From: Liolophura sinensis
Lineage: Eukaryota; Mollusca; Polyplacophora; Chitonida; Chitonidae
DNA length: 64,000 nucleotides
Reading direction: 5' to 3'
Assembly (NCBI RefSeq): GCF_032854445.1
Contig: NW_027017962.1
Location: 312,001-376,000 of the forward strand
A program made the translations under genes and the position numbers. The notes under the pieces were generated by a model. It was not told the DNA's origin. It did not search any database and saw only the letters and a program-made list of their open reading frames with translations. Numbering within the stretch: position 1 is the stretch's first letter; each line of letters starts with the position of its first letter. This document shows positions 1 to 64,000 of the stretch, one piece after another.

Positions 1-565
1 ATACACGTGGAACTTGACCGGTGTGTATGGGTAAAGCGCGGTTAGTGTAAAATTTTATGTGGATTTTGTAAAGTAAAAAGTGTGACCGTTATTTATGGGT
101 AGCGCGTTACATAAATCTTTTCGCAGAAGGGGTAACTGGTTTTACGTGTAAAGTTTAATCGTTATAAATGTGTAAAGCGTGACGCATATCCATGTGTAAA
201 ATATGCCCAGTATATCTGTGTCTACAAAGTACGTGTAAACTGAGACAAGAATGTATGTCTAAAAACAAGTATTTGTATGTAGAATGTGAAGGCTAGCAAT
301 GTATAAAGTGTGACCGGTATCTCTGTGCAAAGTTTGACCTGTATCTGTGTGTAAACTTTGACCGGTACCTCTGTGTCTGCAAAGTACGTGTAAAGTGAGA
401 CAAGATTATATGTGTAATCAATAGGTATCTATGTGTGGAATGCGACGGCTAGCTATGTGTAAAGTATCTTGTTTATGTGTAAAGTGACCAGTATCTCTGT
501 GTAAAGTGTGACCACTATCTTGTGTAAAATGTGGCCGATATCGGATGTATACCTGTAAATTAGGA
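1..565. repeat. Diverged minisatellite leading into the 48-bp array
   Basis: Loosely periodic sequence with recurring words such as TGTGTAAAGTGTGACC and GTATCTCTGTG. It looks like decayed or variant copies of the neighbouring 48-bp unit. No convincing gene is seen. Confidence 0.6.
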
Positions 566-1375
566 TCCGTGTTCATGTGTAAAGTGTGACGTATATGTAC
601 CTGTAAATTGGGATGAACATTTATGTGTAAAGTGTGACGGATATGTACCTGTAATTTGGGATGATCATTTATGTGTAAAGTGTGATGGATATGTACTTAT
701 ACATTGGGATGATTTATTTATTTATTTATTTATTTGGTGTTTTACGCCGTACTGAAGAATATTTCACTTATACGACGGCGGTCAGCATTATGGTGGGTGG
801 AAATCGGGCACAGCCCAAGGGAAACCCACGACCATCCGCAGGCTGCTGTCCGACCTTCCCATATACGGCCGGAGAGGAAGCCAGAATGACCAGGACTTGA
901 ACTGACAGAGACTGCATTGGTGAGAGACCCCTGTTCATGTGTAAAGTGTGACGGATATGTACCGGTAAATTGGGATGTGTGTTCATGTGTAAGGTGTGAT
1001 GGATATGTACCTGTAATTTGGGACGAACATTCTTGTGTAAAGTGTGACGGATATGTACCTGTAACTTGGGATCGGTGTTCATGCGTAAAGTGTGAAGGAT
1101 ATGTACCTGTAATTTGGGATGATCATTTATGTGTAAAGTGTGACGGATATGTACCTGTAAATTGGGACGAACATTCAGGTGTAAAGTGTGACGGATATGT
1201 ACCTGTAAATTATGATGAGCATTCTTGTGTAAAGTGTGACGGATATGTACCTGTAAATTGGGATGAACATTTATGTGTAAAGTGTGACGGATATGTACCT
1301 GTAAACCAGATGAGTATTCATGTGTAAAGTGTGACGGGTATGTACCTGAAATTGGGATGAGTATTGATGTGTATA
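566..1375. repeat. 48-bp minisatellite interrupted by a SINE
   Basis: Tandem units of about 48 bp (TGTGTAAAGTGTGACGGATA, then TGTACCTGTAAATTGGGATG, then AACATT) run from about 566 to 712 and again from about 931 to 1375. A minus-strand SINE separates the two blocks. Because 48 is a multiple of 3, one plus-strand frame stays open for 136 codons and reads as a repeated 16-residue CVKCDGYVPVNWDEHS. This is more easily explained by the period than by coding. Confidence 0.85.
709..930 (-). mobile_element. tRNA-headed SINE inserted in the 48-bp array
   Basis: On the minus strand the element reads from a tRNA-related head with a B-box-like GTTCAAGTCC (near 890) through a conserved body (GGGTTTCCCTTGGGCTGTGC) to a tail with CGGCGTAAAACACC and (AAAT)n at about 709-735. 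It matches the other copies in this window (10524, 11106, 29416, 31056, 63650). It splits one minisatellite into two blocks, so it inserted after the array existed. Confidence 0.8.
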
Positions 1376-1725
1376 GTGTAAAGGCTATATCTGTGTAAAG
1401 TATTTTCTCTCAGTATAGGCTTAAGTTTGAAAAATCACTAGTATCCATGTATAAAATTTGAAAAGCTTTTTTTTGTAGTAACCGCTGACTGTGTATGGAA
1501 ATGCGAACCGTATCAACGTTTAAAGTGAGATGAATTCGTATGTATAGGGGGTGACAGGTAAATGTGTGTAACGTATGACAGGTATTCACGTGACAAATGT
1601 CAGGAGAGTCTATCTGCAATGTGTGACCTGTACCTGTGTGTAAATTGTGAGCTGTATGCTCGTGTACATTCGTTGTGCATTGTTGCGGTGTCAACGTGGA
1701 AATGAGTAAGTGGAGGCTAACTTAC

Positions 1726-1776
1726 GTCGGTGACAAGAAGGTCCGTCCAGGCCATCAAGGCATTGTCTTGACCATG
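1726..1776 (-). CDS. Candidate 51-bp internal exon, phase 1-1, unknown protein
   Basis: On the minus strand a strong acceptor (TTTTATCTCCCTCAG) is followed 51 bp later by a strong donor (GTAAGTTAG). Read in the phase left by the signal-peptide exon at 6048-6096, it gives (A)WSRQCLDGLDGPSCHR with no stop and leaves phase 1 again. Symmetric 1-1 exons are typical of secreted modular proteins. The family is not recognised. The link to the upstream signal-peptide exon is inferred from phase only, and the downstream exons would lie left of the window. Confidence 0.35.
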
Positions 1777-2575
1777 CTGAGGGAGATAAAAGAGGTAGAG
1801 ACATTAAGTGTTTCTATATAACTTATTCTGAACACATGTAGGGACCATGTCATTAAGGGCATTTCTGTACAGCCTAATCAGCTGCACGAACATTTTTATA
1901 CAAAGAAACTGATGTGTCTGGAGCGTCATTTTTATTGAGTGATCCGCTCAGGGCGCCACTCTCGCTGTCTGATCCGCCTAAGGTGTCATCTTCGCCTACT
2001 CTTCCGCCCAGAGAGTCACTCTCACTGACTGATCCTCACAGGATATGACTATCTGATCCCCTTCGGATTATTATTATTATTATAAAGTAATCTTGTTATT
2101 GAAGTACATGTATGCCTAGTGAAAGGTATCATTGTTATTCTATTAACCAAATAGTGCATGTGACATGTTCAAGTTGTTAGGGTGAGGGTGTAAGCCTAAA
2201 ATATAAGCTTGTATTTAATTCTTGTTCAAGTTGATCTAAATGACTACACATAGAAAATTGCATTAAGATGTTCAAAGCAAAGTTAATACTTTTACCATGT
2301 TGTGGCTAGCATTTAACTGTGAATGGAGTGATAGACATCATAATTAAGAACGAGTTTTTCCATGCACATATTACAGTCGCTCACGCCGACTGTTCCGCCC
2401 ACAGTTTCACTCTTGCTGACTGAGTCAAAAAGAATGTCACTCTCACTGGCTGATCCGACATGGTGTTACTCTCTCTCTTTGGTTGATACGCCAAGAGCGT
2501 CACTCTCGCTGACTGGTCCGCTAAGAGCATCACTTTCGCTGGTATTTCTGGTCAGTTTACTATAATATTTCAGCC
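1777..2575. repeat. Two short blocks of a ~30-bp repeat in AT-rich sequence
   Basis: Words of the form GCTGACTGATCCGC and GTCACTCTCGCTGACTG recur at about 1930-2060 and 2375-2560 with a spacing near 30 bp. The sequence between them is AT-rich and shows no gene. Confidence 0.6.
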
Positions 2576-2679
2576 CAAGATGAATCTTCAAACAATGCTG
2601 AAGCATTGCTACCCTTACTGCATTCCCAATGTTCAAATGTTCAAATCAGGAGTATGGTTCAAATCAAAGGCCAGAAAGG

Positions 2680-5645
2680 GACACAACCTGTACCCACCCG
2701 ACCACACTTACACTGCAGACACACATGTGCCGCACATCTGCCAGCAGGGAGCACAATCTGCATCCACCAGACCACACTTACAGTGCAGACACACATGTAG
2801 CGCACGCCTACCAGCAGGGGGCACAATCTGCATCCACCAGACCACACTTACAGTGCAGACACACATGTACCGCACGCCTACCAGCAGGGGGCACAATCTG
2901 CACCCACCATACCACACTTACAGTGCAGAAACACATGTACCGTACGTCCACCAGCAGGGGGCACAATCTGCATCCACCAGACCACACTTACAGTGCAGAC
3001 ACACATGTACCGCACGCCCACCAGCAGGGGGCACAATGTGCACCCACCAGACCACACTTATAGTGCGGACACACATGTACTGCACGCCCACCGGTAGGGG
3101 GCACAATCTGCACCCACCAGACCACACTTACAGTGCAGACACACATGTACCGCACGTCCACCAGCAGGGGGCACAATCTGCATCCACCAGACCACACTTA
3201 CAGTGCGGACACACATGTACTGCACGCCCACCGGTAGGGGGCACAATCTGCACCCACCAGACCACACTTACAGTGCAGACACACATGTACCGCACGTCCG
3301 CCAGCAGGGGGCACAATCTACACCCAACATACCACACTTACAGTGCAGACAAACATGTACCGCACGCCCACCAGCAGGGGGCACAATCTGCATCCACCAG
3401 ACCACACTTACAGTGCAGACACACATGTAGCGCACGCCCACCATTAGGGGGCACAATCTGCACCCAGCAGACCACACTTACAGTGCAGACAAACATGTAC
3501 CGCACGCCCACCAGCAGGGGGCACAATCTGCACCCACCAGACCACACTTACAGTGCAGACAAACATGTGCCGCACGCCCACCAGCAGGGGGTTCAATCTG
3601 CACCCACCAGACCACAATTACAGTGCAGACACACATGTAGCGCACGCCTACCAGCAGGGGGCACAATCTGCATCCACCAGACCACACTTACAGTGCAGAC
3701 ACACATGTACCGCACGCCTACCAGCAGGGGGCACAATCTGCACCCACCATACCACACTTACAGTGCAGACACACATGTACCGCACGCCTACCAGCAGGGG
3801 GCACAATGTTCACCCACCAGACCACACTTACAGTGCGGACACACATGTACTGCACGCCCACCGGTAGGGGGCACAATCTGCACCCGCCAAACCACACTTA
3901 CAGTGCAGACACACATGTACCGCACGTCCACCAGCAGGGGGCACAATCTGCATCCACCAGACCACACTTACAGTGCAGACACACATGTACCGCACGTCCG
4001 CCAGCAGGGGGCACAATCTAAACCCAACATACCACACTTACAGTGCAGACAAACATGTACCGCACGCCCACCAGCAGGAGGCACAATCTGCATCCACCAC
4101 ACCACACTTACAGTGCAGACACACATGTAGCGCACGCCCACCGGTAGGGGACACAATCTGCACCCACCAGACCACACTTACAGTGCAGACAAACATGTAC
4201 CGCACGTCCACCAGCAGGGGGCACAATCTGCATCCACCAGACCACACTTACAGTGCAGACACACATGTACCGCACGTCCACCAGCAGGGGGCACAATGTG
4301 CACCCACCAGGCCACACTTATAGTGCGGACACACATGTACTGCACGCCCACCGGTAGGGGGCACAATCTGCACCCACCAGACCACACTTACAGTGCAGAC
4401 ACACATGTACCGCACGTCCACCAGCAGGGGGCACAATCTGCATCCTCCAGACCACACTTACAGTGCAGACACACATGTACCGCACGTCCGCCAGCAGGGG
4501 GCACAATCTACACCCAACATACCACACTTACAGTGCAGACAAACATGTACCGCACGCCCACCAGCAGGGGGCACAATCTGCATCCACCAGACCACACTTA
4601 CAGTGCAGGCACACATGTAGCGCACGCCCACCATTAGGGGGCACAATCTGCACCCACCAGACCACACTTACAGTGCAGACAAACATGTACCGCACGCCCA
4701 CCAGCAGGGGGCACAATCTGCACCCACCAGACCACACTTACAGTGCAGACAAACATGTACCGCACGCCCACCAGCAGGGGGCACAATCTGCATCCACCAG
4801 ACCACACTTACAGTGCAGACACACATGTAGCGCACGCCCACCAGCAGGGGGCACAATCTGCATCCACCAGACCACACTTACAGTGCAGACACACATGTAC
4901 CGCGCATCTGCCAGCAGGAAGCACAATCTGCACCCACCAGACCACACTTACAGTGCAGACACACATGCACCGCACGTCCGCCAGCAGGGGGCACAATCTG
5001 CATCCACCAGACCACACTTATAGTGCAGACACACATGTACCGCACGTCCGACAGCAGGGGGCACAATCTGCATCTACCAGACCACACTTACAGCGCAGAC
5101 ACACATGTACCGCACGCCCACCAGCAGCGGGCACAACCTGCATCCACCAGCCCACACTTACAGTGCAGACACACATGTACCGCTAAGAAGGGGGCACAAA
5201 CTGCACCCAACAGACCACCTTTATGTCGACACACATGTACCGCACGTCTGCCAGCAGGAGGCACTATCTGTACCCACCAGACCATCCTAACAGTGCAGAC
5301 ACACATGTACCTCACGTTTGCCAGAAAGGGGCACAAGTTGCACACACCAGACCGCCCTTATTGTGCAGACACACATGTACCACACGCCCACCGGCAGGGG
5401 CACAACCTGCACCCACCAGACCACAGTTACAGTTCCGACACACATGTACCGCCCAGAAGGGGGAATCTGCACCCACCAGACCACACTTACAGTGCAAACA
5501 CAGATGTACCGCATGTCCACCAGCAGGGGGCACAACCTGCATCCACCGGACCACCTTTATTGTGCAGACACACATGTACTGCACGTCTGCCAGAAGGGGG
5601 GCACAAGTTGCACCCACTCAACCAGCGTTACAGTCCAAAGTAAGT
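2680..5645. repeat. 70-bp minisatellite, about 42 copies, with higher-order structure
   Basis: The unit is about 70 bp (ACCACACTTACAGTGCAGAC, ACACATGTACCGCACGCCCA, CCAGCAGGGGGCACAATCTG, CATCCACCAG). Marked variants (CCGGTAGGGG at about 3091, 3231, 3861, 4141 and 4351; ACCATTAGGGG at about 3440 and 4630; GACAAACATG) recur in the same order, so multi-unit blocks have been copied. Units past 5180 are degenerate. The many open frames on both strands follow from 3 x 70 = 210 bp and are not regarded as genes. Confidence 0.95.
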
Positions 5646-6047
5646 AGATCTATCTGTTTCACAGCACACCCTGTATCAAAATTGGAACGTCTTTCTGAAC
5701 TTCAATGTCAGTAAAATTAAACTTGGCTCATGATACGTGTGTGAGATCATCAAAACACAAGATAATTCGACCTGCTGGTCATTCTTTTCCCGACTGCCTT
5801 TGTCCACCTTTAATAAATCTACACTCGAAAAATCTTCTGGTTCCTATAATTTACCACGCCATCGGCACCACCAAGGTGGTAGATTTGCAGTGGAAGATCC
5901 GTGTAATAAATATACTTCCTGTTAGGTGAAGTTCCTTGGCAGTAAAATAAATCGTATGTTTAGTTATTCAATCATTATTAATTCATCATTAAATTAATAA
6001 ATTAAGGGAAAGTGTGAAACTTTTGTGAAAAACGAAAGATAACCTAC
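5646..6047. other. AT-rich sequence, no gene seen
   Basis: Non-repetitive spacer between the 70-bp array and the signal-peptide exon. If the minus-strand gene starting at 6096 is real, this is the start of its first intron. A 22-codon reading from an acceptor near 5923 in the required phase ends in a stop, so it was not called as an exon. Confidence 0.5.
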
Positions 6048-6096
6048 CTGGTAAAATGCTGCTGATTATCAGAATCCAGGCGATGAAGGCGGCCAT
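6048..6096 (-). CDS. Candidate first coding exon with a signal peptide, unknown protein
   Basis: On the minus strand an ATG in good context (AACAAAAATGGCC) opens MAAFIAWILIISSILP, a typical hydrophobic secretion signal. It is followed after one further base by a splice donor (GTAGGT). The exon therefore ends in phase 1, which is usual for signal-peptide exons joined to extracellular modules. A TATA-like box lies about 150 bp upstream. The rest of the protein would be encoded to the left; a phase-compatible exon is at 1726-1776. I do not recognise the gene. The call rests on start context, hydrophobicity, donor and TATA box together. Confidence 0.4.
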
Positions 6097-6248
6097 TTTT
6101 GTTGAGCTGCTGTAAGTTATCCGTAAGACTAAAGGCTAGGTCGTACGTGTGAACATATCACCATGTGCACATGGGTTGTTGGTATATGTCTGGTTACTAA
6201 CGACGTTCTGTCTGTTGTAAGGGTGGTCGAGTGACATGTTTAGACGCT

Positions 6249-6260
6249 CTATATAGCGCT
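6249..6260 (-). promoter_or_regulatory. TATA-like box upstream of the signal-peptide exon
   Basis: The minus strand reads GCGCTATATAGA, about 150 bp before the ATG at 6096. That fits a TATA box with a 5' UTR of roughly 120 bases. Confidence 0.35.
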
Positions 6261-6489
6261 TATCGGTTGTGTGTTCCGGGGAGTAGACCAGGCATCGGTT
6301 CACCTGTAAAGCTGATTTTGTCTGAATACAGGCCACTTAAACGTTAACGGGAAGAGACCCGGGTGTGTAGCTAATATGAACATAACATTTCACAAGTTGA
6401 CGTATATATTTATTTTACCTTATTTAAGCTATATCAGTACTTCATGTCGTAATTGGTGCCTGGAAGTACTGTTATATAGGGTACACTTA

Positions 6490-7756
6490 AGGATTTTAGT
6501 CTACCACAAATCTCTCATTACTGTAAGACAAAGAACACAAATCTGTCAATACTGTGGGACAAATAGCACAAATATGTCATTACTGTGAGACAAACAGCAC
6601 AAATCTGTCACTACTGTGGGACAAATAGCACAAATATGTCATTACTGTGGGACAAACAGCACAAATATGTCATTACTCTGGGACAAATAGCACAAATATG
6701 TTATTACTGTGCGACAAACACCACAAATCTATCATTACTGTAGGACAAATAGCACAAATCTGTCAACACAGTATGACTACTAGCACAAATATGTCTTACT
6801 GTGGGACAAATAGCACAAACATGTCATTACTGTGAGACAAACACCACAAATCTGTCATTACCGTGGGACAAATAGCACAAATATCTCATTACTCTGGGAC
6901 AAACAGCTCAAATCTGTCAATACTGCAGGACAAACAACACAAATCTGTCATTATTGTAGGACAAATAGCACAAATCTGTCATTACTGTAGGACAAATAGC
7001 ACAAATATGTCATTACTGTGCGACAAACACCAAAAATCTATCATTACTGTGCGACAAACAGCAAAAATCTGTCATTACTGTAGAACAAATAACACAAATC
7101 TGTCAATACAGTATGACAACTAGCACAAATATACCTTACTGTGGGACAAATAGCACAAATATGTCATTACTGTGAGACAAAGAACACAAATGTGTCATTA
7201 CCGTGGTACAAATAGCACAAATATCTCATTACTGTGAGACAAACAGCACAAATCTGTCAATACTGTGGGACAAATAGCATGAATTTGTCATTACTGTGGG
7301 ACAAACAGCACAAATATGTCATTACTGTGGGACAAATAGCACAAATATGTCATTACTGTGCGACAAACACCACAAATCTGTCATTACTGTGGGACAAACA
7401 GCACAAATCTGTCATTACTGTAGAACAAATAGCACAAATCTGCCAATACTCTAGAACAAATAGCACAAATATGTCATTACTGTGGGACAAACAACACAAA
7501 TGTGTCATTACTGTGAGACAAACACCACAAATCTGTCATTACCGTGGGACAAACAGCACAAATCTGTCAATACTTTAGAACAAATAGCACAAATCTGTCA
7601 ATACTGTAGAACAAAGAGCACAAATCTGTCAATACTGTAGAACAAATAGCACAAATCTGTCAATACTGTAGAACAAATAGCACAAGTCTGTCAATACTGT
7701 AGAACAAATAGCATAAATCTGTCAATACTGTAGAACAAATAGCACAAATATGTCAT
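6490..7756. repeat. 31-bp minisatellite, about 40 copies
   Basis: Units of about 31 bp of the form TGTCATTACTGTGGGACAAA plus TAGCACAAATA. Positions such as GGGAC, GAGAC, GCGAC and TAGAAC vary between copies. The last ten copies, from about 7560, are more uniform (CAATACTGTAGAACAAATAG), which suggests recent local expansion. Open frames across it are period effects. Confidence 0.93.
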
Positions 7757-7852
7757 AAACTTTGAGTTACTATGAGTCCTCAAAACCACATGTACTGACT
7801 ACACTGTTTATCTGATTAGTATTCTAACACCATATAAACTATTTTGTCCCTG

Positions 7853-8265
7853 ATAGTTTGTGGGAAAGCTAGGTTTGTGGGCAGGGGAGGCTTGGTTTGT
7901 GGGCAGGGGAAGCTAGGTTTGTGGGCAGGGAAAGTTAGGTTTGTGGGCAGGGGAGGCTTGGTTTGTGGGCAGGGGAAGCTAGGTTTGTGGGCAGGGAAAG
8001 CTAGGTTTGTGGGCAGGGGAAGCTTGGTTTGAGGGCAGGGGAAGCTTGGTTTGTGGGCAAGGGAAGCTTGGTTTGTGGGCAGGGGAAGCTAGGTTTGTGG
8101 GCAGGGAAAGCTAGGTTTGTGGGCAGGGGAGGCTTGGTTTGTGGGCAGGGGAAGCTAGGTTTGTGGGCTGGGGAAGCTAGGTTTGTGGGCTGGGGAAGGT
8201 AATTTTGTGAACAGGAGAAGCTAGGTTTGTGGGCAGGGGAAGCTAGGTTTGTGGACAAAGAACGC
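7853..8265. repeat. 22-bp G-rich minisatellite, about 18 copies
   Basis: Tandem GTTTGTGGGCAGGGGAAGCT followed by AG, with small variants (GGGAGGCTTG, GGGAAAGTTAG). It is strongly strand-asymmetric, G-rich on the plus strand. Confidence 0.93.
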
Positions 8266-8464
8266 TGGTGCACAGAGAGCAAACAGCCTCCGTCACCACG
8301 CAGGCACATGACAAACCTCGTGATCAAGAACCAGTTAAATGTTTTTGTTTTGCGAGGTATTTTTTGCACATGTCGATATTAGGTGAGCTCCGTTCATAAA
8401 TATATCATTACATTTTATGTATAGGCCCTAACCCAGTCTTGTTATTATACAGTTATTACTGAGG

Positions 8465-8826
8465 GGAGCTTGTTGTGGCCGAGTGGTTCAGACGCACGTC
8501 TATGAACTGCTAGAACAAACAGGGTACGAGGTCAGTTCTGGCCTTAGCCGTGTGAATTCACCTCGTTCTTAGAGTATGTGAGGCTTTGACGACAAAGGTT
8601 GCATGGTCATTTGCTCAGTCTGACATTCGTTACAGGGCACTTGTGTTCCACCAGTATGTTGTCCATATCTGTACATCACACGTGACAAAGCCTGTCAGTG
8701 ATTTGCCCAAGGGTTGTGGCTTTACCCAAGCACTCAGGTCTTTTCAGTCTATAAAAATGTCCGCCTTCATATAAAAGAAAAAATCTTGAATGCGGCGTAA
8801 AACAGCAAGCAGATAAATAAGTAAAT
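8465..8826 (+). mobile_element. tRNA-headed SINE, second family
   Basis: It starts with a tRNA-like A box (GTGGCCGAGTGGTTCAGACG) and a B-box-like GTACGAGGTCAGTTC. It continues through an unrelated ~230-bp body and ends with GCGGCGTAAAACAGCAAGCA and a short (AAAT)n tail. The tail is shared with the other SINEs here, as expected if they use the same LINE partner. Confidence 0.65.
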
Positions 8827-8922
8827 GTCTTACCGATGGCAATTATCGGTTACATTTTTTCCTCTTAAGCTTGGTGAATTTTTTTTTGTCACACGGAATC
8901 AAGATGGTCAGTTCAAATGTGA

Positions 8923-9208
8923 TCAAATTAACCAGGAAGTTATTCGATTACATTTTACGTGACCAGTAAGACAGCATAAATCCCATCGTACACTTTGATG
9001 GCATTCCAAATTATAAGTCATATAAAGTTTAGCATGCGTCTTGTTTGACAGGGAAGGGTTACATGGAGCTTCAAATTTTATAAACCGTAAGTGTGTTCCC
9101 GATTCTAGAGGAAAGTCGACATCTAAGCTGCGGCATATACCGCTACAGCCTTTAAGCCAAGTAGAAAGGCATGACAAACGGGATTTCCCTAACACAGGAA
9201 TTACACAC
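8923..9208 (-). CDS. Candidate cysteine-rich terminal exon, unknown protein
   Basis: The minus strand has a good acceptor (TTTTTTTATTTCAG) ending at 9209. From the second base of the exon a frame stays open for 94 codons to a TGA at 8923-8925. It contains ten cysteines, beginning CVIPVLGKSRLSCL, with two single-residue-spaced pairs and a CC. It has no internal repeats, unlike most open frames in this window. The cysteine content suggests a secreted or extracellular domain. The exon starts in phase 2. No upstream exon was identified and no family is recognised. It could also be a chance open frame next to an acceptor-like site. Confidence 0.3.
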
Positions 9209-9690
9209 CTGAAATAAAAAAATACTCATATATGGCATTCTATGTCTCTCTATATCGCTGGACTGAATCTGTTCAGATGCATTTACACTGCTGTGGACAC
9301 CATTCATTTGGACAATGTTTCAAATTTGGGTCCATGTTAAAACTGGCTATGTGCAAATGGCCTCCTGTCTGTTACAAAAGGTAGAGTTACATGTAGACAA
9401 TAGTTTTTGAAATTGTGTTTATAAGTTAACGTTTTTGAATATTTGGTTACAATAGCATAGAGCAACCAGTGGAAATACATTATGTATCTATGGGAACATA
9501 ATCATGTGCTTACGGCTCCTCCAATATGAAGTTAAACACTGCAAGGCAGGTCAGAGTATCATACCAAACTGGTTATTCCATCAAACACATCTCCTCATGC
9601 ACAAGAGACAATTAATTAATCAATTAATTCTGGATAGTAAAGGAAAACGTAATAGATTTATGAAAAACAAAAGAATTTATTAAGATATAT
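9209..9690. other. AT-rich unique sequence, no gene seen
   Basis: Apart from the acceptor belonging to the candidate exon to its left, no splice-bounded frame, repeat or RNA gene was found. Confidence 0.5.
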
Positions 9691-9699
9691 TTTTAGTTT

Positions 9700-9935
9700 T
9701 TCAGCTGGAGTGAGCAAGTCACAAACTGAGATAAGCTAGTGACCAACTGGAATAAAAAGGCGGCCAACTGTAATAAGCAGGCGGCCAACTGTAATAAGCA
9801 GGAAGCCAACTCGAATAAGAGTGCAGCCAACTGTAATAAGCAGTAGGGCAAATGGAATAAGAGTGTGCCAACTGTTATAAAGAGGCGGCCAACTGGAGTA
9901 ACCGCGCGGCGAACTAGAATAAGCAAGTCGCTGAC
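9700..9935. repeat. 21-bp minisatellite, about 11 copies
   Basis: Tandem units such as GGCGGCCAACTGTAATAAGCA, with variants (GCAGCCAACTGTAATAAGC, GTGTGCCAACTGTTATAAAG). Confidence 0.85.
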
Positions 9936-10218
9936 TCGTAACTTCTGCAAATCATTTTCGGCTGTGACAAACACGTAAGTTGATTGAGATTTGCTGCATA
10001 CAGAGATGCAATGTGGCCACAAAATACCATGAATAACACAGACGAGGAAATGCTGGTTACTAGAGGTCCCAAAGGTGGTCCGAAATATTTACATGCAATC
10101 ATTTTGTTTGCTATTGTCCGTTGTGGAAATGTTTCCTGTACACTACCCTGTGATCTACAGAGAGACTTGCTTTCAGTTATTCTCATATACCGAGTCTCTA
10201 TAAGACACGATCATAATG

Positions 10219-10250
10219 AGGATCATGCAACTAAGCTTAAGTCGGCAAAG
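10219..10250. repeat. 32-bp sequence repeated at 10909-10940
   Basis: AGGATCATGCAACTAAGCTT and the following AAGTCGGCAAAG occur identically here and at about 10909-10940, with a SINE and a 54-bp tandem duplication between them. Confidence 0.85.
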
Positions 10251-10383
10251 TTTAACACATTTAAGTCTGTTCTCACAGAATTGTGTATAGAAAGATGCAC
10301 GAAGAGTAGTTTTCCGTGAAGTGATCAACTAATACAAGTTTGTCATTCCCTTAATAGATGTTGCATGATTCCAATATTATGCC

Positions 10384-10491
10384 AATGTTCGTGTCTACCC
10401 TAATCAGTGAACAAAGTACCCCATGCAATATGACAAGTTTTCGTGTCTACCCTAATCAGTGAACAAAGTACCCCATGCAATATGACAAGAA
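10384..10491. repeat. 54-bp tandem duplication
   Basis: A block reading TTCGTGTCTACCCTAATCAG to CAATATGACAAG is present twice in direct succession with essentially no differences, so it is a recent duplication. Confidence 0.9.
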
Positions 10492-10523
10492 TTATTACAC
10501 AACTTTACAGTCATTGAAAAATA

Positions 10524-10759
10524 GGGGGCCTCCATGGCTCAGTTGGTTAGCGCGCTAGCGCAGCGTAATGACCCAGCAGTCTCTCACCAATGCCCTCATG
10601 CTGGCGGCCGTATGTGGGAAGGTCTACCAGCAGCCTGCGGATGGTCGTGGGTTTCCCCCGTGCTCTGCCCGGTTTCCACCCACCATAATGTTGGCCGCCG
10701 TCGTATAAGTGAAATATTCTTGAGTACGGCGTAAAACACCAATCAAATAAATAAATAAA
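10524..10759 (+). mobile_element. tRNA-headed SINE with 13-bp target duplication
   Basis: It starts GGGGGCCTCCATGGCTCAGT, then TGGTTAGCGCG (A box), runs through the conserved body (GGTCGTGGGTTTCCCCCGTG) and ends CGGCGTAAAACACCAATC and (AAAT)n. It is flanked on both sides by TCATTGAAAAATA (10511-10523 and 10760-10772), a clear target-site duplication from LINE-type retroposition. Compared with the other copies, the B-box part of the head is deleted (near 10590-10605). Confidence 0.9.
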
Positions 10760-10772
10760 TCATTGAAAAATA

Positions 10773-11105
10773 TCCCGCTAATTGTGCTCATTCAACTGAG
10801 GTGAGCGGTTGACAAGCTGCGTGAGGTCAGAGAAGGAAACAAAATAAAAGCAAAACAAATTCTCAGCAATAAATCCGATGCAACTGGAAAAGTTTATCCG
10901 GTGTAAAAGGATCATGCAACTAAGCTTAAGTCGGCAAAGTCTGTTCATCTAAACATTACAAAGACATTAAGGCATTTCATATTTATGCTTTCTTCATAAG
11001 GAAGACAAGTTATTGTATACTGATGTTGTATTGCAAAGGAAATCAGGTTGTCACCAGCCCTATTAACACAAACAGAGTTACACTGACAAAGTGGCCGCTC
11101 TAATT
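10773..11105. other. Unique AT-rich sequence, no gene seen
   Basis: It holds the second copy of the 32-bp direct repeat at about 10909-10940. Otherwise nothing is recognised. Confidence 0.5.
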
Positions 11106-11235
11106 ATTTATCTGATTGGTGTTTTACGCCGTACTCAAGAATATTACTCTTATACAACGGCGGAAACGGGAGGAAACTGGGCAGAGGCCGGTAGACCATC
11201 CGCAGATTGCTGTACGCGGCTGCTCTAAACTACCC
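11106..11235 (-). mobile_element. Truncated SINE
   Basis: On the plus strand it reads ATTATTTATCTGATTGGTGT then TTTACGCCGTACTCAAGAAT, the reverse complement of the common SINE tail. A shortened body follows, and the tRNA head is lost. Confidence 0.8.
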
Positions 11236-12200
11236 AGAGCTAGACCAGTTATCACAAGACGTGTCACGTGTTCGGCGGGCAGTATGACGTAAACACTTTC
11301 TTAAGAAAGAAAATTGCCAGCAAATATACGGTCATTATTTGAAAAATGAGTAGTGCACATCGCTCACTGAAGCCGTGATGCTTTCCGAAAAGTATGGAAA
11401 ATTACACAGTAAAGGAGAGCTCTTGTCGCATTAAGTTTTCGAGCCCAGATGGTATAGTCTATTGTTTATCCGGCTTTTGGGATGACGTTTTGTGATAAAA
11501 CTGTGAACATGTTACTCACTCATTACAGGGGGATACTGGTGAATTGGGCTTGAGTCAGAGTCAGCATTTTGCAGCCTGTGATCACTGATGTTTAACTATG
11601 TGTATAATGTTATTCGTGTAAGACTGCTATACACTGTGTAACTGAAGGGTTTGTAAACTGTGAATGTCGTGTGATCAAAGGTTGTATTTTGGGGTGGCCT
11701 GATTGGTTAAACACCCAGCACGGGTCACTTGACCTATCTTGTAATCATCTCACTTATCAATGACTTCCTGGTTAATCGAGACTCTGTGCGTGCCCCTTGG
11801 ACTTTCGTCGTCATGTATATATATATATATATATGTATGTTTTATTGTATATTTGGGCGACCATTCCTGAAAAATAGTCATTTGGGCAACCATTCTTTCA
11901 TAAACTGATATATTCGCTCAAAATAAACATCTGTGGAACAAAATTTTTTTATTTTCATCTTAAACCATTTACACATCGAACAGCATAGAAAAATAATTCA
12001 TCATCTTTCAAATAACAAATATACACAATTCACTGTATATATCTGGTCGCGCAAAAGTCAATGCGTCATTTAGGCGACCGCATATATGTTGCCCAAATGA
12101 CACATTACCTTGTGCACAAACATTTTGTGCATTTAGGCGACCACATCTGTACATGTCGCCCAAATAACAAATTTTCATGTGATATTTTATCTATTATAAG
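11236..12200. other. Unique sequence with a short (TA)n tract
   Basis: No supported gene. A (TA)n run lies at about 11816-11834. A stretch near 11692-11730 (GTGGCCTGATTGGTTAAACA) resembles a tRNA A box and may be a decayed SINE head. From about 11850 the word GCGCCC or GGCGACC with AAATGAC starts to recur; it belongs to the diffuse repeats that follow. Confidence 0.45.
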
Positions 12201-12224
12201 ACCGTGTGTTTAGGTGTTAATATG

Positions 12225-12525
12225 TCGCACAAATGACAAACTTTCATGCCTTTTAAGACAATGTTGTGTATATCAAAGTTATTAGAAATATAGGATTCCC
12301 ATAAACACCAAGAACCTTTGGAAAGAAATGTGTAACTTTTTAAAAGACCTGTGTAGATTTCCTAAAGCCACCACTGATTTGGAGTTATTTATCTTTACAC
12401 CACTTATTTATCTATGCTTCTTGTAAAAATGTATTCCCAAATATGCCAATTTTCATACCTTTTAGGACAATGTTGTATATATATCAAAGTTGTTAGAAAT
12501 ATAGGATTCCCATAAACACCAAGAA
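12225..12525. repeat. ~85-bp duplicated segment
   Basis: The segment with TTTTAGGACAATGTTGTATA and TAGGATTCCCATAAACACCA occurs at about 12232-12312 and again, slightly diverged, at about 12441-12525. Confidence 0.8.
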
Positions 12526-12589
12526 TGGTCGCCCAAAGTTAAGCTGGTCACCTAAATGACTTTTTATTTTAAAACGGTCGCCCAAGTAC

Positions 12590-13045
12590 ACAACACATAC
12601 TTCGTACACACAGTCATTCAGACGACCATATATAAGGGAATGTCGTGTATGACTATTTTTGGTTGACCAGTGTTTACACAGGGTCATTCAGACGACCATA
12701 TATGAGAGAATGTCAAGTCTGCTTTGGTCGACCGGTGTTTACACAGTGTCATTCAGACGACCGCATATAACAGAATGTCGTATATAACTACTTTTGGTCA
12801 ACCAGTGTTTACACGGTGTCATTCAGACGATCACATAAAACAGAATGCTGTATATGTCTGCCTTTGGTAGACCATCTTTTACACAGTGTCATTCAGACGC
12901 CCATAATGAGAATGTCGAATGTATCCCCTTGGTAGACCAGTGTTTACACGGTGTCATTCAAGCGACCGCATATAACAGAATGTTGTACATGTCTGCCTTT
13001 GGTCGACTAATGTTTACACATTGTCATTCAGACGACCCCATATAA
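12590..13045. repeat. ~75-bp minisatellite, about 6-7 copies
   Basis: Units carry GTTTACACAGTGTCATTCAG, ACGACCATATATAA, CAGAATGTCG and TTTGGTCGACCA. Copies are diverged from one another. Confidence 0.8.
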
Positions 13046-13188
13046 TATGTCTCCCTCCTTACGAATGTTGTCAAACCTATGACATATGTCTGGCTAAAGT
13101 CGTAAAACTCCAATCAACTGTGTTAACTAGAAGGTATTATATGGTGAGGGTGCGATCCTCTGATCCAGAGAAATCTGTAATTTTTTGT

Positions 13189-13234
13189 TGTCAGTTACTT
13201 GCAAAAGGTTGATTTCCTTTCGCAAGTAACTGAC
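13189..13234. other. Inverted repeat (hairpin)
   Basis: TGTCAGTTACTTGCAAAAGG and CCTTTCGCAAGTAACTGACA are near-perfect reverse complements around a 6-base loop. This may be a recent foldback or a terminal inverted repeat remnant. Confidence 0.8.
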
Positions 13235-13317
13235 ATGTCATAGTTGTGGACGGCGGACTAACTAGTCGTAAAGGCATACACAAGAGAGGGGCGCCTATTA
13301 CTAATAGCCTCCAAGAT

Positions 13318-13740
13318 TTTTGATTGCTGCTTAACATCAAACTATATCAATTATTTGATGGCGGCCAGATTTTGTTGGTGTGGTGGAGGGAAGCAGAGTG
13401 GCCAAGGTAAACCATCCACCTTTGGCGAGTAACTGGCAAACTCTCCCACATCTGACATATGCTCATAGGAGGAAACTTGTAACTCCTCCTGATACGAGTG
13501 TATCTGATAGTGGTGAAAGGCTGGAGATGTGCAGTGAGCTCTTCCTGTAACATTATATACAACTATTTCCTGTTGACACCAAGGCCCCACAAACAACTGA
13601 ACAAGGGTAACATTGAAAGTTCCCTGTTTGAGAGTGGAATGGAACCCACGTCTGGTGTGACCTATGACTGAACACGAAAAAGGAAGGCTTTCTATCAATC
13701 GTGAAGAATCGGGATTTGGACCATCACCAAAATGCAATGA
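13318..13740. mobile_element. Probable dispersed molluscan repeat
   Basis: The section with GGCGGCCAGATTTTGTTGGT, ACCATCCACCTTTGGCGAGT and AACTGGCAAACTCTCCCACA resembles a dispersed repeat I associate with mollusc genomes. A minus-strand frame is open here for 128 codons but has no recognisable domain and overlaps the repeat, so I do not call it a gene. Confidence 0.4.
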
Positions 13741-14990
13741 ATTGGTACTAATAGCCCATTCTTCATAGGTTCACATTTCATACTAGCAACACAGAGGTTA
13801 TTGCTTCCTGTCTTCTAATCTAAAACAAAGTACACAATGTGTATCTTACTGAACATAGCTGCATTTTTTGTCACTTTCATGATTCACAAAAACATGGGCA
13901 TGGAGTGTGTACAAAGGTGATCCTATCTTAAATGCTCACAATTCAAGGTAATTTTCATGTGATATGTGAGCTTTTTTAATGGTGTTTGTGCCACATCTAT
14001 GTATATTTCACTTTAGTACAGTCAATGATTAAAATTATGAATCGAACAGAACAAGTAATGTTGTGGAATACAAAACCATATCTGGAGCTAAACCTGGTTA
14101 TGTTATAGGACTCTCATCTAAAACATCAACTAATTCAACAATCTGCTATTAGTTAACACATTCTACTCAGCATTTTGACATAATATTTAATTACACTCCT
14201 ATATACATTATTGCAAAACATTTTTCAACCAGCCACACAATTTATTTTTGTTCGCTGACACCAAACCGTAAATCCATAACGATGAGCATGATATCATGCT
14301 TACTTGCCCGACCTTTTTATTTTCAACCTCATGCGGAAACAGAGTTAAAATGGAAGCCTCACTACACAAGCTCAAACTCTACAAAGATTTTTGAATGAAG
14401 ATGACTGATATTCGTCTTGTTGTTTTAAAAATTGTGCCCAGCCATTACGAAATATATGTAAAGACTGGACTGTGGCAATGGGTCTCTATTTTCACCATAC
14501 ACAACTACGCTGTCATTTCTTCTCAATCTCATCAACATTACTAGTCAAATAAGCCTAAATACAGATGTACGTGTAAACAACAAAGAAAACGCGAGGGGCG
14601 TGTGGAAGTGCAGGATAATATACAAATAAACGGGAGGAGTTGTTTACGCATTAAGATCGAAATTAAAGATAGTTTCATGCTAGTCAATAAAGACAAATAT
14701 ATTTTTGATGACCAAAGGGCTACATATATAATATTTTCCAAAGGTTCTTTGACGGGCGCCTATTCAAGTCAACAACTGTAGACCTAATTAATAATCCAAC
14801 TGTTGTCTTTAGCCTATGATATATTTCAGGTGCACAGTATATAGCCACCTTATCACATAGACTAACGTGGGCTGTACGTGACTCCCACGTCCTCAGTCTG
14901 TAGCCTGCACGTGAAATATGTAGGCCTTGCGTAGAATAACGTACGTGGTACGTCTTCATGCCTGGCCTACGTTCTGCCGATGACCACAGA
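13741..14990. other. AT-rich unique sequence, no gene seen
   Basis: Only short, unstructured open frames are present. No repeats of note. It leads into the promoter of the plus-strand candidate gene. Confidence 0.5.
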
Positions 14991-14997
14991 GACCTAG

Positions 14998-15008
14998 CCT
15001 ATATAACA
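14998..15008 (+). promoter_or_regulatory. TATA box of the 15.2-kb candidate gene
   Basis: CCTATATAACA is followed about 25-30 bp downstream by a plausible start region (TCTCTCGTCAGTTTTCATTC). The spacing suits a TATA-driven promoter for the frame at 15251. Confidence 0.45.
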
Positions 15009-15250
15009 GACCTAGATCTCTCGTCAGTTTTCATTCAGTATCGGTTACCTGAAGTCGCCCCACTCGTGTGCCGGCCGCTGATTTTGTTATTGCGGACTTT
15101 ATGGACAAATAACTGAGCCGCGATCTGTGACTATAAGTGAGTACCGGTATAGCTTATTTGGGCTTCAGGTTGTAGGGGTAACAGGCCTACACCGAGTTCC
15201 CCGTTAAAGTTCCTACTGTGTTATCCGGCCTAGTTACCTGCAGTCAGAGA

Positions 15251-15628
15251 ATGGAGTCAGTAACGGCTTTTAAGGAAAGCTCGGTCACAAAAAGAGAAGA
15301 TGGCGTTCATCGACACCCGATTAAAATGAGATTTCTTAAGAAAAAGACGAATGGAGAAATGAAGGAGGTAAGAAAATCGAGGAAGCATTCCCATCACAAG
15401 GTCGATGTACCGCGGTACGGGAAATGGGTGATATCTAACGATACAGGCTCAGGAAAGCTTAAGGATGAAAACGGTATGTGTAAAAGAGAAAAAGGACTCA
15501 ATCCAGTCCATTTGACTGTCAGTGAAAGTAGTAAGGAAATGAATGTAGCTAAAGACGTGGAACGAAAATTACTAACTGAACTCTCGTCGTGCTTACAGCA
15601 AATTGTAAAACAGGGGACCGAGAAATAG
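15251..15628 (+). CDS. Predicted 125-residue basic protein, unknown family
   Basis: The frame runs ATG to TAG and begins MESVTAFKESSVTKRE. It is rich in Lys, Arg, Ser and Glu, with a basic stretch near residues 24-50 (KMRFLKKK, then RKSRKHSHHK) and an amphipathic end (LLTELSSCLQQIVKQ). There is no signal peptide or membrane segment, so a cytoplasmic or nuclear protein is likely. The context supports a real gene. A TATA box lies at 14998; a GTGAGT donor lies at about 15136; a CCTGCAG acceptor at 15243 sits 7 bases before the chosen ATG. That gives a non-coding first exon, a ~107-bp intron and a coding second exon. An earlier in-frame ATG at 15218 would fall inside that intron. Unlike most frames here it contains no tandem repeat. 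No family is recognised. Confidence 0.45.
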   Translation: MESVTAFKESSVTKREDGVHRHPIKMRFLKKKTNGEMKEVRKSRKHSHHKVDVPRYGKWVISNDTGSGKLKDENGMCKREKGLNPVHLTVSESSKEMNVAKDVERKLLTELSSCLQQIVKQGTEK

Positions 15629-16160
15629 AAGTATTAAGCTAATATAACGAGGAGATATAGACAGAACGTAGGTTGCAAGCAACTGGTCGCAGAAGTGAAT
15701 ATTGTGCTGTCATATTGGCATGGGCATATGCCTGTCTTAAACGTTACGAGTACGATTCTTTGCCAGGCAATACAACTATTCTTACGGTGGAGCGTGATCT
15801 CCCCTGATGTCATTTATTTGTTTTCTTGACAACTATTATATCAAGACGCAGAATTTGACGCCCGTGTGTCTTAAAATACTCACTAAATAATTGCGATGTA
15901 TAATATGGTTAGACAGGAGTAAAATATGCTATATTTGTTTGTCAAGGGAATGTATAAAAGAATGAATGAATCCATGCAGACAGATTTGTATTTTATCTGA
16001 GCATACATGACCCTGATGCATGTATTATTAGAAAATATATGTAATGTGTTGTTTATGTATGGTTGCAACATATTCTAAAAAGTGTTTATATTTATTTATC
16101 TATTTATTTGTTTAGGTGTTTGAGTCATGATCAAGAGTAAACGACGGCGATCAACCTCTG
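15629..16160. other. AT-rich sequence downstream of the candidate gene
   Basis: Nothing beyond short frames. No AATAAA was noted directly downstream of the stop at 15628. Confidence 0.4.
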
Positions 16161-16171
16161 GGATTATTATT

Positions 16172-16848
16172 GTTGGGCACCCGCCACACGTCCCCATGTT
16201 GATCACGCGCCACACTTCCCCATGTTGGGCACCCGCCACACGTCCCCATGTTGGTCACCCGCCACACGTCCCCATGTTGGGCACCCGCCACACGTCCCCA
16301 TGTTGGTCACCCGCCACACTTCCCCATGTAGGTCACCCACCACACGTCCCCATTTTGGGCACCTGCCACACTTCCCGATGTTGGGCGCCCGCCACACATC
16401 CATATGTTGGTCACCCGCCACACGTCTCCATGTTGGGCACCCGACACACTTCCCCATGTTGGTCACCCACCACACTTCTCCATGTTGGTTGCCCGCTACA
16501 CGTCCCCATGTTTGTCACCCGCCACACGTCCCCATGTTGGGCACCCGCCACACGTCCCCATGTTGGTCACCCACCACACTTCCCCATGTAGGTCACCCAC
16601 CACACGTCCCCATTTTGGGCACCCGCCACACTTCCCGATGTTGGGCGCCCGCCACACGTCCCCATGTTGGTCACCCGCCACACGTCCCCATGTTGGGCAC
16701 CCGCCACACGTCCCCATGTTGGTCACCCGCCACACTTCTCCATGTAGGTCACCCGCCACACTTCTCCATATTGGTCACCCGCCACACTTCCCCATGTTGG
16801 TTGCCCGCCACACTTCCTCATGTTGGTCGCCCGCCACATTTAAGTCAC
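16172..16848. repeat. 26-bp minisatellite, about 26 copies
   Basis: Tandem CACACGTCCCCATGTTGGGC followed by ACCCGC, alternating with TTGGTC variants in a partly regular two-unit pattern (GGGC then GGTC). A segment at about 16310-16400 recurs at about 16568-16660, showing block duplication. All three plus frames are open over hundreds of bases because of the period. None is regarded as a gene. Confidence 0.95.
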
Positions 16849-16859
16849 TGTGGCTCTGT

Positions 16860-17580
16860 GCTTTTAGTTCTGAATTAACACGTTTTTTCCATTTTTTTTA
16901 TTATAGCTGGGCGAAGACAACACGTACAAGCCTGCTTCTCAATAACAACTGCATATAAGCCTACGCTTGAGATATCCTCCAGATCACCATACATTTGATA
17001 CTGGAGCAAAGTCAAATGGCTAAGGCATTTTGAAATTACGCACAGAGAATGTTGTACACTGTGATAAGCGTGATCAATCTTGTTCCATGTATAAAATACG
17101 GAACTATATGTGCCCGCGTATTCACTCGTACAATAGTAAGAGACTTGCGCAGTGACATGAAGTAGTCAGTCGAGCGGGAGACTTGGGGTTAGCTGGATGC
17201 ACATAGATGTGAGAAACCTTGCATATACTTTTACTGCATGTCTGCCACAATACAGAGCTGGATCAGGAAACTTCATGGTGTCTCTGTACCTTCCTATGCT
17301 ATGACGTGAGAACCTGTAATCAGCTGTCACATATGCAGTGAACGTTTTAACATTTGACAAACGTCACACCCGCTTCATGGGACTGAGGAAGGAAAAGGTA
17401 GATTTCTGGGCTCACATCTGAGCTATCAAGCCAAATAGGAATGGCTTGTTTGTTAGAGTCCACTTACATGTACAGGCAGGTAACAAAAATTCACATAGGC
17501 ATTGTAAGATCTTACTACTGAAAGTCAAGGTGTTTTTGTGTAACGGTCACTCCGTGATCTCTGTATTTAAGATCCGTAAC
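16860..17580. other. Unique sequence, no gene seen
   Basis: No supported frame or repeat. Confidence 0.45.
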
Positions 17581-17587
17581 TTCTGGC

Positions 17588-17588
17588 A

Positions 17589-17656
<68 letters not shown>
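17588..17656. repeat. (TA)n microsatellite, about 34 repeats
   Basis: Uninterrupted alternating TA of about 69 bases. Confidence 0.99.
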
Positions 17657-17659
<3 letters not shown>

Positions 17660-17805
17660 CATATGCCATGAATTTTCCTATTTTCCTATTTTGAGTAACT
17701 ATGATGTGCTCCAGTAAAGTGAGTGACTGTTTTGACTGTAACCAAAACACATGTGTCCGAGATCACACGTGGGCGGTTTGTTCTGTTAATAAACCTTTTA
17801 TCCAG

Positions 17806-17998
17806 AAACAGCTGTGGTGTCCTGTCCAGTGTCATCCAGATGCAGCTGTGGTGTCCCCTCCAGTGTCATCCAGATACAGCTGTGGTGTCCTGTCCGATGT
17901 CATCCAGATAAACTGTGGTGTCCTGTCAGGTGTCATCCAGATACAGCTGTGATGTCCTGTCCAGTGTCATCCAGATACAACTGTGGTGTCCTGTCCAC
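17806..17998. repeat. 34-bp minisatellite, about 6 copies
   Basis: Tandem GCTGTGGTGTCCTGTCCAGT followed by GTCATCCAGATACA. Confidence 0.92.
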
Positions 17999-18579
17999 TG
18001 TCCGGTGCAATTCGTCATCAGCACTTCATCGTGGCCATGCGTATGCAACGTTTACATAAAACTCTACATAAACATAGAACATAAAGCACAGTATTTCAAC
18101 AAATTATGTAAATTTCTCATATATGTGATGTGTGAATGAAGAGATATATTTAAAACTACAGCATATGTATAAACGTGACAGCTGTAAACAATTCGTTACA
18201 TTTCAGCAAAACAAGGATGTTGTGATATGGACATCAGTCTCCTCAGGAAGACCATGGACTGACTTATTATTGGCCGTACTATTAGGTAAAGAAAACACGT
18301 GGTAGGGGAATATTTGGAAAAGGTGTGGACAAAGAGCTGGTGTTAAAACTCATAAAGTGCTGGACTGTCTGGAAACCCAACCAACTCATTATCATGCTGC
18401 ATTTTCACAAACCGTTTTAAGAAAGTTTCCTGAGGAATCATGTTGCTTTATGGGGCTAAATCCTCGCCAAAGTCATTTACGATAAAAGTTATACGAGCAA
18501 TTTGGCTCAGGTACCCCAGCACGAGGAACTGACCAGTTAATAGGCAAATTTTAAATATAAGGTATTAAGTGTCATCCAG

Positions 18580-18975
18580 ATTAGTCAATATTTGAATATA
18601 CGGGAGTCTCATCCGTCTCAACATACGAAAATGTAATCCGCTAGAACATAAGGAAGTCTAATCCGTTAAAATACGAAAGCCTAATCAGTTGGAACATACG
18701 GGAGTGTCATCTGTTTGACCATGCGAAAGTCTTATCCGTTAAAGCATACGGAAGCCTTATCCGTTAGAACATACGGAAGTCTCATCCGTTAGAACACACG
18801 GAAGTCTCATCCGTTAGAACACACGGAAGTCTCATCCGTTAGAACACACGGAAGTCTCATGCGTTAGAACAAATGGAAGTCTCATGCGTTAGAACAAATG
18901 GAAGTCTAATCCTTTAGAACACACGGAAGTCTCATCCGTTAGAGCACACGAAAGTCTAATCCTTTAGGACATACG
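18580..18975. repeat. 25-bp minisatellite, about 16 copies
   Basis: Units such as CACACGGAAGTCTCATCCGT plus TAGAA. Copies at 18780-18860 are identical; outer copies are diverged. Confidence 0.92.
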
Positions 18976-18979
18976 AAGT

Positions 18980-20230
18980 GAGGAATACAACCAGATTTAT
19001 GTTATGGTTGTTTGTTACGGTTGGCAAATGGTCTTACATGTAATGGTCGTACTTGTAACCGTTGCTACGTGTTCATCAGTAAATGTTTAAATAGCAGCAA
19101 CTGATACGATCCCCTGCACCATGGCATCAGAATTAGGTAAAACAAATGCATTTATGTCAATCGTATTTTTTTATTTTAACTGTCATCACAGTTAGAAAAC
19201 AACTACATGCAAAAAAAAAAAAAAAAAAAAAGGCGGGGGTCCCAGACTTCTGTGACATATACCTTGTAGTTCGGCAGCAGAATCCTGGTTTATGCAGATG
19301 CAGTAGAGAAGGCTACCACATTCCCCAGAACCTACATGTGTACATGCAGGAGCTACAGAAAAATGTATGTTAACAGTTTTTCCTAACTGAAGCAAACTTG
19401 GCTACATGGAATACGAAAGGATAATTAAGGCAACCCCTAAAATGATAGTAAAATGAACAACACTATGGTGTTTACACACGAATATACTTTTAAAATACTG
19501 AATTCAACATTCTGGAAATCGGCATACATTCCATAAAGCTACCTAAAATACAAACATAAATGTGGAATTGTGTTCCTATGGCCTTTAGAATATGAAGTTA
19601 AAGGTGCAGGTGTTTTAGATTAATTCAAAATTTGCGCAAGAGACCAAAGTTTGATAGCCATAAACTGAAGTTTATCAGGAAACACGTATATAATCTGGGA
19701 CATGTATATACTCTGGGAACATATATATATTCTGGGAACAAATGTATACTCTGGGAACACGTATACACTTTGGGAACACGTATACACTTTGGGAATGTAT
19801 TCCTGGAAACTCGGAATACATTATTTGGGACTAAGTATTATGCACATGTAGGTATAAAAGACAGCCACGGAAGTATTACACACATGTAAAAACAAAAAAT
19901 ATCCATTCCAGCTTCGATTTACGATGTCTTTCTGTCCCAATAAAGCCGTTATCCAAAGTTCAGCGCAATAAACAAACAATAAGCATAAAGTGAAAGAAAC
20001 AGCAAACAGAAGCAGCGAAAACTCAATCTTCAGAAACAAAGCAACTTGCGTAACATTTTTCTTGGGTGTTCAAACTTGAGTTCGACTTGATAAGAAAACA
20101 TCACTCTTCATGGTACATGAATCGGTATATTAAGGTGGTTATGCGGATATAAACCAGGTGTTTCCAGTTGGAAAATACTTCTGTCAATCAACAACAAGGG
20201 GTTTACTGTCATTAAGGATAGCTCGGGGAA
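18980..20230. other. Sequence downstream of the phosphatase gene, with simple repeats
   Basis: Holds a poly(A) tract of about 21 bases at 19210-19231 and a 19-bp repeat (TCTGGGAACATATATATAT and variants) at about 19690-19800. The 3' UTR of the minus-strand phosphatase should begin here, below 20235. No AATAAA on the minus strand was seen in the first few hundred bases. Confidence 0.5.
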
Positions 20231-20234
20231 CATC

Positions 20235-20309
20235 TTAGCCGAAATTGGCGTAGGTTTGGTAGTTCTCCAAATAGTTGATCACGATCTGGTGTAGAAATCT
20301 AAACTGCTC
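20235..20309 (-). CDS. RPTP last coding exon
   Basis: It encodes [20 protein letters not shown] then ANFG and a TAA at 20235-20237. EQ-x-x-F-x-H is the D2 C-terminal helix motif, so the protein ends at the normal position for a tandem-domain receptor. Confidence 0.93.
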   Translation of the reverse strand, partial: EQFRFLHQIVINYLENYQTYANFG

Positions 20310-23300
20310 CTGGAACAAATGAATCAGTATAAAAGGAAAGAGTTAGGAAAAATCATAAAACACACAGGTATACATCCCCCACTTATCCTGGCCCACGAAC
20401 ACTATGAGCTCTCGGTATAAATAGACAGAACTTGCATCAAAAACTTATGTTTCTTGAAAGGTCTGGTGTGACCTTCGTCTATGTCATAAAGCAAACAAAA
20501 TCAAATATTGCATGTGTTTTATTTGTCCTGTCCCTTTATAGCCCTCTGGTATAACTAAATGTTCAGTGGCTTGGACTGCGGCTAGAAGACAGTAGACTTG
20601 TCTGGGACTGGTTGGGAGGTTTTCTCAGGCACAGGTTTCTTCTTCCATATAAGTTTCTGTCGAATGAACAAAATATTTCTGAGCACGGCGAAAACATCCA
20701 CGGAATAGATAAACAACTAAAACTAAAAATATACCATCAACTGATTTCATACCAGATCAGTAATAATCTCCGGCCTGTTGTTCCTCATCTGTCTGACAGT
20801 CTGTAAGATATTGACGTTCTGGTCAACCTTCAGCCTCTCTAGTACGGACCAAGCCACACAGAACAACCCACTCTTCGTCACTCCGTCCCTGAGCAAAGGA
20901 GGATCATTATTATTATTATTATTAGCATTAGTAACAAGAAAATATTTAGATCTATACTTGTGTATGACAGCAATTAAACACGGATTTCGGTGGATTCCAT
21001 TAACATCGTTTCCAAACAAATATATTAAAGCTCTGCAAATTTCATAAAATATGTTAATTGTTCGATGTGAACTTTGACCTGTATAATTTGAGCTTAACTT
21101 TTAACACTGTTGAATAAGCAAATTTTATAAAACCAGGTGGCATTGTGGTGTAGAGCTAAATTGGGTTGTCATTCAACTGATCGTAAGTGTACGAGTCACG
21201 CTGATGGCAAACGTAACAGTCATGACATACAATAACAGTTATGCACATAAGTAATGTCTATTGTCATTTAGCTGATGCCAAACGTGAAAGTCACAGCACA
21301 GATGATATAAGTAATGTCTATTGTCATTTAACTAATGACAAACGCAAAAGTCACAGCACAGATGCACATAAGTAATGTCTATTGTCATTTAACTGATACC
21401 AAACGTAAAAGTTACAACACAGATGCACATAAGTAAAGTCTATTGTCATTTAGCTGATGACAAATGTAAAAGTCACAGCACAGATGCACATAAGCAAAGT
21501 CTGTTGTTATTTAGCTGATGACAAATGTAAAAGTCACAGCACAGATGCACATAAGCAAAGTCTGTTGTTATTTAGCTGATGACAAATGTAAAAGTCACAG
21601 CACAGATGCACATAAGTAAAGTCTATTGGCATTTAGCTGATGACAAATGTAAAAGTCACAGCACAGATGCACATAAGTAAAGTCTGTTGTCATATAGCTG
21701 ATGACAAATGTAAAAGTCACAGCACAGATGCACATAAGTAAAGTCTATTGTCATTTAGCTGATACCAAACGTAAAAGTTACAACACAGATGCACATAGGT
21801 AAAGTCTATTGTCATTTAGCTGATGACAAATGTAAAAGTCACAGCACAGATGCACATAAGTAAAGTCTGTTGTCATTTAGCTGATGACAAATGTAAAAGT
21901 CACAGCACAGATGCACATAAGTCTATTGGCATTTAGCTGATGACAAATGTAAATGTCACAGCACAGATGCACATAAGTAAAGTCTATTGTCATTTAGCTG
22001 ATACCAAACGTAAAAGTTACAACACAGATGCACATAAGTAAAGTCTATTGTCATTTAGCTGATGACAAACGTAAAAGTCACAGCACAGATGCACATAAGT
22101 CTATTGGCATTTAGCTGATGACAAATGTAAAAGTCACAGCACAGATGCACATAAGTCTATTGGCATTTAGCTGATGACAAATGTAAAAGTCACAGCACAG
22201 ATGCACATAGGTAAAGTCTATTGTCATTTAGCTGATACCAAACGTAAAAGTTACAGTATAGATGCACATAAGTAAAGTCTATTGTCATTTAGCTGATGAC
22301 AAACGTAAAAGTCACAGCATACATTTGTAAAGTGGACCATCATTCAGCATAAGATACATGTTAAGGTCACAGCATGCAATTGTAGCGCATGTGCCATGAA
22401 TTCTTAATTATTCAAGAAATACATGAAAGGCAAACAGACCGACCTGCAATGTACCAAGATAGGGGCATTTTCAGATTCCCTTTGCCAGATTTCTACGCTT
22501 TGCAGAAGTGTCAGAAATGACGGTATAGATTCCTGGGAAGGTTTCTTCGGCCATTTCTTATAGCGGAACTGTTTAACGGGTTGACGTGCTTTCTGAGAAG
22601 AGAGATGAATATAGCGGAGGGGTATTTTGCAGATCTCTACCGGAGACACAGTAAGTGGTTAATCAAGGACACAGTCAGCACCTCTGCCATAAGACCTCTG
22701 CCATAAGTCACTTCTTCGACAACAAGACAGTCACTGCTTGTTCGACAAGACAAAATCACTGCTTCGACAACAAGACAAGATCACTGCCCGGACAATAAGA
22801 CAAAGCCTCTGCTTTCCCAACAGTACAAAGCATAAAAAATTGATATCGATTATTCCATTGACATTTAAAAAATATATCGGGGAATTATTACAACCATTTT
22901 CATCATTTTAAACAATCATCAATGACATCAGCAGATTTAAATCAAAAACAAGTAAGACAAAGTTATCGATTTGTGCCCATCAACCAATCAGTCAATAGTC
23001 TGAGCTCTCCAATGTGATTTACCGTAAAGCGCGTTCCTTTCTTATAGATACTGCGAGAATACTTTGTTGAGCTGTTGTACATCCTGAGAGTTAACATACC
23101 AAACTGACAGTCAAGCCTACAGATTTACAAAGACATATGTTACCACACTGACAGACAAGTCTACACACTTACAAACACATTTGTTACTGACAGAGTGGCG
23201 TATCTCTCAAATCCCACGTGCATAGTTACGTAGATGTAACTGTCATGGTAACGTAACATCCACGACACCAGGTCCCATGGTGTTTGACTGTGTGTTACCC

Positions 23301-26300
23301 GACCTGAATGATTTCACAAAGCCACAACCAACTTAGACCGATATTTTAAAATCCTTTAAAGACTTACTTTTGGAACTAAGTTTCAATTGTAATGAGTAGT
23401 ATCGGATGCTTCGAAGCAATAAATTCAGCGTTACAGCAAAGTGTTTACTTCAGACTACCTCGTCTTTGAAAATCAGGTGGTAAGTCCAGGTAGAGAAGTC
23501 CTCTCTCTGATCCACGTCTGTTACTTCCGTCTTGAATGGACCAAACTCCCCATTCTTGTCAGTCCAATATATACCCACGCTCTGTTGAACAGAAATAATA
23601 ACACAGTTCGCGTTCAGGTATTCCGGATATTATCAACGGTTTGTTAACAACATCACATATTTTGACATAAACGTTTTTTACTATCCACATTCTAGTTATT
23701 AGAGTGTAACACATACTGGTACCAACTGGAACACGCTGGTATCATCTGACATGAAACCGTTCACAAATCAATTTATTGGTAAAGTTTATTGGTACAGTTT
23801 GTTGGTACAGTTTGTTACAACAATCACAAGTTGGTTATCAATCAACCTGTACCAAAATTAAACTGATCAGTATCATGCTGTAACTGATCAGGATTAGACT
23901 GTAACTGATCAATATCACGCTGTAGCTGATCAGCATTAGGTTGTATTAATAAATTGTACTGCATGAAGGGACTGGCTTGGTGCCAACCTGGTGAAAGTTT
24001 GCTTACGCAGAAGGTAAGCCTTTTTCGGTCCACCTGTAGTTTTCAGTTGTTATTCTTAAAACATATCTATAGTTTATATGGTTATAGGACAATTGTGCCT
24101 GTCCACGCGCTGTGGCATTTACTTTTCGTTAAATAATGGAAGACCATATCTTTTACTTGAAATGTCGTTCTGATACACCCGGCGGTAAATAATCACATGT
24201 GGCTGTGTACAGAGGGCGGGTCCGCCGGTGGGGAGCCAGCGGCTCTACGAGAACCAGGCGATTTTGATATCGTTACTGATAGGGGTCGTTCACGCATACG
24301 TTCAAAAACCTCACACACAGAAACAACCCAAGTATTTACTCTCTTGTTTCCTGCATTTGTTTCCTGGCAATATACATAACTACAGGCCACGCTCGGCTAA
24401 CCTTATCCCTTGGATCGGCGTGGTCTGACATGATGATGGTACGGACGCCGTGATCGTACACCAAGCGCCAAAAGTCCACCACCGTGATTGGGAGAGGCGT
24501 CTGGGTGAGGATAAAGCCTCTCTTCTTTCTGTATCCCTACAACAGACAAGATACGTGTGACCGAATGGATGGCAGCACATCGCTAACAAAATCACAAATG
24601 TTTGACAATGAAAAGAGCGCAGCTTACCGGAAGAAAGACGGCGTTGATGTAGTCGTTACAGCCACTCACTGGCGTCGATAGATACGGTCTGTACCTATCC
24701 ACTGAAACAAAAGATTTGATTGGTTGCGGCATCGTTAAATATCACAGAAAAGTCTAAGAGTCTTGTTTCGTAAAACATATACGACGTTAAACCCCAAGCA
24801 CTCACTCACTCGTTAAACATAGTGGCGTGAATCATCCCTTTTCAGGGCTTGGAAAATGCCCTAAATTCACTCACTCATTCGTTAAACATTTTGGTGGTGG
24901 CGTGTGTGTGTGTAAAGTGTAACCTGTGTGTGTGTGAGAGGGGGGGGGGGGTGTCGTGTTTGCCAGATTTGATGACCAAACCTGCTAAGATCCTCTTGTT
25001 TCTGTTCTTGGGCAAGTTTTCTTTCAGACGGGCTGATTTTTGGCTGGTTTCGTCAAGCTGAGGTGAGACTTCCCCCAGAATCTGCACAATAAAATGTATC
25101 ATTAAGGAATCGATGTGAATCAAATGTCCAACTTTTACCATATTCTTAGTTCTTGATGAGCACATTTGCTCTTAATAAACTATCGTTTTACGTGTAAATC
25201 AGCTATGCTATATTTTATCTTAGTAACGTTTATCGGTTACCTATATCGCATAAATAGCGTAGCAATCACTTGTTTCATTTTTTTTCTTTAATTGGGGTAT
25301 TTTGTAGATAATCTGAGCATGCCTGACGCTGTCATTTTATCACTAGGCATGACACCACCTTTCACTTAATGTCACTTGGGAAACACAGCATGGGCGGCCA
25401 GACAACCACAATCCAGGCCGTTCATGCACAAGCCACCAACTGAGTACAACTGGCTGAACAGCTTTCAGAACCATTTAGCACGACTACGGGGCCACACTGT
25501 CGGCCAGAACCGCAATACAGGGATAAGCCCTGAAACAAGCGTTTCCTTGCCACTCGGACGGGAAGGAATTGTTGGGTAGTATATATAAACCCCAAATCTA
25601 TGCTGGCTGCTGAGAAATATACATTAGGATTCCAACAATTCCTGTGTTGTTCAGTTTTCACACCTTTCCCAAGGACCGTGATACGGTTATCAATATTCTA
25701 GAGAAGTTAAGAAAGCTCCTTTTCTACGGTATACTCGTCATTACTACAACACATGCATCTACCTCTCGGTTACTTTCATTAAGAATGAATGATTTTCAAA
25801 TCATTTAAATTTTTTAACACTAATCTGTAATAAATAGATGCAAAATCATTTTTTATTGCAACTGTTTCTCTCATGGTGACAAAACTTTGTTGTTTTGAAT
25901 CGATTATAGTCACAACGATGTAACGGACCTTGAACTGTGCCGCCATTTTGGGTTGTTCAGTCACGGGGTCGATGGTGCAAAGGTCAAAGTACACGGCGGC
26001 AAAGTTCACAGTCGGGATGGAACTGTTGTTCAGTTTCAGGGCTTCTGCCAGAGCCTCGTGAAGAAACTCATACTGTTCCTGACAAAATAACAAAATGCAC
26101 AGATTTGTAAGATTTCACTACATTTGGAGTGTTTACATATCACGCCTGTAAGCATTGTTAGAATTACCATTAAACAATAAAGGCTGTAAAACCATAACGC
26201 CCTCAGGGTTTATATATATAGGGGTTAGAATTACCTGTGTCTGCACCATATTAACTCGCTGTTGTCTGAGAAGTTCCACACAGGCCGGCACATCTACCAT

Positions 26301-29300
26301 TCCCTCCGCCTTAGCCTGATTGATCAGGTAGTCCAGAGCGATGAACGTCCCCGTCCGTCCGATTCCGGCACTGTTATAAGACAAAAGCTTACATGATATT
26401 GAAATGGGAAAACAATACATTTGTAGGCATGGCAGTGTAAGGTTAGCGTTAACAGGACGACAACACTGATTATAGACATATGAAGCTATGGTACATTCAA
26501 CCTCGTCCAGGACAACTTCGTGGAACCTATCGCCGTGGCGACCGTGTGTGAAGAACTCTTAATCTACAGCTGTACTATAAGCATATGCATAACTGACAAA
26601 TTTAAGAAACAAAACGAAACAATTAAAGAACAAAACTGACCAATAACGCAAATACCTATGCATTCTGTGAATACTATATATATATCCGTTGTAAGAAAGA
26701 TAAAAAAAGGCCTTGAATGCACTCACCTAGTCTGAACCTCATACTTATAAATTCTATAACGGAAACCACGCCAATGAAATTGACTTCATTGTTCACACCG
26801 TGTAAGCTATACAACTGTATACCTGCAATGGACGACAATTGGTCCAGGCAAGTTCGAGCTGTGCTCCACAACCTTGTCCCGGAAGTCGAGAAGCACGGAG
26901 GCGTCGGAGGGAGCGCCGTGGTCTGGCCAGGCCGTGAAGTGGAACTGTGTGAGAATCTTGGGCTTACTCTATAAAGACACAAGGAAGTACATGAGACCGA
27001 TGTACAACTGGACGGATAAAATAGGAGTGGTGAACTATGCCTCAGAACTCCCAAAGGTAGATCTTGTGTAAGAGTCCCGTGTTCGAATCTAGCTGCCGCC
27101 GGCTATACGGGAGCCTTCAGTACGAACAAATTGTATGTACTGCCGAACACTGGTATGGTCTGCTTACAGCTCCAACTGATATACCGTAACTAAAACACCT
27201 GACCGCCAACAGGTTAAAAGTAAGATAAATTCAAGTCAGTTATTAAATAAAGATTTTCTATGCACTCGGTAGAGTTTTCCGAGGGAAAATTCTTGTGCTT
27301 TAACTGAAGTACTCAATTTCCTTGCGCGGTAACATATATAAATAGTGCGCCAGTTTACCTCAGTTCGTTCTGTCCTCTGCTTATTCCAGCTGCTTAACAC
27401 ATAGTCTGTCTTACCATTAAGGTAGCAGTTACACCTAATACTGGTGTTGAGGGACCTACCATGGCGTTACTCAGCTGCACAGTCCTAATGTTATAATTAG
27501 CGTACAACTCCTCATTCAGTAATGTCACTTCAATCACACCAAACTTTGTGGAGCCCTCGGTCGGCCAGTACTGGTTACACTTTTTCTACAATGTCGACAA
27601 GTACAATTTTCATTCAAAGAAGAATTATACATTTATATACGTACTAAAAACAGGGTTTGCAATGGTACTTAATGAGTTACTAATGGTATAGGTAAATGTA
27701 TTAATTTTATTGCAGCTACCGAAATATGTGTGCCATTTCAACTTTCAGTCACGTATTCAACACTTGATATCTATATTTATTATGTAGGATGTGCTACTAT
27801 GCGTTCCATACTGCCATAACTTACTGTGACTTAAAGTGTAAATTAGGGTGACTTACCTTGGTGTCCTCAACTAAGTTTGTTACCATGACAACTGTGCCAA
27901 CGTTCTGTTCCCAGATCATGCGCATAAAGTCGTTTATGATAAGGTCAGTGGGCTCTTTCACAAATATAAAAATAACACAACGATTGATCTTGGGTCATTT
28001 AACATTGGCTTTGGCTGACTATTGGTATACACATCTCTGTTATGACGGCCTAAATATACACGGCAACATGGACTTACTAGTAATTACTGAGTGTGCACCA
28101 ACCAATAATGACAGACGTTTTCACAACAGACGGCATTTAGTTAAATGTAAAGCCCCATTAATAGTAGGCCCCACATTCAGACCTTCGTGTATCACACATC
28201 AGTTAGAACATCACTAGCTCCTTGTATCACGCTTCAGTTAGAACATTCCGACCCTCCCTTATCACGCTTCAGACAAAACATTCCTTCTTCGACCTTCCCT
28301 ATCACGCTTCAGTCAGGACATTCCGACCTTCGTGTATCACGCGTCAGTCAAAATATTCCGACCTTAACGTATCACGCGTCAGTCAGGACATTCCGACCTT
28401 TATGTATCACGCGTTTGTCAGCACATTCCTACATTCGTGTATCACGTGTTTGTCAGGGCATTCAGACCTTGGCGTATCACACTTCAGTTAGGACATCCCT
28501 ACCTTCGTGCATCACGCGTTTGTCAGGGCATCCTGACTTTGCCGTATCACGCGTTTGTCGGGACATTCCGACCTTGTAGTATCACGCATTTGTCAGGATA
28601 TTTCGTCCTTGGCGTATCAAACTTCAGTTAGGACATCCCTACCTTCGTGTATCAAGAGCTTGTCAGGACATTCCGACCTTGGCGTATCACACTTCAGTTA
28701 GAACAGTAAGTTACAATGAATAAACAGAAGCAAATATCTTACGCTGACTTTAACAGAAATTCGCAGTTGTCGTGCAGGCTTTAGAGAAATCCGAATAGAA
28801 TGGATTACCATTGTCCTTTTCACACCTATCACTGATCTTTTTCTAAAACTTTATTGAGATCCTAAAAATCTAAAAAAATAGTACATTTCAGTTATTCATA
28901 TCAGAAACTGCTGCATAAAATAATGTTATTATATACTTTCTGCTGGTGTATAGCAGTGGCTCTTGTGGCTGGTCGAATGGAAATACACGTAGGACAGGTG
29001 TTTTTTGCATGATTTGCACCTTTCGATCAAAATGGATCTAGAGCTCAAACGTATTCACTGAATTAAAATTCTGCAAGTCGCACCGAGTTAGAACATCTTT
29101 ATGATGGACATTTTCATGCTGACGTGAGATAAAGGATACGGAACACTGTCAAGTTTTGACGAGAAAAAAACGGTGAAAACACTTTTTTCAACCTGCAATT
29201 CCTTAACAGGAAAGACTGAAAGAACTAATTCTCGAAATCGTGATTAAAGGAGACGAAGTGGTCTATCGTTCAATCGGAGTGCGTATCAGACTGAAGGCGA

Positions 29301-32300
29301 CTGACATGTCTGTCCCAGCAGTGGAGAATGTGAAACTGAAAATTGAGTGATCAGACAGACATGCGAGTGTTACCTGCTCGAACTCAATCCCGGGACCTCG
29401 CTGTCCTTACACAACTATTTATTTGATTGGTATTTTACGCCCTACTCAAGACTATTTCACTTATACTACAGCGGCCAGTATTATGGTTGGAGGAAACCGG
29501 GCAGAGCTCGGGGGAAACCCACGACAATCTGCAGGTTGCTGAAGACCTTCACACGTAGGCACACACAACTATGGGTTTTTAATCGCTAAACACTAATCTA
29601 CAGGTGCAACCTGAAGTTAGTATTTATTTCTTTAACATCAATGTGTTAAGGTGTTTTTATTTCTTTTGTTAATTTATTGTTTTGGCCTCAATAAGGAAAT
29701 CCTACCCAAAGAAAACCGGCATTGAAATGCAAATTTTGTACAATATGTGTTCTAACCACAACTTCCTCCTTCTCTAAATCATGACATAAAAAGGTCCAAA
29801 ACTGCATAAAATTGACCGAAATGAACAATGTTGCATTCTTAGTTGGCAGCAGCATCTACAACAATGCCAAAATTGACAATTTGTTACAAACCAATATATA
29901 CTCGTACATGTTTAAAACGTGTTTTATAAAGATATTAATTTTGTAAAGGTATTAATATTTGGACAGGTTTGATGCATCAGCTATGAGCCATATCCTGACC
30001 TTACCATCTCACTTACTTTTCGCAGATATCGTTAAGGCCAAACTGACTGATGTTTATGAACAAAACGTACTTACCTTGAGATGCGATGAACCTCTTTGGC
30101 TTCTCAAATCCCTGTGGTGAAATTAACACAAAATTATCTGCATACCAACGGGTAGAATCGGAATTTATTAATAACCATTGCCAAATTTCTTATAACTTTC
30201 TCAGTTTTCATCTCATGTTGAATTAACGGTGTAAACCGGTTACGCTGAAAAATTGACAGTAAACTACATGTGGCTATGTAATTATCTTGATATATCTGGG
30301 CACAGCGCACGCAGAGCTTTGTTAATTAATCCCCACAAATGTGACGGTAGGTGATTTTATAAAGTTTTACGAAAAGAGTAATGCATAATACTGGTAATAC
30401 CATAATCAAAAAGACCTGGAAAAGAATAGTGCCTAATACTGGTAATACCAGAATCAAAAAGACCTGGAAAGGAATAGTGCCTAATACTGGTGATACCTGA
30501 ATCAAAAAGACTTGGAAAAGAATAGTGCATAATACTGGTAATTCGTGAATCAATAAGACCCAGAAAAGAATAATGTCTAATACTGGTAACACGTGAAGCA
30601 ATAAGTTCCAGAAAAAATAGTGCATAACACTGGTAATAAGTTAATCAATCAGACCCATAAAGGTATAGCGCCTAACACTCGTAATACGTCAATCAATAAG
30701 ATGAGGAAACGAATCATGGGGTATAGATTTTAGCCACGTTTTGTCATCTTAGTCACTCAAAATAGACGATGACAATTATGCTTTGTGTCTGTGACATTCA
30801 GTGTGGTGACATTGGCGGTTGGCTTAGTGTTTGTATCTTGTGTATGTCATGCAGTGTAATGATATTGGCGACTGGCTTTGTCTCCGCATGTTGTATTTGT
30901 CATTCAGTGCTGTGACACGGGCTACTGGCTTTATGTCTGTATACTGTATTTGTCATTCAGAGAGACCTTGACGACTGGCTTTATGTCTGTATCTTGTATA
31001 TGTTATTCAGTGTAGTTACCTTGACGACTGGCTCTGTGTCTGCATATTGTATTTGTTACTCCAGCCGTAAGTGGGAAGGTCTGCCAGCCATCTGCGGTTG
31101 GTCGTGGGTTTCCCACGGGCTCTGCCCGGTTTCGTCCCACTGTAAAGCTGGTCGCCGTCGTATAAGTGAAATATTCTTGAGTACGGCGTAAAACACCAAT
31201 CAAATAAATAAATAAATGTTTGTCATTCAGTGAGACCTTGACGACTGACTTTGTGCCTGCATCTTGTCAAGATCTCACTGAATGACATTGAAGACATTGG
31301 CGACTGGCTTTATGTTTGTATCTTGTATATGCCAGTCAGTGTAGTGACAATGACGACTGGCTTGTATCTTGTATATGTCATGGGGTGTAGTGACATTGAC
31401 GCCTGGCTTTGTGATTGTATGTTGTATTTGTTAAACATTGTAGTGAACTTGACGACTGGCTTTGTGTATATATCTTGAATATGCCATTCAGTGTAGTGAC
31501 AATGACGACTGGCTTTGTGTCTGTCTCTTGTATATGTCATTCAGAGAAGTGACCTTGATGGCTAATTTTGTGTTTATATCTTGTATATGCCAATCAGTGT
31601 AGTTACCATGACGACTGGCTTTGTGTCTGTATCCTGTATATGTTATTCTGTGTAGTGACCTGGAGGACTAGCTTTTTGTTTTTGTCTTGTATATGTCATG
31701 GGGTGTAGTGACCTGGAGGACTAGCTTTTTGTTTGTGTCTTGTATATGTCATGGGGTGTAGTGACCTGGAGGACTAGCTTTTTGTTTTTGTCTTGTATAT
31801 GTCATGGGGTGTAGTGACCTGGATGACTGGCTTTTTGTTTGTGTCTTGTATATGTCATGGGGTGTAGTGACCTGGAGGACTAGCTTTTTGTTTTTGTCTT
31901 GTATATGTCATGGGGTGTAGTGACCTGGAGGACTAGCTTTTTGTTTGTGTCTTGTATATGTCATGGGGTGTAGTGACCTGGATGACTGGCTTTTTGTTTG
32001 TGTCTTGTATATGTCATGGGGTGTAGTGACCTGGAGGACTAGCTTTTTGTTTGTGTCTTGTATATGTCATGGGGTGTAGTGACCTGGAGGACTAGCTTTT
32101 TGTTTGTGTCTTGTATATGTCATGGGGTGTAGTGACCTGGAGGACTAGCTTTTTGTTTTTGTCTTGTATATGTCATGGGGTGTAGTGACCTGGAGGACTG
32201 GCTTTTTGTTTGTGTCTTGTATATGTCATGGGGTGTAGTGACCTGGAGGACTAGCTTTTTGTTTTTGTCTTGTATATGTCATGGGGTGTAGTGACCTGGA

Positions 32301-35300
32301 GGACTAGCTTTTTGTTTGTGTCTTGTATATGTCATGGGGTGTAGTGACCTGGAGGACTGGCTTTTTGTTTGTGTCTTGTATATGTCATGGGGTGTAGTGA
32401 CCTGGAGGACTGGCTTTTTGTTTGTGTCTTGTATATGTCATGGGGTGTAGTGACCTGGAGGACTAGCTTTTTGTTTGTGTCTTGTATATGTCATGGGGTG
32501 TAGTGACCTGGAGGACTGGCTTTTTGTTTGTGTCTTGTATATGTCATGGGGTGTAGTGACCTGGAGGACTAGCTTTTTGTTTGTGTCTTGTTTATGTCAT
32601 GGGGTGTAGTGACCTAGATGACTGGCTTTTTGTTTGTGTCTTGTTTATGTCATGGGGTGTACTGACCTGAAGGACTGGCTTTTTGTTTGTGTCTTGTATA
32701 TGTCATGGGGTGTAGTGACCTGGAGGACTAGCTTTTTGTTTGTGTCTTGTATATGTCATGGGGTGTAGTGACCTGGAGGACTAGCTTTTTGTTTGTGTCT
32801 TGTTTATGTCATGGGGTGTAGTGACCTGGATGACTGGCTTTTTGTTTGTGTCTTGTATATGTCATGGGGTGTAGTGACCTGGAGGACTAGCTTTTTGTTT
32901 GTGTCTTGTTTATGTCATGGGGTGTAGTGACCTGGAGGACTAGCTTTTTGTTTGTGTCTTGTATATGTCATGGGGTGTAGTGACCTGAAGGACTGGCTTT
33001 TTGTTTGTGTCTTGTATATGTCATGGGGTGTAGTGACCTGGAGGACTGGTATTTTGTTTGTGTCTTGTTTATGTCATGGGGTGTAGTGACCTGGATGACT
33101 GGCTTTTTCTTTGTGTCTTGTTTATGTCATGGGGTGTAGTGACCTGGATGACTGGCTTTTTGTTTGTGTCTTGTATATGTCATGGGGTGTAGTGACCTGG
33201 AGGACTAGCTTTTTGTTTGTGTCTTGTATATGTCATGAGGTGTAGTGACCTGGATGACTGGCTTTTTGTTTGTGTCTTGTTTATGTCATGGGGTGTAGTG
33301 ATATTGACGACTGGCTTTGTGTCTGTATCGTGCACCGGTTATTCAGTGTAGTGACACTGACGACTGGCTTTTTGTTTGTATCTTGCATATGTCATGGGAT
33401 GTAGTGATATTGAGGGCGGGCTTTGTGTTTGCATCTTGTATATGCCAATCGGTGTAGTGACATTGGTGACTGTCTTCGTGTCTGTATCTTGTATATGTCA
33501 TTCGGTGTATAAACCTTGACGGCTGGCTTTGTGTATGTATGTTGTATTTGTTATTCATTATAGTGAGCTAGACGGCTGACTTTCTGTGGGTATCTTGTAT
33601 TCGTCATTCAGAGTAGTAACCTTGATGGCTGACTTTGTGTGTGTCTCTTGTATTTGTCATTCAGTGTAGTGAACTTCATGGCTGGCTTTATGCCTGTATC
33701 TTGTATGTCTTTCAGCCTAGTGATCTTGAAGACTGACTTTGTGTGTAATGACACGGACGATTGGCTTTATGTCTGTATTGTGACGTAATTTGCTATCGAG
33801 GTTATGCCTAGTGCTGTTTTCGTAAGTACCCGAGGTCGCGTGGTTGGTAAGTAAAAGATGCTAAAACGTTCAGTTAAATTCTGCTTTCCTGAGTTCATTT
33901 ATTGACAACTTGTGCACTCAACAAACTCGTTTAAAGACGAAACATGGTGTCCGAAGTAGAAAGGACTCTCGTCCTACTGCGTGATGTTCCAGAGACTATC
34001 TACTCTCGTCGAACGACTCTCTCCATGCGCTACGTCGGATCAGCGATGTCGGATTTATTGTGAGTGAGTGATTTTTCCCCTTCGATAGTGCTCAATCTGA
34101 TTGTTTTGTCAGTAAACAGAGGCGCAACAATTAACTTTACCTGCTTTGTTAAAGTTTCTGAGGAATATTCAGAAGTGCGAATCGAGAAACTGTGACCTTT
34201 CTGTGTGCTTTCCTGTCTGCAACGCTGTATGGTGTTGTTGTGCCGACCAAACTACGGAAACGCGTTTGGAACATTTCACATGTGTGATAGTCTACAGCGA
34301 CGTGGTTGGCCAGTAAAAGATGCTAAAATGTTCAGTTAAATTCTCCTTTCATTTATTGACAACTTGTGCACTCAACAAACTCGTTTAAGGACGATACATG
34401 TATGTTGCATTTGTCATTCAGTGTTGTGACACGGGCGACTGGCTTTATGTCTGTATTTTGTTGATGTCATTCAGAGAAGTTACCTTGACGGCTAGCTTTG
34501 TTTATGTATGTTGTATTTGTCATTCAGAGAAGTTACCTTGACGGCTAGCTTTGTTTATGTATGTTGTATTTGTCATTCAGTGTAGTGACCTTGACGACTG
34601 GCTTTGTGTCTGTCTCCTGTATTTGTCATTAAGAGAAGAGACCTTGACGGCTGGCCTTAGGTATATATCTTGAATATGTCATTCAGTGTAGTGACAATGA
34701 CGACTGGCTTTGTGTCTGTCCCTTGTATTTGTTATTCAGTGTAGTGACGATGACGACTGGCCTTGTGTATATATCTTGACAATGACATTCAATATAGTGA
34801 CAATGTCGACTGGCTTTGTGTCTGTCTCTTGTATTTGTCTTTCAGTGTAGTGACAATGACGACTGGCCTTGTGTATAAATCTTGAATATGCCGTTCAGTG
34901 TAGTGACAATGACGACTGGGCTTGTGTATATATCTTGAATATGCCATTCAGTGTAGCGTCGATGACGACTGGCTTTGTGTCTGTATCTTGTATTTGTCAT
35001 TCAGTGTAGTGACGATGACGACTGGCTTTGTGTATATATCTTGAATATGTCATTCAGTGCAGTGACAATGACGACTGGTTTTGTGTATGTATCTTGAATA
35101 TGTCATTCAGTGCAGTGACAATGACGGCTGGCTTTGTGTCTGTATCTTGCATTTGTCATTCAGTGCAGTGACAATGACGACTGGCTTTGTGTATATATCT
35201 TGAATATGTCATTCAGTGCAGTGACGATGACGACTGGCTTTGTGTATGTATCTTGAATATGTCATTCAGTGCAGTGACAATGGCGGCTGGCTTTGTGTAT

Positions 35301-38300
35301 ATATCTTGAATATGCCATTCAGTGCAGTGACAATGACGGCTGGCTTTGTGTATATATCTTGAATATGCCATTCAGTGCAGTGACAATGACGGCTGGCTTT
35401 GTGTATGTATCTTGAATATGTCATTCAGTGCAGTGACAATGACGGCTGGCTTTGTGTATATATCTTGAATATGTCATTCAGTGCAGTGACGATGACGACT
35501 GGATTTGTGTATGTATCTTGAATATGTCATTCAGTGCAGTGACAATGACGGCTGGCTTTGTGTATATATCTTGAATATGCCATTCAGTGCAGTGACAATG
35601 ACGGCTGGCTTTTTGTATATATCTTGAATATGTCATTCAGTGCAGTGACGAAGACGACTGGCTTTGTGTATGTATCTTGAACATGTCATTCAGTGCAGTG
35701 ACAATGACGGCTGGCTTTGTGTATATATCTTGAACATGCCATTCAGTGCAGTGACAATGACGGCTGGCTTTGTGTATATATCTTGAATATGTCATTCAGT
35801 GTAGTGACAATGACGGCTGGCTTTGTGTATATATCTTGAATATGTCATTCAGTGCAGTGACAGTGACGACTGGCTTTGTGTATATATCTTGAATATGTCA
35901 TTCAGTGCAGTGACGATGACGACTGGCTTTGTGTATGTATCTTGAATATGTCATTCAGTGCAGTGACAATGACGGCTGGCTTTGTGTATATATCTTGAAT
36001 ATGTCATTCAGTGCAGTGACAGTGACGGCTGGATTTGTGTATATATCTTGAATATGTCATTCAGTGCAGTGACAATGACGGCTGGCTTTGTGTATGTATC
36101 TTGAATATGTCATTCAGTGCAGTGACAATGACGGCTGGCTTTGTGTATATATCTTGAATATGTCATTCAGTGCAGTGACAATGACGGCTGGCTTTGTGTA
36201 TATATCTTGAATATGTCATTCAGTGCAGTGACGATGACGACTGGCTTTGTGTATATATCTTGAATATGTCATTCAGTGCAGTGACAATGACGACTGGCTT
36301 TGTGTATATATCTTGAATATGTCATTCAGTGCAGTGACGATGACGGCTGGCTTTGTGTATATATCTTGAATATGTCATTCAGTGTAGTGACGATGACGAC
36401 TGGCTTTGTGTATGTATCTTGAATATGTCATTCAGTGCAGTGACAATGACGGCTGGCTTTGTGTATATATCTTGAATATGTCATTCAGTGTAATGACGAC
36501 TGGCTTTGTGTATCAAGTGACCTTGATGGCTTGCTTTGCGTCCGTATCTTGAATATGCCATTCAGTGTAGTGACCTTGAAGGCTGGGTTTCTGTGGGTAT
36601 CTTGCATTTGTCATTCAGAGAAGTGACCTTGACGGCCGATTTTGTGTCTGTCTCCTGTATTTGTGATTTAGTGCTCTGACCTTTACGACTGGCTTTGTGT
36701 CTGTATCTTGTAATTGTTATTCAGTGTAGTGACAATGACGGCTGACTTTGTGTCTGTCTCCTGTATTTGTGATTTAGTGCTGTGACTGTGACGGCTGACT
36801 TTGTGTCTGTATCTTGTATTTGTTATTCAGTGTAGTGACAATGACGGCTGGCTTTGTGTCTGTCTCCTGTATTTATCGTTCAGTGTAGTGACCTTGACGG
36901 CTGTTTTTTTTTATCTGATACTTATCATGGATAATGATATAATCCCACTGTCTGTTTGTATTCTATTCACATTAATTTTCTGGGCGTTGATACAATCCGA
37001 CTGTCTGTTTGTGTTCTACTCACAATAATGTACGAGGCCTTTCATATGATCTGTCTGTCGGTTTGTGTTCTAGTCACATTAATATACGAGGAGTTGATAG
37101 AATCCGTCTGTCCATTGGTGTTCTACTCACAATTATACAAGAGGCGTTGATATCATATTTCTGTCTGTTTGTGTTCTCTTCACATAATTATACGAGGGGT
37201 TGATATAATTCGTCTGTCTGTTTGTGTTCTCGTCACATTAATATATGAGGGGTTGATAGAATCCGCTTGTCCATTGATGTTCTACCCACAATTATACAAG
37301 TGGCGTTGATATAATCTTTCTGCCTGTTTGTGTTCTCTTCACATTAACGAGGGGTTGATACAATCCGCCTGTCTGTTTGTGTTCTATTCACATTAATATA
37401 CAAGGGGTTGATAGAATTCGTCTGTCTGTTTGTGTTCTATTCACATTAATATATGAGGGGTTGATATAATTCGTCTGTCTGTTTGTGTTCTGTTCGTATT
37501 AATATACGGGGTGTTGATATAATCCGACTGTCTGTTTGTGTTCTATTCACATAATTATACGAGGCGTTGATATAATTCGTCTGTCTGTTTGTTTTCTATT
37601 CACATTAATATACGAGGCGTTGATAGAATCCGACTGTCCGTTTGTGTTCTCTTCACATTAATATATGAGGGGTTGATATAATTTGTCTGTCTGTTTGTGT
37701 TCTCTTCACAGTAATATACGAGGCGTTGATATAATTCGTCTGTCTGTTTGTGTTCTATTCACATTAATATACAAGGCCTTGATATAATCTGTCTGTCTGT
37801 TTGTGTTCTCTTCACAGTAATATACGAGGCGTTGATAGAATCCGACTGTCCGTTTGTGTTCTATTCACATTAATATACGAGGCGTTGATATAATTCGTCT
37901 GTCTGTTTGTTTTCTATTCACATTAATATTCGAGGCGTTCATAGAATCCGACTGTCCGTTTGTGTTCTATTTACATTAATATACGAGGCGTTCATATAAT
38001 TCGTCTGTCTGTTTGTTTTCTATTCACATTAATATATGAGGGGTTGATATAATTCGTCTGTCTGTTTGTGTTGCGTTCACATTAATATACGAGGCGTTGA
38101 TAGAATTCGCCTGTCTGTTTGTGTTCTATTCACATTAATATATGAGGGGGTTGATGGAATCCGTCTGTCGGTTTGTGTTCTGTTCACATTAATATATGAG
38201 GGGCTGATAGAATCCGTCTGTCTGTTTGTGTTCTTTTCACATTAATATATGAGGGGTTGATATAATTCATCTGTCTGTTTGTGCTCTACTCACATTAATA

Positions 38301-41300
38301 TACGAGGCCTTGATATAATCTTTCTGCCTGTTTGTGTTCTCTTCACATTAATATACGAGAGGTTGATAGAATCCGACTGTCCGTTTGTGTTCTATTCACA
38401 TTAATATACGAGGCGTTGATATAATTCGTCTGTCTGTTTGTTTTCTATTCACATTAATATACGAGGCGTTGACATAGCCCGACTGTCTGTCTGTGTTCTA
38501 CTTACATTAATATACGAGGCGTTGATATAATCCGACTGTCCACTTTTGTTCGAGGGTTTTAGAACCACGCGCGAATGGTCGTCTGAAAGTAGAGGTCATG
38601 TAAACATAATATACACCCGACGAATTATATTCGTTGCAAACCTGTAAAGAAACTGACAAGAGTTTGGCATGACACATCGTCAATTCTGAAAAACTGCACG
38701 TACAAAATACTTTGAATTCTTGTGTCACCCCTACAGAGAGAATATTCCAGGGCAAATGCAAAATTAAAAAACAAATGTGATGCCCGACATATTGTCAATT
38801 TCGTATTTACATGTTAACCAAAGATAAAAACTGCACATGGCAAACAATTAGAGTTGTAGAGAGGACATGAAGCTATGCCTGATCACATGACGGACAAAGG
38901 ATTACTGTATATCATGTTGCCATGGTAACGACAGATATGGAGATCTGAGAGATACAACACATCGTAACATCTGTATCTATGTATGCACCAAACACTAAAA
39001 CTCCCCATGTAAAACAATTGGAACTGTAGCTCAGACAAGAAACCATACCCAGTGATATAGTACATATGTAGACAACGACAATTGATACATTTTACAACCA
39101 TAAAAATGGACAAATGTGAGGCGTCTACGTCTGTGTATCCACCACAACTCAGACCTATACATATGCTACATATTAGCCTTACAGCCAAGACACGAAGCAA
39201 TATATATTTAATTACAGAGTGATTGTTGCTATTGCAACTAGTTTTATTACGGCTCCCTTCAAAGACAGCTTGCTTATGAACGACAGAACAGAAAATGCTC
39301 ACATGCTACTAGATTTTTGTATCGACTCTTGATTTTGTTGCATGGCAGATCTGCCACGTCGTGCTTTGCCTGTAACCCCGCAGGAAATTTCTGAAAAATT
39401 TGAAATCATGTGAAAAAAGTCTGTATAAAATAGAAAACTGGTATATTTAGGAAGCCGACTTCTTCAAACCTAAGAAAACCTGAATGAGGAGTTCTCTGCA
39501 TGTAATATGCCATAGTATTGCTACCATTATCTGTCATGTCACAAAACATCACATCACAGGCCTCCATACATATAATTATATCACACATTTATTTCGTTAT
39601 TCTATTAATTTGTGCTTTAAAAGTTGCACAACACTACTTCGCTTGTAGAACAGCCGGCAGGTTACTGGTGCAAGTTTTTCTGGTAGGGGTTTACTGGTGC
39701 AGGTTTCCTGGTGGGGTTTACTAGTGCAGGTTTATTGCTGAGGGTTTACTGGTGCGGGTTTACTTTTGCAGGTTTACTGGTGCCAGGTTTACTTTTGCAG
39801 ATTTACTGGTACGGGTTTACTGGTGCAGGTTTACTGGTGCGGGTCTACTTTTGCACGTTTTACTGGTACGGGTTTACTTTTGCAGGTTTACTGGTGGGAT
39901 TTACTAATGCGAGTTTACTGGTGCGGGTTTACTGGTGCACGTTTACTGGTGCAGGTTTACTGGTGCCAGGTTTACTTTTGCAGATTTACTGGTACGGGTT
40001 TACTGGTGCAGGTTTACTGGTGCGGGTCTACTTTTGCACGTTTTACTGGTACGGGTTTACTTTTGCAGGTTTACTGGTGGGATTTACTAATGCGAGTTTA
40101 CTGGTGCGGGTTTACTGGTGCACGTTTACTGGTGCACGTTTACTGGTGGGGGTTTACTGGTGCACGTTTACTGGTGGAGGTTTACTGGTGGGGGTTTACA
40201 GGTGCAGGTTTACTGGTGCAGGAAACATATTAGAGCGCAGTGAAGATTACCGTCCTTGGATTTGCCTTGCCACGCTCACGTTCTCTTGTGCTATGTTGAC
40301 ATCAGTACAGTAGTTGATGGACGTGTTTTTAACGTGTTTAGCGGTACACACAATAATGTCTCACTTATATGAATGCGGTTAGTTTTATGGATGGACGAAA
40401 TCGGAGTTGCTGGGGGAAACCACCGAAAAGCAAGAAAAGCTTTCCCACTTCTGACGTTGTAATATGCACAACTTCAACAAACGCGGGTAAGCAAATTGGG
40501 CCCGTCAGCTCTGTTGATTGCTTATTATTGACAAAGCCCAACAGACAGTGAGAGCACAACACATGTCCTTATGTGTCGTTAACCACCCGGCCACCGCCCT
40601 CTTCCCTAAAACATGTAAAACAGCTATATCCCCACCTCCCCAGCTTACAGCGTATTCGGCGCTGAATCCATCAGAGGCTTTTTTCCTGTGATAATATTCC
40701 CAAAACTCGCCCACAGACACGACAGTTGTGATTGGATTCTCATAGGGTAGAGCGTCATCTGCTTCATTCATCTGAACTTGTACATTATCTGCATGGAGCC
40801 CTGACAATGGAAGGGTCAAAGGTCAGGCTCGGATTGTTCACATGCATAAAGTGGGAAATCTTCAACGATATAGCGTATAAACAATCAGTGTATACAAACA
40901 ATACATCTAACAAATTTCCAAAGATGAGAAAGACGTGGGTTTGTTTAAAATATTTGATAACAAATGATGCTCGGATTGAAATTGATCCATTTGCACCGGC
41001 CATGTACAGATGTGGACAAGAGCAGTTGTATTATGAACTGTACCTCTGTTTTCCATGCCAATAGCGTGGTTTTCCGGTCTATCTGCCTGGTTCCTGGACA
41101 AACATAACGACCTGTCATTGCTGGATGACGAGCTGCGCCTCCTTTCAGGAGTGTCGTAAATAGTAAAAGGTGCAAAAGAAATAAATAAACTTTAAAAACC
41201 ATAAAAAACAGAAGTTGGAAAATCGGTGTTATCTGGACAGAAGCACGATGAATAATGTTGGTTCGACTTAAACCTTCCTGGTACAGCCGCAACCTAAAGA

Positions 41301-41899
41301 TTGATCAAAGTTGTGACCGCTTTACATATTCTATAACCTGTCCACCGTTCCACAGAACTCTTTGTGTTTACTGAAGCTATTAATGCTGTACGCAGCATTA
41401 GTTTCCAGACATTCAAATATACACAACGCTGAAGGCGTTTTAAGGGTAGTAGAAACAAACTGTTTCTAACCAAGCCGCTCGTTAGTTTAATTTTTTTGTC
41501 CAAACCCATGGACATTTAAACCTGTACTGCGCTTGTCTAAATTATAGTCGGAGGAAACCTGGTACACCCCGCAGGAAACCAGACAGAGTCAGAAAGAGAC
41601 CAGACAGAGTTTGTAGGAAACTAGGGGAGTTTCTGAAGGAACTGACCCTCCTCACAATGACGGGTGCTTGAAGCTGTCACGTGAATTTGTTCCCTCAAAT
41701 GCTCATCGTTTTTCGGTATGACGGACACAGATTTTTTAAGGCTCTGTGAACTGTAACCGTGAAATAATCTATACCATGATAAGCGACTACCTGTATAGGA
41801 TGACGACGACAACAACAACAGCCACTAGGAGAAGGGCCCCGACAATGCCGCCTGCTATTTTACCCGCCGATGAGCCTTGGTCGGCCATGGCTTTCAGAG
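20235..41899 (-). CDS. Receptor-type protein tyrosine phosphatase, tandem D1-D2, 5' part not found
   Basis: Eighteen exons on the minus strand join in matching phase to about 678 codons from the membrane segment to the stop. In order, numbered from the first full codon of the transmembrane exon: transmembrane helix (about residues 11-35), basic and Ser-rich juxtamembrane tail, wedge-like segment, D1 (about 116-401) and D2 (about 402-678). D1 has the KSRY and YDHSRV motifs, [15 protein letters not shown] (271-275), the signature C305-SAGIG-R311 and QTQEQYEF, so it should dephosphorylate phosphotyrosine at the inner membrane face. D2 keeps C608, but has Lys at 614 where the signature Arg belongs and WPK at 573-575, so it is probably inactive and regulatory. 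Ectodomain exons were not found, so ligand and subfamily cannot be assigned. Introns are packed with minisatellites. Confidence 0.93.
20560..20720 (+). mobile_element. Decayed SINE tail
   Basis: ATATAAGTTTCTGTCGAATG to TTTCTGAGCACGGCG and AAATAGATAAAC-like words match the common SINE 3' part with many changes. Confidence 0.4.
20753..20888 (-). CDS. RPTP exon: D2 pseudo-signature
   Basis: It continues the signature as [20 protein letters not shown] and ends [11 protein letters not shown]. At the arginine position of CX5R there is Lys. HCRDG recalls the inactive D2 of vertebrate CD45-type receptors. Acceptor TTGCTCAG. Confidence 0.94.
21225..22325. repeat. 61-bp minisatellite in a D2 intron, about 18 copies
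   Basis: Units such as ATGCACATAAGTAAAGTCTA, TTGTCATTTAGCTGATGACA, AATGTAAAAGTCACAGCACA, G. A shorter variant lacks GTAAA. The intron between 22444 and 20888 consists mainly of this array. Confidence 0.95.
22444..22634 (-). CDS. RPTP exon: degenerate WPD loop and D2 Cys
   Basis: It encodes [20 protein letters not shown], then [20 protein letters not shown], and ends APILVHC. The loop reads WPKK instead of WPDHG, so the general acid is lost. The intron again splits the signature after Cys-AG, as in D1. Confidence 0.93.
22690..22820. repeat. Short ~27-bp degenerate repeat
   Basis: Words such as TCACTGCTTCGACAACAAGACA recur four to five times in the intron upstream of the D2 Cys exon. Confidence 0.65.
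23459..23581 (-). CDS. RPTP exon: D2 YW segment
   Basis: It encodes [20 protein letters not shown], then [20 protein letters not shown] and E. It corresponds to the YWP region of D1. 41 codons, phase 0 to 0. Compared with D1 the sequence is relaxed (YWT for YWP). Confidence 0.88.
23865..23945. repeat. 24-bp repeat, about 4 copies
   Basis: GTAACTGATCAGGATTAGACT and variants, in an RPTP intron. Confidence 0.75.
24402..24536 (-). CDS. RPTP exon: D2 core (DFWRLVYDH)
   Basis: It encodes [20 protein letters not shown], then [20 protein letters not shown] and DPRDK, the D2 core with T-x-x-DFWR. 45 codons, phase 0 to 0. Confidence 0.94.
24628..24701 (-). CDS. RPTP exon: D2 DYINA segment
   Basis: It encodes [20 protein letters not shown] then VFLP. 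It is the D2 counterpart of the exon at 38506, including DYINA. Donor GTAAGC. Confidence 0.92.
24745..24960. repeat. SINE-like tail and simple repeats in an intron
   Basis: TACGACGTTAAACCCCAAGC then ACTCACTCACTCGTTAAACA resembles the 3' end of another molluscan SINE. It is followed by a (GT)n tract and a run of about 12 G near 24940. Confidence 0.5.
24982..25081 (-). CDS. RPTP exon: linker and start of D2
   Basis: It encodes [20 protein letters not shown], then [18 protein letters not shown]-x-K is the D2 equivalent of the D1 KNRY motif. Confidence 0.9.
25929..26078 (-). CDS. RPTP exon: end of D1
   Basis: It encodes [20 protein letters not shown], then [20 protein letters not shown] and [10 protein letters not shown], the C-terminal helix of D1 and the start of the linker. 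Phase 0 to 0. Confidence 0.94.
26235..26370 (-). CDS. RPTP exon: rest of the D1 signature
   Basis: It opens (S)[20 protein letters not shown] and ends [10 protein letters not shown]. With the preceding exon it makes [10 protein letters not shown], an intact CX5R phosphate-binding loop, followed by the Q-loop region. Confidence 0.96.
26823..26968 (-). CDS. RPTP exon: D1 WPD loop and catalytic Cys
   Basis: It encodes [20 protein letters not shown] and ends [14 protein letters not shown] carries the general-acid Asp (residue 273), and the last Cys (305) is the nucleophile. The intron falls inside the signature motif (TGC AG|GTATAC). Confidence 0.95.
27460..27585 (-). CDS. RPTP exon: D1 YWP segment
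   Basis: It encodes [20 protein letters not shown], then [20 protein letters not shown] and AM. KC-x-x-YWP and the later Y-x-IRT are D1 landmarks. 42 codons, phase 0 to phase 0. Confidence 0.92.
27857..27954 (-). CDS. RPTP exon: D1 core (DFMRMIWE)
   Basis: It encodes (E)[18 protein letters not shown], then [14 protein letters not shown]. This aligns with the D1 core pattern T-V-x-DFWRM-x-WE followed by IVM-x-T. Note Phe-Met where Phe-Trp is usual. Donor GTAAGTCA. The acceptor (TTTGTGAAAG) is less canonical. Confidence 0.9.
28172..28706. repeat. 35-bp intronic minisatellite, about 15 copies
   Basis: Units such as GTATCACGCGTCAGTCAGGA then CATTCCGACCTTC. The CGTCAGTCA and CGTTTGTCA versions alternate in part. 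Confidence 0.9.
29416..29555 (-). mobile_element. Truncated SINE in an RPTP intron
   Basis: The plus strand reads ATTTATTTGATTGGTATTTT then ACGCCCTACTCAAG, the reverse of the common SINE tail, followed by the body with GGAGGAAACCGGGCAGAGCT. The tRNA head is lost. Confidence 0.82.
30075..30111 (-). CDS. RPTP exon: 37-bp micro-exon of D1
   Basis: It encodes [12 protein letters not shown] between acceptor TTTCACCACAG and donor GTAAGTAC. It follows DYINASYIN directly in phase and gives the standard D1 order (a Gly after the YIN, then FIA-x-Q). It leaves in phase 1. Confidence 0.9.
30355..30720. repeat. 48-bp intronic minisatellite, about 7 copies
   Basis: Units such as CTAATACTGGTAATACCAGA, ATCAAAAAGACCTGGAAAGG, AATAGTGC. 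Confidence 0.9.
31056..31215 (+). mobile_element. 5'-truncated SINE inside the 53-bp array
   Basis: Starts at AGCCGTAAGTGGGAAGGTCT, keeps the body (GGTCGTGGGTTTCCCACGGG) and the tail CGGCGTAAAACACCAATC and (AAAT)n. The tRNA head is missing. Confidence 0.88.
33779..34398 (+). mobile_element. TRIM-type miniature LTR retrotransposon with 5-bp target duplication
   Basis: The 5' LTR (33779-33944) starts TGTGACG and ends GAAACA; the 3' LTR (34281-34398) starts TGTGTGA and ends GATACA. They share about 110 bp (GTGGTTGG then AGTAAAAGATGCTAAAA, TTATTGACAACTTGTGCACT, CAACAAACTCGTTTAA), with deletions in the 3' copy. Directly after the 5' LTR comes TGGTGTCCGAAGTAG (33945-33959), a typical tRNA primer-binding site. 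The element is flanked by TGTAT on both sides (33774-33778 and 34399-34403). Removing it restores a continuous 53-bp unit. The ~320-bp interior encodes nothing recognisable. Confidence 0.88.
36925..38520 (-). repeat. 53-bp array made of copies of an RPTP exon end plus donor, about 30 copies
   Basis: On the minus strand each unit reads GACAGTCGGATTATATCAAC, GCCTCGTATATTAAT, then GTGAATAGAACACAAACA. The first 35 bases equal the end of the exon at 38506-38582 ([10 protein letters not shown]) and the rest corresponds to the intron after its donor. In most copies the donor is GTGAAT rather than the parent's GTAAGT. The exon's own acceptor and 5' half are not in the unit, so copies are not complete exons. 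The period of 53 would shift the frame if one were included. Copies furthest from the exon (36925-37140) are most degenerate. Confidence 0.93.
38506..38582 (-). CDS. RPTP exon: pTyr-recognition loop and DYINASYIN; parent of the adjacent array
   Basis: Acceptor CTACTTTCAG, 77 bases, donor GTAAGT. It encodes [20 protein letters not shown] then ASYIN. YD-x-SRV is the phosphotyrosine recognition loop and DYINAS-x-I is the most conserved D1 N-terminal motif. The 3' 33-35 bases of this exon together with its donor form the unit of the 53-bp array that begins immediately downstream in the intron. Confidence 0.93.
39303..39390 (-). CDS. RPTP exon: start of D1
   Basis: It encodes [20 protein letters not shown], then KSRYKNLVA, matching the D1 N-terminal region with the N-x-x-K-x-RY motif. 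Acceptor TTTTTCAG, donor GTGAGC. The last base plus the next exon make the Tyr of YDHSRV. Confidence 0.9.
39655..40225. repeat. 15-bp minisatellite with a 183-bp higher-order duplication
   Basis: Units of GGTTTACTGGTGCAG and variants. A 183-bp block starting TGCCAGGTTTACTTTTGCAG at about 39781 is repeated at about 39964 almost unchanged. Fifteen is a multiple of 3, so a long plus-strand frame ([11 protein letters not shown]-like) stays open. It lies in the RPTP intron between 40649 and 39390 and is not regarded as coding. Confidence 0.92.
40355..40440 (-). mobile_element. Decayed SINE fragment
   Basis: TGTCTCACTTATATGAATGC to GGGGGAAACCACCG aligns with the reversed SINE body with many substitutions. 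Confidence 0.4.
40649..40788 (-). CDS. RPTP exon: wedge segment before D1
   Basis: It encodes [18 protein letters not shown], then [20 protein letters not shown] and GFSAEYA. The pattern of V-x-x-F-x-x-Y followed by GF-x-x-E is the conserved helix-turn-helix wedge that precedes D1 in RPTPs. Donor GTAAGC. Confidence 0.9.
41044..41141 (-). CDS. RPTP exon: basic juxtamembrane segment
   Basis: It encodes RRSSSSSND, then [18 protein letters not shown]. The Arg-rich start just after the helix is a stop-transfer signal that fixes the cytoplasmic side. It enters in phase 2 and leaves in phase 1, and both match the neighbouring exons. Confidence 0.85.
41791..41899 (-). CDS. RPTP exon: transmembrane helix
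   Basis: Acceptor TATTGCAG and donor CAG|GTAGTC bound 109 bases. They encode a short polar stretch ([16 protein letters not shown]) and a long Val/Leu/Ile helix ending ILY, then a split Arg. This orientation matches a type I receptor. An ATG in excellent context (GCCATGGCC) lies four codons in, so a variant starting here with almost no ectodomain is possible. The phase-1 acceptor, however, points to an upstream exon. Confidence 0.85.
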
Positions 41900-41974
41900 C
41901 TGCAATATATCCCAGATACAATTAACGTTTGGCTCAGTCATACTGAAAGTGTATGGTGTTTAATTATGTTATTA

Positions 41975-42036
41975 AACCGGTCAGCCAAAGATATTTAATG
42001 TCAGGCCTGACATTAAATATCTTTGGCTGACCGGTT
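41975..42036. other. Perfect 62-bp palindrome
   Basis: AACCGGTCAGCCAAAGATAT followed by TTAATGTCAGG is followed at once by its exact reverse complement, with no spacer. It lies between the transmembrane exon and the 43-bp array. Confidence 0.97.
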
Positions 42037-42106
42037 AAAAATGTGACATTGCAGATCAAAATCTTAACAATTAGCCGCTGACAAAGGAATTCACGTGTTT
42101 GAGCGA

Positions 42107-44065
42107 TCACGTGCTGTAATCATCAGAATGGATAGAGTGGTTGACTGCGCATATACCTGTAATCATCAGAATAGATAGAATGGTTGACTGAGCATATACC
42201 TGTAATCCTCAGAATAGATAGAATGGTTGACTGCGCATACACCTGTAATCATCAAAATAGATAGAGTGGTTGACTGCGCATATACCTGTAATCATCAAAA
42301 TAGATAGAGTGGTTGACTGCGCATATACCTGTAATCGTCAAAATAGATAGAGTGGTTGATTGCGCATATACCTGTTATCATCAGAATGGATAGAGTGGTT
42401 GACTGCGCATATACCTGTAATCATCAAAATAGATAGAGTGGTTGACTGCGCATATACCTGTAATCATCAAAATAGATAGAGTGGTTGACTGCGCATATAC
42501 CTGTAATCATCAAAATAGATAGAGTGGTTGACTGCGCATATACCTGTAATCATCAGAATAGATAGAGTGGTTGACTGGGCATATACCTGTAATCATTAGA
42601 ATAGAGTGGTTGACTGCGCATATACCTGTAATCATCAGAATGGATAGAGTGGTTGACTGCGCATATACCTGTAATCATCAAAATAGATAGTGGTTGACTG
42701 CGCATATACCTGTAATCATCAAAATAGATAGACTGGTTGACTGCGCATATACCTGTAATCATCAAAATAGATAGAGTGGTTGACTGCGCATATACCTGTA
42801 ATCATCAGAATAGATAGAGTGGTTGACTGGGCATATACCTGTAATCATTAGAATAGATAGAGTGGTTGACTGCGCATATACCTGTAATCATCAGAATGGA
42901 TAGAGTGGTTGACTGCGCATATACCTGTAATCATCAAAATAGATAGTGGTTGACTGCGCATATACCTGTAATCATCAAAATAGATAGAGTGGTTGACTGC
43001 GCATATACCTGTAATCATCAAAATAGATAGAGTGGTTGACTGCGCATATACCTGTAATCATCAAAATAGATAGAGTGGTTGACTGCGCATATACCTGTAA
43101 TCATCAGAATGGATAGAGTGGTTGACTGCGCATATACCTGTAATCATCAAAATAGATAGACTGGTTGACTGCGCATATACCTGTAATCATCAGAATGGAT
43201 AGAGTGGTTGACTGCGCATATACCTGTAATCATCAAAATAGATAGTGGTTGACTGCGCATATACCTGTAATCATCAAAATAGATAGAGTGGTTGACTGCG
43301 CATATACCTGTAATCATCAAAATAGATAGAGTGGTTGACTGCGCATATACCTGTAATCATCAAAATAGATAGAGTGGTTGACTGCGCATATACCTGTAAT
43401 CATCAGAATAGATAGAGTGGTTGACTGCGCATATACCTGTAATCATCGAAATAGATAGAGTGGTTGACTGCGCATATACCTGTAATCATCAGAATAGACA
43501 GAGTGGTTGACTGCGCATATACCTGTAATCATCAGAATAGATAGACTGGTTGACCGAGCATATACCTGTAATCATCAGAATGGATAGAGTGGTTGACTGC
43601 GCATATACCTGTAATCATCAAAATATATAGTGGTTGACTGCGCATATACCTGTTATCATCAAAATAGATAGAGTGGTTGACTGCGCATATACCTGTAATC
43701 ATCAGAATAGATAGAGTGGTTGACTGCGCATATACCTGTAATCATCAAAATAGATAGACTGGTTGACTGAGCATATACCTGTAATCATCAAAATAGATAG
43801 AGTGGTTGACTGCGCATATACCTGTAATCATCAGAATAAATAGACTGGTTGACTGCGCATATACCTGTAATCATCAGAATGGACAGAGTGGTTGACTGCG
43901 CATATACCTGTAATCATCAGAATAAATAGACTGGTTGACTGCGCATATACCTGTAATCATCAGAATGGACAGAGTGGTTGACTGCGCATATACCTGTAAT
44001 CATCAGAATGGACAGAGTGGTTGACTGCGCATATACCTGTAGTCATCAGAGTAGACAGAGTGGTT
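42107..44065. repeat. 43-bp minisatellite upstream of the transmembrane exon, about 45 copies
   Basis: Units of ATAGAGTGGTTGACTGCGCA, TATACCTGTAATCATCAAA, ATAG. Read on the minus strand (the gene strand), each unit can be cut as GTATATGCGC to TGATGATTACAG, so every junction reads TTACAG|GTATAT. Some copies lack 4 bp (AGAG). Very homogeneous. Confidence 0.95.
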
Positions 44066-44473
44066 GACTGTGTTAGGGGGAAAACTGCTGTCGGAAACCG
44101 CCGAAGTGCAGTTCGTACATTTCCGGTAGAATTCTTCTTCCAAGAAGGCAGCGAATAGTGCAGTTCGTTTTCCGCTTGACGATCGGGAAACCGGAATGTT
44201 GGACGTAGGCTCCGACTTTACACTAACAAGCCGGCAGTTTTAACAACTCTCATTGGCTAAGAGGAAACACACATCAGGGTTTTAAAGATGGACCCGATGA
44301 ACTCAGCGATTTATGCCAGCTTTGCCGTATTCAGACTTTACGTGTAAGGTGAGGAAAAATTGCAAAATTATGCAGCAGACACCACCAGATAGAAAAAATG
44401 TGCCCTTTTCAGCCTATAGTGTCATTGTTTTAAGTTTTCTTCCCCTATAAATTGTACTGTAGACGCAGACAGC
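44066..44473. promoter_or_regulatory. Non-repetitive stretch with CCAAT and TATA-like boxes
   Basis: CTCATTGGCTAAG (an inverted CCAAT) lies near 44250 and CCCTATAAATTG near 44442, about 30 bp before the ATG at 44474. It may be a promoter for a plus-strand gene. Nothing else was recognised. Confidence 0.3.
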
Positions 44474-44540
44474 ATGGGCTCAATCCTTGGAGAAATCCCT
44501 TGGTTTTTCTTTATGGTATTAGTGCAGACTTCCTCCCTCT
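44474..44540 (+). CDS. Candidate signal-peptide exon, unknown protein
   Basis: After a TATA-like box, an ATG in good context (GACAGCATGGG) opens MGSILGEIPWFFFMVLVQTS then SL, a plausible secretion signal. A donor-like CTG|GTATGAC follows. If it is real, the first intron holds the whole Helitron-like array. No downstream exon was found, and the frame may be coincidental. Confidence 0.25.
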
Positions 44541-44589
44541 GGTATGACGTCGCTGGAGTGTGGCATAATATATTGTTATTATTATTATT

Positions 44590-44746
44590 AGGGATCCCGT
44601 TCTTCCCGAACGGGATCCCTATTGTTATTGTTCTGTTTTTTCTTATTATTATTATTAGGGATCCCGTTCTCCCGAACGGGATCCCTATTGTAATCGTTCT
44701 GTTTTTTCTTATTATTAGGGATCCCGTTCTCCCGAACGGGATCCCT
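44590..44746. repeat. Three copies of a 30-nt hairpin module at the array's left edge
   Basis: AGGGATCCCGTTC, a 4-5 base loop and GAACGGGATCCCT form a 13-bp stem. The module, followed by ATTGTAATCGTTCTGTTTTT and TTA repeats, occurs three times here. It also occurs once at 46092, 48760, 52790 and 59148, twice at about 51430-51510, and three times at about 56800-56943. Other unit junctions have none. Confidence 0.9.
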
Positions 44747-45433
44747 ATTGTAATCGTTCTGTTTTTTCTTATTATTATTATTATTATTATTTTTTTTTCA
44801 CCGACTTTGTTCGCATGGAAACTTTTTTACCGTTTAACATACAGGTCTGAAATTTTGCACACATATTCTGGCGGTGAATACCTCGGGACAAATTCTCCAC
44901 TTTTTTGCCATGTCACGTGGTTCGGACGCCATATTGGATTTTGTGTAAAATCTTTAAAAATCTTCTTCTCCAGAACCACTGAACCGATCGGTTTCAAATT
45001 TGACATGCTGCTAGTAAGTTACGAGTTCTTTAAAGTTTGCGAAAATGGTTCACTTCCGGTCAAAATTCTGGAAGTTCGCTATTGGTCGAATTTATGACGT
45101 CACAAAAAGTTCTCAAAGTTCATTTGTTCTGAATGCATTCTGGTGTATCTTGAGCTGCTGATTCTGAATCTGCTTGTATTTTTTGCATATCTGTGTAACT
45201 TTCTGAGATATTAGCAAAAAACTCAAAAAAGTGACGTAACTTCAATGACCTGTAACTCGAGATCTGTGGAAGCTAGAAATGTGCAACCTGCACGAAATTG
45301 TAGCCCAAGACATGCTCTTTCGAGCATTCGTCAACAGATTTGAGCTCCGATCAACAGTTTTTTCGCTACAAGCGTTTAAATCACAACACCGTTTTTTGTT
45401 TAGAAAAAGGTGCTAATCCTATTGCTTTAACAT

Positions 45434-45550
45434 GGAGTTAGATGGGGACTGGACTGGGTTTGTAGTATTTGACCTGATGCTTTCGGCTACACTGTCCGTG
45501 ATCTCCCGAAACGGTTGTAGGATGACATTGATTCCAGTTCCCATCTAACT
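45434..45550. other. Internal inverted repeat conserved in each unit
   Basis: TGGAGTTAGATGGGGA and TTCCCATCTAACTCCA flank a ~85-base interior holding CACTGTCCGTGATCTCCCGA. The pair recurs in essentially every unit of the array (for example 46818-46937 and 48131-48251). Confidence 0.85.
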
Positions 45551-47650
45551 CCAGTACTCTATTAGATGGCGTAGAGATCTAACTACAACAGCAAACGACA
45601 TGGACCTGTAAAAGTTAGCTTTGTTTTGCGCAGACCTCGTGCTCTTTACTATACGTTAAACAATCCAGGGTGATTAACAAATATGGATATGTGAACTGGT
45701 CCAAGTGCTGACTTTCTAACGATGGCCGAGCTATGAGTGGAATAGTGAGTCTGTGCATGGCATGTCGTGGATTGAGATGTGAATGTACAAACTTGCTGTT
45801 ACACTGGTCGTGTTTTTGCCTTATTTCTTACAATTAGCGGGCTAAGTCTGCCAAGGAACGACCGTTTTTCACTGGGCATAGCGTAGCATCATTAAGGTCG
45901 CCAATCTATTCGAGGGAATGGAAATGACCGGCCGACTGCCTCAATGGCGAAAGGTGTAAGGTCGCATGGAAACTTTGAAAGCCGTGTATGTGGAACATGT
46001 GTCCTTCGAACACAGAACATGAAGGGGAAAACTTCATCGATCCGATCCGGGATCCCGGCCTAGGATCTGCTATTCGCAGATCCATTCTAGTTAGGGATCC
46101 CGTTCTCCCGAACGGGATCCCTATTGTAATCGTTCTGTTTTTTCTTATTATTATTATTATTATTATTATTATTTTTTTTTTTTCACCGACTTTGTTAGCA
46201 AGGAAACTTTTTTACTGTTCAACATACAGGTCTCATATTTTGCACACATATTCTGGCGGAGATTTTCCAGGGATAAATTCTCCATTTTTTTTTCATGTCA
46301 CGTGGTTCGGCCGCCATATTGGATTTTGTGTAAAATCTTTAAAAATCTTCTTCTCCAGAACCACTGAACCGATCGTTTTCAAATTTGACATGCAGCTAGT
46401 AGGTTACGAGTTCTTTAAAGTTTGCGAAAATGGTTCACTTCCGGTCAAAATTCGGGAAGCTCGCCATTGGTCGAATTTGTGACGTCACAAAAAGTTCTCA
46501 AAGTTCAATTGTTCTGAACGTATTCTGATGTATCTTGAGCTGCTGATTCTGAATCTGCTTGTATTTTTTGCATATCTGTGTAACTTTTTGAGATATTAGC
46601 AAAAAACTCAAAAAAATTACGTAAGTTCAATGACCTGTAACTCGAGAACTATGGCAGCTAGAAATGTGCAACCTGCACGAAATTGTAGAACAAGACATGC
46701 TCTTTCGATCACTCGTCAACAGATTTGATCTCGGATCAATAGTTTTTTCGCTAGAAGCGTTTAAATGACAACACCGTTTTTTGTTCAGAAAAAGACGGGA
46801 ATCCTATTGCTTTAACATGGAGTTAGATGGGGACTGGACTGGGTTTGTAGTATTTGACCTGATGCTTTCGGCTACACTGTCCGTGATCTCCCCAAACGGT
46901 TGTAGGATGACATTGATTCCATTTCACATCTAACTCCAGTACTCTATTAGAGGGCGTAGAGATCTAACTACAACAGCAAACGACGTGGACCTGTAAAAGT
47001 TAGTATTGTTTTGCGTAGACCTTGTCCTCTTTACTATACGTTAAACAGACCAGGGAGATTGACAGATATGGATATGTGAACTGGTCCTAGTGCTGACTTT
47101 CTAACGATGGCCGAGCTATCAGTGGAGCAGTGAGTCCGTGCATGGCAGGTCGTGGATTGAGATGTCAATGTACAAACTTGCTGTTACACTGGTCGTGTTT
47201 TTGCGTTATTTCTTACAAATAGCGGGCTAAATCTACCAAGAAACGGCCGTTTTTAACCGGGCATAGCGTGGCATCATTAGGGTCGCCGATCTATTCGAGG
47301 GAATACAAATGACCGGCCGACTGCCTCAGTGACAAATGGTGTAAGGTCGCATGGAAACTTTGAAAGCCGTGTATGTGGAACATGTGTCCTTCGAACACAG
47401 AACATGAAGGGGAAAACGTCATCGATCAGATCCGGGATCCCGGCCTAGGATCTGCTATTCGCAGATCCATTCTAGTTATTATTATTATTATTTTTTTTTC
47501 ACCGACTTTGTTCGCATGGAAACTTTTTTACCGTTCAACATACAGGTCTGAAATTTTGCACACATATTCTGGCGGTAAATATCTCGGGACAAATTCTCCA
47601 CTTTTTTGCTATGTCACGTGGTTCGGACGACATATTGGATTTTGTGTAAA

Positions 47651-47681
<31 letters not shown>

Positions 47682-50600
47682 GAACCGATCGGTTTCAAAT
47701 TTAACATGCAGCTAGTAAGTTACGAGTCCTTTAAAGTTTGCGAAAATGGTTCACTTCCGGTCAAAACTCTGGAAGTTCGCTATTGGTCGAAATTGTGACG
47801 TCACAAAAAGTTCTCAAAGTTCAATTGTTCTGAACGTATTCTGATGTATCTTGAGCTGCTGATTCCGAATCTGCACGTATTTTTTGCATATCTGTGTAAC
47901 CTTTTGAGATATAAGCAAAAAACTAAAAAAGTGACAGAACTTGAATGACCTGTAACTCGAGAACTATGACAGCTAGAAATGTGCAACCTGCACGAAATTG
48001 TAGCCTAAGACATGCTCTTTCGAGCATTCGTCAATGGATTTGAGCTGCGATCGATAGATTTTTCGCTACAAGCGTTTAAATGACAACACCGTTTTTTGTT
48101 TGGAAAAAGGTGGAAATCCCATTGCTTTAACATGGAGTTAGATGGGGACTGGACTGGGTTTGTAGTATTTAACCTGATGCTTTCGGCTACACTGTCCGTG
48201 ATTTCCCGAAACGGTTGTAGGATGACATTGATTCCAGTTCCCATCTAACTCCAGTACTCTATTAGAAGGCGTAGAGATCTAACTACAACAGCAAATGACA
48301 TGGACCTGTAAAAGTTAGCTTTGTTTTGCGCAGACCTCGTGCTCTTTACTATACGTTAAACAGTTCAGGGTGATTGACAGATATGGGCATGTGCCGTGGT
48401 CCAAGTGCTGACTTTCTAACGATGGCCAAGCTATCAGTGGAGCTGTGAGTCTGTACAAACTTTGTGTTGCACTAGTCGTGTTTTTGCATTATTTCTTACA
48501 ATTAATGGGCTAAGTCTGCCAAGGAACGACCGTTTTTCACTGGGCATAGCGTAGCATCATTAAGGTCGCCGATCTATTTGAGGGATTGCAAATGACCGGC
48601 CGACTGCCTCAGTGACAAACGGTGTAAGGTCGCATAGAAACTTTGAAAGCCGTGTATGTGGAACATGGGTCCTTCGAACACAGATCATGAAGGGAAAACG
48701 TCATCGATCAGATCCGGGATCCCGGCCTAGGATCTGCTATTCGCAGATCCATTCTAGTTAGGGATCCCGTTCTCCCGAACGGGATCCCTATTGTAATCGT
48801 TCTGTTTTTTCTTATTATTATTATTATTATTTTTTTTTCACCGACTTTGTTCGCATGGAAACTTTTTTACCGTTGAACATACAGGTCTGAAATTTTGCAC
48901 ACATATTCTGGCGGTGAATACCTCGGGACAAATTCTCCACTTTTTTGCCATGTCACGTGGTTCGTGCGCCATATTGGATTTTGTGTAAAATCTTTAAAAA
49001 TCTTCTTCTCCAGAACCACTGAACCGATCGGTTTCAAATTATACATGCTGCTAGTAAGTTACGAGTTCTTTAAAGTTTGCGAAAATGGTTTACTTGCGGT
49101 CAAAATTCTGGAAGTTCGCCATTGGTCGAATTTATGACGTCACAAAAAGTTCTCAAAGTTCAAATGTTCTCAACGTATTCTGGTGTATCTTGAGCTGCTG
49201 ATTCTGAATCTGCTTGTATTTTTCGCATATCTGTGCAACTTTTTGAGATATGAGCAAAAAACTCAAAAAAGTGACGTAACTTCAATGACCTGTAACTCGA
49301 GATCTGTGGGAGCTAGAAATGTGCAACCTGCACGAAATTGTAGCCCAAGACATGCTCTTTCGAGCATTCGTCAACAGATTTGAGCTCCGATCAATAGTTT
49401 TTTTGCTACAAGCGTTTAAATGACAACACCGTTTTTTGTTTAGAAAAAGGTGCTAATCCTATTGCTTTAACATGGAGTTAGATGGGGACTGGACTGGGTT
49501 TGTAGTATTTGACCTGATGCTTTCGGCTACACTGTCCGTGATCTCCCGAAACGGTTGTAGGATGACATTGATTCCAGTTCCCATCTAACTCCAGTACTCT
49601 ATTAGATGGCGTAGAGATCTAACTACAACAGCAAACGACATGGACCTGTAAAAGTTAGCTTTGTTTTGCGCAAACCTCGTGTTCTTTACTATACGTTAAA
49701 CAATCCAGCGTGATTAACAAATATGGATATGTGAACTGGTCCAAGTGCTGACTTTCTAACGATGGCCGAGCTATGAGTGGAGCAGTTAGTCTGTGCATGG
49801 CATGTCGTGGATTGAGATGTGAATGTACAAACTTGCTGTTACACTGGTCGTGTTTTTGCTTTATTTCTTACAATTAGCGGGCTAAGTCTGCCAAGGAACG
49901 ACCGTTTTTCACTGGGCATATCGTAGCATCATTAAGGCCGCCAATCTATTCGAGGGAATGGAAATGACCGGCCGACTGCCTCAATGGCGAAAGGTGTAAG
50001 GTCGCATGGAAACTTTGAAAGCCGTGTATGTGAAACATGTGTCCTTCGAACACAGAACATGAAGGGGAAAACTTCATCGATCCGATCCGGGATCCCGGCC
50101 TAGGATCTGCTATTCGCAGATCCATTCTAGTTATTATTATTATTATTATTTTTTTTTCACCGACTTTGTTCGCATGGAAACTTTTTTACCGTTTAACATA
50201 CAGGTCTGAAATTTTGCACACATATTCTGGCGGTGAATACCTCGGGACAAATTCTCCACTTTTTTGCCATGTCACGTGGTTCGGACGCCATATTGGATTT
50301 TGTGTAAAATCTTTAAAAATCTTCTTCTCAAGAACCACTGAACCGATCGTTTTCAAATTTGACATGCTGCTAGTAAGTTACGAGTTCTTTAAAGTTTGCG
50401 AAAATGGTTCACTTCCGGTCAAAATTCTGGAAGTTCGCTATTGGTCGAATTTATGACGTCACAAAAAGGTCTCAAAGTTCAAACGTTCTGAACGTATTCT
50501 GGTGTATCTTGAGCTGCTGATTCTGAATCTGCTTGTATTTTTTGCATATCTGTGTAACTTTTTGAGATATTAGCAAAAAACTCAAAAAAGTGACGTAACT

Positions 50601-53023
50601 TCAATGACCTGTAACTCGAGATCTGTGGGAGCTAGAAATGTGCAACCTGCACGAAATTGTAGAACAAGACATGCTCTTTCGAGCATTCGTCAACAGATTT
50701 GAGCTCCGATCAATAGTTTTTTCGCTACAAGCGTTTAAATGACAACACCGTTTTTTGTTTAGAAAAAGGTGCTAATCCTATTGCTTTAACATGGAGTTAG
50801 ATGGGGACAAAACTGGGTTTGTAGTATTTGACCTGATGCTTTCGGCTGCACTGTCCGTGATCTCCCGAAACGGTTGTAGGATGACATTGATTCCAGTTCC
50901 CATCTAACTCCAGTACTCTATTAGATGATGTAGAGATCTAACTACAACAGCAAACGACGTGGACCTGTAAAGGTTAGCTTTGTTTTGCGCAGGCCTCGTG
51001 CTCTTTACTATACATTAAACAGGCCAGGGTGATTGACAGATATGGACATGTGCTGCGGTCCAAGTGTTGACTTTCTAACGATTGTCGAGCTATCAGTGGA
51101 GCTGTGAGTCTGTACAAACCTCCTGTTACACTGGTCGTGTTTTAGCGTTATTTCTTACAAATAGCGGGCTATGTCTGCCAAAGAACGACCGTTTTTCACT
51201 GGGCATAGCGTAGCATCATTAAGGTCGCTGATATATTCGAGGGAATGCAAATGACCGGCCGACTGCCTCAGTGACAAACGGTGTAAGGTCGCATGAAAAC
51301 TTTGAAAGCGGTGTATGTGGAACATGTGTCCTTCGAACACAGATCATGAAGGGGAAAACGTCATCGATCCGATCCGGGATCCCGGCCTAGGATCTGCTGT
51401 TCGCAGATCCATTCTAGTTATTATTATTAGGGATCCCGTTCTTCCGGAACGGGATCCCTATTGTATTCGTTCTGTTTTTTAGGGATCCCGTTCTCCCGAA
51501 CGGGATCCCTATTGTAATCGTTCTGTTTTTTCTTATTATTATTATTATTATTTTTTTTTCACCGACATTGTTCGCATGGAAACTTTTTTACTGTTCAACA
51601 TACAGATCCCAAATTTTGTACACATTTTCTGGCGGTGAATATCTCGGGACAAATTCTCCACTTTTTTGTTATGTCACGTGGTTCGGCCGCCATATTGGAT
51701 TTTGTGTAAAATCTTTAAAAATCTTCTTCTCCAGAACCACTGAACCGATCGTTTTCAAACTCGACATGCAGCTAGTAGGTCACGAGTTCTTCAAAGTTTG
51801 CGAAAATGGTTTACTTCCGGTCAAAACTCTGGAAGCTCGCCATTGGTCGAAATTGTGACGTCACAAAAAGTTCTTAACGTTCAATTGTTCTGAACGTATT
51901 CTGATGTATCTTGAGCTGCTGATTCCGAATCTGCCTTTACTTTTTACATATCTGTGTAACTTTTTGAGATATCAGCCAAAAAATCAATAAAGTTACGTAA
52001 CTTCAATGACCTGTAACTCGAGAACTAGGACAGCTAGAAATGTGCAACCTGCACGAAATTGTAGCCCAAGACATGCTCTTTCGATCATTCGTCAATGGAT
52101 TTGAGCTCCGATCAATAGTTTTTTCGCTACAAGCGTTTAAATCACAACACCGTTTTTTGTTTAGAAAAAGGTGGGAATCCAATTGCTTTAACATGGAGTT
52201 AGATGGGGACTGGACTGGGTTTATAGTATTTGACCTGATGCTTTCGGCCAAACTGTCCGTGATCTCCCGAAACAGTTGTAGGATGACATTGATTCCAGTT
52301 CCCATCTATCTCCAGTACTCTATTAGAAGGCGTAGAGATCTAACTACAACAGCAAATGACATGGACCTGTAAAAGTTAACTTTGTTTTGCGCAAGCCTCG
52401 CCCTCTTTACTATACGTTAAACAGTCCAGGGTGATTAACAGATATGGACATGTGCCCTGGTCCAAGTGCTGACTTTCCAACGATGTTGTTTTTGCCTGAT
52501 TTCTTACAATTAGCGGGTTAAGTCTGCCAAGGAACGACCGTTTTTCACTGGGCATATCGTAGCATCATTAAGGTCGCCGATCTATATGAAAGAATGCAAA
52601 TGACCGGCCGACTGCCTCAGTGACAAACGGTGTAAGGGTCGCAAGGTAACTTTGAAAGCCGTGTTTGTGGAACATGTGTCCTTCGAACAAAGATCATGAA
52701 GGGGAAAACGTCATCGATCCGATCCGGATCCCGGCCTAGGATCTGCTATTCGCAGATCCATTCTAGTTCTTATTATTATTATTATTATTAGGGATCCCGT
52801 TCTCCCGAACGGGATCCCTATTGTAATCGTTCTGTTTTTTCTTATTATTATTATTATTATTATTTTTTTTTCACCGACTTTGTTCGCATGGAAACTTTTT
52901 TACCGTTTAACATACAGGTCTGAAATTTTGCACACATATTCTGGCGGTGAATACCTCGGGACAAATTCTCCACTTTTTTGCCATGTCACGTGGTTCGACG
53001 CCATATTGGATTTTGTGTAAAAT

Positions 53024-53054
<31 letters not shown>

Positions 53055-56000
53055 AACCGATCGGTTTCAAATTTGGACATGCTGCTAGTAAGTTACGAGT
53101 TCTTTAAAGTTTGCGAAAATGGTTCACTTCCGGTCAAAATTCTGGAAGTTCGCTATTGGTCGAATTTATGACGTCACAAAAAGTTCTCAAAGTTCATTTG
53201 TTCTGAACGCATTCTGATGTATCTTGAGCTGCTGATTCTGAATCTGCTTGTATTTTTTGCATATCTGTGTAACTTTCTGAGATATTAGCAAAAAACTCAA
53301 AAAAGTGACGTAACTTCAATGACCTGTAACTCGAGATCTGTGGAAGCTAGAAATGTGCAACCTGCACGAAATTGTAGCCCAAGACATGCTCTTTCGAGCA
53401 TTCGTCAACAGATTTGAGCTCCGATCAATAGTTTTTTCGCTACAAGCGTTTAAATGACAACACCGTTTTTTGTTTAGAAAAAGGTGCTATCCTTTTGCTT
53501 TAACATGGAGTTAGATGGGGACTGGACTGGGTTTGTAGTATTTGACCTGATGCTTTCGGCTACACTGTCCGTGATCTCCCGAAACGGTTGTAGGATGACA
53601 TTGATTCCAGTTCCCATCTAACTCCAGTACTCTATTAGATGGCGTAGAGATCTAAATACAACAGCAAACGACATGGACCTGTAAAAGTTAGCTTTGTTTT
53701 GCGCAGACCGCGTGCTCTTTACTATACGTTAAACAATCCAGGGTGATTAACAAATATGGATATTTGAACTGGTCCAAGTGCTGACTTTCTAACGATGGCC
53801 GAGCTATCAGTGGAGCAGTGAGTCCGTGCATGGCAGGTCGTGGATTGAGATGTGAATGTACAAACTTGCTGTTACACTGGTCGTGTTTTTGCCTTATTTC
53901 TTACAAATAGCGGGCTAAATCTGCCAAGAAACGACCGTTTTTCCCTGGGCATAGCGTAGCATCATTAAGGTCGCCAAACTATTCGAGGGAATACAAATGA
54001 CCGGCCGACTGCCTCAGTGATTAACGGTGTAAGGTCGCGTGGAAACTTTTAAAGGCGTGTATGTGGAACATGTGTCCTTCGAACACAGAACATGAAGGGG
54101 AAAACCTCATCCTTCCGATCCGGGATCCCGGCCTAGGATCTGCTATTCGCAGATCCATTCTAGTTATTATTATTATTATTATTTTTTTTTCACCGAATTT
54201 GTTCGCATGGAAACTTTTTTACCGTTTAATATACAGGTCTGAAATTTTGCACACATATTCTGGCGGTGAATACCTCGGGACAAATTCTCCACTTTTTTGC
54301 CATGTCACGTGGTTCGGACGCCATATTGGATTTTGTGTAAAATCTTTAAAAATCTTCTTCTCCAGAACCACTGAACCGATCGGTTTCAAATTATACATGC
54401 TGCTAGTAAGTTACGAGTTCTTTAAAGTTTGCGAAAATGGTTCACTTCCTGTCAAAATTCTGGAAGTTCGCCATTGGTCGAATTTATGACGTCACAAAAA
54501 GTTATCAAAGTTCAAATGTTCTGAACGTATTCTGGTGTATCTTGAGCTGCTGATTCTGAATCTGCTTGTATTTTTTGCATATCTGTGTAACTTTTTGAGA
54601 TATTAGCAAAAAAACCTCAAAAAAAGTGACGTAACTTCAATGACCTGTAACTCGAGATCTGTGGGAGCTAGAAATGTGCAACATGCACGAAATTGTAGCC
54701 CAAGACATGCCTCTTTCGAGCATTCGTCAACAGATTTGAGCTCGATCAATAGTTTTTTCGCTACAAGCGTTTAAATGACAACACCGTTTTTTGTTTAGAA
54801 AAAAGGTGCTAATCCTATTGCTTTAACATGGAGTTAGATGGGGACTGGGTTTGTAGTATTTGACCTGATGCTTTCGGCTACACTGTCCGTGATCTCCCGA
54901 AACGGTTGTAGGATGACATTGATTCCAGTTCCCATCTAACTCCAGTACTCTATTAGATGGCGTAGAGATCTAACTACAACAGCAAACGACATGACCTGTA
55001 AATTTAGCTTTGTTTTGCGCAGACCTCGTGCTCTTTACTATACGTTAAACAATCCCGGGTGATTAACAAATATGGATATGTGAACTGGTCCAAGTGCTGA
55101 CTTTCTAACGATGGCCGAGCTATGAGTGGAGCAGTTAGTCTGTGCATGGCATGTCGTGGATTGAGATGTGAATGTACAAACTTGCTGTTACACTGGTCGT
55201 GTTTTTAGCCTTATTTCTTACAATTAGCGGGCTAAGTCTGCCAAGGAACGACCATTTTTCACTGGGCATAGCGTAGCATCATTAAGGTCGCCAATCTATT
55301 CGAAGGAATGGAAATGACCGGCCGACTGCCTCAATGGCGGAAGGTGTAAGGTCGCATGGAAACTTGAAAGACGTGTATGTGAAACATGTGTCCTTCGAAC
55401 ACAGAACATGAAGGGGAAAACTTCATCGATCCGATCCGGGATCCCGGCCTAGGATCTGCTATTCGCAGATCCATTCTAGTTATTATTATTATTATTATTT
55501 TTTTTTTCACCGACTTTGTTCGCATGGAAACTTTTTTACCGTTCAACATACAGGTCTGAATTTTGCACACATATTTTGGCGGTGAATACCTCGGGACAAA
55601 TTCTCAACTTTTTTGCTATGTCACGTGGTTCGGCCGCCATATTGGATTTTGTGTAAAATCTTTAAAAATCTTCTTCTCAAGAACCACTGAAACCGATCAG
55701 TTTGAAAGTTGACATGCAGCTAGTAAGTCACGAGTTCTTTAAAGTTTGCGAAAATGGTTCACTTCCGGTCAAAATTCTGGAAGTTCGCTATTGGTCGAAT
55801 TTGTGACGTCACAAAAAGTTCTCAAAGTTCAAATGTTCTGAACACATTCTGGTGTATCTTGAGCTGCTGATTCTGAATCTGCTTGTGTTTTTTGTATATC
55901 TGTGTAACTTTTTGCGATATAAGCAAGAAAGTAAAAAAATAGACGTAAGTTCAATGACCTGTAACTCGAGAACTATGACAGCTAGAAATGTGCAACCTGC

Positions 56001-57143
56001 ACGACATTGTAGCCCAAGACATGCTCTTTCGAGCATTCGTCAACAGATTTGAGCTCCGATCAATAGTTTTTTCGCTACAAGCGTTTAAATCACAACACCG
56101 TTTTTTGTTTAGAAAAAGATGGGAATCCTATTGCTTTAACATGGAGTTAGATGGGGACTGGACTGGGTTTGTAGTATTTGACCTGATGTTTCGGCCACAC
56201 TGTCCGTGATCTCCCGAAACGGTTGTGGGATGACATTGATTCCAGTTCCCATCTATCTCCAGTACTCTATTAGATGGCGTAGAGATCTAACTTCAACAGC
56301 AAACGACGTGGACCTGTAAAAGTTAGCTTTGTTTTGCGCACACCTCGTCCTCTTTACTATACGTTAAACAGGCCAGGGTGATTGACAGATATGGACATGT
56401 GCCCTGGTATAAGTGCTGACTTTCTAACGGTGGCCGAGCTATCAGTGGAGCTGTGAATCTGTGCATGGCAGGTCGTAGATTGAGATGTTAATGTACAAAC
56501 TTGCTGTTACACTGGTCGTGTTTTTGCCTTATTTCTTACAAATAGCGGGCTAAGTCTGCCAAGGGACGACCGTTTTTCACTGGGCATAGCGTACAATCAT
56601 CAAGGTCGCTGATCTATTCGAGGGAATGCATATGACCGGCCGACTGCCTCAGTGACAAACGGTGTAAGGTCGCATGGAAACTTTGAAAGCCGTGTATATG
56701 GAACATGTGTCCTTCGAACACAGAACATGAAGGCGAAAACGTCATCGATCAGATCCGGGATCCCGGCCTAGGATCTGCTATTCGCAGATCCATTCTAGTT
56801 AGGGATCCCGTTCTCCCGAACGGGATCCCTATTGTAATCGTTCTGTTTTTTCTTATTAGGGATCCCGTTCTCCCGAACGGGATCCCTATTGTAATCGTTC
56901 TGTTTTTTCTTATTATTAGGGATCCCGTTCTCCCGAACGGGATACCTATTGTTATTGTTCTGTTTTTTCTTATTATTATTATTTTTTTTTCACCGACTTT
57001 GTTAGCAGCAGAACTCAAACACCGTTCAACATAGAGGTCTCAAATTTTGTACACACAATTTGGCGGAGATTTTCCAGGGGTATATTTTTTGTTTTTTTCT
57101 TAAGTCACGTGGTTCGGCCGCCATATTGGATTTTGTATAAAAC

Positions 57144-57174
<31 letters not shown>

Positions 57175-58378
57175 ACCGATCGTTTTCAAATTTGACATGC
57201 AGCTAGTAAGTCACGAGTTCTTTAAAGTTTGCGAAAATGGTTCACTTCCGTTCAAAACTCTGGAAGCTCGCTATTGGTCGAATTTGTGACGTCACAAAAA
57301 GTTCTCAAAGTTCATATGTTCTGAACGTATTCTGATGTATCTTGAGCTGCTGATTCCGAATCTGCTTGTATTTTTTGCATATCTGTGTAACTTTTTGAGA
57401 TATAAGCAAAAAACTAAAAAAAGTTACGTAACTTTAAGGACCTGTAACTCAAGAACTAAGGCAGCTAGAAATGTGCAACCTGCACCAAAGTGTAGCCCAA
57501 GACATGCTCTTTCGAGCATTCGTCAACAGATTTGAGCTCGGATCAAAAGTTTTCTCGCTAGGAGCGTTTAAATGACAACACCATTTTTTGTTTAGAAAAA
57601 GATGGGAATCCTGTTGCTTTAACATGGAGTTAGATGGGGACTGCACTGGGTTTGTAGTATTTGACATGATGCTTTCGGCTACACTGTCCGTGATCTCCAG
57701 AAACGGTTGTGCTATGACATTCAGTCCAGTTCCCATCTAACTCCAGTACTCTATTAGATGGCGTAGAGATCTAACTACAACAGCAAACGACGTGGACCTG
57801 TAAAAGTTAGCTTTGTTTTGCGCAGACCTTGTTTTCTTGACTATACGCTAACCAGGCCAGGGTGATTGACAGATATGGACATGTGCCGTGGTCCAGGTGT
57901 TGACTTTCTGACAACAGCCGAGCTATGAGTAGAGCTGTGATTCTGTGCATGGCAGGTCGTGGATTGAGACGTGGAAGTTCAAATTTGCTGTTACACGGGC
58001 TGTGTTTTTGCATTCTTCCTTACATAAAGCCAGCCAAGTCTGCCAAGGAATAACCGTTTTTCACTGGGCATAGTGTCGCATAGGGAATGACCGGCCGACT
58101 GCCTCAGTGACAAACGGTGTAAGGTCGCATGGAGACTTTAAAAGCCTTGTAGCTAGTTATGTGTTGATTTTCGACCAATAACTTATGTTCTCATATGAAA
58201 GATGAAAGCATAAAGAAAATTTGTATGTAGACTTGAAGTGAGGTTTGCGACTTCCTTGGGGACTACGTGAGATATACAATAGTGTGGGTGGTAGGGGAGA
58301 TGCTGGCGAAATTTTCTAAGACTTGACCTAATTACACAAGGATTTAAACGCTAACCGTCTTCCGTCTGCGTGGTGTGA

Positions 58379-59060
58379 CGCCTGTCAGTCATGTCAGAGT
58401 TCTATCCCAGCTTAGCCAATTTGTCAGGGGATAAAAATGTTGTGAATTTTAAGGTTTCAAGTAGGCTGCTAGGCGTAGTTCGATGTTCTGATGACGAATT
58501 TGGTTGTTTTTCCTTTGTCCGACGCATGGTTTTTTCGCCAATTGCCATCAAAGTGCGAAAAAGTGCAATTTTTGCCCATGTTTGGCCGTCACGTGACACA
58601 AAACTGCTGCAGCTGTGGAGCTGAAAATCACTGAGTACAAAGGGCAATATGCGCACTGTAGGCGTGCGTAAAATCATGGAAGTGTGTCAATAAATGTGGG
58701 AGTTGCAATGCTTCAAATATTGTCCAAAGGCCGATTGGCTATATTTGGCACTTTGACGTCCCAATGTTATATGATGCATTTTAAATGCATTTGCGACTGG
58801 GATAAAGGCACGAACAATGTAAGCATGCTACCCGACGTAGTTTAACGTCCTGATCATGAATCTGGAATTATTTCTTTCCGGAGACTCATAGTTTTGCCGC
58901 AAATGGCGATGAAAACGCGAAAAAGCGCAATTTTTCACCATATTTGGAGATCTATTGCGAGGAAACCGTAACAGCCGTAAAGCTGAAAATCACCGAGTGC
59001 AAAGCGCTAAATACGTACACTATGTGTGCCGAAAATCTTTGATCTGTGTTAACAACCACA
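58379..59060 (+). repeat. Extra ~0.7-kb module in the tenth unit
   Basis: It begins CCTGTCAGTCATGTCAGAGT and ends just before the common 3' end (GGGGAAATGTCATCGATCCG). It is absent from the short units. Related copies lie at about 60258-60825 and 61165-61850. The 2146-bp unit may therefore be the longer parental form. Confidence 0.75.
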
Positions 59061-59198
59061 GGACATGCAGGGGAAATGTCATCGATCCGATCCGGGATCC
59101 CGGCCTAGGATCTGCTATTCGCAGATCCATTCTAGTTATTATTATTAGGGATCCCGTTCTCCCGAACGGGATCCCTTTTGTAATTGTTCGGTTTTTTC

Positions 59199-59230
<32 letters not shown>

Positions 59231-60257
59231 TTTTTTTCACCGACCTTGTTAGCAAGGAAACTTTTTTACCGTTCAACATAGAGGTCTCAAATTTTGCACA
59301 CAAATTCTGGCGGAGATTTTCCAGGGATAAATTCTCCATTTTTTTTTCATGTCACGTAGTTTTGCCGCCATGTTGGATTTTGTGTAAAACTTTTGAAAAT
59401 CTTCTTCTCCAGAACCACTGAACCGATTCTTTTCAAATTTGACATGCAGCAAGTAAGTCACGAGTTCTTTAAAGTTTGCGAAAATGGTTCACTTCTGGTC
59501 AAAATTCTGGAAGTTCGCCATTGGTCGAATTTGTGACGTCACAAAAAGTTCTCAAAGTTCAATTGTTCTCAACGTATTCTGATGTGTCTTGAGCTGCTGA
59601 TTCCGAATCTGATTGTATTTTCTGTATATCTGTGTAAGTTTTTGAGATATAAGCAAAAAACTCAAAAAAGTGACGTAACTTCAATGAACTGTAACTCGAG
59701 AACTATGGCAGTTAGAAATGTGCAACCTGCACGAAATTGTAGCCCAAGACATGCTCTTTTGAGCATTCGTCAACGGATTTGAGCTCCGATCAAGAGTTTT
59801 TTCGCTACAAGCGTTTTAATGACAAGACCGTTTTTTGTTTAGAAAAAGATGGGAATCCTATAGCTTTAACATGGAGTTAGATGGGGACTGGACTGGGTTT
59901 GTAGTATTTGACCTGATGCTTTCGGCTACACTGTCCGTGATCTCCCGAAACGGTTGTAGGATGACATTGATTCCAGTTCCCATCTAACTCCAGTATTCTA
60001 TTAGAAGGCGTAGAGATCTAACTACAACAGCAAACGAAGTGGACCTGCAAAAGTTAGCTTTGTTTTGCGCAGGCCTTGTCTTCTTTACTATACGCTAACC
60101 AGGCCAGGGTGATTGACAGACATCGCCATGTGCTCTGGTCCAGGCGTGGATTTTCAAACAACGGCCTAGATATCAGTAGAGCTGCATGGCAGGTCGCGGA
60201 TTGAGATATAAGAGTACAAACTATGATTTTTCTTCTTTCTTTCTTTTTTCTTACCGC

Positions 60258-61850
60258 TGATGCCTGTCAGTCATGTCAGAGTTCGATCCCAGCTTAGCCA
60301 ATTTGTCAGGCGATGAAAATGTTGTCAATTTCAAGGTTTTAAGTAGGCTGCTAGGCGTAGTTGGATGTTCTGATGACGAATCTGGTGTTTTTTTTCTTTC
60401 TCCGACGCACTGTTTTTTTCGCCAGTTGCTATGAAAGTGCGAAAAAGTACAATTCTAGACCATGTTTGGAGGTCACGTGACACAAAATTGCTGCAGCTGT
60501 GGAGCTGAAAATGACTGAGTGTAAAGGGCTATATGGTTACAGTAGGCGTACTGAAAATCGTTGAACTGTCGTAATGGATGTGGGAGTTGCAGGGCTTGAA
60601 AAATTGTCGAAAGGCCGATTGGCTATGTTTGGCACTTTGACGTCCCCATGTTATATGATGCATTTTAAATGCATTTGCGACTAGGATGAACACACGAACA
60701 TTGTAAGCATGCCACCAGACGTAGTTTGACGTGCTAATCATGAATTTGGGCATATTTCTTGATGGCGACGTACAGTTTTGCCGCAAATTGCGATCAAAAG
60801 GCGAAAAAGCGCAATTTTTCACTACACTGGCCGTGATCTCCCGAAACGGTTGTGGGATGACATTTAGCTATACAGTACTCTATTAGATGACGTAGTGATC
60901 TAACTACAACAGCAAACGACGTGAACATGTCAAAGTTAGCTTTGTTTTGCGCAGGCTTTGTTTTGCGCAGGCTTTGTGTTCTTTACTATACGCTAACCAG
61001 GCCAGGGTGATTGACAGACATCGCCATGTGCTGTGGTCCAGGTGTTGACTTTCTAACAACGGCCTAGATATCAGTAGAGCAGTGTGTCTGTGCATGGCAG
61101 GTCGTGGATTGAGACATGAAAGTACAAACTTTAATTGTTCTTTTGTCTATGTTTTCTCCTTCCCGTGACGCCTGTCAGTCATGTCAGAATTCGATCCCAG
61201 CTTCGGCAATTTGTCAGGCGATGAAAATGTTGTCAATTTCAATGTTTTAAATTGGCTGCTAGGCGTAGTTCGATGTTCTGATGACGAATCTGGTGGTTTT
61301 TTCCCACGCACGGTTTTGTCGCCAATTGCTATGAAAGTGTGAAAAAGTGGAATTTTCACCCATATTTGGAGGTCACGTGACAAAAAACTGCTGCAGCTGT
61401 GGAGCTGAAAATGACTAAGTGCAAAGGGTTATATGTGTACTGTAGGCGTGCGGAAAATCATGGAAGTGTGTCAATAGATGAGGGAGTTGCAGTGCTTCAA
61501 ATATTGTCCAAAGGCCGACTTGTTATATCTGGCACTTTGACGCCCCCATGTTATACGATGCATTTTAAATGCATTTGCGTCTAGGATGAAGGCACAAACA
61601 TTGTAAGCATGCTACCCGACGTAGTTTGACGTCCTGATCATGAATCTGCACTTTCTGGCGACGTGTAGTTTTACCTCAAATTGTGTTGAAAACGCGAAAA
61701 AGCGCAATTCCCACCATATTTGAAGGTCTGTTAAGAGAAAACCGTTACAGCTGTAAAGCTGAAAATTACTGAGTGCAAAGCGCTACCCATGTACTCTATG
61801 TGTGCTGAAAATCTGTGATCTGTTTCAACAAACACAGGACATATACGTTT
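60258..61850. repeat. Rearranged fragments of the array at its right edge
   Basis: Two further copies of the extra module (about 60258-60825 and 61165-61850) are separated by a piece of the common unit (about 60826-61140, with ACTGGCCGTGATCTCCCGAA and GATCTAACTACAACAGCAAA). No CTAG end is present, so this is degenerated. Confidence 0.75.
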
Positions 61851-62215
61851 TCAAGTAATGTCCAAAGGCATATTTACCACATTTGGGACAGTTACAAGCT
61901 ATGTAGTGTAATACAATGTATCGATGGGTGCGAAGAGTATGCATCATATATATGTTCTCCTATCTGTCTGGTTTGCACTGCAATAGCGATTGGCTCAACC
62001 AGTGTATCTTGTATATGTATTTCCAAAAGTTATCTTTGTTTTGCGCATGCCCATTTTTCTTTACTGTGGCCACGTTATACGTTAACTTAGTCATGTTATA
62101 CGGTCCGTGTATTATTGGATCGGCAGGGCGAATACGGTCAAAGTGCTGCCGCCACTGAAATACCATACCGAAGACACCAGACACTTCAGCCAATCATTTT
62201 ATAAGCTGACATCGG
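61851..62215. other. Unique sequence, no gene seen
   Basis: Short open frames only, with no splice-bounded or domain-containing candidate. Confidence 0.4.
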
Positions 62216-62355
62216 GCTGACGAGTCCGGTCTCCCCGCTCGAAGCTCTTAGCGCTGTGCACCATTGGAGCCAACAAGTGCTATTTTAATGCCTTTGGTAC
62301 ATTTTGACCTCGGGATGTACACTCTAACCAATAGGCCACCGAGGCGGTCCATATA
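62216..62355 (-). mobile_element. tRNA-headed SINE fragment
   Basis: The minus strand starts GGACCGCCTCGGTGGCCTAT then TGGTTAGAGTGT (A box), with GAGGTCAAAAT in the B-box position. The head resembles SINE heads rather than a tRNA gene, since the arms do not pair as a cloverleaf. Confidence 0.5.
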
Positions 62356-62564
62356 TGTTTGATAATGTGGGCACAAATTGAAAGTACATGTATTGTTTGT
62401 ACACACTTTATTTAACCTAACCGCACAAGCCTCTGTCACTGTGCTGTGTAGAAATCGAAATATTTTCCAGTATATATGTGTGTGTGTTAATGCTAGTCAA
62501 GAAAGTAAACTGTTTACTTGGTGGGGATTGTTGAAAATATACAGCAACTGAATAACACCAAAGT

Positions 62565-63583
62565 GAAAAGTACATTTTCTTTATTCAGGTAAAGTTACAT
62601 ATATAGCACAACTAGTGCCGAAAAAAAGGAGTGGGGGTGGGGGACCCGTGAACGGTTAGAAAATCGACAGAATTGAAATAGATAAATGACCATTCGAAAA
62701 TGTGAGACGACCCCGTAAGGGTGAAGTCGCATTTGAGCGCCCGCGTGACTCGCTCGGCGGGAAAGCCAGGATTGCATGCATGTCCTCAAAAGTGCAGTCT
62801 TTCCATGGTCGAACTTTCCTTGGGAGAAACAATCACTGATTAAGAGTTCTGCCCTTTGGATTTACTTTGCCATAACACAGTTATACCAATCGTACATAAA
62901 CAAGCTAAATGAAAATGACGCTTACTGAGGCTCGACGGAAAAGAACTCTTCACAGTACATGATAAAAATTAAAATGCTTCGTACTGTATAATCGCTCAAT
63001 AACGACCTTTCTCTTGGTTTATATCTTCTGTTACAAAACTTAATTCATCCTACAGTGTCGTCTCACACAACAACAAAATATAACATCAAATATTACATTC
63101 ACGGTCGAATATACCGTACAAAACATACTTGACTAATCTGCTACTACATATACGATATAAGCCGTCTTCTGTATCATCCAGGAAATATGTCGGCTATATT
63201 CGGATAAAGTGTACATTTCATTCATGAATCGACCGTGCTTTGAATTTGGTCAAAAAATACATGTCCGAAAAATTCTGTTCACAAAAATGTAATTTGGCTG
63301 TCACCCAATCCGTACATCAATGAAAATGAATATGGCTGCCTAAAAATTTAGTTTCATACTTTTCAAAAGGGTATTCAAAGGCAACATAACTGATGGATCA
63401 AAACGTATTTAACCATTTCAGCACCAATCACAAAATCACTTTTATCAGATATTTTTTATGTCATTGCATTTTATTGTACTGTACGTTAAATGATCATATA
63501 CCAAAATGTCACAAAAAGTGGGTGGCAACCATGGTGAGAGGGGTGAACCAGAGTTGAACGCCTTGGTTGCCCGCCAGAGCGAC
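62565..63583 (-). other. Possible terminal exon and 3' UTR of another minus-strand gene
   Basis: The minus strand has a pyrimidine-rich acceptor (GGATTTTTTTAG) at about 63584. It is followed by a short frame (VALAGNQGVQLWFTPLTMVA, THFL, stop near 63509) and a ~930-bp non-repetitive AT-rich stretch. GAATAAAG, a polyadenylation signal, lies at about 62578-62586. A second frame (SLWRATKAFNS) is also open, so the reading frame is uncertain. The rest of the gene would be to the right. Confidence 0.28.
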
Positions 63584-63644
63584 TAAAAAAATCCACTGTA
63601 ATTGTACTTACAAAAATCAGAGATGTCCATACTTTGGGGTATGT

Positions 63645-63865
63645 CTTTATTTACTTATTCGATTGGTGTTTACGCCGTGCTAAAGAATATTTCACTTATA
63701 CGACGGCAGCCAGCATTATGGTGGGAGGAAACCGGGCTCTAGGGAAACCCACGACCTTCTGCAGGTTGCTGTCGGACCTTTCCACTTATAGCCAGAGCTT
63801 TCCACTTACAAACAGAGAAGAAGATAGCATAAGCTGGAGTTGAACTCACAGAGATTTGTGGTATG
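63645..63865 (-). mobile_element. tRNA-headed SINE
   Basis: On the plus strand TTATTCGATTGGTGTTTACG to GGGAGGAAACCGGGCTCTAG is the reversed SINE tail and body. The reversed head contains GAGTTGAACTCACAGAGA, a B-box remnant. Confidence 0.8.
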
Positions 63866-64000
63866 TAAGGCGAATATATATATTACCTCAATTTTGAATT
63901 ACAGTTTCAGTTTCGCATACATGATGGTGTTACGGTACAGTTAGTGAAGTATCTACAAGACAGTTCATTCAGGTGTTACCACCAATAAATGTTACTATCA

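Follow-up and report, generated by a model that had tools for sequence, protein, structure and literature searches.

A tandem array of exon-intron junction copies in a receptor protein-tyrosine phosphatase gene of the chiton Liolophura sinensis

An intron of a receptor protein-tyrosine phosphatase (PTP) gene in the chiton Liolophura sinensis (assembly GCA_032854445.1) begins with a run of about 29-30 53-bp units in tandem. Cut in phase, a unit consists of the last 34 nt of the preceding coding exon and 19 nt of intron. The gene lies on the minus strand of a 64,000-nucleotide stretch of DNA, referred to here as the window. The units span the exon-intron boundary and the array is contiguous with its source exon, which is the anatomy termed "mirage" in amphioxus, as far as the excerpts available of the amphioxus papers describe it. 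The PTP array is very probably an intronic minisatellite of this type, seeded by chance when the junction was duplicated in an ancestral receptor-PTP gene, then enlarged and tolerated. It is not unique, and similar arrays are found at other genes of the same genome.

The founder exon and the array

PIVVHC and the region of the D1 catalytic motif HC..AGIGRTG are encoded by successive minus-strand exons, and a PF00102 match at window positions 26235-26375 agrees with a receptor PTP. The exon that founded the array (Table 1) terminates in AAT, not AG. Judged from the sequence, the first donor after it is probably the donor used. The array-holding intron measures 1702 bp in one paralog (C14).

Table 1. 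Features of the PTP gene and its array-holding intron in the window
Feature	Position	Strand	Remarks
Coding exon, 77 bp, receptor protein-tyrosine phosphatase D1, array founder	38506..38582	minus	acceptor CTACTTTCAG, donor GTAAGT
Presumed authentic 5' splice site GTAAGT (AAT/GTAAGT, slash at the junction)	38500..38505	minus	position as in most of 41 paralogous exons
53-bp tandem array, 30.3 copies (TRF, score 2081)	36935..38540	minus	38506-38540 of the span is the exon itself
Array-holding intron, 8394 bp	30112..38505	minus	next exon (from 30111) with acceptor and donor
Further 53-bp arrays, same intron	30795-31056, 31362-33706, 34401-36497, 36516-36903	minus	one family among themselves
Next coding exon	30075..30111	minus	acceptor TTTCACCACAG, donor GTAAGT

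The original prediction held that an exon end and its splice donor had been amplified into an array of about 30 copies of 53 bp, starting a few bases past the exon. TRF detected such an array beside the founder exon, with its last 35 bases inside the exon, and the periodicity continued across the junction; in the intron, the exon part is first repeated from 19 nt beyond the donor onward. The predicted unit, about 35 exonic and 18 intronic bases, was right in spanning the junction and slightly wrong in its split, which is 34/19. Alignment of the units with the exon, which had been proposed as a check, gave 43-48/53 identities to the exon unit for most in-phase units, and 37 and 39 for two. The boundary segment (34 exon and 8 intron nt) recurred within the window at up to 39/42, compared with a maximum of 28/42 in 50 shuffles, and its copies at 70% or more were found at 26 places.

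Homology of the four neighbouring arrays (30795-36903) to the exon-derived unit was considered and rejected. Their rotated global scores were within those of shuffled sequences in every case (123-251 of 500 shuffles reached the observed value), and beyond 36909 a profile built from the exon units scored no more than 3.5 bits, which is chance-like. These arrays share the 53-bp period yet have no detectable similarity to the exon-derived unit, an observation that we count against the explanation preferred here.

Paralogous loci and decoy donors

The array was present at four of 41 paralogous exon loci (the window, C23:254k, C230 and C14, on three contigs) and absent at 37. The 37 array-free exons encode a similar motif, and their best boundary copy scored 20-23/42, no better than shuffles. 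The exon is 77/77 identical in the window, C23:254k and C230 copies; the C14 exon has two changes in the last 35 nt, and the exon end is otherwise common to the four array-bearing paralogs. Since 37 paralogs have the motif and no array, the exon is older than the array, as expected if the array was founded on the exon end. All four arrays have the identical 53-bp period and phase. Because this holds despite an upstream intron that is only about 70% identical in C14 (gapped alignment), the array is probably older than the C14 gene duplication.

The reverse direction, with the exon end built or overwritten from the array by gene conversion or exonisation, would fit the near identity of exon and array over 34 nt. 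It is contradicted by the 37 array-free paralogs, as SDYINASYI or a close form occurs in paralogous exons without arrays, and we regard it as scarcely credible. The exposure of the exon to gene conversion, which had also been suggested, was not borne out: with the exon 77/77 identical in three copies, no sign of conversion into it was seen when array-common variants, GACGAATTATATC and CAACCCCTC among them, were checked in the four exons, from which they are absent.

Array length does vary. C230 has two exon-proximal units, carrying GTGAGT, more than C23:254k (units matched by eye), despite 345/346 identity of the upstream intron; the two are near-identical copies that may or may not be allelic. 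Tandem arrays and tandem gene copies are difficult to assemble, and the coverage of this assembly is 14X (PMC11068029), so that an assembly artefact has to be weighed. The PacBio HiFi reads, with a mean length of 8,347 bases (PMC11068029), can however span a 1.6-kb array, and the array occurs at four loci on three contigs, with distal units recognisably orthologous by eye in three; an artefact is extremely improbable.

Many units carry splice signals. GT is kept at the donor position in 27/30 segmented units of the window (the 30th being a degenerate edge), 29/30 of C230, 28/28 of C23:254k and 17/24 of C14. GT with G at +5 is found in 4/30 window units, in 8 of C230, in 6 of C23:254k and in 15 of the 24 of C14. 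None of the 30 window decoys is identical to the real donor, and five of C14 are. Selection for dead decoys as a rule was not supported, because the C14 copy retains live-looking donors. The expectation that a 53-bp period would shift the frame proved correct: decoy 1 would add 53 nt, and any donor after it would bring in a stop, since each of the four PTP copies has a TGA ending at +57.

Similar arrays in the genome

We scanned part of the genome for tandem donor motifs, and the counts below rest on this partial scan. Tandem CAGGTAAGT matched 301 times and its backwards control 158 times; for tandem AAGGTGAGT the corresponding numbers were 189 and 62. Match counts of the pattern search overlap within arrays, and a few large arrays dominate them. 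An acceptor-like motif was also in excess (146 against 51 matches).

Forty strong-donor arrays were taken further, of which four (L046, L060, L066, L069) were dropped before counting since the array ran past the fetched end. Of the 36 that could be evaluated, nine start where an open stretch with protein-family support ends, or eleven when two peptides that the automatic rule had missed (L053, L063) are added by hand; in these two the automatic register test assigned 0 and 4 nt of the unit, respectively, to the exon, and they were called exon-derived by eye, allowing an indel. Eight of the 36, without an open stretch by the automatic rule, were counted as misses, and L056 and L057, apparently copies of a single array, are not independent. 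No control array had a family-supported open stretch (0/14), all controls being the backwards form of the first donor motif only. With Pfam matches alone the difference was marginal per array (8/36 against 0/14, p = 0.056) and modest per stretch (8/47 against 0/29, p = 0.017). With the PDB-supported POLR3A it was 9/36 against 0/14 (p = 0.038), the PDB search covering donor arrays only. One control array, L097, may be a junction array too: its donor-like units adjoin an open stretch.

The supported genes include POLR3A, SMAD2/3, GH31, SLC6, ankyrin and others. The PDB search identified L050 as RPC1 and L059 as SMAD2/3, and gave nothing useful for the L053, L058 and L070 peptides. L053, which we first took to be deoxyribose-phosphate aldolase, has an NCBIfam deoC match (E = 0.0023; family member assigned by the analyst). 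L070, at first presumed to be LONP2-like, had no family support for that name. It was left uncounted together with L058, L073, L075, L076 and L077, all of them exon-like by eye with no family match. Two counted matches are below the curated cut-offs (CAMSAP, 26.6 bits against 27; 7tm_1, 24.3 against 30.5), and the TARSH_C match stops some 15 residues short of the stretch end. One L085 stretch that passed E 0.01 (DUF6442, E = 0.0021; FtsL_2, E = 0.0096) was below curated cut-offs, judged spurious and left uncounted. Together these arrays suggest that junction-spanning arrays are a recurrent class in this genome.

The real donor of each genome-wide array is the analyst's choice from the open stretch. 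In POLR3A and GH31 this presumed donor is weaker than its own decoys, and the POLR3A decoys match U1 perfectly, which the presumed real donor does not. The GH31 array has a period of 39 bp, which preserves the frame, and those of its units that were read contain no stop. Such open units, the sharing of the PTP array by paralogs far diverged in the flanking intron, and the C14 decoys with GT and +5 G or identical to the real donor would suit a functional ladder of decoy donors, kept by selection, that tunes splicing by slowing or diverting the spliceosome or by making longer alternative exons. Neutral duplication, however, also gives persistence and open units; 26/30 window decoys lack GT with +5 G, in all four PTP copies the frame is shifted by decoy 1 and a TGA is included from the second decoy on, and 37 of the 41 paralogs manage without an array. 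We consider such a function highly unlikely.

The two- to threefold excess of tandem strong donors over the backwards-motif control might also mean that junctions are preferred seeds because splice donors promote array birth, for example by R-loops, polymerase pausing or microhomology in GGTGAGT. The acceptor-like motif is likewise in excess, which leaves nothing donor-specific at this resolution. The 37 sibling introns, moreover, hold 19 arrays in 79.5 kb, a density that corresponds to about 0.9% per junction and to about 0.4 origins expected in 41 loci against one seen. Chance seeding is therefore enough, and promotion by donors is improbable.

Known systems, proposed origin and meaning

Like the mirages of amphioxus, described in the available excerpts as exon-intron boundaries duplicated in tandem, in the manner of minisatellites, in Adh3, the globin genes BflGb6 and BflGb9 and troponin C, with a less perfect case in PGBD5 (PMC3087553, PMC3902484), the chiton units hold an exon edge and an intron edge, many carry splice signals, and the array lies beside the authentic exon. 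Copy number differs between haplotypes there and between near-identical copies here. The amphioxus cases, whose splicing is reported to be undisturbed, belong to a cephalochordate and not a mollusc, and the BflGb6 haplotypes have 6 and 3 units whereas the chiton PTP arrays have 24-30. The chiton arrays also occur at several unrelated genes of one genome, and in two of these U1 pairing is better for the decoys than for the presumed real donor.

In human segmental-duplication genes, according to the text available, variable tandem repeats at exon-intron boundaries (on average 30-bp units, four copies) are likewise expansions of splice-boundary minisatellites in recent paralogs; they are reported to be capable of activating cryptic splice sites (PMC2812944). 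Those repeats lengthened exons or made new introns, whereas the chiton array has about 30 copies inside an existing intron and leaves the exon unchanged. The Rogers model of intron gain by tandem duplication of AG/GT proto-splice sites, as discussed in an excerpt of PMC3087553, is similar in that a duplicated donor segment could provide new splice sites; the chiton copies differ in lying inside an existing intron, with no new intron or exon shown. Ordinary intronic minisatellites are also tandem arrays with unit turnover, but for the chiton array the founder can be named, namely a coding exon under constraint together with its splice donor. Among the matches listed in a search of the open-licence PMC literature none concerned junction minisatellites in molluscs; the amphioxus papers and one human study were found, and the part available of a paper on earthworm metallothionein intron minisatellites (PMC12783039) makes no mention of exon copies.

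We propose that a receptor-PTP gene ancestral in the chiton lineage underwent a local tandem duplication across the junction, taking in 34 nt of the exon and 19 nt of the intron, and that replication slippage or unequal exchange enlarged it to about 24-30 units. Position may explain why the array was tolerated: only the real exon has an acceptor, and the authentic donor is the first to follow it, so that exon definition would keep selecting that donor. The loss of +5 G from most decoys in the clade of the window may have helped. The array would then be one of many, seeded by chance wherever a minisatellite-rich genome duplicates a donor-straddling segment, and no dedicated mechanism or function would be needed.

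It is a bolder and unlikely proposition that junction-spanning arrays form a genome-wide class of hundreds to thousands in this chiton, and that the spliceosome must in some genes (GH31, POLR3A) ignore, or sometimes uses, many donors at least as good as the real one. If so, the arrays, their length changing between individuals, would amount to a library of 5' splice sites set in competition by nature, and would sometimes add repeat-coded peptide loops to conserved enzymes. Mirages have so far been described, in the literature excerpts examined, as an amphioxus oddity; with cases in a mollusc, at several unrelated conserved genes of one genome, what was an anecdote would become a class that can be measured. 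Each array would be a natural competition experiment, in which a presumed real donor precedes many decoys that nearly equal or surpass it, with known exon content, spacing and frame and with copy number differing between near-identical copies. It would allow direct tests of how proximity and exon definition act and of what decoy 5' splice sites cost. Such arrays would also show how junction-spanning duplications, a proposed source of new introns, arise and persist.

The exon-derived array in the window

The minus strand of the window encodes a receptor protein-tyrosine phosphatase (PTP), with D1 catalytic exons (PIVVHC first) and a second PTP domain. One D1 exon is followed by a 53-bp tandem array whose units, each of 34 nt of exon and 19 nt of intron, are consecutive from the exon end onward. 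Boundary segment copies, aligned with the exon, reached 39/42 identities, compared with a maximum of 28/42 in 50 shuffles. This confirmed the original prediction that the exon end and its splice donor have been amplified into an array of about 30 copies. The further 53-bp arrays of the intron are mutually related and, despite the equal period, no similarity to the exon-derived unit was detectable in them.

Features of the window and of three fetched loci
Feature	Position	Strand	Remarks
53-bp tandem array	36935-38540	read on minus	TRF, 30.3 copies
PTP exon	38582-38506	minus	acceptor CTACTTTCAG upstream; end AAT/GTAAGT
Next exon	begins 30111	minus	intron between, 8394 bp
Further 53-bp arrays	30795-36903	minus-strand intron	TRF
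Satellite	44800-60000		period ~1.3-1.4 kb
Intronless PTP frame (L043)	C13:7957700-7960900		891 aa; transmembrane-like stretch and two PTP domains
Donor array at GH31 exon (L052)	C1:26352000-26353700		39-bp units, in frame; units read stay open
Control array (L097)	C9:14545100-14548300		GCAG/GTAAGA units adjoining open stretch

The satellite carries minus-strand open stretches, e.g. ISTPSNRVLELDGNWNQCHPTTVSGDHGQCSRKH, repeated every ~1.3 kb, and short inverted GGGATCCCGTTCTCCCGAACGGGATCCC units; the TRF run was restricted to periods of up to 500 bp and the satellite is absent from its output.

Origin and turnover of the array

The genome searched (G000) comprised 609,464,459 bases in 632 contigs. 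The excerpt of PMC11068029 gives 609,495,693 bases in 632 scaffolds for the chiton assembly GCA_032854445.1, whose species name, originally Liolophura japonica, has since been corrected to L. sinensis (PMC12441733). The PTP family is much expanded, with at least 151 exon matches to PF00102, and the receptor genes on contigs C7, C15, C3 and C23 lie in part in tandem. A 26-aa query found 42 exons, of which 41 (the window as L001, L003, L004, L005 and L006-L042) were studied with their downstream introns; the 42nd, in the intronless frame on C13, possibly a retrocopy, served for exon mapping only.

The array was present at four of the 41 loci (the window, C23:254k, C230 and C14, named by contig). 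The remaining 37 loci gave top boundary scores of 20-23/42, within the shuffle range; at two of them, L028 and L040, the coding frame continues and the intron is absent at that position. Since 37 paralogous loci have the exon motif and not the array, the motif predates the array. The opposite case, an array older than the exon sequence, is contradicted.

The exon is identical over 77 nt in the window, C23:254k and C230, while that of C14 differs from them by 7 changes in the first 42 nt and 2 in the last 35 nt. The C14 intron (1702 bp) contains the exon-derived array and a short 6/18-bp repeat, and TRF reports no other array there. Because unit length (53 bp) and phase equal those of the other loci despite only ~70% identity of the upstream intron (gapped alignment), the array was most likely already present before the duplication giving C14. 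The C14 units have diverged thereafter: their mean distance is 0.23-0.245 to other loci and 0.20 within C14, where alone 15 of 19 tested units have their nearest neighbour.

The upstream introns of C23:254k and C230 are identical at 345/346 positions, which makes these two copies either allelic or very recently duplicated. C230 has two additional units immediately after the exon, both GTGAGT (units paired by eye), and further differences within the array (31 versus 29 segmented units). Array length is likely to be unstable. Distal units can be recognised as orthologous across C230, C23:254k and the window. When the in-phase 53-nt units were limited to those with at least 38 identities (n=23, 25, 25 and 16 for the window, C230, C23:254k and C14), identity to the exon unit dropped with distance in the window (rho -0.38, p 0.07), C230 (-0.54, 0.005) and C23:254k (-0.46, 0.02) and increased in C14 (0.57, 0.02); there is therefore no general identity gradient.

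Across 79.5 kb of intron from the 37 loci without the exon-derived array, 19 other arrays with a period of at least 20 and no fewer than 3 copies were counted, with a median period of 38. Random seeding would place ~0.9% of junctions inside a founding unit, or ~0.4 in 41 loci, an order-of-magnitude estimate as several of the 37 loci are closely related. One origin (four related loci) was observed. Chance seeding is enough, and a special mechanism, though one may exist, need not be invoked.

Junction-spanning minisatellites, termed mirages, are described for amphioxus Adh3, globins and TnC, with PGBD5 less perfect, and splicing is said to be undisturbed (excerpts of PMC3087553 and PMC3902484). 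Minisatellites at exon-intron boundaries of human duplicated genes are also discussed (excerpt of PMC2812944). The chiton array shows the anatomical features of these mirages; it is real and well founded, and belongs with them by anatomy. Among the papers listed by searches of the open-licence PMC literature, we found no mention of junction-spanning minisatellites in molluscs.

Decoy donors at the PTP loci

Copied donors (decoys) retain GT in 27/30 units in the window, 29/30 in C230, 28/28 in C23:254k and 17/24 in C14. Both GT and +5G occur in 4, 8, 6 and 15, respectively, and only C14 has decoys equal to the real donor (5; 0 in each other locus). As predicted, the period shifts the frame: the first decoy adds 53 nt, and in the continued exon frame each of the four loci has a TGA finishing at +57, which decoys beyond the first include. 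Decoy use would harm the product, so tolerance of the array should rest on a splicing preference for the first donor. With U1, the presumed real donor of the window pairs at -5.1 kcal/mol and the decoys mostly at -1.7.

Donor arrays elsewhere in the genome

Three copies in tandem of CAGGTAAGT, a strong donor, gave 301 matches versus 158 for the backwards motif, and tandem AAGGTGAGT 189 versus 62; matches overlap within arrays and are not array counts. The acceptor-like TGTTTGCAG gave 146 versus 51. Among the matches listed, 15 and 25 donor arrays were distinguishable for CAGGTAAGT and AAGGTGAGT and sampled on their 5' sides, with the array edge reached in 36/40; the 14 control arrays (backwards form of the first motif only) were sampled on both sides, 25/28 being reachable. 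Pfam was searched with the open stretches of at least 20 aa that lead into an array. The automatic rule yielded 47 of these from 28 donor arrays, and the controls gave 29, all read toward the array. One control array, L097, may be another junction-spanning array.

Eight stretches matched a Pfam family at 6.5e-6 or below (GH31, TARSH_C, sulfotransferase, MH2, ankyrin, SLC6/SNF, signal peptide peptidase and CAMSAP CH), a further stretch with marginal hits only being excluded from the count. POLR3A, without a Pfam hit in its stretch, was named by PDB search (E 4.5e-9), giving 9/36 donor arrays at a family-supported stretch; two hand-added peptides (7tm_1, 2.5e-5; deoC, 0.0023) raise the total to 11. 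No control stretch (0/29) matched Pfam. For Pfam only, the difference was 8/36 versus 0/14 by array (p = 0.056) and 8/47 versus 0/29 by stretch (p = 0.017); including POLR3A it was 9/36 versus 0/14 by array (p = 0.038).

With the real donor chosen by the analyst, the first copied unit contains 13-40 nt of exon in 8/9 supported arrays (identical/length: POLR3A 31/32, GH31 27/32, ankyrin 21/23, peptidase 18/19, CAMSAP 32/40, TARSH 15/15, sulfotransferase 21/28, SLC6 10/13) and only 5 nt in the SMAD2/3 array. The presumed real donors of POLR3A (CAGGTAAAT, -8.3 kcal/mol) and GH31 (CAGGTATGT, -8.0), chosen likewise, pair with U1 less strongly than the five decoys shown, CAGGTAAGT (-11.8). The window is opposite to both, and there is no common rule of real versus decoy strength. 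As the GH31 period is in frame and those of its units that were read are open, decoy use there would insert 13-aa repeats. The array in the window is apparently one of many in the chiton genome.
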